From positions 1 through 44,338 of IMG/VR virus record IMGVR_UViG_3300025671_000123: DNA of 44,338 bases; one strand, 5' to 3'. The stretch is from a virus. This document shows positions 1-44,338 of this stretch, one piece after another. A program made the translations under genes and the position numbers. How positions within the stretch are numbered: position 1 is the first letter of the stretch; the number at the start of each line of letters is the position of its first letter. A model generated the notes under the pieces. The model saw only the letters and a list, made by a program, of their open reading frames with translations, ran no database searches and had not been told where the DNA came from.

Positions 1-1936
1 TCTGACCTACCAATTGATTTCTATCGATTACATCTGGTGTGTTGTTTGAGTCATCCATTACCACTTTAAACGCATAAACACCTTGTCTTTGTTGTACGCT
101 TTCCATGTATGGGTTTACTTGAGCTAAGAAGCTGTTTCTAGTAGCTGCTGTGTTTTGTTCAAACACTAAGTTATTAGCAACTTGACCAATGTGGCTCTTA
201 AGAGCAATCAACAATCTTCTAACATTTACACGATCAAGTGCAGATGCTTTCTTTTGTAATGTCTTTTGACCAAATACTACAGTTCCGTTTGCAGGGAAGT
301 TAGCAATTGGATTTACATTAGCTTCATACAAAGTATCTCTGTTAGCTCTTGTTAATTTTCTCTCTGGTCTTACTACTGTACTTAATCCACCTCTGTTAAT
401 ACCTGCAGGGGCAAACCATGGCTCAGAAGCATTGTCATTAAAGGCATATACACCTGGGATTAATGTTGATGCTGGGATCCAATTTAATTTGCCAGTATCT
501 GGGTTTTGTACTTGAACCCAAGGCCAGTAAGTAGCTGCATAGCTTGAGTTGAGATTTCCTGCTGCGTTAGAGGCTTGTAAAATTGTAGCTCCATAATCTT
601 CAATATCCAATACTACAAGTGCATCTCCTCTTTCTTGAGTATTTGCAATTAAAGTATTTAAAACAGATGTGTGGCTACTTAAGCTATGGATTAAACCAGG
701 AGTAGTAATTACATTGTATTGGTAATCATCTTTACTCTTTAATAAGTTAATAGCTTGTGAGTAATTATCTGCTACTAACCCTTGAGTATCAGTATTATCA
801 ATATTGTTAAAATACTTACCAGCTCCTGTTAAAATATCACCAGTACCCCCTGCAAAAGCTCCATCATGCACTACAGGAATAGATGAAGTATATTCTGATC
901 TAGCATTTCCACTATTATCAAAATAATTTGGGGTTGGAGTATTTACTGCTGAAACGTAAACGTAACGGCTAGCATTTGGATACTCACCATTTACTTTAAC
1001 GTATGGGTTATTAACATCTGTTGTATCTACTGATTGGTAGGTATCACCTATTACCTTTGCTACGTAATTATCAGCTTCAGGATCCATAGAGACGTTAGCA
1101 AATGTTTCTAAAATTACTTTTTCATTAGTAACGTCATTACCTCTTCTAATGTTTATAGTAAATGTACCAGATCCTGTGTTAGAGTTAGTAATTTCCCATC
1201 TAACATTATCTACTGAACCTGAATCTAAAGAACCATCTGCATTTTCAGGACCTTCACTATTCATAATAGTACCTTCTGAAATTGTTTTTAATACAAAAGG
1301 AGTATTTGAATTAGAAGCAACAATATCATCTGCTACTACAGTAATTACTAAATCAGTTCCATCACCATCTGTAGCTCCTAAAGAACTTGAATGAAATGTG
1401 ATAACATCTCCTATAGAAAAAGTTCCAGTTTGACCCGTAATGGTTATAGTAGAAACATTAGTATCAGTATCTAAAATAATAGAGGCAGTAACATCAGTTC
1501 CAGTTCCTACTACTGAATCAGATTCAACATCTGTGTATGTTCCCGCTGATGCTGAAGGTTGTGTAGAAATGGATCCTAAAAGAGCATCAGCAGTTGTTAT
1601 TAATGTACCACCGGCATCATTATAAATTCCACTACTTGAAGCAGGAGTCCAGCTACCAGAAGCAACTCTTGTTACTAACAAAGTATTACCTCCATTTTGG
1701 AAGTAATTATAAGCTGAGATTGAAGTTAAGAATGAGTAGGTTTGACCTCCGCTTACAAAAGTAGAGCCAAATTTATTTTTAAATTCACTGTAAGAAGTAA
1801 CTACAGTAGGAATTTCAACAGGACCTTTAACTGCAGGGCCTATGATAGCAGCCCCTACTTCTACAGGCTGCTGTGTAATAAATGACTGGTCGTTTTCTCT
1901 TGTAAATACTCCAGGTGATACTATTTGTTCTGCCAT
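1..1936 (-). CDS. gp18: Tail sheath protein, gp18-like (C-terminus cut by window edge)
   Basis: Contractile tail sheath subunit, which polymerises around the tail tube and contracts to drive it through the envelope. I translated this frame directly: it starts MAEQIVSPGVFTREND, reads on through GAAIIGPAVKGPVE, and is still open at the left edge after 645 codons. The edge residues are VIDRNQLVGQ, which match the conserved C-terminal block of sheath proteins, so only a few dozen residues should be missing. Residues about 105-265 are Ser/Thr/Asp-rich and beta-like, an insertion after LLVTRVASGSW, as expected for a surface-exposed sheath domain. The ATG is preceded by AACAAAACAATAAA and no Shine-Dalgarno. 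It is the last gene of the neck/tail run, after gp13, gp14 and gp15. T4 gp18 is 659 residues, so the size fits. Confidence 0.93.
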   Translation of the reverse strand, partial: MAEQIVSPGVFTRENDQSFITQQPVEVGAAIIGPAVKGPVEIPTVVTSYSEFKNKFGSTFVSGGQTYSFLTSISAYNYFQNGGNTLLVTRVASGSWTPASSSGIYNDAGGTLITTADALLGSISTQPSASAGTYTDVESDSVVGTGTDVTASIILDTDTNVSTITITGQTGTFSIGDVITFHSSSLGATDGDGTDLVITVVADDIVASNSNTPFVLKTISEGTIMNSEGPENADGSLDSGSVDNVRWEITNSNTGSGTFTINIRRGNDVTNEKVILETFANVSMDPEADNYVAKVIGDTYQSVDTTDVNNPYVKVNGEYPNASRYVYVSAVNTPTPNYFDNSGNARSEYTSSIPVVHDGAFAGGTGDILTGAGKYFNNIDNTDTQGLVADNYSQAINLLKSKDDYQYNVITTPGLIHSLSSHTSVLNTLIANTQERGDALVVLDIEDYGATILQASNAAGNLNSSYAATYWPWVQVQNPDTGKLNWIPASTLIPGVYAFNDNASEPWFAPAGINRGGLSTVVRPERKLTRANRDTLYEANVNPIANFPANGTVVFGQKTLQKKASALDRVNVRRLLIALKSHIGQVANNLVFEQNTAATRNSFLAQVNPYMESVQQRQGVYAFKVVMDDSNNTPDVIDRNQLVGQ

Positions 1937-1940
1937 TTTA

Positions 1941-1950
1941 TTGTTTTGTT
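1941..1950 (-). promoter_or_regulatory. A-rich translation leader of the sheath gene
   Basis: On the coding strand AACAAAACAA lies 4 nt before the sheath ATG and takes the place of a Shine-Dalgarno sequence. The same 10-mer precedes the gp13 and major capsid genes. A-rich unstructured leaders are the known initiation context in Bacteroidota; the role here is inferred. Confidence 0.5.
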
Positions 1951-1956
1951 AATTTT

Positions 1957-2211
1957 TTATTCAGTTTTTGTAAACATTCCCGATTCTAAATCAACGGTTC
2001 CGTTTCCATATTTTTGTGTTAATGCTTCTCCAGTTTTTTGTTCGTTTTGTTGTAACTTACCAATAGTTTCCACTAATTGATCTTTTTGCAACTCTAATAA
2101 CTGCATTTGGTATTCTAATTGACCGAATCGGTTAATTAAATCCTGTTGCTTTTGTTGTAACTGCTTGATAGTGTCAAGTTCTTCTTGGGATAACTTAATT
2201 TGTTCACTCAT
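1957..2211 (-). CDS. Small coiled-coil protein between gp15-like and sheath genes
   Basis: Protein of 84 residues that I cannot assign to a family. Residues about 5-65 are an almost continuous heptad-like helix rich in Gln, Leu, Glu and Lys (KLSQEELDTIKQLQQKQQ and onward), a predicted coiled coil. A short Gly/Thr-rich tail follows. No membrane segment or signal peptide is visible. It lies between the gp15-like terminator and the sheath, so a structural or tail-assembly role is plausible but unproven. Its ATG is preceded by ATATTTAT and an A run, with no Shine-Dalgarno, so it probably heads a short transcript with the sheath gene. Confidence 0.7.
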   Translation of the reverse strand: MSEQIKLSQEELDTIKQLQQKQQDLINRFGQLEYQMQLLELQKDQLVETIGKLQQNEQKTGEALTQKYGNGTVDLESGMFTKTE

Positions 2212-2215
2212 TTTT

Positions 2216-2225
2216 TATAAATATT
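2216..2225 (-). promoter_or_regulatory. Promoter-like AATATTTATA motif
   Basis: Coding strand AATATTTATA, 4 nt before the ATG of the coiled-coil gene. A second copy (GATATTTATC, 2250-2259) lies just upstream. One of about 14 sites with this core at gene starts. Confidence 0.45.
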
Positions 2226-2249
2226 AAATTTTTTTTAAAACCATTTGTT

Positions 2250-2259
2250 GATAAATATC
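2250..2259 (-). promoter_or_regulatory. Promoter-like GATATTTATC motif
   Basis: Second copy of the ATATTTAT core upstream of the coiled-coil gene, in the 58-nt gap after the gp15-like stop codon. Tandem motifs could give alternative starts for the coiled-coil/sheath transcript; this is inferred. Confidence 0.35.
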
Positions 2260-2269
2260 AGAATTTCCC

Positions 2270-3190
2270 TCAAAAAATATTAGTGTCTGTATTTTGGGGA
2301 TTTCTTGTATCGATAGGTTGATTTATTTGAGATTGATTTAAATCATTTAGATTAGCTATAGTTTCTTGTTGTATAACAACTTGGCCTTTACTAAATCGTT
2401 TTTTATCTACTGTTAAATCCTTTTGAGGAATGTCGGGGATGATATAACCCTTTAAATTTAAATCAAAATTAGCTCTAACAGTTCGCTCTGTGCCTGCACT
2501 TAATTCAGTAACAGTAGTAAAAGAATCAATATCTGCTTTGAATTTAAATCGTTCAGGATTACCCCAATACGAATTAGCGGCATAGTTAATAGATTCTACT
2601 ATTTTATTAAGTTGTTCTACAAAATAAGTATAAACTACACAACTATAAGTCATAGTAACATAATCGGGTACTACTACAGTATGGTATTCTTTAATAGGTT
2701 TTCTATTATTTAAAATATTAAATTTATCGTATGCGTTTTGCTTATTATATGAGGTTTGTGTGTAAGCAACATTTGCAGGACGATTAGCATCTAATTTGTT
2801 GTATTGACCTTTTATAGGGGCAATAGTGTTACGCTTAAACATAATCATAGGAGCCATTATAGCACCCTTTTGATCACGCATAAAACCATCACGTTGTACT
2901 GATTTCCATCTTTCGGGAGCACCATACATTACAGGTACTTCAATACGTTGCCCATTTTGGATTACAAAAGGTCTAATAACATTTTTAAAGTAATAAACAA
3001 TAGATTCGTCTATATCCTTAATTCCTATAGAAAAAGGTTTAGTTGTATCGTCTCTAAATGAATTTTTATTACCTCTATTTAAATCACGACTTTGGTTAGG
3101 ATTCCCCCTTTGAGTATCAAATGGTTCAATAAATCCATTTGCTATCTCAGCTTGTGATTTTGGTATTGGGGTTCTTCCTTGTGTCGCCAT
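2270..3190 (-). CDS. gp15: Tail terminator / sheath stabiliser, gp15-like
   Basis: Likely counterpart of T4 gp15, the hexameric protein that caps the proximal end of tail tube and sheath and joins tail to head. The 306-aa protein reproduces the gp15 layout. A basic N-terminal tail is followed by YYFKNVIRPFV, then RIEVPVMYGAPERWKSVQRD (compare T4 RVPITYASKEHF), then a block around VPDYVTMTYSCVVYTYFVEQLNKIVE, then VRANFDLNLKGYIIPD (compare T4 WSLTFEVNGWMYPP). T4 gp15 is 272 residues. The start overlaps the gp14-like stop by one base, so translation is probably coupled. Gene order 13-14-15-18 supports the assignment. The homology call is from remembered motif layout, not an alignment. Confidence 0.72.
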   Translation of the reverse strand: MATQGRTPIPKSQAEIANGFIEPFDTQRGNPNQSRDLNRGNKNSFRDDTTKPFSIGIKDIDESIVYYFKNVIRPFVIQNGQRIEVPVMYGAPERWKSVQRDGFMRDQKGAIMAPMIMFKRNTIAPIKGQYNKLDANRPANVAYTQTSYNKQNAYDKFNILNNRKPIKEYHTVVVPDYVTMTYSCVVYTYFVEQLNKIVESINYAANSYWGNPERFKFKADIDSFTTVTELSAGTERTVRANFDLNLKGYIIPDIPQKDLTVDKKRFSKGQVVIQQETIANLNDLNQSQINQPIDTRNPQNTDTNIF

Positions 3191-3699
3191 TATAATCTTT
3201 CTTTAGTTATACCAGGTTTATCACCAGGAACGTAATTAGTTTTACAAATAATAGAATAATTTGAACCAAATTGTTCTAATCCTGGATTTAATGGGTTTTC
3301 GTTATATGGGTAATCTGGGTTTTTACCTAAAATATACTGATTAGCATTAGTTGTGTTTACTTCGTAGTATCCTCCATAATATAAAATTATGTCACCTACT
3401 TGGGGTACAACATTAGCGTCGATTAGATCTTCCCTTAGGAATTTAAAATCAATTCCCCACTTAAAGTCAACACCCATATCGCTTTCAGGGAATTCTTGGT
3501 CGCTTCTTTCAATTAAACAATTAAATAAGGTAGGACCATCGTAATAAGCTCCATCAGCAGCTTCGCCGTATATGTTTATTGTAGTTTTTTCTAAAATATA
3601 TTTGTAAAAGGCACATTCTTGAGTGATAACATCCCCCAACAATTCTCTATTAATTGTTGTAAATAAATTTATATCACGTTGTCTTCCAAATAATGCCAT
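3190..3699 (-). CDS. gp14: Neck protein, gp14-like
   Basis: Probable counterpart of T4 gp14, which with gp13 forms the neck that closes the filled head and accepts the tail. The 169-aa protein begins with a short basic tail, then ELLGDVITQECAFYKYIL (compare T4 SQILADVLVAESIQMRG). It continues with VPQVGDIILYYGGYYEVN (compare T4 PKEGDLIYFPMDNSLFEIN) and a terminal SNYSIICKTNYVPGD strand. It is shorter than T4 gp14 (256 aa) and lacks the T4 C-terminal extension. Start and stop overlap its neighbours by single bases, forming a tightly coupled 13-14-15 unit. Confidence 0.72.
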   Translation of the reverse strand: MALFGRQRDINLFTTINRELLGDVITQECAFYKYILEKTTINIYGEAADGAYYDGPTLFNCLIERSDQEFPESDMGVDFKWGIDFKFLREDLIDANVVPQVGDIILYYGGYYEVNTTNANQYILGKNPDYPYNENPLNPGLEQFGSNYSIICKTNYVPGDKPGITKERL

Positions 3700-4850
3700 T
3701 AGCCAATAAAGATAGTGTAGGGTACTGCGCTTAAGTCTTTTTGTATAAATTCAGAATTTGCTGCTTTCTTTTCTAATAACTTATTGCGTGAGGTTTCATC
3801 TAAGTAAGATCTTAACCTTTCAATTAATGCTGTTTTTTCAGAGGTTGCTGCTGAAATTAAGTCTGATTGGTTAAGTGTTACTTCACTACCAGGAATTGGT
3901 ACTGTACTATATTTGCCTCTAATGTAACCTAACATTTCTTTACACAATGCTAATGTGTATTCAAAAATCCATTGCCTGCCGATTGAATTAATGTATGAGT
4001 AAGTTGGGTTAGCATAAGGTACAGTTGAAACATCTGTTACAACACCTTCTCCTAAACTTCCACTTACTGTTGCTCTATTTCTATCAGATTTTAAAATATA
4101 TTTAAAATATAAATTTCCACTTCTATTTGGAATAGGGAATATTCTTAATTGATTATTTATTAATTCAAAACTGTAGTTTGATTTTCTAATAGTATCATTA
4201 AAATCAATTGCTTGAATTTTAGATAAATCATAATTAATAGGCATTAATAAAAAATTAATACCAGGAGTATAATTACCAAACCCAAAAGCATCTAATAAAC
4301 CCTGTACGTCAGTACCAGTACCTGCATAAGGATCAAAATATCTAACTACTGAAGGGGGTGCCTGGTAGAATATTTCTTTAATTTCTAAATCGCCTTGTTC
4401 TATACCTTGTGAGGTAGCCCAAGCATTCATATCGTAAGTTTGAACACTTGAAGTTAAAGCAATGCTTCCTTGAGTCCAATTAACACTTCCTCCAACACCT
4501 GCTTCTTCACCGTATTGTTCAGATAAACGAACAATTGCTCCTAAATTTGGTCTTTGAAGTTTATAATTAATAGTAGATCCAGTTGGTGACCCCTCTAGTG
4601 AAAGATAGTTTTCACTTGCTTTAAAAGCATATACTTCATTACCATACGTGGTTACTGCTTCCTCAAATGCAGCATAAAAACTAATATCTTGTAGTTCAAC
4701 ATCAGTTAAGGGATACCCTAAACGACGGGAACAAAATACTGATACTTTATCTGCATCTGTTTGGAATTCAGCATCATTATCGTAAAACCCAAACGGAGTA
4801 TTTCCGGGGGAAAATGAACTAGAGCCGGGCCAAATTGGGGTGTTTGCCAT
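3699..4850 (-). CDS. gp13: Neck protein, gp13-like
   Basis: Probable counterpart of T4 gp13, the head-completion/neck protein that binds the portal vertex. The 383-aa product carries the diagnostic C-terminal block WIFEYTLALCKEMLGYIRGK followed by YSTVPIPGSEVTLNQSDL, a signature shared by gp13 of T4-like phages. N-terminal residues 30-60 (DKVSVFCSRRLGYPLTDVEL) match the family pattern of a helical start predicting a capsid-proximal domain. At 383 residues it is longer than T4 gp13 (309). The leader carries both an AATATTTATA motif and AACAAAACAAC directly before the ATG, so it probably heads a transcript for gp13-14-15. Confidence 0.8.
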   Translation of the reverse strand: MANTPIWPGSSSFSPGNTPFGFYDNDAEFQTDADKVSVFCSRRLGYPLTDVELQDISFYAAFEEAVTTYGNEVYAFKASENYLSLEGSPTGSTINYKLQRPNLGAIVRLSEQYGEEAGVGGSVNWTQGSIALTSSVQTYDMNAWATSQGIEQGDLEIKEIFYQAPPSVVRYFDPYAGTGTDVQGLLDAFGFGNYTPGINFLLMPINYDLSKIQAIDFNDTIRKSNYSFELINNQLRIFPIPNRSGNLYFKYILKSDRNRATVSGSLGEGVVTDVSTVPYANPTYSYINSIGRQWIFEYTLALCKEMLGYIRGKYSTVPIPGSEVTLNQSDLISAATSEKTALIERLRSYLDETSRNKLLEKKAANSEFIQKDLSAVPYTIFIG

Positions 4851-4851
4851 G

Positions 4852-4861
4852 TTGTTTTGTT
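4852..4861 (-). promoter_or_regulatory. A-rich translation leader of gp13
   Basis: Coding-strand AACAAAACAA lies one nucleotide before the ATG. It is identical to the leaders of the sheath and major capsid genes. No Shine-Dalgarno is present. Confidence 0.5.
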
Positions 4862-4875
4862 ATAAATATTACAAA
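4856..4875 (-). promoter_or_regulatory. Promoter-like dyad TTTGTAATATTTATAACAAA
   Basis: The coding strand reads TTTGTAATATTTATAACAAA, an inverted repeat apart from a few central bases, 5 nt upstream of the gp13 ATG (the motif core is 4861-4870). The identical 20-mer occurs at 38300-38319 before the P-loop kinase gene. Promoter or operator is the likely role; which one cannot be told from sequence. Confidence 0.5.
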
Positions 4876-4880
4876 GGAAA

Positions 4881-5189
4881 TTATCCTTGTGATATTAAAA
4901 CTACTTGAAAACCTGCTGATGCCCCTATTGCTTCACTTGATGTTTGAAATAAACGACCATACACTCCAGGATCTGAGGTGGGGAGACCCCCTAAATATGT
5001 AAAATTAGAAGGGGTAGAAGGAATACCCATTTCAACATCATTAACAGTAGAATCATTACCTAAAAGAATATCACCACTTCCACTAGGATTTAATATAAGA
5101 TTAGAACCCGATACACTAATAGTAGCGGTTTTATTACCATTATCATCAAAAAATCCTAATTCTTCGTTATTTAATATTTGAAATTTCAT
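4881..5189 (-). CDS. Small beta-rich structural protein (hypothetical)
   Basis: 102-residue protein, not assigned to a named family. It is Gly/Ser/Asn-rich with short strands (TATISVSGSNLILNPSGSGD) and ends PGVYGRLFQTSSEAIGASAG before a hydrophobic QVVLISQG tail. The composition is like the repeat modules of the fibres encoded just upstream, so I infer a virion-surface or fibre-associated protein. Its start overlaps the end of the 1476-aa adhesin gene by 4 nt, suggesting coupled translation. No signal peptide or membrane segment is visible. The sequence also resembles head-decoration or fibre-tip modules in general composition, but no diagnostic motif supports either. Confidence 0.6.
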   Translation of the reverse strand: MKFQILNNEELGFFDDNGNKTATISVSGSNLILNPSGSGDILLGNDSTVNDVEMGIPSTPSNFTYLGGLPTSDPGVYGRLFQTSSEAIGASAGFQVVLISQG

Positions 5190-8100
5190 AGTCTAAGTTT
5201 TCTGATTTTAAGGGTTCCTACAGGGAGAGAGTTTGCAGCACGCCCTACAGTTGAGGGGCCTAAATTAGGGTTAGTTATAATTTGTTGGGTGCCATATGCT
5301 CTACTTTCTAACATTTTATAAGCACTAAAATTATTTTCTAAAACTACTAAATTATTGGGGTCAGTAGATAATATATTGTATGATATAGGGCTATGTTCAA
5401 ATATTTTATGGCCTTCCCTTACAGATGTATAATAATGTATACCAAAACTATAATTACCTGGTTCGAGGGTAAAGGTTTTATTATATGAATAGGGTGTGTT
5501 AACTAAACTAGTCAAATTATCTTTATTTAAAATAAAAGCTCCAGAGTCATTGTATAATATTACTTTTACCCCAGTCCAATTAAGGTCTCCACCATATCCA
5601 TACCCCCTATTAAAGTTAGTAGTATCGTTAGACCTATCATAGAGTTTAAGTAGGGTTATAAAGTATTCAAAATCTAATTGTATGTTAATATCTTGTTCTT
5701 TTTCTATTTTAAATCTACTCACATATAAATTAGGAATACTTTGTGTACCCGGGGATGTTCCAGATACTGTGTTAATGATTCCATACCTATTAGCAGATTC
5801 TTTATAGAGTAAAGAGGGGAAATTATAACCTCCTAACCGGATTAAAGGTTGACCTGTTGTAATATCATTAGGGTAATATCTTAAAACATTTGAATCTCTT
5901 CCATAATGTGTAGTAAGACCATTATCTAAATAATATGGGTGGATTTCTCCTCCATTTGATAATATCCTATAATTTTTAAAAGATTCTATGTTAAGGTTAC
6001 TATAAATTATACTACTAGGGTAGGCATTTTGTATCCTGTTATACATAGCTGTAGTATAATATCCCATATTACCTCTGGAAGTATAATTATCTTTTATAAT
6101 TACACTGTTTTTTGTTGAAGGATAAGAAGATTGAAAAGGCTGATTCCATATAGGCTCATACCTGTAATCTAAATAGTTATGTTTATAGGTAATTTTTGAA
6201 GTAACGTTTTGTTCATAGTTAGCACCTTGAGCATACCAAGCATTAGCTCCCCCATTTAAGCTTATATTATAACTTATTATTAAGTTTCTAGTAAGATTGG
6301 GGTAAAAGTAGGGATATAATTGTGAAGGTCCCCCCATAACAACATTATTAAATGCTACTGAATCTGATACCCCATAAGTTGGGTGGCTTGAGTAAAAGGA
6401 ACTATTACCAAGGTAAATATTGTTTTTTACACTTTTTCCGGATTGGATAGAAGCTCCATTACCCACATCATTAAATGAACAATTTTCTAAACTTGTATAT
6501 AAATTCCTATTACCACTTAGCCAATTAAAACTACCTAATATATAATCAAAGTTAGCATTAACTACTTCATAATTATTAGTAGTTTGGTCAAAATTTGAAT
6601 TCCGGAAATAGAGTAAATTTTTATAATTACCTTTAAAATTAACTGATCCCTGGTTCCATTTATAAACTAAAGTATCTTTTCCAATATCAGTATTTGCTAT
6701 TCTTCTATCTACTGTTATAATATTACCATTAATTGCTGTTATAGTGTATTTTAATTCTAACCCACCACAAACATCATCATTAGTTGTAGTTCCTGAGGTA
6801 ACACCAGGTACTAGTTGCCAACTTAACCAATCATATTGTTGTTCTTGCTGGCCCCTAAACCCCCCATCCTTTAGATTAGCAAATACTATTTGGTCCCCCA
6901 CAGTAAACATACTAGCATCGTATAATTCAAAGGTATTTCCTTGTCCATTAAAATGGTAAATACCTAAATCAAAAATACTATCACCAGCACTTCTAGTAGA
7001 GCCATTTAGTGATAATCTGATAAAACGTGCTGTAGTACTTCCACTGGGGAAATCAAAATACCTACGTTGTGCTATACGGGAAGTATACCTTCCATCAGGT
7101 GAGGGTCCCCATACAGTAGTCCAATTTTCTATATCATTTGAAATTTCAATTTGAAGTTCATTCATTTGATTATAGTCATAGGCATAATCATTGTAGTACC
7201 TAAAAGAAAGACTATCAAACTCAACCTCAGTCATTAAATCCCAAACTATAGTTTGGGTAATACTAGTGTCAAAATAGTCACCGGGGGAGTTAGCTCCAGG
7301 TCCTATGTTATTTGGGATTAATTCTCCACCAACTAGTCTATCTCCACTATATAGATTATTATAATCATATTTATTACTTCGGTTACTTACATATCCATGT
7401 TGGTATGGCATTAATTTGGTTTGACCTTTTTTATCCCACCAATCATATAATAAATTTCGGTGCCCTCTTATATCTTTAATAGAATTAGCATTAGTTCTAA
7501 CTCGTTGGCCCTCAAAATGGTCATATTCTAATCTAGCACCTTCTAATATCTCATCTCCTACATTAACCGCTTCATCGGTATCTAGTAATACTAATTGATG
7601 GTAATCTTTTATATCTATAGTATATAAGTTAACGTAGCGATATAATCCTAACATTATTGGAGCTAGGCTAGATTCACCAAATTGTGTAGTAACTAAAACA
7701 CCATTTACATAAAACTCAGTTCTACCTTTTTTATGGGAAATTTTATATTCAAAACTAGAAGGATTATCTTCACCTAAAACTTCATTTGTTCCTATATTAC
7801 TCTCATACCCATCACCTACTTGTCCATTACATAATACACTAATATAATTACTAGCCGCGAACATTTTTTTACAAGGTTGGAATATTCCTCTTATTCTGCT
7901 AGTTCCTTTATATGCGGCGTATGCTCCCTGGGAATATCCTATATTTAATTCTAAATTAGCACCAGTATCATAAGAACCGGTTAGGTTTCGATTATAATCA
8001 AATGTGACTGTAACTTCACCCTCCTTAAAATATGAACCACTTACCATTACTTGGGCTCTGGTCTGTGGGCTATTATTATTATAGATATAATCGTTATCAG

Positions 8101-9616
8101 TGCGTAAATAAACAGATGATGTTACTTCTCCACTTGAGCCCGTTCTGGGGCCATATAGCAAATTATTTTCCCACCTGTAGTACTCATTATAATAAGTCCC
8201 TGCTTTAAATGTGGTATCTACAAATGAACCACTATAAACATATGGACTATATATTAAATTATCTTCTAATGTATCGCCTGTTGTAAAGTCTATATGTTGG
8301 GAAGAAGTAAGATAATAATCAGCGTATAAACATTCTGCTACTAAAGAACGGCTAACTGCAAGTATTTCTCCTTTTTGGAAATTATTATGTAATGACCTAA
8401 CTAATACTGCTCTCTTATTACCACTAAATACTTCAGGGGTAACATTAAAGGTTTCAACAAATGTATTGTAATCAAATGTTCCAAAATCTTGGATAATTTC
8501 ACCTTCCTTACCAAATAATTTAACAACTAAAAATTCGTTAGGGGCTGATTGAGATATTACTCTAACTACCTCATCATTTTCCATACTAGAAGTAATTCTA
8601 GTTAAACCATAATATCCTGGGCCTGCTGAAGAACCTGAGTCAAGGCTATAATCAAAGTACCTACCATAAGGGTTCATACTTTGGCTTGCTAAAGAATTAA
8701 CATATTCCATTTGAACCGGGCTATCAATTGATACTATACTACCGACTCCAAAATTAGTAGGATCTACCATAGTAATAGTTGAAGAGCCAGAAGAAACAGA
8801 TTCACTTAGTAGAGTATGGGGGCATGTATCGCTTCCTGAGATTTGGATTCTCTGGTAGTCATCTCTATTGTAGAAATAGAAAAGGTTACTAGCACGTTGG
8901 ACACTTCCTGTTAATTCTACTGTGGCATTTTCAATAATTCTAACTACATTTCGGTAAGAATCTTGGTTATTATATATAGCATTTGGGTTAACAGTAGTAC
9001 CATCTAATAATAATGTAGAATTACCTTTAATAGTTAAATGACAACGTTCTAAGGTTTCAATTTGCCCAACATGCCATGTATCGGATCCTGTTAATTCAAA
9101 TTTAGTTTCTAGTGGGAATACATAAGAATCATCTTGAATTATGCCTACTGTTTCTTGATTAAATCCTTCAGGGTTTAAATTTGCTATTGCTCTATCTTTG
9201 TGAACCCAGTTATTATAAGAATAATCTACACTACATGTATAAAAGAAATCATCATTAGCTAATGATTTGCTTACATAATCTATTTTAATAGGACACCTAA
9301 GTTCTGAATAGTTGCGATTCAGATAAACTAAAAAACTCCCATTAGTATCTGGGAATTCGTAAGTGCCATTCCAAACTACGTTATTATCATCTACCCTAAT
9401 TTCAGCAATACTTCCTGTCCAAGGTTTTAAATGGCTAAGTTCGGCATCGTTAATATTGTAAGGAGAACCCTGCATGTTAATTCGCGTGTAAAAATCCCCA
9501 TTTTCTCCTATTTGGGCTATATCATTAGGACCAGGAACTACCCCTCCTACCCAAGCATTAGGATCTAATACATTAAAAGTTTGTCCAGGAGCAAAAACTG
9601 ATCTTATGGTAGCCAT
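5186..9616 (-). CDS. Giant multidomain adhesin / tail-spike-like protein (1476 aa)
   Basis: Large predicted surface protein, probably a receptor-binding or glycan-binding virion component. Residues 1-100 (WVGGVVPGPNDIAQIGENGD) look like the start of a G8/pectate-lyase-like fold. Residues about 510-660 resemble a concanavalin/LamG-like sandwich (VTVTFDYNRNLTG, RTEFYVNGVLVTTQFG). Residues about 785-890 resemble an F5/8 type C (discoidin) domain (LQIEISNDIENWTTVWGPS, TTARFIRLSLNGS). From about 930 to 1310 Asn/Tyr-rich repeats suggest a right-handed beta-helix. A final block (FTLEPGNYSFGIHYYTS) ends in a basic LKIRKLRL tail. It overlaps the 102-aa proteins on both sides. The domain calls rest on motifs read by eye; host-receptor binding is inferred. 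Confidence 0.75.
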   Translation of the reverse strand: MATIRSVFAPGQTFNVLDPNAWVGGVVPGPNDIAQIGENGDFYTRINMQGSPYNINDAELSHLKPWTGSIAEIRVDDNNVVWNGTYEFPDTNGSFLVYLNRNYSELRCPIKIDYVSKSLANDDFFYTCSVDYSYNNWVHKDRAIANLNPEGFNQETVGIIQDDSYVFPLETKFELTGSDTWHVGQIETLERCHLTIKGNSTLLLDGTTVNPNAIYNNQDSYRNVVRIIENATVELTGSVQRASNLFYFYNRDDYQRIQISGSDTCPHTLLSESVSSGSSTITMVDPTNFGVGSIVSIDSPVQMEYVNSLASQSMNPYGRYFDYSLDSGSSAGPGYYGLTRITSSMENDEVVRVISQSAPNEFLVVKLFGKEGEIIQDFGTFDYNTFVETFNVTPEVFSGNKRAVLVRSLHNNFQKGEILAVSRSLVAECLYADYYLTSSQHIDFTTGDTLEDNLIYSPYVYSGSFVDTTFKAGTYYNEYYRWENNLLYGPRTGSSGEVTSSVYLRTDNDYIYNNNSPQTRAQVMVSGSYFKEGEVTVTFDYNRNLTGSYDTGANLELNIGYSQGAYAAYKGTSRIRGIFQPCKKMFAASNYISVLCNGQVGDGYESNIGTNEVLGEDNPSSFEYKISHKKGRTEFYVNGVLVTTQFGESSLAPIMLGLYRYVNLYTIDIKDYHQLVLLDTDEAVNVGDEILEGARLEYDHFEGQRVRTNANSIKDIRGHRNLLYDWWDKKGQTKLMPYQHGYVSNRSNKYDYNNLYSGDRLVGGELIPNNIGPGANSPGDYFDTSITQTIVWDLMTEVEFDSLSFRYYNDYAYDYNQMNELQIEISNDIENWTTVWGPSPDGRYTSRIAQRRYFDFPSGSTTARFIRLSLNGSTRSAGDSIFDLGIYHFNGQGNTFELYDASMFTVGDQIVFANLKDGGFRGQQEQQYDWLSWQLVPGVTSGTTTNDDVCGGLELKYTITAINGNIITVDRRIANTDIGKDTLVYKWNQGSVNFKGNYKNLLYFRNSNFDQTTNNYEVVNANFDYILGSFNWLSGNRNLYTSLENCSFNDVGNGASIQSGKSVKNNIYLGNSSFYSSHPTYGVSDSVAFNNVVMGGPSQLYPYFYPNLTRNLIISYNISLNGGANAWYAQGANYEQNVTSKITYKHNYLDYRYEPIWNQPFQSSYPSTKNSVIIKDNYTSRGNMGYYTTAMYNRIQNAYPSSIIYSNLNIESFKNYRILSNGGEIHPYYLDNGLTTHYGRDSNVLRYYPNDITTGQPLIRLGGYNFPSLLYKESANRYGIINTVSGTSPGTQSIPNLYVSRFKIEKEQDINIQLDFEYFITLLKLYDRSNDTTNFNRGYGYGGDLNWTGVKVILYNDSGAFILNKDNLTSLVNTPYSYNKTFTLEPGNYSFGIHYYTSVREGHKIFEHSPISYNILSTDPNNLVVLENNFSAYKMLESRAYGTQQIITNPNLGPSTVGRAANSLPVGTLKIRKLRL

Positions 9617-9912
9617 GAAATTCTATCTTTTATTATGTTGAGAACATCTATCATACTATCTAAAACCATTGAAACATTTGGATCTAACTCTTCAGGGGGG
9701 TCTTTTTGTTGATATTCTTCTGTTAGTCTAGTTCGTTCGTATTCTATATCTAAAATAATAGTATTTATTCTGGTTTCATCATATGGAACTTCTATACCTT
9801 CTATATCTACAATGTGGGTTTCTCTATTATATGAATGGACTTTCCCCTCCATAATAGCACCATATAAAAACCATAGATCTGTAGAAATAAAGTGATTTAA
9901 GTGTAAACTCAT
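9604..9912 (-). CDS. Hypothetical 102-aa protein between fibre and adhesin
   Basis: Not recognised. The first half is beta-like (LWFLYGAIMEGKVHSYNRET, HIVDIEGIEVPYDETRIN) and the second half is helical and acidic (DIEYERTRLTEEYQQKDPPE), ending NIIKDRISWLP. No signal peptide or transmembrane segment is visible. The start overlaps the preceding fibre gene stop by 4 nt and the stop overlaps the adhesin start by 13 nt, so it is translationally wedged between two large receptor-binding proteins. A fibre-assembly chaperone or adaptor is conceivable from position alone. An internal ATG at codon 21 is an alternative start. Confidence 0.6.
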   Translation of the reverse strand: MSLHLNHFISTDLWFLYGAIMEGKVHSYNRETHIVDIEGIEVPYDETRINTIILDIEYERTRLTEEYQQKDPPEELDPNVSMVLDSMIDVLNIIKDRISWLP

Positions 9913-12900
9913 GCTTTCAATGATTTAAATGTTAACTCGCTTCCTGAAGGGAATGCTATTTGGTTTTGAATTGTTGTTGTTGATGTAGGAATAAAATCCC
10001 TATCATACCTTAATCTTAACCCATTAAAGAATACTTCAAGGTATTCATAAGTTGATGATGATATGTATGATAATCCATTAGGTAATGTTATAGAAGTACC
10101 ACTAGAAATACTAGCAGTAACATCTAAATACTCAACTTTAGGGTTTATAAGTGTTGCTACCTGTCTAGCTTCTAATTCATAAGAAGAAGTATTATAAGTA
10201 ACAAAGTAAGTATCTGTTGAGGAGGTGGGTAATAAAGCGTTAAAACTACCTGTTAATGTAAGTGAACCACTAATTATAGCACTTCCTGTATATGGGAATG
10301 GATCGGTTTCAATACCTGTGAGGTTAGAGCCGTCGCCGTAGTATGTGGAGGCGCTAACGTTACCTTCTACTGTGAGTTTTTCAGGGGGTGTAGAGTTTGT
10401 ACTAATACCTACGTTACCTGTTCCTGGTTGGAGTATTACCGCTCCATTATCCCCATTATAAAGAGCAACACGGGTTTGATTTAAGGATCCACCACTTCCA
10501 AATACCCTAAAATCCATAGCAGAAGTAGCTGTGGATATACCATAATATCTACTTTCTAGGGTTAATTTAGAATATTGGTTACCATTTATACCCGACCTAA
10601 GTAAATTAGTAACAACATATCCAGGTCCTGCTGTAAAGGTATCATTACCTGTGTTACCACTATTATTTAAAGTCATAGTACCTGTGCCAAAGGTAAGAGT
10701 ATTAAAGAAAATACCAGCAGTACCCATTTCTATTTGATGGGCTGTAGTGTTAATTCTAAATCTACTAGTACCATCTTGTAAATGGAGTTGGGCAGAAGGA
10801 TTATCTGTTCCTATACCAATATTACCATCATTCTCAACTGCTAGTATATCAGTACCAGAACTATTTGCTACTTTGAGAGCATAATTACCTGCTAGTGAAT
10901 TTGAGCCTGTAATTACAGCATTACCATTTACATGGAGGCGTTCTTGGGGAGATGAGGTTCCTATACCTAAATTACCATTGTAGTCGAATCTCATTTTTTC
11001 GACTCCGGCACCCGCACCTTGATCACTTTTTACATAAAATAGTAGATTTCTAAAATATAAAGGATTAGTAGGTTCAGATTGAATCATTATACCCGCACTA
11101 ATATTACCCCATAAATTTTGACCCCCCATCCAGGAATCTCCACTTCTATTTATAAGCCTTAAATTGCCTGTAGTAGTATTAAGTACGTTATGACCCAAAG
11201 ATAATGTTCCATCATTTTTAAGAGATAGAAGGGGATATTCATTTGAATTAACTATTTCTAAAGAAGCAGAAGCAGCATTAGAATTAGAACCCGTAATAAT
11301 AACATCTCCTGTATATGGGAATGGGTCAGTATCTATACCTGTGAGATTGGAGCCGTCGCCGTAGTATGTGGAGGCGCTAACTGATTGGGATACTGTAAGA
11401 GAACCACTAATAATAGTATTATTACTAAATTGATAATACTTATTAGATTCAAAGTGTAGTCCATCAGAGGATGTGCCTGTTATCCTAAAATAAGGATTAG
11501 GAATACCTGGAGTAGTATTCCATCCAAATCTAAGGTAACGTCCATTTTGTTGGAAAATAGCTCCATGTCCACTATAGGGACCCCCGGCATTGAGATAAAC
11601 AGTTTGTCCCGATCTTCCTACATGAATTTGACCATAAGGATCTCCTCCTTCTAATCTAAGTTTAGCCCCAGCTTGAGGTCCTCCCGAATATCCACCTTTT
11701 AGTAAAAGTTCTCCTCCTGTGCCTGTAGTAGAGCTTTGGCCTTGAATTACAAATGTACTTCCGTTAGTTCCACTTACACTTTCGGGAATTATATAATTAC
11801 TAGAAGAAAGGATTTTCCATGATCCTACTTTTAAATCTCCACTCGCAGTAATATCACTTTGGAATGTAACAGAATCCTGTACAGTTATAGGTGAATTTCC
11901 TTTAAGGTGTGAAAACGAACCTGTTACCGCAGTAATTGTATTGTCTACATCTAAACTACCCGTAATACTAACACTGCCTGTGAATATATGGGTATCATCT
12001 AAACTGTCACCAAATTTAGTTGAACCAGATGAATAAATTATTGATGATGATTCATAATTTGTTATCAATACATTAACAGAAGCAGTGCCGTATATTGTAA
12101 CATCTCCTGTTACTTCCAAACTACCGCTAATTGCGGCACTTCCCGTGTATGGGAATGGGTCTTCGTTAAATGACGAAGTAGGAACGGCAGTAGCAACCCA
12201 ATTTTCGTTACCAACCCAAGCATACCCCGGTTGGATATTAGGAATATCATTGCTTCTACCAATAGCTGATACTAATATTTCTCCCGAATTTTGTTGTCTT
12301 CTTGCAACTTTACCAACGTTTTGTATTAGGGCACTTCCTGTGGGTTTTACATTTGTAAGGCCTCCACCTACCTGGACATAGAGTATATCACTTTCTTGAA
12401 AATCATTAGGGGCTATTTGGGTATTGACATTATCTAAAGCTCCTAATGCTATCATTTGGGTATTAACATTAGCACCTACAGTTTCATAAGCTAAACCATA
12501 TGAAGGCATTAAAGAGGGATTTAGAGCATCTGCTCTTCTAACTTCAGCTCTATTTTGCCCATTGTTAAATCCTACAACTCTTAAGGGGTCTCCCTTAGTT
12601 ACAGCTTCAATTGTTCTTACTTCAATACTTGTTCTATCTGAATAATCAAATGAGAGATTCCCATTCCCATCAGTTCTAAGAACCATAAATTCAGTTCCAT
12701 CTGTGTCAGGATAATTAAGTCCTGAAGCTGTTAAGTATTGTATGTCGGTAGAGCCTGTTACTATAAGGCTTCCTGAGATTATAGCACTGCCCGTGTACGG
12801 GAAAACAGCTCCTCCAAAATTAACTAGAGAACCTGTTCCGTCATAAAAATTTGTACCATCGGTTTGTATAACCCTTTGGTACGTATTTTCTATATTTTGC

Positions 12901-12923
12901 CCTGTTAAATCAGGTAGTGCCAT
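9909..12923 (-). CDS. Modular tail fibre protein (1004 aa)
   Basis: Elongated fibre built from repeated beta modules. The unit PYTGSAIISGSLIVTGS recurs at least five times in variants, and SASTYYGDGSNLTGI occurs twice. Trimeric-fibre strings such as LHVNGNAVITGS and DGNIGIGTDNPSAQLHLQDG are typical of phage fibre shafts. The C-terminus is a separate sandwich (YEYLEVFFNGLRLRYDRDF) ending PSGSELTFKSLKA. No peptidase S74 chaperone signature is evident. Two 32-bp exact repeats (10327-10358, 11350-11381) are GC-rich compared with their surroundings, consistent with recombinational shuffling. It follows a 190-aa protein one base away and overlaps the next gene by 4 nt. Receptor specificity cannot be read from the sequence. 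Confidence 0.82.
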   Translation of the reverse strand: MALPDLTGQNIENTYQRVIQTDGTNFYDGTGSLVNFGGAVFPYTGSAIISGSLIVTGSTDIQYLTASGLNYPDTDGTEFMVLRTDGNGNLSFDYSDRTSIEVRTIEAVTKGDPLRVVGFNNGQNRAEVRRADALNPSLMPSYGLAYETVGANVNTQMIALGALDNVNTQIAPNDFQESDILYVQVGGGLTNVKPTGSALIQNVGKVARRQQNSGEILVSAIGRSNDIPNIQPGYAWVGNENWVATAVPTSSFNEDPFPYTGSAAISGSLEVTGDVTIYGTASVNVLITNYESSSIIYSSGSTKFGDSLDDTHIFTGSVSITGSLDVDNTITAVTGSFSHLKGNSPITVQDSVTFQSDITASGDLKVGSWKILSSSNYIIPESVSGTNGSTFVIQGQSSTTGTGGELLLKGGYSGGPQAGAKLRLEGGDPYGQIHVGRSGQTVYLNAGGPYSGHGAIFQQNGRYLRFGWNTTPGIPNPYFRITGTSSDGLHFESNKYYQFSNNTIISGSLTVSQSVSASTYYGDGSNLTGIDTDPFPYTGDVIITGSNSNAASASLEIVNSNEYPLLSLKNDGTLSLGHNVLNTTTGNLRLINRSGDSWMGGQNLWGNISAGIMIQSEPTNPLYFRNLLFYVKSDQGAGAGVEKMRFDYNGNLGIGTSSPQERLHVNGNAVITGSNSLAGNYALKVANSSGTDILAVENDGNIGIGTDNPSAQLHLQDGTSRFRINTTAHQIEMGTAGIFFNTLTFGTGTMTLNNSGNTGNDTFTAGPGYVVTNLLRSGINGNQYSKLTLESRYYGISTATSAMDFRVFGSGGSLNQTRVALYNGDNGAVILQPGTGNVGISTNSTPPEKLTVEGNVSASTYYGDGSNLTGIETDPFPYTGSAIISGSLTLTGSFNALLPTSSTDTYFVTYNTSSYELEARQVATLINPKVEYLDVTASISSGTSITLPNGLSYISSSTYEYLEVFFNGLRLRYDRDFIPTSTTTIQNQIAFPSGSELTFKSLKA
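10327..10358 (-). repeat. 32-bp direct repeat, copy 1, inside fibre gene
   Basis: Identical over 32 bp to 11350-11381 and encodes the core of ASTYYGDGSNLTGI. It is distinctly GC-rich in an AT-rich gene, so it probably acts as a recombination anchor. Confidence 0.85.
11350..11381 (-). repeat. 32-bp direct repeat, copy 2, inside fibre gene
   Basis: Exact second copy of 10327-10358, about 1 kb away in the same orientation and reading frame. Homologous exchange between the copies would delete or duplicate about 341 codons in frame. Confidence 0.85.
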
Positions 12924-12924
12924 C

Positions 12925-13497
12925 TTAACCTATTTTAGACAACCCTGTTAAAACTCCTTCAATAATTTTTTCCTTTTGGTTAGGGGTAATTTCATTGTTT
13001 CGTAAGTAAGTACCAACAAGATTGTTGAGTTTATCCTTTTTAATAGAGAGGTTATCTAAATTGATATCCTCCTTTATCAACATTCGCAGTATTGTAATGA
13101 TATGTTCCCTTTCGTGAAGAGACACGCTATTTTTAACATTACTTACAGAAACTTCAGGTTTTGATTCGGTTAAGATTTCGTTATTTTGTTGTGACTTAAC
13201 TTCTACCGTAACTTTTCTAGAAGTGTCTACTGTAAATTTAGATTCCCAAGGAGTAAAATAAGTGTCTTCAGCAATTACTTCTAATTTTAAATTACCTTCA
13301 ACACTTTCATCTAATAATCCTTTTAATTTTTTAATAGGAATTTGACATTTACCTGTAGAGCTAATGGTGCCATTAAAGACAAGATTTAAATCTTCAGATT
13401 CTACTAATAGACGTGCTCTACTATTTTTTAGTGAGGCACCCTCTAATTTTATATTACACTCAAAGAGTTCAGTTTTATCTGTAAATAATTTATACAT
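12925..13497 (-). CDS. Hypothetical 190-aa structural-region protein
   Basis: No family recognised. Residues 1-105 look like one or two beta-sandwich repeats (LFECNIKLEGASLKNSRARL, ESKFTVDTSRKVTVEVKS). A Ser/Asn/Val linker follows. Residues 130-190 are a compact helical domain (HEREHIITILRMLIKEDINL, EKIIEGVLTGLSKIG). It lies one base upstream of the fibre gene and overlaps the 105-aa gene by one base, inside the capsid-to-tail block. A fibre base, neck-whisker or head-surface component is possible from context, but there is no direct evidence. Confidence 0.65.
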   Translation of the reverse strand: MYKLFTDKTELFECNIKLEGASLKNSRARLLVESEDLNLVFNGTISSTGKCQIPIKKLKGLLDESVEGNLKLEVIAEDTYFTPWESKFTVDTSRKVTVEVKSQQNNEILTESKPEVSVSNVKNSVSLHEREHIITILRMLIKEDINLDNLSIKKDKLNNLVGTYLRNNEITPNQKEKIIEGVLTGLSKIG

Positions 13498-13814
13498 TAC
13501 ACGTCTATTTTTATGTCAATTCCTAATACTTCCTTAGCAACCAATGCTACGTCCGTGATACGTATTTGCCTTTCCTTGACTTCTTTGGTTTCTTTGTATT
13601 CTACGCCCTCTATTTGACATATAAGTTTTATAAAACGTTTTTTCTTTTTTTCGTCTTTAAAGACATCACCATATGCCTTTCCGGCTTTTACAACTTCTTC
13701 AACTAACGCACAATCATCCCAAGTGAATGGGTTGGTACTTTGCCTTGCTCCAAAGGGATTTTTATCCCAAGCAAAGTTAGCATTTCCCCATTCAAAAGGT
13801 GTACGTTTAGCCAT
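13497..13814 (-). CDS. Hypothetical 105-aa protein downstream of phoH
   Basis: Not recognised. The N-terminus is aromatic and Asn-rich (MAKRTPFEWGNANFAWDKNP, FTWDDCALVEEVVKAG), followed by a lysine-rich helical half (DEKKKKRFIKLICQIEGVEY) and a short terminal DVALVAKEVLGIDIKIDV segment. There is no signal peptide or transmembrane helix. It shares a one-base junction with the 190-aa gene and begins two bases after phoH, so it belongs to the phoH-fibre operon. The repeated W/F-containing N-terminal patches suggest docking onto a structural partner; this is inferred. Confidence 0.62.
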   Translation of the reverse strand: MAKRTPFEWGNANFAWDKNPFGARQSTNPFTWDDCALVEEVVKAGKAYGDVFKDEKKKKRFIKLICQIEGVEYKETKEVKERQIRITDVALVAKEVLGIDIKIDV

Positions 13815-13816
13815 TT

Positions 13817-14515
13817 TTAATAAATTTGGTTATCGTTATAGTAATTTCTTAAATCTTCTACAATTTCATTACGATGATTTGAAGTAAGTGTAATTGCTTC
13901 TAAATTTTTAATTTTACGAGATGCTTTATATAAAAATTTAAATCCAGAATCTGATTTTTTCTTTAGATCTGTTTGGTGTTGGTCTCCACATATCATCATT
14001 TTGGAACGTAAACCTAAACGGGTTACAATCATTTCCATTTGTTCATGAGTTACGTTTTGTGCTTCGTCTACAATAACACACGAATCTAAAAATGTTCTAC
14101 CCCTCATAAATGATACAGGTACAATTTCTATTAAACCATCTTTTATAAATTTTTCAACTTTAGCTTTATCATATAAAGTAAAGAAATTTTGATAAATTGG
14201 TTGCACCCAAGGGTCCATTTTTTCTCTTAAATCACCTGGGAGAAATCCTATATCTTCTTTTGATACAGTAGGGCGAGTAATTATTACTTTTTGGTATACT
14301 CTTCTAATAAGACCATCTAAAGCTACTTGACATGCTAATAAAGTTTTACCAGAACCTGCTTGTCCAGCTAACATAGTAATTGTATTATCTAATATTAATT
14401 GTTTTGCTTCTTTTTGTTCGTCGTTAAGTTGGACTTTAAATTTTATTGGATTCTTCACTATTTTTTTCCCTCTAAAGATTTCTTCAGCTTCGGGAGTGGT
14501 ATTGAAATGGGTCAT
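13817..14515 (-). CDS. phoH: PhoH-like P-loop ATPase
   Basis: PhoH-family NTPase, widespread in marine phages; the biochemical role is unsettled (RNA-related or phosphate-stress ATPase). The 232-aa protein shows Walker A GQAGSGKT at residues 51-58, a conserved ITRPTVSKEDIGFLPGD block at 79-95, and Walker B CVIVDEAQN at 146-154. The motif MMICGDQHQTDL follows, then a terminal LTSNHRNEIVEDL. These are the expected family motifs in the right order, and there is no KH or PIN extension, as is common in phage versions. Its start overlaps the decarboxylase gene by 32 nt, an unusually long overlap that implies coupled expression with the two enzymes upstream. Confidence 0.92.
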   Translation of the reverse strand: MTHFNTTPEAEEIFRGKKIVKNPIKFKVQLNDEQKEAKQLILDNTITMLAGQAGSGKTLLACQVALDGLIRRVYQKVIITRPTVSKEDIGFLPGDLREKMDPWVQPIYQNFFTLYDKAKVEKFIKDGLIEIVPVSFMRGRTFLDSCVIVDEAQNVTHEQMEMIVTRLGLRSKMMICGDQHQTDLKKKSDSGFKFLYKASRKIKNLEAITLTSNHRNEIVEDLRNYYNDNQIY

Positions 14516-15233
14516 TTCTAAAATTAATTTTAACTAGTTTGTCTAATCCTGCGTTCACATGCATTTCATCTTCTAAGACAAGGTCAAAATCGTATCTTTC
14601 ATCGAGTGGAAGAACTAAATCAACTTGCGAACCCCATCTTATAAGTGAGAAACGTTCATTTTGTGATACAGGGGAATTCTGATCATTAATGAAAGGGGCT
14701 ATGACGTTTACGTCTTCATCTGCAATTTGTATTAAATAATAAGTGTAATCTAACTGAGGGGAATAAATTTTATTCCACATTCTTTCGTTATACTTGAGAT
14801 ATTCTAAATTATTAGGGTTAATAGCTGCATTTAAAATATCCTTTTCTATAGCTAACATAGGTTTGTTAGTGGATTCTATAGGATCTAAACCTTTATATTG
14901 TAATATACCAGCATATGGTATTCTATTTATATGAACATCATAAAATGACATAAATATGCCAATCACTAATGATGGTTTATTGTATGTTTTATCTCCAAGT
15001 ACATCTTGGATGGTATAATTCATACCTTTTATTTCTACTATAGGTTCGTCAGCATTTTGTACAACTTTTTGGTATAAAATTGTACCATCAGCTGGGGAGT
15101 AAAAATGTTTGTAATCTATATAGTTGGGACGCATTGGGTCTCTAAAAAAGAAGGTATTAGATAATTCACCTACTTCTAATTTTGAGAGTTCTGCTACTTC
15201 TCCGTCTAACCAATCTTCAAGATATTGTGCCAT
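14484..15233 (-). CDS. psd: Phosphatidylserine-decarboxylase-family proenzyme
   Basis: Predicted pyruvoyl-dependent decarboxylase of the PSD family, which in bacteria turns phosphatidylserine into phosphatidylethanolamine. The catalytic framework is intact. SPADG (46-50) supplies Asp49, FMSFYDVHINRIP (94-106) supplies His101, and ERFSLIRWGSQVDLVLP (193-209) holds the Gly201-Ser202 bond where autocleavage would create the pyruvoyl group. These correspond to the Asp-His-Ser triad of E. coli Psd. At 249 aa with no obvious membrane helix it is closer to the short, soluble-type members, so a soluble amino-acid substrate is also possible. It shares a TAATG junction with the upstream amidinotransferase-type gene and overlaps phoH by 32 nt. 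Confidence 0.85.
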   Translation of the reverse strand: MAQYLEDWLDGEVAELSKLEVGELSNTFFFRDPMRPNYIDYKHFYSPADGTILYQKVVQNADEPIVEIKGMNYTIQDVLGDKTYNKPSLVIGIFMSFYDVHINRIPYAGILQYKGLDPIESTNKPMLAIEKDILNAAINPNNLEYLKYNERMWNKIYSPQLDYTYYLIQIADEDVNVIAPFINDQNSPVSQNERFSLIRWGSQVDLVLPLDERYDFDLVLEDEMHVNAGLDKLVKINFRNDPFQYHSRS

Positions 15234-16147
15234 TAGAGAAGAGATTTAGTTTGATCAACATAGTTCAAATGCATCATCATACAACTTAACATAGCACCTG
15301 ATTTCATATATTCTGATAAGTTAAAGAATACAGGTTCAAGTCCTTCGTTAAAGCATATTTTTTCTAGGCTTTCTATTTTATGTTTTTCGGCTTCATAATT
15401 TTCATCTGCTCTAGTCATCTCAGAAATGTTAGAAGCGCACAACATAGTATTACCTAAACGAACTGAGTTGGTTATCCCATTGAGAGCGTCCTCAACATCT
15501 ACGTCTATTACTTCAGTATATTGTGATAATTGCGCTAATTCATCTTCGTTGAAGAGTTCCGTGCAAATTAATGTTTTGTCTTTAGTCAACGGGAAAATAG
15601 AACAATCTAAATGGTATAAATAATCATCAACCATTTCAACTTTAATAATTTTCATATCAAAGTTTTCTTCCATCCATTCATATGCTTTAATATCTGAACG
15701 GATTCCATATCCTCCTATATAAACATTATCGTAAAGGTATTTTAGGTCGGCTTCTCCTTCCCACTTAAAAGGACACATATGAACATTATAACCCATTAAT
15801 TCAAAAAATGGCTTACCTACTTCTTCTTCACCTTGGCGTGGTTCTGAAGTAAAGTTGGATAATATGATGTTATTTGAGTCCTTAATATGAGGAAGGTAAA
15901 TACCTAAATTAGCTACATAAACTAAATCTTGGTAATCTCCTTTAGAAGGTAAATTACAAACTAATCCGTTACCAGCTACAAATTGATATAGATCTAAAAA
16001 TTGACGATAAGCAACTCCTTTATTTATTTTAAGTGCTTCTTCTTCTAACTCTTGCATCCAAATATTATTTGGAACTTTTGTGTCTAGAGTGAAGGGAAAA
16101 TTCATAACGAATGCCGGAATAGGCAACTGAGATGGTGTCTCTTTCAT
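15233..16147 (-). CDS. Guanidino-modifying enzyme (amidinotransferase / dimethylargininase-like)
   Basis: Member of the pentein superfamily, which acts on arginine-like guanidino groups by hydrolysis or amidino transfer through a covalent cysteine. The 304-aa length is typical of DDAH and amidinotransferase domains. Visible landmarks are FVMNFPF (13-19) near the N-terminus, EGEADLKYL (130-138) for the acidic pair, YHLDCSIFPL (178-187) with likely catalytic His179, LNGITNSVRLGNTMLCASN (222-240), and SGAMLSCMMMHL (283-294) with candidate nucleophile Cys289. The substrate cannot be told from sequence; arginine deiminase-like, dimethylargininase and glycine amidinotransferase are all possible. 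It is the first gene after the capsid terminator and overlaps the decarboxylase start (TAATG). Confidence 0.78.
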   Translation of the reverse strand: MKETPSQLPIPAFVMNFPFTLDTKVPNNIWMQELEEEALKINKGVAYRQFLDLYQFVAGNGLVCNLPSKGDYQDLVYVANLGIYLPHIKDSNNIILSNFTSEPRQGEEEVGKPFFELMGYNVHMCPFKWEGEADLKYLYDNVYIGGYGIRSDIKAYEWMEENFDMKIIKVEMVDDYLYHLDCSIFPLTKDKTLICTELFNEDELAQLSQYTEVIDVDVEDALNGITNSVRLGNTMLCASNISEMTRADENYEAEKHKIESLEKICFNEGLEPVFFNLSEYMKSGAMLSCMMMHLNYVDQTKSLL

Positions 16148-16172
16148 TTAATATATACTTTTATTTGTTTGC

Positions 16173-16182
16173 TATAAATATA
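16173..16182 (-). promoter_or_regulatory. Promoter-like TATATTTATA motif
   Basis: The coding strand reads CTATATTTATAG (16172-16183), with 5-bp inverted arms. It sits just downstream of the capsid terminator and 25 nt before the start of the amidinotransferase-type gene, where a new promoter would be needed. Confidence 0.6.
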
Positions 16183-16203
16183 GTATACTTACTAGAGAAT
16201 AAA

Positions 16204-16227
16204 AAAGCCCCACCGAAGTGGGGCTTT
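16204..16227 (-). terminator. Rho-independent terminator after the major capsid gene
   Basis: On the minus strand a perfect 10-bp stem AAAGCCCCAC/GTGGGGCTTT closes on a TTCG tetraloop and runs into TTTTTTATT. It lies 26 nt beyond the capsid stop. It isolates the very highly expressed capsid transcript from the enzyme/phoH operon. Confidence 0.93.
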
Positions 16228-16252
16228 CTCTTAGTATATTCTAAACTCTATA

Positions 16253-17884
16253 TTAGATAGTGTTCAAACCTGCTACGTAAATCTTAGCGTAGTATTCAGG
16301 TCTCAACATCTTCTTAGCGTAACGAGTCAAGAGACCTTTTCTTGGAGTGAAGGTCGTTGGATCGTATACGAGAGGAGTCATGATCAATGGAATGTAAGGA
16401 GCGAAAGTAGCACCTGTTTCCAAGAATTGTGAACCTCTGAAGCCTAACAAAATAGTGTTTTCAGTCATGTATGGGTTCTTGTAAACTTCATACTTAGCAT
16501 TCAAGTTACCAACTTTCTGGATGCCGAATGCATAGTTCATAGTTTCAGCATCAGCACCATCAGCAGCAGCAAATCCTGGGATTGATTCCAAGATAGTACC
16601 GATTGTTGGTGAGCATACCATGAAGTTAGCACCTCCTCTTAAAGTCAACTGGTGGATCTTGTTAGATACCTTGTTGATTTTAGTACCGAGGGTTTGGAAC
16701 CACTGACCTTGAGTGTTGTAGAAAGTACCGTTATCTACTGCACCATTAGCATCAAATTGTTCGTTGTTTCTAGCTGACCAGTATTCAGTAGTCAAGGCAT
16801 TTTCAACCAACATACCCAAGATTTCCAAGTCAATCTCAAGAGCGATGTACTCACTCATGATTGAAGTCAACTCAGCCTCAGCATCCAAGCTGTGGTAAGC
16901 ATTCAAATCTTGTGCGAACTCAGGAGTCCATACAGCTTTGAGCTTTTTAGTCTTAGCAACGATTGCTTCAGACTTCATCTTGATGTTGATTTCTGGGATG
17001 TCGATTGGGTTGTTTTCACCGTTTAATGCCGTATTACCATCTTCGAAGTCACCTCTGTATTGATCAGTTGGTTGTTGTACGTAAGTAACAACTAATCCTG
17101 AAGGGTCAACACCAGCTGTACCTTGAACAAACAATACTACGTTAGTACCATCAACAACGTTATAAGCAGCAACGTTTGAAGTTACATTTGAACCAGAAAC
17201 TGAGAAGCCTCTAACACCTGCCAAATCTGGGTTGTTAAATGAAGAAGCAGCAATAGTGAGTTTTTTCAAAGTTGCAGTAGTTGGTTGACCCGCAACAGAA
17301 GATGATAAAGCAGCATCGTATCCTACTTCAACCCAAGATCCTGAAGCGATTGCGCTTGGAGTAACACCAGATTGGGTAACGTTTGTAGAGTAAGTCCACT
17401 TACCAGCACCATATAAACCATCGGTTGGAGCAGAAGTAGTATCAGTAACACCGTACATAGAACCTGCACCGAATACATCATCACCTGCAGTGAATTTTCC
17501 ACCTAATTTTTCAGTACCATACTGGAAATCAAGGAAGAAAACGAGACCTGAAGGTAAGCTCATTGGTTGAACGCTAACGAAATCTTTCGCTGCAATTTGA
17601 CCAAATACCTTTCTTACGAGGGGTAAAGCAATACCAGCCCACTGTTCACCAGTACCAGTTTGGAAATTACCAGTAGAAGCGATTCCACCACCAGTTTGAG
17701 AAGTCTCAACTACGAGTTGTTTCGCTTGGTTTTCAAGGATCAAAGACATGTTGTTCTTGTCCATCTCAGAAGAAAGACCTTCCAACAAACCTGTTCTTGA
17801 CCACTTATTGGCTAACTTAGCAGCGTCAGATTGTACTGACTTCCACTGGTTAGCGCTCTCTAAAAGAGAATTTAAGTTTGACAT
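16253..17884 (-). CDS. gp23: Major capsid protein, gp23-like
   Basis: T4-type major capsid precursor of 543 aa (T4 gp23 is 521). The N-terminus is helical (NSLLESANQWKSVQSDAA), then IALPLVRKVFGQIAAKDFVS and VQPMSLPSGLVFFLDFQYGT, the conserved gp23 block. The C-terminus TFTPRKGLLTRYAKKMLRPE is also typical. T4 gp21 removes the first 65 residues of gp23; candidate sites here are Glu51 (ILE|N) or, by alignment position, Glu60 before TSQTGGG. Codons are visibly richer in C-ending forms (AAC, TTC, ACC) than neighbouring genes, as expected for the most abundant protein. The leader is AACAAAACAAA directly before the ATG. It is followed by a strong terminator. Confidence 0.95.
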   Translation of the reverse strand: MSNLNSLLESANQWKSVQSDAAKLANKWSRTGLLEGLSSEMDKNNMSLILENQAKQLVVETSQTGGGIASTGNFQTGTGEQWAGIALPLVRKVFGQIAAKDFVSVQPMSLPSGLVFFLDFQYGTEKLGGKFTAGDDVFGAGSMYGVTDTTSAPTDGLYGAGKWTYSTNVTQSGVTPSAIASGSWVEVGYDAALSSSVAGQPTTATLKKLTIAASSFNNPDLAGVRGFSVSGSNVTSNVAAYNVVDGTNVVLFVQGTAGVDPSGLVVTYVQQPTDQYRGDFEDGNTALNGENNPIDIPEINIKMKSEAIVAKTKKLKAVWTPEFAQDLNAYHSLDAEAELTSIMSEYIALEIDLEILGMLVENALTTEYWSARNNEQFDANGAVDNGTFYNTQGQWFQTLGTKINKVSNKIHQLTLRGGANFMVCSPTIGTILESIPGFAAADGADAETMNYAFGIQKVGNLNAKYEVYKNPYMTENTILLGFRGSQFLETGATFAPYIPLIMTPLVYDPTTFTPRKGLLTRYAKKMLRPEYYAKIYVAGLNTI

Positions 17885-17885
17885 T

Positions 17886-17895
17886 TTGTTTTGTT
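17886..17895 (-). promoter_or_regulatory. A-rich translation leader of the capsid gene
   Basis: Coding-strand AACAAAACAA lies one base before the ATG. It is the same 10-mer as in front of the gp13 and sheath genes. Confidence 0.55.
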
Positions 17896-17909
17896 TTTAA
17901 AGTTAAAAA

Positions 17910-18899
17910 TTAATTAATACCTGCTAATTTTTTAAAGCGTGCTACCATAGCATCTTCTTGAACAATACCTTCATTCAAATTACGCTTTGGAGCAACGCCC
18001 GCAGGCTTAGAAGCCATACCAAATGATTCTCTAATGTTAGACTTAGTAGACTTAGCAACTAAGTTTTCATTAAGAGTTTCAAAGATAGATTTAGCTTCTT
18101 TTACTGTTTCGGCCTTATCAAAAGCCTTCAAAACTTTAATTTTCTGATTTTCTGTGAGGTTTTTACCTCTGAAAATCTTGTTAGTGTAGAGTAATTTAGA
18201 GTTAAGTAAGTTAACTTCATTAAGATCAGAACGTAATTGTCTAATAGCAGCTTTAGCTTCTGCTAATTCCTCTTCCATCTTTTCTTTTTCTTCATCAACT
18301 TTTTCTTCTTCTAATTCAACTTCTTCTTCACTTGCTTCGACATCCATTTCCATTTCTTCTCCTCCTTCTTCTTCTTCCTCTTCATCATCTACCATTTCAA
18401 CGGGGTCTCCACCAGCTTCGAGTTCACCAGAAGCAACCATGTCTTCGATAACATCTTCGATCATGTCTTTTAACTCTTCTTCACTCATATCTTCGAGGTT
18501 GATTTCTTCTTCAGCTTCGTCCATGTCTTCAGCTTCGTCCATTTCGTCCTTAGCTTCATCCATTTCCTCGACTTCGTCGATTTCTTCACCCTCTTCGAGT
18601 TCTAACTCGGCTAGAATTTCATCTAAATCGAGTTCTTCATCCATGTCTTCCATTTCATCCATGGATTCCTTACCATAACCTTCATCCATCTCCTTCTCTT
18701 CATCCATCTTGTCTTTATCAACTTCTGTAAGATCTAACTCTTCGTCCATATCTTCCATTTCATTGATTTTTTGAGCAAGCATGTCCTTAAGATGAGGTGT
18801 GAAAGCTTCTTCTAAAGCGGCTTTCGCATTAGCGATAGCGACTTCTTTGACTGCTTTTGCATCAGCAATAGCGTCTGCTAACAAATCTCTGTTTGCCAT
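17910..18899 (-). CDS. gp22: Prohead core scaffold, gp22-like
   Basis: Scaffold protein expected to fill the prohead and be degraded by gp21. The 329-aa product is extremely acidic between residues 45 and 225, with runs of Glu/Asp/Met and the unit MEDMDEELDL repeated at 48-57 and 83-92. It then forms a coiled coil (about 205-245) and ends in a basic, conserved-looking block (NSKLLYTNKIFRGKNLTENQ, then DAMVARFKKLAGIN). T4 gp22 is 269 aa; the excess lies in the acidic repeat. Many Leu/Ile-x-Glu strings offer gp21 cut sites. It sits between the protease and capsid genes as in T4. It has one of the few plausible Shine-Dalgarno-like leaders here (AGGAACAATG). Confidence 0.88.
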   Translation of the reverse strand: MANRDLLADAIADAKAVKEVAIANAKAALEEAFTPHLKDMLAQKINEMEDMDEELDLTEVDKDKMDEEKEMDEGYGKESMDEMEDMDEELDLDEILAELELEEGEEIDEVEEMDEAKDEMDEAEDMDEAEEEINLEDMSEEELKDMIEDVIEDMVASGELEAGGDPVEMVDDEEEEEEGGEEMEMDVEASEEEVELEEEKVDEEKEKMEEELAEAKAAIRQLRSDLNEVNLLNSKLLYTNKIFRGKNLTENQKIKVLKAFDKAETVKEAKSIFETLNENLVAKSTKSNIRESFGMASKPAGVAPKRNLNEGIVQEDAMVARFKKLAGIN

Positions 18900-18998
18900 T
18901 GTTCCTAAATTTTTTTGGGAAAGTACGCTTATTCTGTAAAAGCGTAATAGTGATTAATAATAATTAAAGTACCGTATAGACTGACGACACATTCTTGC

Positions 18999-19008
18999 GA
19001 TAAATATA
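18999..19008 (-). promoter_or_regulatory. Promoter-like TATATTTATC motif before scaffold/capsid
   Basis: Coding strand TATATATTTATCGC lies 10 nt beyond the terminator hairpin and about 100 nt before the scaffold ATG, leaving a long leader. It is the only candidate promoter for the scaffold-capsid transcript in this gap. Confidence 0.6.
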
Positions 19009-19018
19009 TAGAAAAAAA

Positions 19019-19044
19019 GAGAGATGCAATTTTTTGCATCTCTC
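19019..19044 (-). terminator. Rho-independent terminator after the prohead protease gene
   Basis: Perfect 11-bp stem GAGAGATGCAA/TTGCATCTCTC around a 4-nt loop; on the minus strand it runs into TTTTTTTC. It lies 27 nt beyond the protease stop. Confidence 0.9.
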
Positions 19045-19070
19045 CTTCCTTTACACCGAGGGGGTAAGTT

Positions 19071-19688
19071 TTATATAATTGGACACTGTCCGTTGTTACA
19101 TAATATTTCAGTAATTATTTCGTTTATTTTATAGTACTCATTAGTAACCGTAGCAGAAGAATCTAATCCTTCGCTTATAGGATGAACATAAGCACCTGGT
19201 GTAGAAGGGGTTGATACAAAATCCCAACATAACAATTCGAAATCATCTTGTACTTCTTGTACTCCATTAGAACCAGGTTTTAAACTACCCATTCCTCTAG
19301 AAGATACACCTACTGTAATTCCGTTTTTAAATAACTCTTTTAATATGTTGCCTGAGGGGGTTGGTAATATTTCAATTTTACCCATTACGTGATCCCCATC
19401 CCACCAAACGTCTTTAATATTATGTGAAACATTTTTGAGATTAATAATAGAAGAATCAGGATGGTCTAATTCACCTAATGCTCTATTTTCTGCTATTGGG
19501 CCTTTTTTATAGTTTTCAACTTCTCTAGCTAAAATTTCTTTAGGGTAAGATCTACCATTACCGTTTTGAGTTTCAGCAGATTGTAATTTACCCTCAACAA
19601 TTAAGTTACCATTTTCGGTCTTAACCGCTTCGGTAATTGCTTGAGGTGAAAGCCTAAAAAGTTGAGTATCTATGAGGGTTTGTCTCAT
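19071..19688 (-). CDS. gp21: Prohead protease, gp21-like
   Basis: Serine protease of the T4 gp21/herpes-assemblin fold, which degrades the scaffold and trims capsid proteins after Leu/Ile-x-Glu. The 205-aa product (T4 gp21 is 212) has the typical QNGNGRSYPKEIL (41-53) block. Candidate catalytic His76 lies in LGELDHPDSS and candidate Ser129/Ser130 in VGVSSRGMGSL (127-136). FELLCWDFVSTPSTPGA (150-166) completes the core. Its ATG overlaps the upstream 414-aa gene by 4 nt. A terminator follows it, and scaffold and capsid genes come next. The candidate sites on neighbouring proteins (see the CTS-like entries) would be its substrates. Confidence 0.92.
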   Translation of the reverse strand: MRQTLIDTQLFRLSPQAITEAVKTENGNLIVEGKLQSAETQNGNGRSYPKEILAREVENYKKGPIAENRALGELDHPDSSIINLKNVSHNIKDVWWDGDHVMGKIEILPTPSGNILKELFKNGITVGVSSRGMGSLKPGSNGVQEVQDDFELLCWDFVSTPSTPGAYVHPISEGLDSSATVTNEYYKINEIITEILCNNGQCPII

Positions 19689-20929
19689 TTTCCTCCAGTC
19701 ATAGTATTTTTATCAGCTATTACTTCCATCAACTTTTTTTCTAATTCCTTGATTTCTTTTTCAACTTCTTTAATAGCTTCCTGATTAATGAATTCTGAGA
19801 GAGATTCATCTTCGTTGATGGACATTGCTCTTTTTCTTTCTTCGATTGCTCTTTCGTAAATTTTAGATTCTACTTTTTTACGAGCAATCTCACCTAAACG
19901 CTCTGCTTCTTTAAGGACTTCAGACATTTTCATTCTGCCTTCCTTTTTCATTTTTTTCTTTTCTTCCTTTTCACCTGCTGATTTGCCTTTTTCATATTCA
20001 TAAGCAGCTTCACCTTCTTTCATATCATCTTCTTCAGCAATGTTACCGTGGGCTGTAGAGCCTTTAGGGTCATTAATAGTTCCTTTATTTTCTTCTGCTA
20101 AAAAGGCTTCAAAGCTATTTTCATAAGCTTCTTTTTTACGATTAGCAAAAGGATTTCCAATAGAGGGAATACCAGCTACAGCTTCTTCTAATAATTCTTT
20201 TAATTTATCTGAAGTAGTAGATTCTGATAGTTTTGGTTCTTTAAAACCACTCCATACAAAATTGGGTGTATCAAGGGCAGATTTAGGGTTACCATTGAGA
20301 CTTTTTTTTATATCTTCAGGGTTAACTTTAATTGACCCCTTTTTAAGATCCTGATCGAAGGTTGGTTTGGACATATAATAAGTCTTCCCACCTTGCATTG
20401 CTTGAAAAATTAAATCATTACCTTTAACTTTAACAACTTGGGCTAATTTTCCATCCTCCATTTCGTATTCAACATTTACATAGGGATGTTTTTTAGGATC
20501 AACTTGGAATTCTTCTTCTGTTAATAAAAAATTTTTAAAATTATTTAATTCTTTCATATCATTTTCTTTTAAGTCTCCGTAGCCGGAGGATTTATATTTA
20601 CCCTTAGGTTCTTCTTGTTGTTTTAATTCTTCGTATCCTAAACCATCTACTTTAAAAGCAGCATTTTTAGTATAAAAAATAGGATCTTTTTCTAAATTTT
20701 TAGCTACTACTTCTCTTGCTTCATCTATAGTTAATTTAGGATCTTTTTCCATTTCAACCCTTAAACCATTAATATACTGGTCAAAGATTTGGTTGTTTAG
20801 ATTCTTTTTGTCTTTATAATCGTAGCCAGCAGTTTCTTTTTCATTGACTTCTTTAGTAGTCTTCTTTTCTTCTGCTTTAGCTGCTTCAGCTAAAAATTCT
20901 TGGAATTTATATATAATTTCGCTTGTCAT
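19685..20929 (-). CDS. Putative internal head / prohead-core protein with CTS-like N-terminus (414 aa)
   Basis: No named family recognised. The highly charged Lys/Glu-rich protein begins MTSEIIYKFQEFLAEAAK, closely resembling the capsid-targeting sequence of T4 internal proteins (MKTYQEFIAEA) with an LAE|A gp21-type cut site. Related strings recur inside: NFKNFLLTEEE, SFEAFLAEENK and LSEFINQEA, so the polyprotein could be cut into several pieces. A middle region (VNVEYEMEDGKLAQVVKVKG) is beta-like. The C-terminus (residues about 330-405) is a long helix. It lies directly upstream of the protease gene with a 4-nt overlap. Internal-head function is inferred from the motif and position. Confidence 0.7.
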   Translation of the reverse strand: MTSEIIYKFQEFLAEAAKAEEKKTTKEVNEKETAGYDYKDKKNLNNQIFDQYINGLRVEMEKDPKLTIDEAREVVAKNLEKDPIFYTKNAAFKVDGLGYEELKQQEEPKGKYKSSGYGDLKENDMKELNNFKNFLLTEEEFQVDPKKHPYVNVEYEMEDGKLAQVVKVKGNDLIFQAMQGGKTYYMSKPTFDQDLKKGSIKVNPEDIKKSLNGNPKSALDTPNFVWSGFKEPKLSESTTSDKLKELLEEAVAGIPSIGNPFANRKKEAYENSFEAFLAEENKGTINDPKGSTAHGNIAEEDDMKEGEAAYEYEKGKSAGEKEEKKKMKKEGRMKMSEVLKEAERLGEIARKKVESKIYERAIEERKRAMSINEDESLSEFINQEAIKEVEKEIKELEKKLMEVIADKNTMTGGK

Positions 20930-20932
20930 ATT

Positions 20933-20942
20933 AATAAATATT
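20933..20942 (-). promoter_or_regulatory. Promoter-like AATATTTATT motif
   Basis: Coding strand TTAATATTTATTAATATG, 3 nt before the ATG of the 414-aa protein and overlapping the stop codon of the gene before it. An almost identical arrangement is at 26574-26583. Confidence 0.42.
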
Positions 20943-21477
20943 AATCTTTGTATAAATCTACATAATCCATCCCCTTAGATTTCTTTCTAAGAGCTTTTTG
21001 ATTAACTGGTTTATAACCTATTGATGTATATTGTGAGGTATTAGCCTTACCAAATGCGTAAGGGGTATTATAAGCCATACCCATAGTTTCTTTTACTGTT
21101 CTTTTAGCCATAGCATACTGATCAGGATAATTTGTTCTAAAGAACGTTCTAAATGAATTAAAAGTATCTATTACATTATCTGCTTGGGCTTGAAACTCAG
21201 TATCGTTTCTTAATTCTTTTTTAGTTTTTAAACCTTTAGCAGTATTTCTAGCATTACCTAAATCCGAAAATAATTTATTAAAAGTAGGGAGATCTATAAC
21301 GTCCTGCCAAGTTCCTGTTCTTTCACTACCTGGTTTTTTTAGACTAGGATTTGTTTTATAATAAGTTGATAAATCGGGGCTAAAAAAATCATTTTTCATA
21401 TCAACCTTTCCGTAAGTATCTTCAATTTTTTTAATAAAATCTGGGTTTAAATCTTTAGGTTTGATAGTTTGTGCCAT
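20941..21477 (-). CDS. Hypothetical 178-aa capsid-region protein
   Basis: Not recognised. It begins MAQTIKPKDLNPDFIKKIED, is mostly helical and basic, and ends in an aromatic, Asn/Tyr-containing segment (NTPYAFGKANTSQYTSIGYK) and a KKSKGMDYVDLYKD tail. No membrane segment or signal peptide is visible. It starts one base inside the preceding 285-aa gene and is followed by the internal-head-like protein, placing it between portal and protease where T4 encodes small core proteins gp67 and gp68. A prohead-core role by analogy is possible; sequence similarity to those proteins is not evident. Confidence 0.62.
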   Translation of the reverse strand: MAQTIKPKDLNPDFIKKIEDTYGKVDMKNDFFSPDLSTYYKTNPSLKKPGSERTGTWQDVIDLPTFNKLFSDLGNARNTAKGLKTKKELRNDTEFQAQADNVIDTFNSFRTFFRTNYPDQYAMAKRTVKETMGMAYNTPYAFGKANTSQYTSIGYKPVNQKALRKKSKGMDYVDLYKD

Positions 21478-22334
21478 TATTTAATTACTTTAGCTACTTC
21501 TTCAGTTAAAGAATAATATTGAAGAAGATTAATTAAATCATCGTTATTAATTTTAGAACCTTTATCTAATTCTTTAAGTAATTTAACTACTTCTAATAAT
21601 TTAATTTTAGTAGCTTCATCTTTTACTTTTTTAGCTTGTAAAGTTAAGGTATTTTTTACTTCAACAATTTTAGTGTTGTAAATTTCCTTTAAACGAGGGG
21701 TATTATCAATTGAATTGATAAATTCTTTAAGTATTTCTTTTTGACCTTTGTTTAAATTAGAATACTTACCATTAAATTTTTCAAGCATTACTTTGTAAGT
21801 AAGAATTCTTAAATCCTTATCGTACTTACTAAATTCCTCTACTAAATCCTGTTTTACTTTCTTTTCACTAATAGGACGTTCCGTAAGGTATTCTAATATT
21901 GTTACCTTATTAGAAATAATTTCATCGGTTTCAGATAATTTATCTGAATTGTAAATTTCTATTAGTTTATAGAAAGAAGCATATCCCTTATAGTTAGGAA
22001 CTTGGTGTTTAAAAAATTCCTCTAAATTATAATGTTTACGGATTTCGTTAATTAGATTATATTTTTCCCTTCTTAAGGCACTTCTATTTAATTTACGAGT
22101 TGCTTCTAATATAGTATTTAAGGTAATATCTGCTTTACCTTCACTTAAATTCTTATTCTTAAATAATGATTCGTATAGTTTATATTCCTTCCCTAATTCA
22201 GTTTTAGCAAATGCTTTTTTTAAAATATTAAGAGAAGCAGACTCACCACTAGACAAAGTGTCAGCAGTTATTTGTCTTACTAAAAGCTCAAATAAAAGGC
22301 CCGTATTTTTATACTTAGAATGTTTGATTCTCAT
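21477..22334 (-). CDS. Conserved hypothetical protein downstream of portal (285 aa)
   Basis: Almost entirely helical, lysine-rich protein starting MRIKHSKYKNTGLLFELLVR, an opening I have seen next to the portal gene in T4-like phages of marine bacteria but whose function I do not know. Segments such as LYESLFKNKNLSEGKADITL and DLRILTYKVMLEKFNGKYSN suggest a helical bundle; there is no enzymatic motif. It sits between portal and the 178-aa gene. A promoter-like ATATTTAT core lies 13 nt before the ATG. A role in prohead initiation or core assembly is inferred from position only. Confidence 0.68.
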   Translation of the reverse strand: MRIKHSKYKNTGLLFELLVRQITADTLSSGESASLNILKKAFAKTELGKEYKLYESLFKNKNLSEGKADITLNTILEATRKLNRSALRREKYNLINEIRKHYNLEEFFKHQVPNYKGYASFYKLIEIYNSDKLSETDEIISNKVTILEYLTERPISEKKVKQDLVEEFSKYDKDLRILTYKVMLEKFNGKYSNLNKGQKEILKEFINSIDNTPRLKEIYNTKIVEVKNTLTLQAKKVKDEATKIKLLEVVKLLKELDKGSKINNDDLINLLQYYSLTEEVAKVIK

Positions 22335-22347
22335 TGATAGGCTTTTT

Positions 22348-22357
22348 TATAAATATA
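22348..22357 (-). promoter_or_regulatory. Promoter-like TATATTTATA motif
   Basis: Coding strand TATATATTTATAAAAAAGCC, 13 nt before the ATG of the 285-aa gene, in the 32-nt gap after portal. Confidence 0.45.
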
Positions 22358-22366
22358 TAAAATTTC

Positions 22367-24271
22367 TTATTCCTTTAAATTACCTTCATCTAATAGCGAC
22401 TCATCTTGCTCAAATACTAGCTGTTTGCGATTTATTGGAATCCTTTTAAGCATATCTTTATTTTGTAAATAAGTGGTTTTAGCTTCTAAAGCCATAGGAG
22501 AACCTCCTTTATATGTAGGACGTATTGAATCAGAATCATTTTTATCAGTATCCTTCATTCGTTTTGCACCCAATCTATCTTTACCAAAGTTACTATCTTG
22601 TGTATTAATATTAGAAACTTTTTCTTCAGGACGTCCTAATTTTTCATCATATCCAGCAGGCACATTGTCTGGTTCGTCATAGTATCTACCTTTACCATAT
22701 AATGAAGCTAAATCATGTGGGGTACCATATGATTGTCCTGTTTCTTGTGGATCATTTCCTTCAGATTCAATTTGAGTATTGCGGAATGTACGTTTAGCAT
22801 CCTCATTAACTAAATCTCTAAATTCAGTATATTCATCTTCACTAAAGTGGAAGATATGATCGTAAACAAAGTCAGAAGGGAATAATTTAGACTCCATCAT
22901 TTGAGTAGCCAATTCCATCTTTTCTTTCATTAATACTACTCTTTCTTGGTCATAGATAATTGAAGGAGTAGTTAAATTAAGTTCGAAATTAACCAAATCA
23001 TCACCATCATACCCTTGTGTATAAAGGTGTACAACCGCAATTTTGTATAATTCTGAGAGGATAATTCGTTGGATGCGTTCTACTGTACGAGCAAATCTAA
23101 TGTCCATAGAAGCTAATGTAGCTTTACCTTCTACATCTTCAGCATATCCTAGGAATGCCTTGGGAACTTTTAATGCCGCAAATAATTTATCTCTTAAGTA
23201 TTCAACATCTGTTATACCATCATACTGTAAGCCAGGTGTTGTTTCTATTTTAGTTGAAGCATCATTACCTCTAAGTGGGATATAAAAATCTTCTAAGAGG
23301 TTTTGCATATTATATTTTAAGTTGTAATCTCCCGTCTGTTGGTCAACATAAGGAGTACGTTTCATTTTTGAGATAGTCTTTTGCATAAAGTTTTCTACCT
23401 CAGCAGGTGGGATAGCACCTACATTTATATAAAAAATACGCTTTTCAGGAGCACGTACAATTCTGTGTACCAACATAGCATCCTCCATTAACACATATTG
23501 TTTAAATAATTTACGTGCGGGTTCTATATAACTTCTACCATATGGAAGATAATTTACATCTGATAAAAGTCTAAAGTGAGCGATTTCATAGTTGTCAAAA
23601 TAGATAGCTCTACTTTTTGTATTACCTCCTGCACTTTGCAAACCGCCAAAATAACCACCATATTCTCCACCTCCACTTAAACCATCAGGGTCAAATTTAA
23701 ATTTAACTTCTACTTGATGGTTGTTAGATTCACTAATTTTTTCTTCTCTAACAATATTATATGCAGTGTAAGGGATTACATTATAAACACCAAACTGATC
23801 TGCAATTTCTAACTTTAGGAAAAAATCACCATACTTACACATTTGGCGAATCCACATCCAAAGATTAAATTCTATATTTAAAACATCATAAAAAAGATTG
23901 TATAGAATTTTCTGTAAATTTTCGTCTGGGGATTTAATTTGGAGAACCTCACCCATAGCATTTTTAAGGGTAGATTCATCAGCTAATATATCTAAAGAGG
24001 AAGCAATGATAGCATCAGTATCCATTGCTTCATAATCAGAATATAATTGGGTTCTTAAAGTTTGATAATTTAATGCTGGATTGTATATGGGGGCTTGGTT
24101 AGTAGTATATAAACGATTATACCTATCAACCATTGAATTGGTTTCAACTTGTCCAGTTTGTTGGTAGTTACTAAAGTCTAATACTTTAAGCTTGTTACCG
24201 CCAACATTACGAATTAATACATCCGTAGAAAATAATCTTTTTAGTCTTGTAAATACGCTAGTATCAGCCAT
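22367..24271 (-). CDS. gp20: Portal protein, gp20-like
   Basis: Dodecameric portal through which DNA is packaged and ejected. The 634-aa protein (T4 gp20 is 524) contains characteristic blocks: YSDYEAMDTDAIIASSLDIL, WMWIRQMCKYGDFFLKLEI, YGRSYIEPARKLFKQYVLME (each 19-20 residues), and later VPKAFLGYAEDVEGKATLAS followed by MDIRFARTVERIQRIILSEL. The surplus length is mainly a hydrophilic C-terminal tail from about residue 500 (GTPHDLASLYGKGRYYDEPD and on), likely disordered. It is encoded directly after the terminase and before the prohead-core genes, matching T4 order 17...20-21-22-23. The start is ATG preceded by AT-rich sequence and a promoter-like motif. Confidence 0.93.
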   Translation of the reverse strand: MADTSVFTRLKRLFSTDVLIRNVGGNKLKVLDFSNYQQTGQVETNSMVDRYNRLYTTNQAPIYNPALNYQTLRTQLYSDYEAMDTDAIIASSLDILADESTLKNAMGEVLQIKSPDENLQKILYNLFYDVLNIEFNLWMWIRQMCKYGDFFLKLEIADQFGVYNVIPYTAYNIVREEKISESNNHQVEVKFKFDPDGLSGGGEYGGYFGGLQSAGGNTKSRAIYFDNYEIAHFRLLSDVNYLPYGRSYIEPARKLFKQYVLMEDAMLVHRIVRAPEKRIFYINVGAIPPAEVENFMQKTISKMKRTPYVDQQTGDYNLKYNMQNLLEDFYIPLRGNDASTKIETTPGLQYDGITDVEYLRDKLFAALKVPKAFLGYAEDVEGKATLASMDIRFARTVERIQRIILSELYKIAVVHLYTQGYDGDDLVNFELNLTTPSIIYDQERVVLMKEKMELATQMMESKLFPSDFVYDHIFHFSEDEYTEFRDLVNEDAKRTFRNTQIESEGNDPQETGQSYGTPHDLASLYGKGRYYDEPDNVPAGYDEKLGRPEEKVSNINTQDSNFGKDRLGAKRMKDTDKNDSDSIRPTYKGGSPMALEAKTTYLQNKDMLKRIPINRKQLVFEQDESLLDEGNLKE

Positions 24272-24287
24272 AGTATATTAATATATG

Positions 24288-24297
24288 AATAAATATT
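24288..24297 (-). promoter_or_regulatory. Promoter-like AATATTTATT motif before portal
   Basis: Coding strand TTTGTAATATTTATTC; it overlaps the terminase TAA stop and lies 16 nt before the portal ATG. Confidence 0.45.
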
Positions 24298-25867
24298 ACA
24301 AAAGCCAACTAAAGTCCTCAGTTCCTCCTTTTCCATTATCCATATGGTAAGGATTATCTTGTCCTGTAGAGAAATAAGCTCCTTGGTAATTAGTTGTTGT
24401 TTTATGAAAAGAACCTAAAGCTGCTTTTGTGACATCTACTCCGTGTTGTCTAAATTTAAGTGCAGTATCTCGTACATATAAGCCGATACCAAAGCTCATT
24501 ACTAAATCATCATTATAACCCGTTTGAGCTTCTGCTCTACCATGTTTCCAAATAAACGTTTTCATCTCTTCTACTAAACGTTTTGATTGAATAGTAACTC
24601 CTTTATCAGCAACATATTCTTGAAATTTACCAATGACCATAGGACGAGTCCTAGTTGACATTGTAAATCCTGCAGTCATACTTGAATTATTTTCATAATT
24701 CTGTAGGTATGAATCTACACTTACTGCGTCTGATTTAGGTGAATAATAAAGATTAGGATAATTACGTTCAATTATAGTTTGAATAGTACTCCACCCTATA
24801 TTAGCATTTTCTACTACTAACAAAGCATTATTGTATTCAGTTGCTATTGCTGTAAGTATATTACCAAAATCTTTGGTTGATACTTGTCCTTTATATTCAC
24901 CTACTTGGGTGGCATTTACTAAATCAAAAATATGAAATGCAGAATAATCTTTACCATCCCCTCTAGCTACGTCAGCTGATATTAGATATTGTCTAGTATA
25001 ATCAGCAGGTTCCCAAATCCATAAATTTTGATCTACTCCTCGTCTTTCAAGTGGTTCTCTTACTGTTGATTTTTCTATAAATTCAATATATTCTGGGTAG
25101 AATACTATATCGCCCGAAGTGCTAAAATCACAGTCACATTCTTGTGCTGCCATTCTAGGGTCTCCTAGTAATTCATCTTGCCTATCTCTCCATGTTTGGT
25201 CTCGTTCAGGGTGAACAAACCAAGGCAATTTAATGGGTAAAAATTCGTTTTCATTAGCTTCAGCTCTAACCCATGTTTGATGGAACCAATTACCTGTACC
25301 GTAAGGAGTAGATAGTGCTATACACCCACCCCCAGTAGCAAGGGTTTGTTGAGCTGAAGCCCATATCTCACCAATATTTTCAATAAAAGCAGCCTCATCA
25401 ATTAGTAGAAGAGAAACTGCTTCGGATCTACCTGCATCACTTGATGCTGAAGTTGCTTTGATTTGGGAGCCGTTTGCTAATCGAAGAGTTAGTTTATTAT
25501 TTTCTTCATAATCTACTTTAAGCCACGAAGGTAAATTTTCATACATAAATTTAACCTTTGTAACCATATTTTTAGCAGTTTCCTGTTTAGTAGCTATACA
25601 AAGTATATTTTTATCCTTATGGAAAATCATTAACCATAAGGAATATCCTGCTGATAAAGTAGATATACCTAACTGACGAGACTTAAGTATAATTGAATAA
25701 GGATTATCTTGGAATAAGTGTAAAACTTTTTCTTGGAAAGGATATAAATGAAAGTTGATTCTACCCCTTTGTGGATGTTGAATCATACAGTATTTTTTCA
25801 TAAAGTGTACAGGATCTTGAGCACACTTTAAATATTCTTGCCTTATTATTTGTTTTAAATCACTCAC
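24296..25867 (-). CDS. gp17: Terminase large subunit, gp17-like
   Basis: DNA-packaging motor ATPase and headful nuclease. In the 523-aa product the adenine/Walker A region reads ILKSRQLGIST (60-70) and Walker B LLLIDEAAF (153-161) with Asp157-Glu158. Coupling motif ALSTPYGTGN (184-193) follows. The C-terminal RNase H-like nuclease carries ISADVARGDGKDYSA (297-309, Asp299), LVVENANIGWS (350-360, Glu353) and a distal YNDDLVMSFGIG. It is shorter than T4 gp17 (610). The start is GTG, chosen because it overlaps the upstream TGA (GTGAGTGA) and precedes a natural N-terminus MSDLKQIIRQEYLKC. No small terminase gene is visible beside it. Confidence 0.94.
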   Translation of the reverse strand: MSDLKQIIRQEYLKCAQDPVHFMKKYCMIQHPQRGRINFHLYPFQEKVLHLFQDNPYSIILKSRQLGISTLSAGYSLWLMIFHKDKNILCIATKQETAKNMVTKVKFMYENLPSWLKVDYEENNKLTLRLANGSQIKATSASSDAGRSEAVSLLLIDEAAFIENIGEIWASAQQTLATGGGCIALSTPYGTGNWFHQTWVRAEANENEFLPIKLPWFVHPERDQTWRDRQDELLGDPRMAAQECDCDFSTSGDIVFYPEYIEFIEKSTVREPLERRGVDQNLWIWEPADYTRQYLISADVARGDGKDYSAFHIFDLVNATQVGEYKGQVSTKDFGNILTAIATEYNNALLVVENANIGWSTIQTIIERNYPNLYYSPKSDAVSVDSYLQNYENNSSMTAGFTMSTRTRPMVIGKFQEYVADKGVTIQSKRLVEEMKTFIWKHGRAEAQTGYNDDLVMSFGIGLYVRDTALKFRQHGVDVTKAALGSFHKTTTNYQGAYFSTGQDNPYHMDNGKGGTEDFSWLL

Positions 25868-26270
25868 TTTTTAATATAACAGGAAGCACAGCCGTTAAAA
25901 TAGTAGTTAAAAATGTAAAATTACGGGTATTTCTTAATTTAGTAATTTTTTCTTCTTTGTTTGTAACTTCTACCTGTAAAGCAGAAGTTTGATTAAGAAT
26001 TTCTTTATTCACCTTAAATAAGGAGTCGGTGGTAAGTTTATATTCTTCTAGTAAAACCTGGTTTAGAGATATAGTAGAGTTTAAATCATTAATTTCTACT
26101 TTTAATGAATCCCTTTCTTGTTTGCAAAAATCATATAAAGTAAGCTCACCAGCAATTTGACGAGCATAACCTGTAGGAATACTAATTAAAGAATCAGTAT
26201 CCGTAGCGGTTTGAGAAAAAAGTGGTAAGCTCATTGTGAGACATACCATTAATTTTAGATACTTTATCAT
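25860..26270 (-). CDS. Secreted, C-terminally anchored spanin-like protein
   Basis: 136-aa protein with an N-terminal signal sequence (residues 1-20, MIKYLKLMVCLTMSLPLFSQ), whose FSQ end is typical of flavobacterial signal peptides. A Thr/Asp-rich stretch follows, then a coiled-coil-like helix (about 50-112), then a hydrophobic C-terminus FTFLTTILTAVLPVIL (about 118-133) that could span a membrane. Signal peptide plus periplasmic helix plus C-terminal anchor is the layout of a spanin-type lysis protein, but there is no convincing lipobox around Cys10. Its start lies 77 nt inside the next upstream gene, a nested arrangement common in spanin pairs. Function is inferred; a tape- or fibre-associated role is not excluded. 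Confidence 0.6.
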   Translation of the reverse strand: MIKYLKLMVCLTMSLPLFSQTATDTDSLISIPTGYARQIAGELTLYDFCKQERDSLKVEINDLNSTISLNQVLLEEYKLTTDSLFKVNKEILNQTSALQVEVTNKEEKITKLRNTRNFTFLTTILTAVLPVILKSE

Positions 26271-26568
26271 TATAATCCTTTTTTAATCTATTTAACTCTT
26301 TAGTTCTAGTTGAAATAGCAGAATTTAAACTGTCTATTTCATTTTGGGTTGAATTTACTAATAATTCTAATTCTTCTTTTGAAGATTCTAAATTTAAAAG
26401 TTCAGTAGAATATTTAGATTTTTCTTGATCAAGTAAATCATTAAATTTTTGTTCAGCTTCTATTTTTGCTTTATTTACAAAATCATTTACTATAAACCAA
26501 ATTACTCCCCCTCCTATCAACATTCCTAATAAAAAAATTAACCCATATATGGTAAGTTGAAATTTCAT
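26194..26568 (-). CDS. Inner-membrane spanin-like coiled-coil protein
   Basis: 124-aa protein with an N-terminal transmembrane helix (IYGLIFLLGMLIGGGVIWFI, about 7-26). A long charged coiled coil follows (about 30-110), then a short conserved-looking end MSHNELTTFFSNRYGY. This is the architecture of an i-spanin, which crosses the periplasm and pairs with an outer-membrane partner to fuse the membranes at lysis. The likely partner gene overlaps its 3' end by 77 nt in another frame. No holin or endolysin is visible adjacent, so the lysis assignment rests on topology. The ATG is preceded by the AATATTTATT motif. Confidence 0.62.
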   Translation of the reverse strand: MKFQLTIYGLIFLLGMLIGGGVIWFIVNDFVNKAKIEAEQKFNDLLDQEKSKYSTELLNLESSKEELELLVNSTQNEIDSLNSAISTRTKELNRLKKDYNDKVSKINGMSHNELTTFFSNRYGY

Positions 26569-26573
26569 CTATT

Positions 26574-26583
26574 AATAAATATT
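26574..26583 (-). promoter_or_regulatory. Promoter-like AATATTTATT motif before the spanin-like pair
   Basis: Coding strand TTAATATTTATTAATAGATG, overlapping the stop codon of the upstream ATPase gene; the ATG follows within 5 nt. Confidence 0.42.
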
Positions 26584-27103
26584 AACGTTTGATAGTTTTT
26601 AAAATTTGCGCAATGCGCTCATCAGTCGATCCCTTAATAGTATAAAAGATAGGACGACATTCAAACAATAATTTTTGAATTTCTTCATCAATTTCTTTTC
26701 TATATTCAGCATTTGTTTCTCTAACACCATTATCCTCTATACCTAATCCCTCTGGTGAGATATAAAATATAAAGTCATATTGTTTTATGAATCGTTTAGC
26801 ATATTCTTTAAACGCATCACCATCTAAATAACTTACTCTTTTAGCGCAATTAGTAAATGCCATAACATCAATAATTGTTCTATCAGTAATAAGATTTTCT
26901 TGCATTAATTCAGTAACACGTTCTGCAAGGAATATAGTTTGACCCTCAATAGTAGTTTCATGATTCAATGGTATACCCAATGAACTAAGATACTTACTAC
27001 GTTCAGTAGCAAAATTATATCCTTTAAATTCAGGTAATTCTTTCAACGCATTAACAAGCGTTGTTTTACCTACCGACATTGTCCCACAAAAACCTATTTT
27101 CAT
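26582..27103 (-). CDS. NadR-like P-loop ATPase/kinase
   Basis: 173-aa P-loop NTPase resembling the kinase domain of NadR (nicotinamide riboside kinase) and related AAA_28 proteins. Walker A is GTMSVGKT (7-14) followed by TLVNALKEL. FATERSKYLSSLGIP (31-45), ITDRTIIDVMAFTN (72-85) and the stretch YDFIFYISPEGLGIEDNGVR (109-128) follow the NadR-kinase pattern, including the substrate-shaping loop. It ends in a short helix. If it phosphorylates nicotinamide riboside, it would feed the adenylyltransferase-like domain encoded at 35373-37499; substrate specificity cannot be proved from sequence. It sits 11 nt downstream of the 85-aa gene in the FAD oxidoreductase operon. Confidence 0.7.
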   Translation of the reverse strand: MKIGFCGTMSVGKTTLVNALKELPEFKGYNFATERSKYLSSLGIPLNHETTIEGQTIFLAERVTELMQENLITDRTIIDVMAFTNCAKRVSYLDGDAFKEYAKRFIKQYDFIFYISPEGLGIEDNGVRETNAEYRKEIDEEIQKLLFECRPIFYTIKGSTDERIAQILKTIKR

Positions 27104-27114
27104 TGTAATACTAT

Positions 27115-27372
27115 TTAACCTCCTTGACGTGCTGATTCTCTCATTGCAGGATTCTTATACCATGGAACCCCATTTCTATCTCGTTTGATTTCTTTCCACT
27201 CTTCTTCAGTATATTTAATACCATAAAGATAATATTCTCTATTGCGATAAACACCCTCAGGTATAAGAGCAGGTCCTTCCCAATTATGTAATTTACCATC
27301 CCAGTGATGTACAATAGTACCATCAGGGGTTTTCATTTTCTTTGGCTTTGGCCACTTATTATCTTTTTCCAT
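27115..27372 (-). CDS. Small hypothetical phage protein (85 aa)
   Basis: 85-residue hydrophilic protein with the pattern WDGKLHNWEGPALIPEGVYR followed by EYYLYGIKYTEEEWKEIKRD. It resembles a family of small phage proteins in which an H-x-x-(D/E)-GPA core is followed by Y...YG; I do not know a function for it. Short repeated Trp/Tyr-Gly turns suggest a small beta fold. It lies 5 nt after the FAD oxidoreductase gene and 11 nt before the NadR-like gene, so it is probably co-expressed with both. Confidence 0.6.
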   Translation of the reverse strand: MEKDNKWPKPKKMKTPDGTIVHHWDGKLHNWEGPALIPEGVYRNREYYLYGIKYTEEEWKEIKRDRNGVPWYKNPAMRESARQGG

Positions 27373-27377
27373 TTTTT

Positions 27378-28832
27378 TTATTTTTTAGGCATTGTTAAAC
27401 CACCAATATAATTTGCATCTTCTAAGTGAAAAAATAATTCTTCATTATTACAGTGAATAATATATTCTGCTACGTAAGTTCCTTGTGCTCCTGATACTGT
27501 GATTCCTCGAGCACTTAGTGCATCACCTACAAAATGTACATTATTAAAATCAGCAAGTGCTAATGTATCATAATCTACAAGAGGTTCAGGTGAAAGATAT
27601 TTTACTTCAGGAATGTACATACCCCAATCATCTCCTAATGTTGGGAATACTTTTTTCATATCTTCAATAAAATCTTCAATATAGGTAAAATAACCTTGGA
27701 AAGCATCTCGTACTTCTTGAAGTCCTTCTTCGTTAATATAATGTGCTTTTACCCAATCACCTTCTGATGTGTGGGTTTTTTCTCGTGAAGGGGAATAATA
27801 TAGACCCGCTTTATACTTAGATTCAAATCTACCTATAGCACGTTTTCCTCCGTATCCTTCACCACTAACAATACCTGTTTTTTGTACTTTAGAAACCAAT
27901 TCACGAGACCAATCAAATGGATTATCAATCCCTTGAACCTCCATTAAAATACCAAAATTAGTCATATCATTACGATATGCTTCATCTTTTTTGGCATGAC
28001 CATTGTAACTATAATCTCCATAAGTTTCCTCAAGTGCTACATATGCTGCATTGTTATTAGTACAAAATGAACGGAGTGATACACCTTCATCATCAAATTT
28101 ACGATATAATTTAAAATCATAACTTACATCAATAAGCTTTTGAAAGTGTTTTTGTGGTGCTTCAAAACGTACACCAATTTGTACTGGTTTTGGTTCGGTT
28201 GGGAAGTTATATTTTTCGGCTAATTTTTTACCAAAATCAATTCCTGATTTACCCACACCAAAAATCAAGCGGTCATATTCAAATGAATGTTCTAAATCTG
28301 ATTGTGGAGTAGAAGGTGTTTGATGATACCAACCTGTTTGATTTTCAAAGTCAATTGAAACTACCTTAGATTGCCATTCAAATTTAACACCCTTATCACA
28401 AAGATAATCGTACCAATTTTTACCAATTTCATGCAAGTAATCTGTACCTACGTGCCATACTGGGAATAATCGAAGTCCAAAGTATGGTTTAATAAAATCT
28501 GGTTCTGCTTCTGGGTTTGAGCATTGTACTTCCTCTGGTTTGGGGTGAAAACGTTTAAAGTTGGTGATTACCTCATCAAACAATTCCATTGCCTTTTCCT
28601 CACCACAATACTTAGACATATGTCCTCCAATTGCTGTGTGGTAAGTAAGTTTACCATCACTCCATCCTCCAGCACCCATAAAACCTGTCATTACTTCTTC
28701 AGGTTTGCGCTTGTAAGGATCATTACCCATATCAATGATGGTAATATGATCACCCGGATAACCATTATCTACTAATTTAGTAGCAGCATTTACGCCTGCT
28801 ACACCTGCTCCGATTATTACTATTTTTTCCAT
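27378..28832 (-). CDS. FAD-dependent oxidoreductase
   Basis: 484-aa flavoprotein of the NAD(P)/FAD-dependent dehydrogenase type, soluble by sequence. The N-terminal Rossmann motif reads IVIIGAGVAGVNAATKL (4-20) with GAGVAG at 8-13. The C-terminal FAD block reads VHFVGDALSARGITVSG (432-448) with the ribityl-contacting Asp437. The middle includes RLIFGVGKSGIDFGKKLAEK. It resembles the uncharacterised FAD-dependent dehydrogenase group (COG2509-like); the substrate is unknown. Such a gene is unusual in T4-like late regions and may be an auxiliary metabolic or redox-balancing gene. It is the first gene after a terminator and is preceded by an ATATTTA-type motif. Confidence 0.83.
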   Translation of the reverse strand: MEKIVIIGAGVAGVNAATKLVDNGYPGDHITIIDMGNDPYKRKPEEVMTGFMGAGGWSDGKLTYHTAIGGHMSKYCGEEKAMELFDEVITNFKRFHPKPEEVQCSNPEAEPDFIKPYFGLRLFPVWHVGTDYLHEIGKNWYDYLCDKGVKFEWQSKVVSIDFENQTGWYHQTPSTPQSDLEHSFEYDRLIFGVGKSGIDFGKKLAEKYNFPTEPKPVQIGVRFEAPQKHFQKLIDVSYDFKLYRKFDDEGVSLRSFCTNNNAAYVALEETYGDYSYNGHAKKDEAYRNDMTNFGILMEVQGIDNPFDWSRELVSKVQKTGIVSGEGYGGKRAIGRFESKYKAGLYYSPSREKTHTSEGDWVKAHYINEEGLQEVRDAFQGYFTYIEDFIEDMKKVFPTLGDDWGMYIPEVKYLSPEPLVDYDTLALADFNNVHFVGDALSARGITVSGAQGTYVAEYIIHCNNEELFFHLEDANYIGGLTMPKK

Positions 28833-28850
28833 TTTATAATTTGAAGTTGT

Positions 28851-28860
28851 CTAAATATAC
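28851..28860 (-). promoter_or_regulatory. Promoter-like GTATATTTAG motif
   Basis: Coding strand CGTATATTTAGACAA, 18 nt before the FAD oxidoreductase ATG and immediately after the terminator T-tract. A divergent copy of the ATATTTAT core. Confidence 0.42.
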
Positions 28861-28869
28861 GAAAAAAAA

Positions 28870-28897
28870 GTGACGTCATCAAGTTTGATGACGCCAC
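28870..28897 (-). terminator. Rho-independent terminator after the 114-aa gene
   Basis: On the minus strand the arms GTGGCGTCATCA/TGATGACGTCAC (one mismatch) close on a 4-nt loop and run into eight T residues. The hairpin begins 51 nt beyond the stop of the 114-aa gene and separates the accessory cluster from the FAD oxidoreductase operon. Confidence 0.88.
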
Positions 28898-28947
28898 AGC
28901 TGTCTAAATTTTTAATAAGATCGGTGGGCTATGAATCCACCTATAAA

Positions 28948-29292
28948 TTATACACTATAAGTCCAATCACTTTCAGTTAACCCCCAAGCTCCATTAATTT
29001 GGGATAAAGCATAATACAATGCTGCTTCTTCTTGTTTACCAAATTCATCAGTAGAGGTGAAAGTTTGGGATTCAAAAAACGTATTCCAATCTGCTTCAGA
29101 AATATTGTACCCTAACCCCGCTACATAAGCATTAGATCCACTTACTTTTACTGGGAGTTGGAGCATCACATTATGGTAATTTCCTCCATCATTTTGGTAA
29201 ATAATTTGTTCAGGTACTATTTCTAGTACTCCTGAAGCTTGGGTTTCTGCATTGTATACTACAGATGTATTTGAAGTTAATTTATGGGACAT
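28948..29292 (-). CDS. Hypothetical 114-aa protein
   Basis: Not recognised. The N-terminal half is beta-like (TSVVYNAETQASGVLEIVPE, VMLQLPVKVSGSNAYVAGLG) and the C-terminal half is helical with aromatic residues (SEADWNTFFESQTFTSTDEF, ALSQINGAWGLTESDWTYSV). Its length and composition resemble small fibre- or baseplate-associated phage proteins, but no motif proves it. The start shares bases with the stop of the histone-like gene (TAATG), and a terminator follows. It is therefore the last gene of the accessory cluster transcript. Confidence 0.6.
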   Translation of the reverse strand: MSHKLTSNTSVVYNAETQASGVLEIVPEQIIYQNDGGNYHNVMLQLPVKVSGSNAYVAGLGYNISEADWNTFFESQTFTSTDEFGKQEEAALYYALSQINGAWGLTESDWTYSV

Positions 29293-29462
29293 TATGCTTT
29301 ATCTTCTGCTACAGATGCTTTTCTGTATTCAGTTACTAATTTTTTGAGTTCACCTAAAGCTTTTCTAGCTCTACCATGAGCTGCTTTAGATTTACCGTTG
29401 TGTTCAGCCTTGAACGTTTCGTACAAGTGCTCAATCTGTTCAAATAACTCTTGACTATCCAT
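29292..29462 (-). CDS. Hc1-like mini-histone (56 aa)
   Basis: I translated this short gene directly: it starts MDSQELFEQIEHLYETFK and reads on through KAAHGRARKALGELKKLVTEYR to a TAA shared with the next ATG. The pattern F..(I/L)..L...F...(H/K)NGKSKAAHGRARKAL-(G/Q)ELKKL matches the Bacteroidota Hc1 (histone H1-like) family, whose members are short basic helical proteins thought to bind DNA. It overlaps the cupin-like gene by 8 nt. It could condense packaged DNA or modify host nucleoid structure; which of these is unknown. It is easily missed because of its length. Confidence 0.72.
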   Translation of the reverse strand: MDSQELFEQIEHLYETFKAEHNGKSKAAHGRARKALGELKKLVTEYRKASVAEDKA

Positions 29463-29709
29463 TTTTTATAATTTTAATTGTTAATTTTCCGTTTCCTTTT
29501 ATTACACGATGTAAATATCCACGAGGAATATCAAACGTTGTATTTTCTTTTAATTCAAATGGGAGTTCATTATCAAATTGAAATTTCCACCCATTTCCTT
29601 CTATAACTTCTATTGTTCTATCTTCTTGATCTTCGTGCCAAATTAATGACATTGGGTCTACGTCTTCAGCAAATGTTCTTATATTTGAATTGTCTGTGTA
29701 AGGATTCAT
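29455..29709 (-). CDS. Cupin-like small protein (84 aa)
   Basis: 84-residue protein with the sequence TFAEDVDPMSLIWHEDQEDR followed by WKFQFDNELPFELKENTTFD and IPRGYLHRVIKGNGKLTIKI. The spaced H...E and terminal IPxGxxHR strand pattern resembles a mini-cupin; His36 and His67 could bind a metal. This family recurs in T4-like phages of marine bacteria but I know no demonstrated function. It overlaps the 192-aa gene stop by one base and the mini-histone start by 8 nt, so the group is translationally coupled. Confidence 0.65.
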   Translation of the reverse strand: MNPYTDNSNIRTFAEDVDPMSLIWHEDQEDRTIEVIEGNGWKFQFDNELPFELKENTTFDIPRGYLHRVIKGNGKLTIKIIKNG

Positions 29710-30287
29710 TATCCTGCTATATCACTAAGTACATTTTTAAAGATAGCGTGTACTTCTTTACCTTTAACTAAAGATTTTAAAGTATACAAACCACCTTTAA
29801 GATAACTAGCTTTTTTAAGATATCCAACAGCATTACCTCCTGCTTGGCCTGCCATCATTAAAATCACAATAGCATAAAGAACACTGGCAATTTGGTCTTG
29901 TTTCTTTTTATCTTTAGTAAATAAACTGACTATTCTTCTAATAGGAGCTTGGAATGCTTTTTCGTTATCGTGGGTCCACTTATAAATTTTAGCTGCTGCT
30001 TCTTTACCCTTACCCCAATCTCGTTTTTCAGCTTGTTTTTTAACAAATTTAGCAAGCATATTTGCTACTGTATTTGATAAAAGGATATATCCAATTATAC
30101 CTACTACACCAGCAACTTCATTTAATTCTTCTTCTTTACCTTCTAATTCATCTTCAATAGCAGTAGCTAATTCAGCACCTAAAGCATCAAACTCAGTATC
30201 AAATGCTGCTTCTTCTTTATCTTCCGCTTCTTGGAGGAGATAATTATTTTTTAAATATGCTTTGTAGTCGAAATTGTTCATTACCAA
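29709..30287 (-). CDS. Membrane-associated protein with CTS-like N-terminus (192 aa)
   Basis: No named family. The N-terminus MVMNNFDYKAYLKNNYLLQE|AEDKEE contains a Leu-x-Glu cut site (Glu20) behind an amphipathic stretch. An acidic linker (21-55) follows. Two hydrophobic segments, about 58-78 (VAGVVGIIGYILLSNTVANM) and 133-150 (IASVLYAIVILMMAGQAG), could insert in a membrane. Basic loops lie between and after them. If the start is a capsid-targeting sequence, this protein could be packaged and released on ejection, forming a membrane pore or channel; this is inferred. The start overlaps the 213-aa gene by 7 nt. Confidence 0.62.
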   Translation of the reverse strand: MVMNNFDYKAYLKNNYLLQEAEDKEEAAFDTEFDALGAELATAIEDELEGKEEELNEVAGVVGIIGYILLSNTVANMLAKFVKKQAEKRDWGKGKEAAAKIYKWTHDNEKAFQAPIRRIVSLFTKDKKKQDQIASVLYAIVILMMAGQAGGNAVGYLKKASYLKGGLYTLKSLVKGKEVHAIFKNVLSDIAG

Positions 30288-30922
30288 TAAGTGTTCATTT
30301 TAGCCCCTAAACCTAAAGCAGGAGCATATCTTGGGAGATTACAGCTCCAATATCCTGGGGTAGTTCTATCTTTTTTCTGATCGCAGTTATGTCTAGCAGC
30401 AAATGCCTGTCGCGCTTTTGGGTCTCTAATTTTTGCTCTTAATCCGCCGGATCCAAATGATACTTTTTTAACTTTATCCCCGTCCATTACATAAACGTAG
30501 TATGCTTTAGAACCACCACGTTTTGGTTTTCCAATTGCTACTTCTTTACCTTGATATTCAGCTTCGTCTATTGCTGGTAAGTCGAGTGGTACTTTTTTGC
30601 CTTCGTAGATTCCAAATTTACCAATGTCAGTATTTTCAATAAGGAATTTACTATTTTCATCTAAGCTAATAGTACCCCACTCAAGGAGCATTCTTGCTTC
30701 AGCAAATAATTGAAGGTATTTTTTAGATCCAATTCTAAACACATTCTCTTGTAGTGAGATGCTATTTTCGATGTGGTAGCGAAGACCTTCGCTTATAGGC
30801 GTTTTACTTTCTAATAATGCGAGTTTAGGTTGTGCTTCACTACAACCACCGCAGCCACATGAGCATGATTTTTTAGGCGCTTTAAACCCTTTTAGTGCTT
30901 CTTGAATGTATTGTTTGAGCAT
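30281..30922 (-). CDS. Cys-rich protein with CTS-like start (213 aa)
   Basis: It begins MLKQYIQE|ALKGFKAPKKS with an Ile-x-Glu site, then the striking SCSCGCGGC cluster (19-27), which could bind metal. Residues about 60-100 are a helical region (KYLQLFAEARMLLEWGTISL). The C-terminus VSFGSGGLRAKIRDPKARQA followed by FAARHNCDQKKDRTTPGYWSC (positions about 156-196) is a module recurring in T4-like phage proteins; its role is unknown. The YWSC block ends in a short NTYW tail. A promoter-like motif overlaps the start. A packaged or head-interior role is inferred from the N-terminus, not demonstrated. Confidence 0.62.
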   Translation of the reverse strand: MLKQYIQEALKGFKAPKKSCSCGCGGCSEAQPKLALLESKTPISEGLRYHIENSISLQENVFRIGSKKYLQLFAEARMLLEWGTISLDENSKFLIENTDIGKFGIYEGKKVPLDLPAIDEAEYQGKEVAIGKPKRGGSKAYYVYVMDGDKVKKVSFGSGGLRAKIRDPKARQAFAARHNCDQKKDRTTPGYWSCNLPRYAPALGLGAKMNTYW

Positions 30923-30925
30923 GGT

Positions 30926-30935
30926 TATAAATATT
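30926..30935 (-). promoter_or_regulatory. Promoter-like AATATTTATA motif
   Basis: Coding strand AATAATATTTATAACCATG, 3 nt before the ATG of the Cys-rich gene; the gap to the upstream gene is only 14 nt. Confidence 0.42.
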
Positions 30936-30936
30936 A

Positions 30937-32127
30937 TTAAAAAACGTCTGAATATTTAATTCTTATTCCTGCAGTATTAGGACCTATAGTTGCTTTACCC
31001 GCTGGGACTATTCTAAAGTCTAGTCCGTAAGGTTGTTTAGCATGTTGCTCAACTGTAAATACTGGTTCTACAGGAGTGTCTATAATTTGGGAGATATCAG
31101 TGTAAATAGAGTTAACTTTAACAGTTAAAGTATTATTATTATCATCAAAGTTAAAATCATCCTCATTAAAAGTACCTCCTACTACTTGAGTTTTAGGATT
31201 ATCAGTACCAAAAACATATAATTCATTTTCATCATTAGGAGCATCTTCTACAACAACCTTACTTATTCTAGTATCTGTTCCTCTTTTAAACATTAAATAT
31301 TTTGGTGTTGAATCTGTGTCTCTTCTTTCTCCACTGCGGCGCAATTCTACAGGAAAAGATTCATCTGTTAAAGCTTTATTTACAAATGCTTTACGAAAAG
31401 GTGTTTTATCATTATTTACAGAAGCCCATCTGAATCCCGATGATACTTTATCTTCTTCGATTTCACTATCTTGTTTAAGGGAAAGATTAGCCCCAATTCC
31501 TGAGGGGGTTAATAGTTGTACATCAGCTTTTGCTCCTTCTTGAGTTTTTTGAGAAGCATCTATAGCATCAATAACTTTTTTAACTTCTATTGATTTGCCC
31601 TTACCTATAAATTTTACAGTTATTGGGTTAATTCCTTCCCCAGTTGCTGCTTTTATATTTTGAAGTAAAGCTGCTTCTTCTTTTTTACCTCCTGTACCTT
31701 TTTTACCCCCACTAAATGAAATAAAAACTTCACCATATTGAGGAGTGTTAATCTGGTAGCCGGGTACAGAATCACTAGCTGCTAATCCTTTTCCTGCTTG
31801 GTGAGGAATTACTTCATTATCCTCAACTCCAAAATGAGTAGCTAATAATCCTTGTAATTCAGGGAATTTAACTTTAGTAGAATTTAATCTATTTTCATAT
31901 TTACCAGATTTAAATTTTATAAAATCATACTCTTTACCTATAGAACTATTAGCAAAATCTTCAGCTGCTTTTATTGAGGCTGCTCTAGAAATAGTTTCTT
32001 TTAAATCAATCCCCATCTCTCCTAATATTCCCTCTAATATAAGCATATCTTGTTCATCATTAATGTCAGGATATCCTTTAGGAAATTTATATGAAAACTT
32101 CTTGAAAAATTTATCTAATACGTCCAT
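30937..32127 (-). CDS. Putative PD-(D/E)XK-type nuclease (396 aa)
   Basis: Not assigned with certainty. The central region shows EEAALLQNIKAATGEG (150-165, Glu150/Glu151), then GAKADVQLLTPSGIGANLSLK (198-218) with Asp202 and the terminal SLK. This acidic-x(n)-Asp-x(13-15)-(S/E)-x-Lys layout is the signature of PD-(D/E)XK restriction-like folds, in which Ser may replace Glu. SGFRWASVNNDKTPFRKAFV follows. The N-terminus MDVLDKFFKKFSYKFPKGY and a nearby ILEGILGE string could be a targeting and cleavage region. The C-terminus (about 320-396) is beta-rich. Between two putative packaged proteins, a packaged nuclease is conceivable; the nuclease call needs a structure prediction. Confidence 0.5.
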   Translation of the reverse strand: MDVLDKFFKKFSYKFPKGYPDINDEQDMLILEGILGEMGIDLKETISRAASIKAAEDFANSSIGKEYDFIKFKSGKYENRLNSTKVKFPELQGLLATHFGVEDNEVIPHQAGKGLAASDSVPGYQINTPQYGEVFISFSGGKKGTGGKKEEAALLQNIKAATGEGINPITVKFIGKGKSIEVKKVIDAIDASQKTQEGAKADVQLLTPSGIGANLSLKQDSEIEEDKVSSGFRWASVNNDKTPFRKAFVNKALTDESFPVELRRSGERRDTDSTPKYLMFKRGTDTRISKVVVEDAPNDENELYVFGTDNPKTQVVGGTFNEDDFNFDDNNNTLTVKVNSIYTDISQIIDTPVEPVFTVEQHAKQPYGLDFRIVPAGKATIGPNTAGIRIKYSDVF

Positions 32128-32128
32128 A

Positions 32129-32662
32129 TTATAAATCGTCTACTGATGCTGGTACTCCTGCTTCTTCTTCTGGAGTAGCGGGTTCTTCTGCTGGTGTTTC
32201 TCCTTCATCTCCCAAAGCATCTGCTAATCCTTCATCTTCAATTGGCTCTTCTTTACCTGTAGTAGCATAGCTATATCTTAATAAACGAGCAATTGCCTCA
32301 GATGCTTGTTGTTCTTCTGGGAGGGATTCTAACCAGTATTTTTTGCCTGCTACTTGAGCTACAAATAATCCTTTGCCTTCGTCCTCACCTTGGTAAATTA
32401 AATAAAAATCTGCTCCATTTACTAATACAACTCTAAAGGTTGTTGGACGTGGGGCTACCCATTGTATATCTTCTACAAAAGGTTCATATTGAAAATCAAA
32501 TAAATCATCCATAACACCTTTTAACGGAGGAAACTTATCAACTATAGGAAATTTACTAACAATTTTTTCAATTTCCTCGGGTTCCGCTAAAGGATTAGAT
32601 TTCTCAGCATAAACTTGTTTTGCTAAGGTTTTGATTTTTGCTATGAATTCAGACTTCTGCAT
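32129..32662 (-). CDS. Hypothetical accessory protein with CTS-like start (177 aa)
   Basis: Not recognised. The N-terminus MQKSEFIAKIKTLAKQVYAE resembles the opening of the neighbouring 150-aa protein (MKKSEFKEYLKTEIL). The middle (VAPRPTTFRVVLVNGADFYL, GLFVAQVAGKKYWLESLPEE) looks like a small alpha/beta domain. From residue about 145 the tail is acidic and Ala/Pro-rich (EPATPEEEAGVPASVDDL), likely disordered. Its stop and the start of the nuclease-like gene are one base apart, and its start overlaps the 311-aa gene by one base. A head-interior role is inferred from the shared N-terminus. Confidence 0.58.
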   Translation of the reverse strand: MQKSEFIAKIKTLAKQVYAEKSNPLAEPEEIEKIVSKFPIVDKFPPLKGVMDDLFDFQYEPFVEDIQWVAPRPTTFRVVLVNGADFYLIYQGEDEGKGLFVAQVAGKKYWLESLPEEQQASEAIARLLRYSYATTGKEEPIEDEGLADALGDEGETPAEEPATPEEEAGVPASVDDL

Positions 32663-33597
32663 TATTTTCTTAACTTTTCAATAGCCTTATCAATACGATT
32701 TAATTCATCTCCATATCTATCCGCAATTGGACCTCCTTCTGGTTCAGCTTCTTGTTCCATGTCCCTCATTAAACGTTCTCTTTCTTTTTGTAAGAGAGCA
32801 ATTTTAGCAGAATTGTCTTTTTTTCTTTTAGGAACCATAGGTTTAGGGGCATTAGCTTTTTTTTCACGCTCCATTTTATCTGCCCTTAATTTCATTAAGA
32901 TGGGATCATTAATTCCCATTTCTTCCTCTAACGTAGCATCTATTTGAGGTACTGCTAATTCACCATCAAGATAATGTTTTGCTTTAACCATTGCTTCTTT
33001 TGAAGTAATGATTTTAGCTTGCCACCATTGTGGAAAATCAACTTCTTGTCCTTCAACATCAAATTGATCTACCATTTTATACAATTCTGAAGCATATTTA
33101 GCTATTCTGTATAGATCCTTTTTAAGCATGTGGGGTTCATTATCTTGATGTCCAATGTCCATATCTTCTTTTTGGACTGCTTTTTCAATAGCAGCACCTC
33201 TTTTTTTCTCATAAGAAGAAAGTTTACCATCTTTATTTAAATCGGCTTTTTTAGGGTTTTTAAGTTCCCCTTCTGTAAACTTACCAGTCATAAAGTTATA
33301 ATTTTTAGGCAATTGTTCTGCGTTAGTTTTATAAGGTTTCTTTTCATCATCCTTTTTTTTAGAGCCAAGAGTAGTCATTATGGCATGTGCAATGCTTTGA
33401 ATTTCTTCTAAGTCGAAAGCTTTTTTAAATTTACCCATGTGTTTTTCTTTTTTCTTTTCTTCACCTTTAGTTAACTTACGTTCATTAGTAGGTGATTGAG
33501 GTTTACCATGCTTAGCCAAATTAGTAGCTAATGCATAAGCTAATGATGTCCTTTCTTTTTTAGACATCTTATCTAATTTGGTCTTTTTTTTAGCCAT
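32662..33597 (-). CDS. Lys-rich accessory protein with EF-hand-like loop (311 aa)
   Basis: Highly charged 311-aa protein. Residues about 118-132 read DLNKDGKLSSYE, the DxNxDGxxxxxE pattern of an EF-hand/dockerin calcium loop. Residues about 150-210 (EDMDIGHQDNEPHMLKKDLY, FDVEGQEVDFPQWWQAKIIT) form a module that I recall from other T4-like phages of marine bacteria, function unknown. The C-terminus (about 255-311) is a coiled-coil-like helix. There is no membrane segment. It overlaps single bases of its neighbours and lies inside the run of putative packaged proteins. Calcium binding is inferred from the motif alone. Confidence 0.6.
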   Translation of the reverse strand: MAKKKTKLDKMSKKERTSLAYALATNLAKHGKPQSPTNERKLTKGEEKKKEKHMGKFKKAFDLEEIQSIAHAIMTTLGSKKKDDEKKPYKTNAEQLPKNYNFMTGKFTEGELKNPKKADLNKDGKLSSYEKKRGAAIEKAVQKEDMDIGHQDNEPHMLKKDLYRIAKYASELYKMVDQFDVEGQEVDFPQWWQAKIITSKEAMVKAKHYLDGELAVPQIDATLEEEMGINDPILMKLRADKMEREKKANAPKPMVPKRKKDNSAKIALLQKERERLMRDMEQEAEPEGGPIADRYGDELNRIDKAIEKLRK

Positions 33598-34049
33598 TAC
33601 GCTTCTTTTTCTACTTTCTTAAATTCAGTTTTAGCTGAAAATTTAGCAGAATTGAGAATTTGGTTTGCTAATTCTGTTTGTCCTGCTTCTTTAGCATCCT
33701 TAGCTAATTTAACTAATTCGTCTGTGATAGCATCAATGTCGCCTTCACCAGTTGGTTCGAATTCAAAGCTTGCTTCATCTTCAATATCAAGTTCTTCACC
33801 ATCAGTAGTTACTTCTTCTTCAGCATCTACTTCTTCTTCCTCTTGTTCAGCAATTTCAGCTAAGATTTCATTGCGAAGATACTCTTTAAACTCAGATTTT
33901 TTAACTTTACCTTCCATTTGGGAAGTTAATTCTTTAGTTTTTTCAAGTTCAGCATTAAGCTCTTTTTGCATATCTACTTCTTCAGCAGTTGCTTCATTCA
34001 TTTTAAGAATTTCAGTCTTAAGATATTCCTTAAATTCAGATTTTTTCAT
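33597..34049 (-). CDS. Acidic protein with duplicated KKSEFKEYL(K/R)xEIL motif (150 aa)
   Basis: The N-terminus MKKSEFKEYLKTEILKMNEA is repeated almost exactly at about 50-69 (VKKSEFKEYLRNEILAEIAE), separated by a Glu-rich helix. The second copy contains ILAE|I and IAE|Q strings that fit gp21-type cutting. Residues 70-105 are almost pure Glu/Asp/Ala, and the C-terminus is helical (ELVKLAKDAKEAGQTELANQ). The acidity recalls scaffold-type or head-interior proteins. The duplicated segment resembles capsid-targeting sequences of other proteins in this cluster. It begins 29 nt after the Cys-rich 136-aa gene. Confidence 0.65.
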   Translation of the reverse strand: MKKSEFKEYLKTEILKMNEATAEEVDMQKELNAELEKTKELTSQMEGKVKKSEFKEYLRNEILAEIAEQEEEEVDAEEEVTTDGEELDIEDEASFEFEPTGEGDIDAITDELVKLAKDAKEAGQTELANQILNSAKFSAKTEFKKVEKEA

Positions 34050-34078
34050 TTTATTTGTTGTTGATAAGTTCCTTATTA

Positions 34079-34489
34079 TTATTTCGAGGCTTTTTTACCC
34101 CAAGATTTACCTTTACCCGGGTCTTTACATTGTGAAGCAGTTGGGCGGCAAGCAGGATAAGAGCGCTTTTCACCTTTTTTTCTACCACAAGGTTTATAAC
34201 CTGTTTTTTTTCCGTCTTTATAGATAGGAGCATTACAATCTACCCACCCACCTGTTTTGCCAGGAGCACCTGATCGTTTAAACCAAGTACGTAATGTTTC
34301 TTTGGCTTTTTCTTGAATTTGTTCTTCCTTTAAACCTTTCCAAATATCACCTTTACGGCATCTAACTACCGCACCACTTTTATAAGCAGAAGGTTTGTCA
34401 AATTTTCTGTCAGCAATACGAAGACATCTGTCTCGTTTTTTTTCTGCTAATACAGATTGAATTACTTCTTTAAGGTTATGAATAGCCAT
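34079..34489 (-). CDS. Basic Cys-rich protein, DUF5872-like (136 aa)
   Basis: The N-terminus MAIHNLKEVIQSVLAE|KKRD has a Leu-x-Glu site (Glu16). Then RCLRIADRKFDKPSAYKSGA followed by VVRCRKGDIWKGL is a Cys-containing module. The C-terminal half GGWVDCNAPIYKDGKKTGYK, PCGRKKGEKRSYPACRPTAS and the ending CKDPGKGKSWGKKASK is the phage DUF5872-type block with five or six conserved cysteines. The protein is strongly basic and could bind nucleic acid or metal; function unknown. A promoter-like motif lies just upstream. It has a 29-nt gap to the acidic protein. Confidence 0.68.
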   Translation of the reverse strand: MAIHNLKEVIQSVLAEKKRDRCLRIADRKFDKPSAYKSGAVVRCRKGDIWKGLKEEQIQEKAKETLRTWFKRSGAPGKTGGWVDCNAPIYKDGKKTGYKPCGRKKGEKRSYPACRPTASQCKDPGKGKSWGKKASK

Positions 34490-34496
34490 GTTACTG

Positions 34497-34506
34497 ATAA
34501 ATATGT
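34497..34506 (-). promoter_or_regulatory. Promoter-like CATATTTATC motif
   Basis: Coding strand TTTACATATTTATCAGTAACATG, 7 nt before the ATG of the basic Cys-rich gene, in the 21-nt gap after the zinc-finger gene. Confidence 0.42.
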
Positions 34507-34510
34507 AAAA

Positions 34511-35086
34511 TTATTTAACTTTCATATTTTCAAGGAATTCAAGTCCTTCAAGTAATTCTTTTTCTAATTGTTCTTGACTTATACCCCCTCTCCAACTTTC
34601 TACATCACCAGCTTCAGTCACATAACTAGCATTTGATTCTTTCATTCTATCAACCATAAAATCTTTATAACCATCTATCGCGGTTTGGATATGTTGATTA
34701 CGTAACTCATTAAAATATTCTTCAGATTTACCTTGTTTTTGTAATTCTGCTTCATAATCTACAACACAATCAAAACATTTTTGATATGCTGGGTAAACTT
34801 GTTTGTCAAGATTTTTTTTCATTAATTTATTACATTCAGGACAAAATAATGGGAGTTTACCCATTTTTTTAAATTTATCCATTTTTGTAATATTTTGTTT
34901 TAGACCATTTTTAATAGTCCAAGTTCTACCATCCTCTTCCCATATATCACCTTCAACACGATGTTCGTGTTTTTTAGTGTAACCTACTCCTTGTGTAGTT
35001 TTATCACCATGTTTACCTTTTACAAGGTTACGCATGCGTTCTACATCATTTTTACGGAATTCTTTCTTTAAAACATTATCATTCAT
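34511..35086 (-). CDS. Zinc-ribbon protein (191 aa)
   Basis: The core reads VEGDIWEEDGRTWTIKNGLK then PLFCPECNKLMKK (about 99-111) and YPAYQKCFDCVVDYEAEL (about 118-135). The two Cys-x-x-Cys pairs form a plausible zinc ribbon. The N-terminus is basic and helical (EFRKNDVERMRNLVKGKHGD), with a C-terminal acidic helix (EKELLEGLEFLENM). A protein of this layout recurs in T4-like phages of Bacteroidota as far as I recall; no function is known. Its ATG overlaps the end of the 51-aa gene (ATGAATGA), and that gene in turn overlaps the 50-aa gene, giving a tight chain of start-stop overlaps. Confidence 0.68.
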   Translation of the reverse strand: MNDNVLKKEFRKNDVERMRNLVKGKHGDKTTQGVGYTKKHEHRVEGDIWEEDGRTWTIKNGLKQNITKMDKFKKMGKLPLFCPECNKLMKKNLDKQVYPAYQKCFDCVVDYEAELQKQGKSEEYFNELRNQHIQTAIDGYKDFMVDRMKESNASYVTEAGDVESWRGGISQEQLEKELLEGLEFLENMKVK

Positions 35087-35234
35087 AAGGAAACATTTTA
35101 TTTAATTTATCTTTTCTTTTTTTACAACCACAGTCTTTACCAACAGCTTTAAATAAACTATCTACAGTTTGTTTAACACCTGTAGCTACGGTAATTTTTT
35201 CTACGGTATCTCCCAATCCTTTACTTTTACTCAT
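35079..35234 (-). CDS. Small Cys/Lys-rich protein with CGC...KLNKMFPY tail (51 aa)
   Basis: I translated this short gene directly: it opens MSKSKGLGDTVEKITVATG and ends KDCGCKKRKDKLNKMFPYE before TGA. The pattern GLGDT(V/I)EKIT.ATG...DCGC..RK.KLN..FPY is one I associate with small proteins in phages of Bacteroidota, supporting the host inference. Its function is unknown; the Cys-Gly-Cys with flanking Lys could bind metal or nucleic acid. ATGA overlap with the 50-aa gene upstream and an 8-nt overlap with the zinc-ribbon gene downstream indicate real, coupled translation. Confidence 0.72.
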   Translation of the reverse strand: MSKSKGLGDTVEKITVATGVKQTVDSLFKAVGKDCGCKKRKDKLNKMFPYE

Positions 35235-35383
35235 CTTCTAAAACCTTTTATTTGTTTTTTAACTGCTATATCCTGCATAGATTTAAGTAAAGTTAATCTT
35301 TTATTAATTAATCCTTGCATTAATTCGAGAGTTTCGATATCAAACTCATCATTTACAGCGTCTATAAAATCTTTAGTTTTCAT
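35231..35383 (-). CDS. Small hypothetical helical protein (50 aa)
   Basis: I translated this gene directly: it starts MKTKDFIDAVNDEFDIETLE, reads through a lysine-rich helix (LINKRLTLLKSMQDIAVKKQ) and stops at TGA, overlapping the next ATG (ATGA). Its start lies 11 nt inside the end of the 708-aa gene. No family recognised. The acidic first half and basic second half suggest a small helical hairpin. Support comes from the perfect start-stop overlaps on both sides. Confidence 0.62.
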   Translation of the reverse strand: MKTKDFIDAVNDEFDIETLELMQGLINKRLTLLKSMQDIAVKKQIKGFRR

Positions 35384-37499
35384 TTTTTAATTTATCTTCC
35401 CAGTTTCTAAATAAAATATTACCATTTTCATAAGCTTCACGCTCAATACGTTCTAAATCACCATCTTCATTTGTGTTTTGTGTTTGGAATGGCTCCAAAG
35501 TGTTATTTAAATTTTGATGATGATGAACTAATTCATGAGCATATGAACGTAAAATATCTTTAGGATGTCTACCTAAAGTATATAAAACAATTTTCATTTC
35601 AGAAGGCATATAATATGCTGTTTTTCCAAAAATATTAACAGCATTTTCTTTATCATCTTCTATAAATTCTACTGAAGGGTGGGGTTTTAGGGTTAAGCCA
35701 TTATTACCCATGTAGTCAGTTAATGAATCAATATAAGATTGAATATTATCTTCATAATTCTCATTTAATCGAGTTTTAGGTAAGTTCTTTTTTATCCACT
35801 CTTCCCATTTACTTCTTACATATGCTTCTTCTGCATAGGATAATTCTTCAGAACGTTCTAAGAAAAATTCGTCTATGGCTTGTCCTAATGTGATATTTTT
35901 AGTTTTAGCTCTTTTGTTTAAACCTCTTATAAAAGCAGGAGTTTCATAATCTAAAGTAAGATATTTAGGAAGTTCAAGCTTAGCAGCATTTTTAACATTT
36001 CCTATTTTAACTCCTTTTTCAAAGTGTTCTTGTCCAACATGTTCTAACTCATGACGTAAAGTTTCTTTAAGTTCAGCTGTTAAATCATTTAGATATTCAA
36101 AAAAGGAAGGTGTTTCATAGTTTATTACTAATTCAATGCCATCTTTTCCCCCAGCAGCATCTACAAGATAAGGAGAAGATCCTAGATCTCCGGATTCTAA
36201 AGGATTTAATTTAAATTCTAAAGTATATTTTACATTTTTTAAATCCCCTTCTATTTCTTCTTCATAATAAGTTCCTAAATTATCTTTAAGTTGATTAATT
36301 ACATAACGAGAATATTTTAGGGTTTCACTATCATAAGATCCAGTATAATATTTTGAATCTAGGGTAAATTCTTGTAAAGGAAAAATTGGAGATGACTTAT
36401 GTGTTTTAAAATCACGTTTACGCATAATAGTTTTAGCTATAGCTCTGTTAGCTCGTTTCATAAACGGGATATTAATGTTAGTTTGATTATCTTTTGCAAC
36501 TAAAGATTTATATTTAGTAAGGAATTGAATAAACTCTTCTTTTTTATCAGCTAATTTATCAAAGAAATCTTCTATTTCGTGGGGTTCAATATCTGGGTAG
36601 TTGCGAGGGTCATTTAATCTATCAAAGAAGTGGTTAGAGGATAAATCTATATCAATTTCAGGTTGCATTTTACTATCTGCTTCGTCTTCAATAAATTCTA
36701 CTTCATCTTTAGTAAATTCAGGCTTAAATGAAATTCGTTCTTCTAATCCTAAGGTAGCTAATTTAGTATAGTATTTAGGATCCTCATCTAAATGATCTAA
36801 AGCAATTTTTAATGCTATTTTAGGATTATCAGTATGTTCTTTTTCTACTTCAATTCCCTTTTTTAATTCTTCACGATCGTATTTGTCTAAAGGACTTGTT
36901 TTTTCTTCAGCTACTACATCTTTTAACATATCCCAAATTTGATCTACTTCGGGAATGTCTGGAAGAAATTGTATAAATCCTTCTTTATCTCCTGCTAATA
37001 ATGCTTGTCTGGCTTTGGTACCACTAACTGCTCCTGTTGTTACTATAGGTTTAACTGTTACGTTTTGGTAAACTAATTTACGGAGTGAGCGAGTACGTTT
37101 TTCTATATCTTGAAAATCATCTTCATTTCCTTCTCTAGCACCTACAAACCAATAAACATCTTGATTAGGATTTTTTCTAGCATAAGAATATATGTCTCCA
37201 ATAGGAGCTCTACCTTCAGGAGAAGCTATTACTTCAACCTTACTACCAAGATATTTTTTATAGATATTCCAAATAGCTACTGATTCTTCTTGGCTAATAG
37301 AATCTCTTACTCCACTTCCTACCAACACAATCATTTTATCCATTTGAGGATTTTCACTTAAAGCTCGTTTTACTACCTCTAAATGACCTACTGTAGGTGG
37401 TTTAAATCCACCTCCAAACATTCCTACTATTTCCTTTTTATTAGGTAACTCATTTTCAGGTAATAACCCCTTTAATAACTCAAGTGATAAAAGATTCAT
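35373..37499 (-). CDS. Multidomain nucleotidyltransferase / double HExxH protein (708 aa)
   Basis: Unusual fusion. Residues 25-175 form a cytidylyltransferase/NMNAT-like domain: GMFGGGFKPPTVGHLEVVKR (26-45, with TxGH) and GAVSGTKARQALL (156-168), the equivalent of the ISxTxxR motif. Residues 205-250 (KGIEVEKEHTDNPKIALKIA, LDHLDEDPKYYTKL) resemble DUF5661. Two zinc-protease-like motifs follow: HELEH at 483-487 and HELVH at 655-659 (LRSYAHELVHHHQNLNNTLE). The acidic EREAY near 688 is a possible third ligand. The start MNLLSLELLKGLLPENEL could include a capsid-targeting/cleavage site (LPE|N). It overlaps the P-loop kinase gene by 4 nt. Substrates are unknown. Confidence 0.8.
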   Translation of the reverse strand: MNLLSLELLKGLLPENELPNKKEIVGMFGGGFKPPTVGHLEVVKRALSENPQMDKMIVLVGSGVRDSISQEESVAIWNIYKKYLGSKVEVIASPEGRAPIGDIYSYARKNPNQDVYWFVGAREGNEDDFQDIEKRTRSLRKLVYQNVTVKPIVTTGAVSGTKARQALLAGDKEGFIQFLPDIPEVDQIWDMLKDVVAEEKTSPLDKYDREELKKGIEVEKEHTDNPKIALKIALDHLDEDPKYYTKLATLGLEERISFKPEFTKDEVEFIEDEADSKMQPEIDIDLSSNHFFDRLNDPRNYPDIEPHEIEDFFDKLADKKEEFIQFLTKYKSLVAKDNQTNINIPFMKRANRAIAKTIMRKRDFKTHKSSPIFPLQEFTLDSKYYTGSYDSETLKYSRYVINQLKDNLGTYYEEEIEGDLKNVKYTLEFKLNPLESGDLGSSPYLVDAAGGKDGIELVINYETPSFFEYLNDLTAELKETLRHELEHVGQEHFEKGVKIGNVKNAAKLELPKYLTLDYETPAFIRGLNKRAKTKNITLGQAIDEFFLERSEELSYAEEAYVRSKWEEWIKKNLPKTRLNENYEDNIQSYIDSLTDYMGNNGLTLKPHPSVEFIEDDKENAVNIFGKTAYYMPSEMKIVLYTLGRHPKDILRSYAHELVHHHQNLNNTLEPFQTQNTNEDGDLERIEREAYENGNILFRNWEDKLKNEN

Positions 37500-38290
37500 G
37501 ATAAAAATGCCTTAAGTTTAGATTGAGCCTCTTCTTTTGAGACTGATGAATTAACAATATCTTTTACAACTTCATCAGATAGGAATTTTTTGATTTCTTC
37601 TCTATCTTTAGCTTTTCTAGCATCGGATCTAGCTTGTTCTTTAGGGGTTTTAGGTTTAGTATCTTTAGGAGTAAATGGTTCAAGATATTTTACCATTATA
37701 TCCTCTAAATTAGTTAATTTTTCATCACCTAAAGTATTAGCAACCGAAACAAAATTATTACCAAACAATTCTTTATAGGGAGCGAAATTTTTAGTTACGT
37801 CCTTCCAAGTTTTCATTACTATACCAGGAGCTAAACTTCTGTCTTCACCTCCTGATTTTTCAAATCTATCTTGGTTTTGTTTTAAAGAACGTTCTAAATC
37901 AGTATAAACATAAAGCATAAATACTTCGTATCCTGCTTCTTCTAATTCATTTTTTAATTGTACTGTTTTATTATATGAAGCGGCGGTACCATCTAAAATA
38001 AATGATTCTTTTCCTTTAATAGTAGCAGTAATATTATCTCTAAAATCTTTAACTGCTGACATCATTGCTTTAGCAGATTCACTTCTTTCTTCAGGGGTAG
38101 AGTTTTTTAGATCTAAACTAACATTTGCTTTTTTTAGGTTTTGAATGTAAATATCATCTACATTCATTACTTTTAAGCTACTTAAATCTAAACCTCTTAA
38201 GATATACCCTTTCCCAGCTCCAGGAGCCCCTGCTAAAATTATAGCTTTGGGACTCCCTTGTATTTCTTTTAAAATATCGTACAATTTCAC
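37496..38290 (-). CDS. P-loop kinase, zeta-toxin-like (264 aa)
   Basis: The N-terminus MKLYDILKEIQGSP is followed by AIILAGAPGAGKGYILRGL with Walker A GAPGAGKG (21-28). MNVDDIYIQ (41-49) carries the acidic catalytic region, and SFILDGTAASYNKTVQLKNE a substrate-loop region, in the style of zeta-toxin/AAA_33 phosphotransferases. The C-terminal third is lysine-rich and helical. The start is GTG, chosen because the upstream in-frame region lacks an ATG and the promoter-like dyad lies 15 nt before it. Substrate unknown. The start could again be CTS-like (ILKE). It overlaps the 708-aa gene by 4 nt, so the two may act together. Confidence 0.72.
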   Translation of the reverse strand: MKLYDILKEIQGSPKAIILAGAPGAGKGYILRGLDLSSLKVMNVDDIYIQNLKKANVSLDLKNSTPEERSESAKAMMSAVKDFRDNITATIKGKESFILDGTAASYNKTVQLKNELEEAGYEVFMLYVYTDLERSLKQNQDRFEKSGGEDRSLAPGIVMKTWKDVTKNFAPYKELFGNNFVSVANTLGDEKLTNLEDIMVKYLEPFTPKDTKPKTPKEQARSDARKAKDREEIKKFLSDEVVKDIVNSSVSKEEAQSKLKAFLS

Positions 38291-38299
38291 AGCAAAGTA

Positions 38300-38319
38300 T
38301 TTGTTATAAATATTACAAA
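38300..38319 (-). promoter_or_regulatory. Promoter-like dyad identical to the one before gp13
   Basis: Coding strand TTTGTAATATTTATAACAAA, identical over 20 bp to 4856-4875 and overlapping the TAA of the RecB-like gene. It lies 9 nt before the GTG of the kinase gene. Confidence 0.5.
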
Positions 38320-39077
38320 TCTCTTTTAGCTGTGGTTCGGAATTCTGTAAATAAGGGTTTGTGGCTTGGGTTTTCTAAATCAAATAATTTACGAACTGCT
38401 CTATAAATGTCTAAATTTTCTTCTTGCGTTCGAGATGATTCATACATTTCCCATCCTTTACCTTGCATTTTACCTTTTTTAGGCCCTCGCTTAGAAGACT
38501 TTAACCATAAAACACCAGCTCGATTTATTTTTTTGCCATAACATTCTTCAAAACATTGAGCATAAATTGCTGTTTGTAAATCATATGTTGTTTGGAGATG
38601 GTTAGAAGTTTTAAAGTCTATAATCCATAATTCATTATCAATTTCACAAACTAAATCACAAGTACCTGCTATTTTTAATTCATCCGAAAATAAATGAACT
38701 TCTGCTTCAACTAATGTTGGTTTGTATTCTTCCCACCAATCAACAAATCGTAAAAACATTTGCCAAACATTAGGATCGTACATTGGAATCCCATGTTCTA
38801 AAAATTTTAATTCCTCACCATTAAGATAAGCTTCAATCATTTCGTGAACTTGAGTACCTTCCTCACTTGCTTTTTTAACAATATATTCTGAAGCGTATCC
38901 TACTTTTTTAAGCCAATCTTCAAAGAATTTACCTTTAGGATAGTGACTTAATACATAAGTTACTGAGGGGTAATACTCCCCATTTCGTTGATAATATCTA
39001 CCATCTGGTAGGGTAATTTGTTTGTGGTCGTCGGATATTTCTAATATTCGACCATAATGTTTTTTTATAGTACTCAT
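38313..39077 (-). CDS. RecB/Cas4-like PD-(D/E)XK nuclease
   Basis: 254-aa nuclease of the RecB/PD-(D/E)XK fold. Visible landmarks are GTQVHEMIEAYLNGEEL (74-90, His78), LKIAGTCDLVCEID (134-147, Asp141), WIIDFKTSNH (151-160, Asp154 and Lys156), and DLQTAIYAQ (166-174), the QxxxY motif. These are in the correct order for a Cas4/AddB-type exonuclease without an iron-sulphur cysteine cluster. It probably trims DNA ends during replication or recombination, in line with its neighbour, the primase. The start overlaps the primase stop by 4 nt. Confidence 0.85.
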   Translation of the reverse strand: MSTIKKHYGRILEISDDHKQITLPDGRYYQRNGEYYPSVTYVLSHYPKGKFFEDWLKKVGYASEYIVKKASEEGTQVHEMIEAYLNGEELKFLEHGIPMYDPNVWQMFLRFVDWWEEYKPTLVEAEVHLFSDELKIAGTCDLVCEIDNELWIIDFKTSNHLQTTYDLQTAIYAQCFEECYGKKINRAGVLWLKSSKRGPKKGKMQGKGWEMYESSRTQEENLDIYRAVRKLFDLENPSHKPLFTEFRTTAKRDL

Positions 39078-39997
39078 AGTGCTAGTTTTCTACTCAAAAG
39101 CCCGGATAAAGTTAATGGAACCGATTTTTGAATAAGTTCAGTAAAACGTTTGAATCCTAGTTCACTTGGGTCTTTATCGTCCATTTCTAATAAGTGGACT
39201 TCCTTCCCTTCATTCATAAACATTTCACAAAATTTCAATGCAGATTTTATAGCATCACTATCTAAAGCGATATATATTTTTTCTACTTTAGATGATACTA
39301 TTTTTTTCATTAAGTTTGTTTGTATATTTTTTCCTAAAAGCGGGATAGCATTTCGTTTGATGGCTATGGCATCAAATGGTCCTTCACACAATACCAACGG
39401 GCTATCCCAGTTTATAAACATTTCAAACGGCACAATATCGCGAGATACTGATGGGTTTTTATATTTACGGAATGGTTGTTTTTCGAAACTTCGTGCTGTA
39501 AAATAATTCAAATCCCCCTGAGCATCATATGATGGGATAATAATCATATTTTGGTATTCTCCCTCCTCACAATACCCCATATTATATTTTATCATATCTT
39601 CCATAGTTACTCCTCTACTCTTTAAATAAGCAAGAGCATGTCGAGCCATTAAGCTGGATGGTTTATCTATGAAACGAGTAAATTCTTTAGGGAGGAATAA
39701 ATCATGTTTTAATATTGTTTCTTCAACAAATGAACCCTGAGGTATTAATCTTTTAGCTTCCTCAATTTTATCATATGCTTCCGCTTTTTTAAGTAAATTA
39801 GGAATGGTTTTTCCCCTGGTGTTACATACCCAACAATGCCAAGGGTTGTGTCCTTTTTTATTTTCTGTAAAATTGACCTCTAATTTAGGTTTATGGTGTT
39901 TACAGAAGGGACAATGGTAAGCATAGTTGCCTCTAGCAGTTTGGTTACCTTTTCCTAAAACGGAATCAACTAGGGTTACTAGTAGATGATTTATCAT
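39074..39997 (-). CDS. gp61: DNA primase, gp61-like
   Basis: DnaG-type primase of 307 aa (T4 gp61 is 342), making RNA primers for the lagging strand. The zinc-binding domain is near the N-terminus: YHCPFCKHHKPKLEVNF (27-43; Cys29, Cys32) and PWHCWVCNTRGKT (52-64; Cys55, Cys58). The Toprim part has LVLCEGPFDAIAI (201-213, Glu205) and IYIALDSDAI (241-250, Asp246, Asp248). It overlaps the RecB-like gene by 4 nt and is preceded by GTATATTC rather than the full motif. This is a replication gene encoded on the same strand as the late genes. Confidence 0.9.
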   Translation of the reverse strand: MINHLLVTLVDSVLGKGNQTARGNYAYHCPFCKHHKPKLEVNFTENKKGHNPWHCWVCNTRGKTIPNLLKKAEAYDKIEEAKRLIPQGSFVEETILKHDLFLPKEFTRFIDKPSSLMARHALAYLKSRGVTMEDMIKYNMGYCEEGEYQNMIIIPSYDAQGDLNYFTARSFEKQPFRKYKNPSVSRDIVPFEMFINWDSPLVLCEGPFDAIAIKRNAIPLLGKNIQTNLMKKIVSSKVEKIYIALDSDAIKSALKFCEMFMNEGKEVHLLEMDDKDPSELGFKRFTELIQKSVPLTLSGLLSRKLAL

Positions 39998-40021
39998 GTA
40001 AGTGAATATACGATAAAAAAT

Positions 40022-40471
40022 TTAGAAATCAAAGTCTGAGGTGAAGAACTTTCCTAAAATATTATCGTTATAGTACAAATCAGGATTTTCCAACACTTCT
40101 AGCTGGAATAGGTATTTAGTTTCTAAGTATGTAAGATGTTTTTTATTAAAACCTATTTCGATAATTTGTTTCTCCAAATCTTCCAGCGTAACTTCACCTT
40201 TAGTTATTTGGTCCTTTAAATGTTTATTTGAACCATAATATGTCTTCCAATCGCTTTCTTTACTCTCAATTACACTTAATTTTCTTCTCCCTCGACCAGA
40301 TTGTTCTTTTAATTCTGCTCTTGTAAGTTTTCGTTTACGATTGTGATACAACGCTTTTTTACCAACATACTTTTTACCCTCGGGGGTAATTACTACATAA
40401 ATAAACCCGAATGCCCCAAGGGGGAATTCTGATATATTTGTAATTTCTTTTTTATTATATAACCAATTCAT
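40022..40471 (-). CDS. GIY-YIG-like endonuclease (149 aa)
   Basis: Small nuclease of the GIY-YIG superfamily. FGFIYVVITPEGKKYVGKKAL (21-41) supplies the GFIY / YVG core (Tyr25, Tyr35), then ESDWKTYYGSNKHLK (72-86), a motif shared with phage Seg-like endonucleases. HLTYLETKYLFQ (112-123) contains candidate catalytic Glu117. Such genes are often mobile homing endonucleases in T4-like phages; no intron is evident nearby. It lies between the fibre cluster and the primase, a position typical for an insertion at a module boundary. The promoter-like element is not evident for this gene. Confidence 0.75.
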   Translation of the reverse strand: MNWLYNKKEITNISEFPLGAFGFIYVVITPEGKKYVGKKALYHNRKRKLTRAELKEQSGRGRRKLSVIESKESDWKTYYGSNKHLKDQITKGEVTLEDLEKQIIEIGFNKKHLTYLETKYLFQLEVLENPDLYYNDNILGKFFTSDFDF

Positions 40472-40479
40472 ATTTTATT

Positions 40480-42342
40480 TTATACTGGGACGATTGCAGC
40501 GTCTCTATAATCTTGAATTGCTGTAGGTAATAACCCCCATTCATCAGTAGACCTTTCCCAATACATAAATTTAATTTGTATAGGTCTTCCCCAGTTTCCT
40601 TGGGTATTACTAATTTGTGCTAAATTAGCACCTCCATCTTGATTTATCAATTTAAGTCTCTTAAAAGGTAATCCCTGATTGTAAGTGAATTCAGCTAGTA
40701 AATCAACAGCATTTCCACTAGTACCAAAACTAATATCGCTAAACCACTTAGCATCTACAATTAACTCATCCCCAGAATTTAAGGTATTTCTAAAATCTTC
40801 ATCAACCCCAAAGGCAAAAAAATCTTGATCCTCTGAAAGATTACCTAGAGTAAGTCTTGTATAGTAATTACTTAAAAGATAATGAGCGTCACCTGAAAGT
40901 TTAAAATGTCCTGTGATATTACCTCTATTAGTAAATACAGAAGATCCTACTTCACTATCATAATTTACTATTAAATCAACATAAGGAATTAGGGCATCAC
41001 TATAGTGTGTAACGTTCGTTATATTATATATAGCATAGTTAGTAGAACCCTCTCCAATTTTTAATTGTGATCCTGAAATAGGTACAATACTATTACTACC
41101 TGAAGAAGCAAAAGAAGCTGAGTTGTCATTTATAGCTATTTTCATTCTTCCGTTTAGGGCTTTAGTCAAAGATTGAATTAAAACTTCACCATCAAGAGGA
41201 ACTTCAGTAACAATATTACTAGCTAATTCAAAAGAATAAACATCAGTACCTGTATCCCCATCGGGTCTTAAAAGGTTAACAGTTGTACTTCTATAATCAA
41301 CCCTATCAGGATTAACAATACTATAATTATTTCCAGCATAATTTCTACTTTCTCTAACTACTTTCCCCGTACCTGTAACCGCTAAGTTATATGTAGGGGT
41401 TTCTATAAAATTAGTTCCTGTGTAATTAGAAAGTATAATTTGACCATTATTTTTAATTCTTAAACGTGTAGAAGCTGCAGAAGCACCTTCTGCTGTTGTA
41501 AGAAAATCAATTCGTGTGGGGTATGATGGAGGAAAAGTACCACTCCATGTTCCATCACCCTCAAATTTTATAGAAGGTGAATAATTGGTATTGCTTTCCC
41601 AACCATTATAACCCACTAAAGATCCCAATAAAGTATCTGTTTCTACATTCACTACGCCAGTCTGTAATTGTAAGGTAGGATTTGAAGTAGGTACTGGGTT
41701 AAAAATTCTAGTAAATCCTACAACATTAAAAAAGTTAGCAGAATCATTCCAAGTTAGATTACTAGTAGCGGTTGGAGTATCTGTAGCACTAAAGTATATC
41801 ATTTGGTATTGAGTACCTGTAATAGAAGTTCCAGGAACTCCATCAGCTCCATCTGTTCCGCTAGTACCGGAGGAACCTGAAATTCCTGATGAACCACTAC
41901 TTCCGCTAGTTCCACTTGAGCCTGAAGAACCTGATGTTCCTGAAGAGCCAGATGAACCTGATGTTCCACTACTTCCTGAAGAACCTGATGAACCTGAAGT
42001 TCCTGATGAACCACTACTTCCGCTAGTTCCACTTGAACCTGAAGAACCACTAGTACCTGAAATACCAGAAGTGCCTGAAGAACCTGAAGTACCTAAAGTA
42101 GTTGTTTGAATCTTTACAGAAGTACCATCTAAAACTAAAACTGAAGTCTGACCTGTTGTAGTTTCTAAATCTGTAAAATCTACAGGTCCTTCAACCTCTA
42201 AACTACCACTTATAGTAATATCATAATCCTCATTCCCCGTTAGGGCATCCACAGATTGGGAAACGTGCCATGATTGTATTTTAAAATTTTGTACTACTTC
42301 ATCTGTAGTAGGAACAAATATTTTTTTCAGTTGTTTTGCCAT
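40480..42342 (-). CDS. Collagen-like fibre protein A (620 aa)
   Basis: Structural fibre. Residues 1-65 (MAKQLKKIFVPTTDEVVQNF, then SWHVSQSVDALTGNEDYDIT) form a base module nearly identical to that of the next gene upstream. Residues 84-171 are a collagen-like Gly-X-Y tract made of GSSGTSG units (41830-42093), probably a flexible or trimerising stalk. The remaining 450 residues are a beta-rich head (EVPLDGEVLIQSLTKALNGR, PIQIKFMYWERSTDEWGLLP). The C-terminus FMYWERSTDEWGLLP is mirrored in the paralogue (FMYWNISADNDYGLML). Host-surface binding is likely but inferred. A promoter-like motif precedes it. Confidence 0.82.
   Translation of the reverse strand: MAKQLKKIFVPTTDEVVQNFKIQSWHVSQSVDALTGNEDYDITISGSLEVEGPVDFTDLETTTGQTSVLVLDGTSVKIQTTTLGTSGSSGTSGISGTSGSSGSSGTSGSSGSSGTSGSSGSSGSSGTSGSSGSSGTSGSSGSSGTSGSSGSSGISGSSGTSGTDGADGVPGTSITGTQYQMIYFSATDTPTATSNLTWNDSANFFNVVGFTRIFNPVPTSNPTLQLQTGVVNVETDTLLGSLVGYNGWESNTNYSPSIKFEGDGTWSGTFPPSYPTRIDFLTTAEGASAASTRLRIKNNGQIILSNYTGTNFIETPTYNLAVTGTGKVVRESRNYAGNNYSIVNPDRVDYRSTTVNLLRPDGDTGTDVYSFELASNIVTEVPLDGEVLIQSLTKALNGRMKIAINDNSASFASSGSNSIVPISGSQLKIGEGSTNYAIYNITNVTHYSDALIPYVDLIVNYDSEVGSSVFTNRGNITGHFKLSGDAHYLLSNYYTRLTLGNLSEDQDFFAFGVDEDFRNTLNSGDELIVDAKWFSDISFGTSGNAVDLLAEFTYNQGLPFKRLKLINQDGGANLAQISNTQGNWGRPIQIKFMYWERSTDEWGLLPTAIQDYRDAAIVPV
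41830..42093 (-). repeat. Collagen-like Gly-X-Y tract in fibre A
   Basis: About 88 codons of GSSGTSG-type units, with near-identical codons in tandem. Such arrays expand and contract by slippage. The +1/+2 frames across it also stay open, producing spurious reading frames. Confidence 0.88.
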
Positions 42343-42345
42343 GTT

Positions 42346-42355
42346 TATAAATATA
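42346..42355 (-). promoter_or_regulatory. Promoter-like TATATTTATA motif
   Basis: Coding strand AACTATATTTATAAACATG, 3 nt before the ATG of fibre A, in the 27-nt gap between the two fibre genes. Confidence 0.45.
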
Positions 42356-42369
42356 GTTATATTTTAATT

Positions 42370-44037
42370 TTAAGCATAACTTCTATTTCCTAATAACATT
42401 AAACCATAATCATTATCAGCACTTATATTCCAATACATAAACTTCATTATATAAGGTTCACCATTATTAATAGCTCCTAAACCTATACCATTAAGGTTCC
42501 CATTATTATACCAAGTATAATTATAAGTCATATCTCCTACATTAGGTTTTGAAGTAATAATAATATTATCTCCTGTTTGTAGTTGAGATTGGAATGAAGT
42601 AGAAATATCCCAATAAACATCAATAGTAGCCGTACTAGGATTATTAAGATTATCCATCACAGCATTATTAATATTATTATCTAATTTAACAAACCAGTTA
42701 TTATTATTGATATCTCCTCCTCTTGTTAAATTAAATTCACTAACAGAATTATTATTAACTAGGGTTCCTCCAACAGTAGTATTAGTTACAGCTAATACAA
42801 ATTTACTATTAGCAGTATTATCAGTAATAGAATTTATAGTCCATGTACTTTTAGGTGTATTTCCTGCTCTAAATTCAATTCGGGTAGCCTTAGAATTACC
42901 ATAATCATCAGGAGCTAGTAAAGCTTTAAGGGCTCTTTGTCTTGTAGCATTAGTGCTATATCCTATTTGAATTAAAGAAATATTAGCAGGGTTAGTATCC
43001 CCTACAGTAACAATATCATTTCCTACTTGCCCTAAAGTATTTATAGTATACCCTGACATATTATTATAGTAAGTACACATATCAACAGTTCCTAAATCTT
43101 GACTAGTTCCTCCTGTAGGTTGGGCCATAATTACATTACCACTCTCATCAACCGCTAAATTATATTCTACATTACTAGATGAAACAAATCTATACCCATT
43201 TGTATTATTGTACCCATTTAAAATAATCTGTTGATTAGAATCTATTCTTAGGCCGGGTTGGGGAACTTGATAGGTCCCTGCAGGGCAAGTATTAAATTCA
43301 ATTGCAGAAGGGTGTGATTCATATATTCCTCCTTTAAATGACCAATCTCCATCTGTTTTGAATTTGATAGTACTATGATGAACCCCTGCAGAACCTGAGG
43401 GGTTAATACCTTTAATTACAGCTAAATCTCTAGGAGATGCTCCTGTTGTTAATAAACTTTGAGATACAGCATTACCCAAAATTAAATTAGCTAAACTAGA
43501 TGTATCATCAGTTTGGGTAGTCATAATTCTTAATGAACCATTTATTTTATCCCAAGTATGATTATGATCCCCTACAGGATTATCATCTCCATCAAAATAT
43601 AAAACTTGAGTATTTAATCCTGTTATAGTTGACCCCGCAGAAGTACCTGAAGTTCCTGAACTTCCTGATGATCCATCATTTCCTGCAGGTCCTGCTATTG
43701 AAACACCTGAAGTACCTGAAGTACCTGAACTACCATTAGTACCTGTTCCCGATGTTCCTGATGTTCCAGAAGTACCAGATGAGCCATCTGCACCCCCAGC
43801 TTGGGTTTTTACAGATGTACCATCTAATACTAATATCTTATTTACACCTGAAGTGTTGGCTAAATCTGTAAAATTTACAGGCCCTTCAACTTCTAAACTG
43901 CCACTTATAGTAATATCATAATCCTCAGCTCCAGTAAGAGCATCTACCGATTGAGAAACGTGCCATGAATTAATAGTAAAATCTTGTACTACTTCATCAA
44001 CACTTGGATCGAATATTTTTTTTAATTGTTTTGCCAT
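42370..44037 (-). CDS. Collagen-like fibre protein B (555 aa)
   Basis: Paralogue of fibre A. The first 65 residues (MAKQLKKIFDPSVDEVVQDF, SWHVSQSVDALTGAEDYDIT) are about 85% identical by eye. A shorter Gly-X-Y tract occupies residues about 81-133 (43639-43797) and includes GVSIAGPAGNDGSS-type irregular units. The head domain differs strongly after residue 160 but keeps an FMYWNISADNDYGLML end. Duplication followed by divergence of the tip is the simplest explanation, in the manner of receptor-binding proteins. A variant motif (CATACTTATAAAC at 44057-44066) lies upstream. Confidence 0.82.
   Translation of the reverse strand: MAKQLKKIFDPSVDEVVQDFTINSWHVSQSVDALTGAEDYDITISGSLEVEGPVNFTDLANTSGVNKILVLDGTSVKTQAGGADGSSGTSGTSGTSGTGTNGSSGTSGTSGVSIAGPAGNDGSSGSSGTSGTSAGSTITGLNTQVLYFDGDDNPVGDHNHTWDKINGSLRIMTTQTDDTSSLANLILGNAVSQSLLTTGASPRDLAVIKGINPSGSAGVHHSTIKFKTDGDWSFKGGIYESHPSAIEFNTCPAGTYQVPQPGLRIDSNQQIILNGYNNTNGYRFVSSSNVEYNLAVDESGNVIMAQPTGGTSQDLGTVDMCTYYNNMSGYTINTLGQVGNDIVTVGDTNPANISLIQIGYSTNATRQRALKALLAPDDYGNSKATRIEFRAGNTPKSTWTINSITDNTANSKFVLAVTNTTVGGTLVNNNSVSEFNLTRGGDINNNNWFVKLDNNINNAVMDNLNNPSTATIDVYWDISTSFQSQLQTGDNIIITSKPNVGDMTYNYTWYNNGNLNGIGLGAINNGEPYIMKFMYWNISADNDYGLMLLGNRSYA
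43639..43797 (-). repeat. Collagen-like Gly-X-Y tract in fibre B
   Basis: About 53 codons of Gly-Ser/Thr units, shorter and less regular than in fibre A, consistent with slippage-driven length change between paralogues. Confidence 0.82.
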
Positions 44038-44041
44038 GAGA

Positions 44042-44338
44042 TTATCTATCTATGTTTATAAGTATGGTGGTATCTGTGGTTTGTGATGTAGGAAGAGGTT
44101 GAGATAATTTTCCTACTGCTAATAATTCTTGATTTTCGTTATATAAACCTACTGTTGTAACATATGGGGAAAAATCTGAACCAGTTACAAAATCTTTGTA
44201 TTCACTACTTCCAGAAATAATAATTTCATTATTACCAAAAGTTTTTAATAAGCTAGGGTTTAATGAATAATTATATTCATTTGCTCTTATAGTACATTTA
44301 TATTGAGTTTCGTATATATCATAGGATGATGAAAATGA
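44042..44338 (-). CDS. Structural protein C-terminus (N-terminus outside window)
   Basis: I read the frame from the right edge: 98 codons to a TAA, 4 nt before the ATG of fibre B. The visible end reads FSPYVTTVGLYNENQELLAV followed by GKLSQPLPTSQTTDTTILIN IDR, a C-terminal signature recurring in large T4-like phage baseplate or fibre proteins. The N-terminal part is beyond the window, so its size and identity are unknown. Strong agreement with the family tail makes it a real gene rather than a chance frame. Confidence 0.8.
   Translation of the reverse strand, partial: SFSSSYDIYETQYKCTIRANEYNYSLNPSLLKTFGNNEIIISGSSEYKDFVTGSDFSPYVTTVGLYNENQELLAVGKLSQPLPTSQTTDTTILINIDR
44057..44066 (-). promoter_or_regulatory. 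Variant promoter-like motif CATACTTATA
   Basis: Coding strand CCATACTTATAAACATAG, 19 nt before the ATG of fibre B and inside the end of the upstream gene. It has one substitution in the ATATTTAT core (ATACTTAT), so support is weaker than for the other sites. Confidence 0.3.

Follow-up and report, generated by a model that had tools for sequence, protein, structure and literature searches.

A single gene in the window analysed here (the whole 44,338-nucleotide stretch of IMG/VR virus record IMGVR_UViG_3300025671_000123) joins a nucleotidyltransferase to two apparent metallopeptidases, which raises the question of how, and where, such a chain could function. Genes for an S77 prohead protease, a gp23-like capsid protein, a portal, a terminase and a head–tail adaptor mark the window as a 44-kb piece of a T4-type myovirus; the nearest cultured relative that we found is Flavobacterium phage immuto, whose gene order is broadly collinear. 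The interval 35373–37499 is open on the minus strand only (stop codons are numerous on the plus strand) and encodes 708 residues from an ATG start, confirming the single chain claimed in a preliminary description of this DNA; the motifs quoted there lie at residues 29–39 (GGGFKPPTVGH), 159–164 (SGTKAR), 483–487 (HELEH) and 655–659 (HELVH). We judge it likely that the product is a head-cargo polyprotein of this T4-type phage, which would be targeted by an N-terminal tag, cut by the gp21/S77 protease, ejected into the host and shuffled at its linkers. Comparison with IMG/VR relatives resolved, after a short N-terminal peptide, five modules: a nucleotidyltransferase (NTase), DUF5661, a module at residues 255–377, and two peptidases (MP1 and MP2); the third of these modules and the [LI]xE linkers were absent from the preliminary description. 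The features of the gene are as follows, a slash marking here and below the position after the Glu of [LI]xE.

35373..37499, minus strand: predicted cargo polyprotein ORF, 708 aa, ATG start, stop codon at 35373–35375
37455..37499, minus strand: residues 1–15, MNLLSLELLKGLLPE/, capsid-targeting-like peptide ending LxE, with tags in relatives
36900..37454, minus strand: residues 16–200, NTase, TxGH and SGTKxR motifs, homologous to cyanophage T4-GC190
36738..36899, minus strand: residues 201–254, DUF5661 (Pfam PF18905, E 5.9e-12), ending at junction LEE254/R
36369..36737, minus strand: residues 255–377, BECR/RegB-like putative RNase with invariant H, R and T, ending at junction LQE377/F
35760..36368, minus strand: residues 378–580, zincin-like peptidase MP1 (AF2 pLDDT 91.5), ending at junction LNE580/N
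35376..35759, minus strand: residues 581–708, zincin-like peptidase MP2 (AF2 pLDDT 89.1; IrrE/selecase/SprT fold matches)

Neither the whole protein nor the module profiles found a significant relative in PDB sequence searches; the modules were characterized from family profiles, conservation and modelled folds. CTP_transf_like matches residues 27–165 just under the Pfam cut-off (E 5e-4, 20.7 bits against 21); one relative (L004) exceeds it at 22.3 bits, and the NTase motifs (T/HxGH, SSTxxR-like) are conserved among relatives. The module appears to belong to the NMN adenylyltransferase/PPAT/cytidylyltransferase type, the usual substrates of which are small molecules, and its immuto homologue is annotated as a NadR-type NMN adenylyltransferase. 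The DUF5661-like module of the preliminary description is PF18905, well over its cut-off at residues 202–249 (46.2 bits against 27). Within the BECR-like module a His, an Arg and a C-terminal Thr are invariant (H35, R39 and T102 in a 21-sequence alignment), and excerpts of PMC5512222 give a conserved His in the N-terminal helix with a C-terminal Thr/Ser as the active-site pattern of phage BECR RNases. REGB_T4 is matched weakly by 4 of the 21 members (best E 0.0015) and DUF4258, also weakly, by one; given matches of this kind and the His/Arg/Thr pattern, RNase activity of residues 255–377 is a lead. The Pfam matches of MP1 and BECR members were otherwise mostly scattered and weak, and were set aside.

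The two HExxH segments are not chance occurrences, since every homologue of MP1 (61/61) and of MP2 (55/55) has the same ligand residues, namely H, E and H together with a Glu further downstream. The candidate third ligands are E519 for HELEH and E686 for HELVH. In AlphaFold2 models built from the homologue alignments, both confident, a long helix carries HExxH and the next conserved helix carries the invariant Glu, which is the layout that the preliminary description had proposed to look for at each site. We consider it credible from these models that MP1 and MP2 are zincin-like peptidases with the Glu as probable third ligand, and the proposed coexistence of a nucleotidyltransferase head and two metallopeptidases in one ORF is borne out to that extent. 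As modelled, MP2 combines the HExxH helix, a third ligand on the following helix and a zincin fold, its best PDB fold matches being IrrE/PprI (E 0.011, probability 0.98), selecase and a SprT-type protease. Matches of MP2 to Peptidase_M91 were weak and below cut-off, and we did not accept that membership. The MP1 fold has no significant match in the PDB; it matches viral predicted structures only, among them one from Serratia phage BF that is named “Structural protein” (E 0.011).

The same modules recur in some 20 arrangements across ~150 related loci, in which the NTase is the first module wherever it is present and the others vary in order (for example NTase-BECR-MP1-MP2, NTase-DUF5661-MP1-BECR-MP2, NTase-MP2-MP1 and NTase-MP1). 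Single-module proteins also occur, and complete ORFs range from 142 to 1279 aa. Since the modules change order, can stand alone and have [LI]xE between them, the “fusion” is probably a precursor and not one working enzyme. Eight of 67 relatives, cultured immuto included, are headed instead by a Pol-beta NTase (MSGxxGG) and lack an N-terminal [LI]xE; the gene before such polyproteins encodes another nucleotidyltransferase-like protein (L005:2665-3669, L006:4148-5062, L008:10215-11123), which in two copies carries a tag with LIAE or LIDE before GGNVF and in immuto begins directly at MGGNVF. We also observe a basic module ([A/E]DPKKGTGKKPKGSGRRLYTDEDPSDTV...), perhaps nucleic-acid binding, after [LI]xE in many polyproteins (L001, L002, L003, L009, L012–L015 and others). 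ORF 458 of the T4-superfamily Sinorhizobium phage phiM12 (L168:3543-5351, 602 aa) ends in a BECR module that DLKE/ precedes, and PHROG 23027, matched by the window protein, has the same length as this ORF.

The T4 prohead protease gp21 cuts after L/I-X-E (PMC9026906), and the window protein bears such motifs at LPE15/N, LEE254/R, LQE377/F and LNE580/N; the boundary between NTase and DUF5661 carries no [LI]xE, only VAE198. We asked whether [LI]xE marks module boundaries in general, using 67 non-redundant relatives. With breakpoints taken loosely at HSP ends and single-linkage clusters, no enrichment of [LI]xE was seen (30/179 against 0.18), probably because many HSP ends fall inside diverged domains; after this null result the breakpoints were replaced by stringent ones, defined as the limits of local alignments that reach 50% identity or more and have unrelated flanks. 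By that definition [LI]xE is found at 159 of 247 module ends (46.5 expected) and at 153 of 291 module starts (55 expected). The look-alikes [LI]xD, [LI]xK, [LI]xQ and [LI]Ex are flat at boundaries, and the related patterns [VMF]xE (1.6–2.1x) and E.[LI] (1.4–1.6x) rise less. After redundancy reduction the frequencies are 0.50 against 0.22 and 0.46 against 0.225, about twofold over random, with z-scores of 6.2 and 5.1 that need cautious reading, since the eight sequences that first suggested the hypothesis are themselves part of the test set, and the relatives are not independent of one another. Inside domains [LI]xE is depleted (0.57x, or 0.32x with A/G/S/N next) and outside them it is raised (1.42x and 2.16x, respectively), as against 1.18x in the immuto early proteins used as a comparison set; the depletion is clear in MP1, MP2 and BECR but not in NTase. 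Ahead of the DPKKGTGKK module, 12 of 16 junction sequences retain L/I and 12 of 16 retain E, amid neighbouring residues that vary.

These distributions bear on whether the chain is cut at all between its modules. An intact multi-domain effector, packaged and ejected with only its tag removed and with [LI]xE serving as flexible, recombination-prone spacers, would accommodate the sites that fall within modules (five further ones in the window protein), and it would be in keeping with the known SPN3US cleavages, in which processed substrates lose N-terminal propeptides only, the protease itself excepted (PMC10052503). The enrichment of boundaries in [LI]xE specifically, and not in its D, K or Q counterparts, argues against it, as do the depletion inside domains and the retention of L/I and E among varying neighbours, and we regard this reading as unlikely. 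The cargo polyprotein accounts better for the same motifs, and cleavage between the modules is what their placement suggests.

Judged by their sequence, residues 1–15 (MNLLSLELLKGLLPE/) resemble a T4 capsid-targeting peptide, the T4 sequence used for comparison being MKTYQEFIAE. T4 capsid-targeting (CTS) peptides have 10–19 residues (PMC9026906), and LPE at residue 15 of the window protein fits a propeptide of that length ending L/I-X-E. An [LI]xE lies in the first 25 residues of 51 of the 67 relatives, typically at 14–15, as in MNSLVKSLIQPLLE, and the tag is retained when the next domain differs (L025). Stand-alone modules carry their own 10-aa [LI]xE tags just before the same mature start: MP1 alone has a tag of the MISLKTLIIE/GRYD type in many phages, and within polyproteins GRYD likewise comes directly after [LI]xE (LPLEE/GRYD). 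One phage encodes MIKLRSLITE/F on BECR beside MIKLRNILSE/GKYD on MP1, and the DUF5661-BECR protein of immuto is tagged MKKSQLRQIIKE/A. Across the immuto head/cargo region [LI]xE occurs at residues 7–18 in 20/33 ORFs (5.8 expected from shuffles), as against 21/135 of its early genes (17 expected). In the window, 9/16 head and cargo ORFs are tagged (3.1 expected) and 3/27 others (3.0 expected), in a grouping that was chosen after seeing the sequences.

The link to virions comes through the cyanophages. By profile comparison (E 1e-5, probability 82.5%) the NTase is a homologue of T4-GC190, a cyanophage core protein which excerpts of Sullivan et al. 2010 (PMC3037559) report as detected in purified S-SM1 virions by mass spectrometry. 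That homologue starts MKKFSAFLNE/A, and its relatives start MKKFSTFISE/A, MKGFSNFLIE/A, MKSFLNFLFE/A, MRFLDFIKE/A and MKKFSEIIE/A; hundreds of phage records, mostly of cyanophages, encode the NTase. No such tag is seen on the NTase homologues of the large phages Vibrio 2.275 and Pseudomonas PAC2, and that of Pelagibacter phage HTVC008M has no tag, yet has [LI]xE linkers and adjoins a related zeta-like kinase. A literature search found no virion proteomics of phiM12 or immuto, and an excerpt of the XacN1 jumbo phage paper names no such protein in its virion data. Packaging is well supported by these findings; the products of the polyprotein are presumably present in the virion of this phage, and the tags suggest that they may enter the host along with the DNA.

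The cyanophage proteins also inform on which protease would be responsible. A classic polyvalent protein, packaged and then cut by its own zincin domains, would draw on the intact ligands of both zincins, on the zincins, BECR RNases and Pol-beta NTases that are typical of polyvalent proteins, and on the zincin autoprocessing proposed for these (excerpts of PMC5512222). The cyanophage NTase proteins, however, contain no HExxH, and tags and linkers therefore do not require that their own chain include a zincin: both are seen without any HExxH in S-SM1, S-ShM2, Melnitz and immuto35A_190, and [LI]xE linkers also in HTVC008M. Tags are present on single-domain proteins too, and the motif is that of gp21. 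We consider self-processing improbable on these grounds, and favour cleavage of the cargo polyprotein by the prohead protease, which is encoded in the window among other head and candidate cargo genes.

19071..19688, minus strand: gp21-family (T4) prohead protease, predicted processing enzyme (Peptidase_S77 PF03420, E 1.2e-32; PHROG 207)
19685..20929, minus strand: prohead-core-like protein, start MTSEIIYKFQEFLAE/A, adjoining the prohead protease
16253..17884, minus strand: major capsid protein of gp23 type (PHROG 138, E 6e-66)
37496..38290, minus strand: Zeta-toxin-like P-loop kinase, N-terminal VKLYDILKE/ (Pfam Zeta_toxin, E 1.1e-17)
29709..34489, minus strand: small-ORF cluster in which several N-termini bear [LI]xE tags (among them 30281–30922, MLKQYIQE/A; 34079–34489, ...VLAE/K)

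Every related contig of 100 kb or longer (11/11) encodes the S77 protease, as do 7/15 shorter fragments. The product of 19685–20929, whose start is strikingly like a T4 internal-protein tag, is a probable prohead core protein, and N-terminal LLE and ILE sites on the major capsid protein are common to the window phage and immuto. The Zeta-toxin-like kinase, directly upstream of the polyprotein gene and with its tag retained in L001–L004, is a probable co-cargo, and the small-ORF cluster is probably further cargo; some of its ORFs begin MKKSEF- or MQKSEF-type, and similar starts are found in immuto (MKKSQL, MKKSEL). Close to the terminase gene, the head region encodes a dehydrogenase-like protein (27378–28832, minus strand; PHROG 12409, E 5e-21). 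The N-terminus MAKQLKKIF.P..DEVVQ.F is common to two neighbouring ORFs for collagen-like tail fibres (40480–42342 and 42370–44037, minus strand), as though they came from a duplication. The name “NAD synthetase” (PHROG 447) for 40022–40471 (minus strand) is doubtful, since its product resembles a GIY-YIG nuclease and has a further match, at E 1e-10, to a homing endonuclease family. That the polyprotein gene encodes an unpackaged intracellular multi-domain enzyme, serving for instance NAD or nucleotide metabolism during replication, is very improbable: the NadR-type annotation in immuto and the primase and exonuclease genes that adjoin the locus would suit such a role, but the CTS-like tags, the neighbouring tagged cluster and the virion detection of the cyanophage homologue speak against it.

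We therefore return to the head-cargo polyprotein, for which the following sequence of events can be proposed. The first 15 residues would act as a capsid-targeting propeptide, drawing the chain into the prohead core; upon prohead maturation, the phage's own gp21/S77 protease would cut after [LI]xE at LPE15, LEE254, LQE377 and LNE580, removing the tag and freeing NTase plus DUF5661 (27 kDa), the putative RNase (15 kDa), MP1 (23 kDa) and MP2 (15 kDa). The freed proteins would stay with the DNA and enter the host by ejection, where, early in infection, they might act on nucleotide pools, RNA, proteins or defence; recombination at the [LI]xE linkers would swap, add and drop modules. Several observations weigh against this scheme: the untagged relatives headed by a Pol-beta NTase (immuto among them), the boundary of NTase and DUF5661 with VAE198 in place of an [LI]xE, the five [LI]xE within modules, the null result with loose breakpoints, and the propeptide-only cuts in SPN3US. 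The preliminary description had envisaged a packaged, fused effector that could modify and cleave host proteins, an action that is tentative; head packaging and ejection are probably right, and the fusion would give way to a precursor cut into separate enzymes. On balance, we also lean towards the wider proposition that T4-type phages of aquatic bacteria make true cargo polyproteins, with one tag and with prohead cuts at [LI]xE junctions where recombination also takes place, which would let phages differ in their payload one bead at a time.

If this is so, the T4-type maturation protease releases a multi-enzyme payload besides trimming scaffold and tags, a strategy better known from the polyproteins of eukaryotic viruses. 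An N-terminal tag ending [LI]xE would then be a sequence rule predicting injected cargo in T4-type genomes, yielding ~20 candidate head/cargo proteins from a single cultured phage and making dozens of “hypothetical proteins” candidate early effectors. It may also explain the cytidylyltransferase reported in cyanophage virions in 2010.

Known systems share parts of this arrangement. In T4 the function of the CTS is established, and the internal proteins IPI, IPII and IPIII and Alt, which are CTS-tagged, processed by gp21 and injected, likewise have a short N-terminal propeptide ending L/I-x-E, an S77 protease in the same phage and probable delivery with the DNA, but they are separate genes trimmed at their ends, whereas here several enzymes share one chain with [LI]xE between them; the window protein has no Pfam or PHROG match to IPI–III or Alt, and we propose that it works like the T4 internal proteins without classing it as their homologue. 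T4-GC190, annotated “cytitidyltransferase”, pairs a homologous NTase with a T4-type tag and was found in purified S-SM1 virions, and at ~290–420 aa in cyanophages it lacks the peptidase and DUF5661 modules of the window protein; excerpts of PMC3037559 do not discuss its tag or [LI]xE sites and report no processing. In phiKZ and SPN3US many head proteins are cut by a gp21-related protease after a Glu-ending motif and ejected; the motif there is S/A-x-E, and the reported cuts remove propeptides instead of releasing a set of enzymes from a single chain. In excerpts of Iyer et al. 2017 (PMC5512222), polyvalent proteins, which phages and conjugative elements both encode, place unrelated enzymatic domains on one polypeptide, shuffle them between elements and likewise feature zincins, BECR RNases and Pol-beta NTases. 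Among the papers searched, this is the only one to mention prohead proteases together with polyvalent proteins; its excerpts propose processing by zincins and contain no description of a cargo polyprotein cut by a prohead protease. The window protein, with at least two domains of unrelated activity in one polypeptide, fits the polyvalent-protein concept and, with the prohead protease motif in its linkers and a T4-type tag at its N-terminus, would add a different processing route to it.
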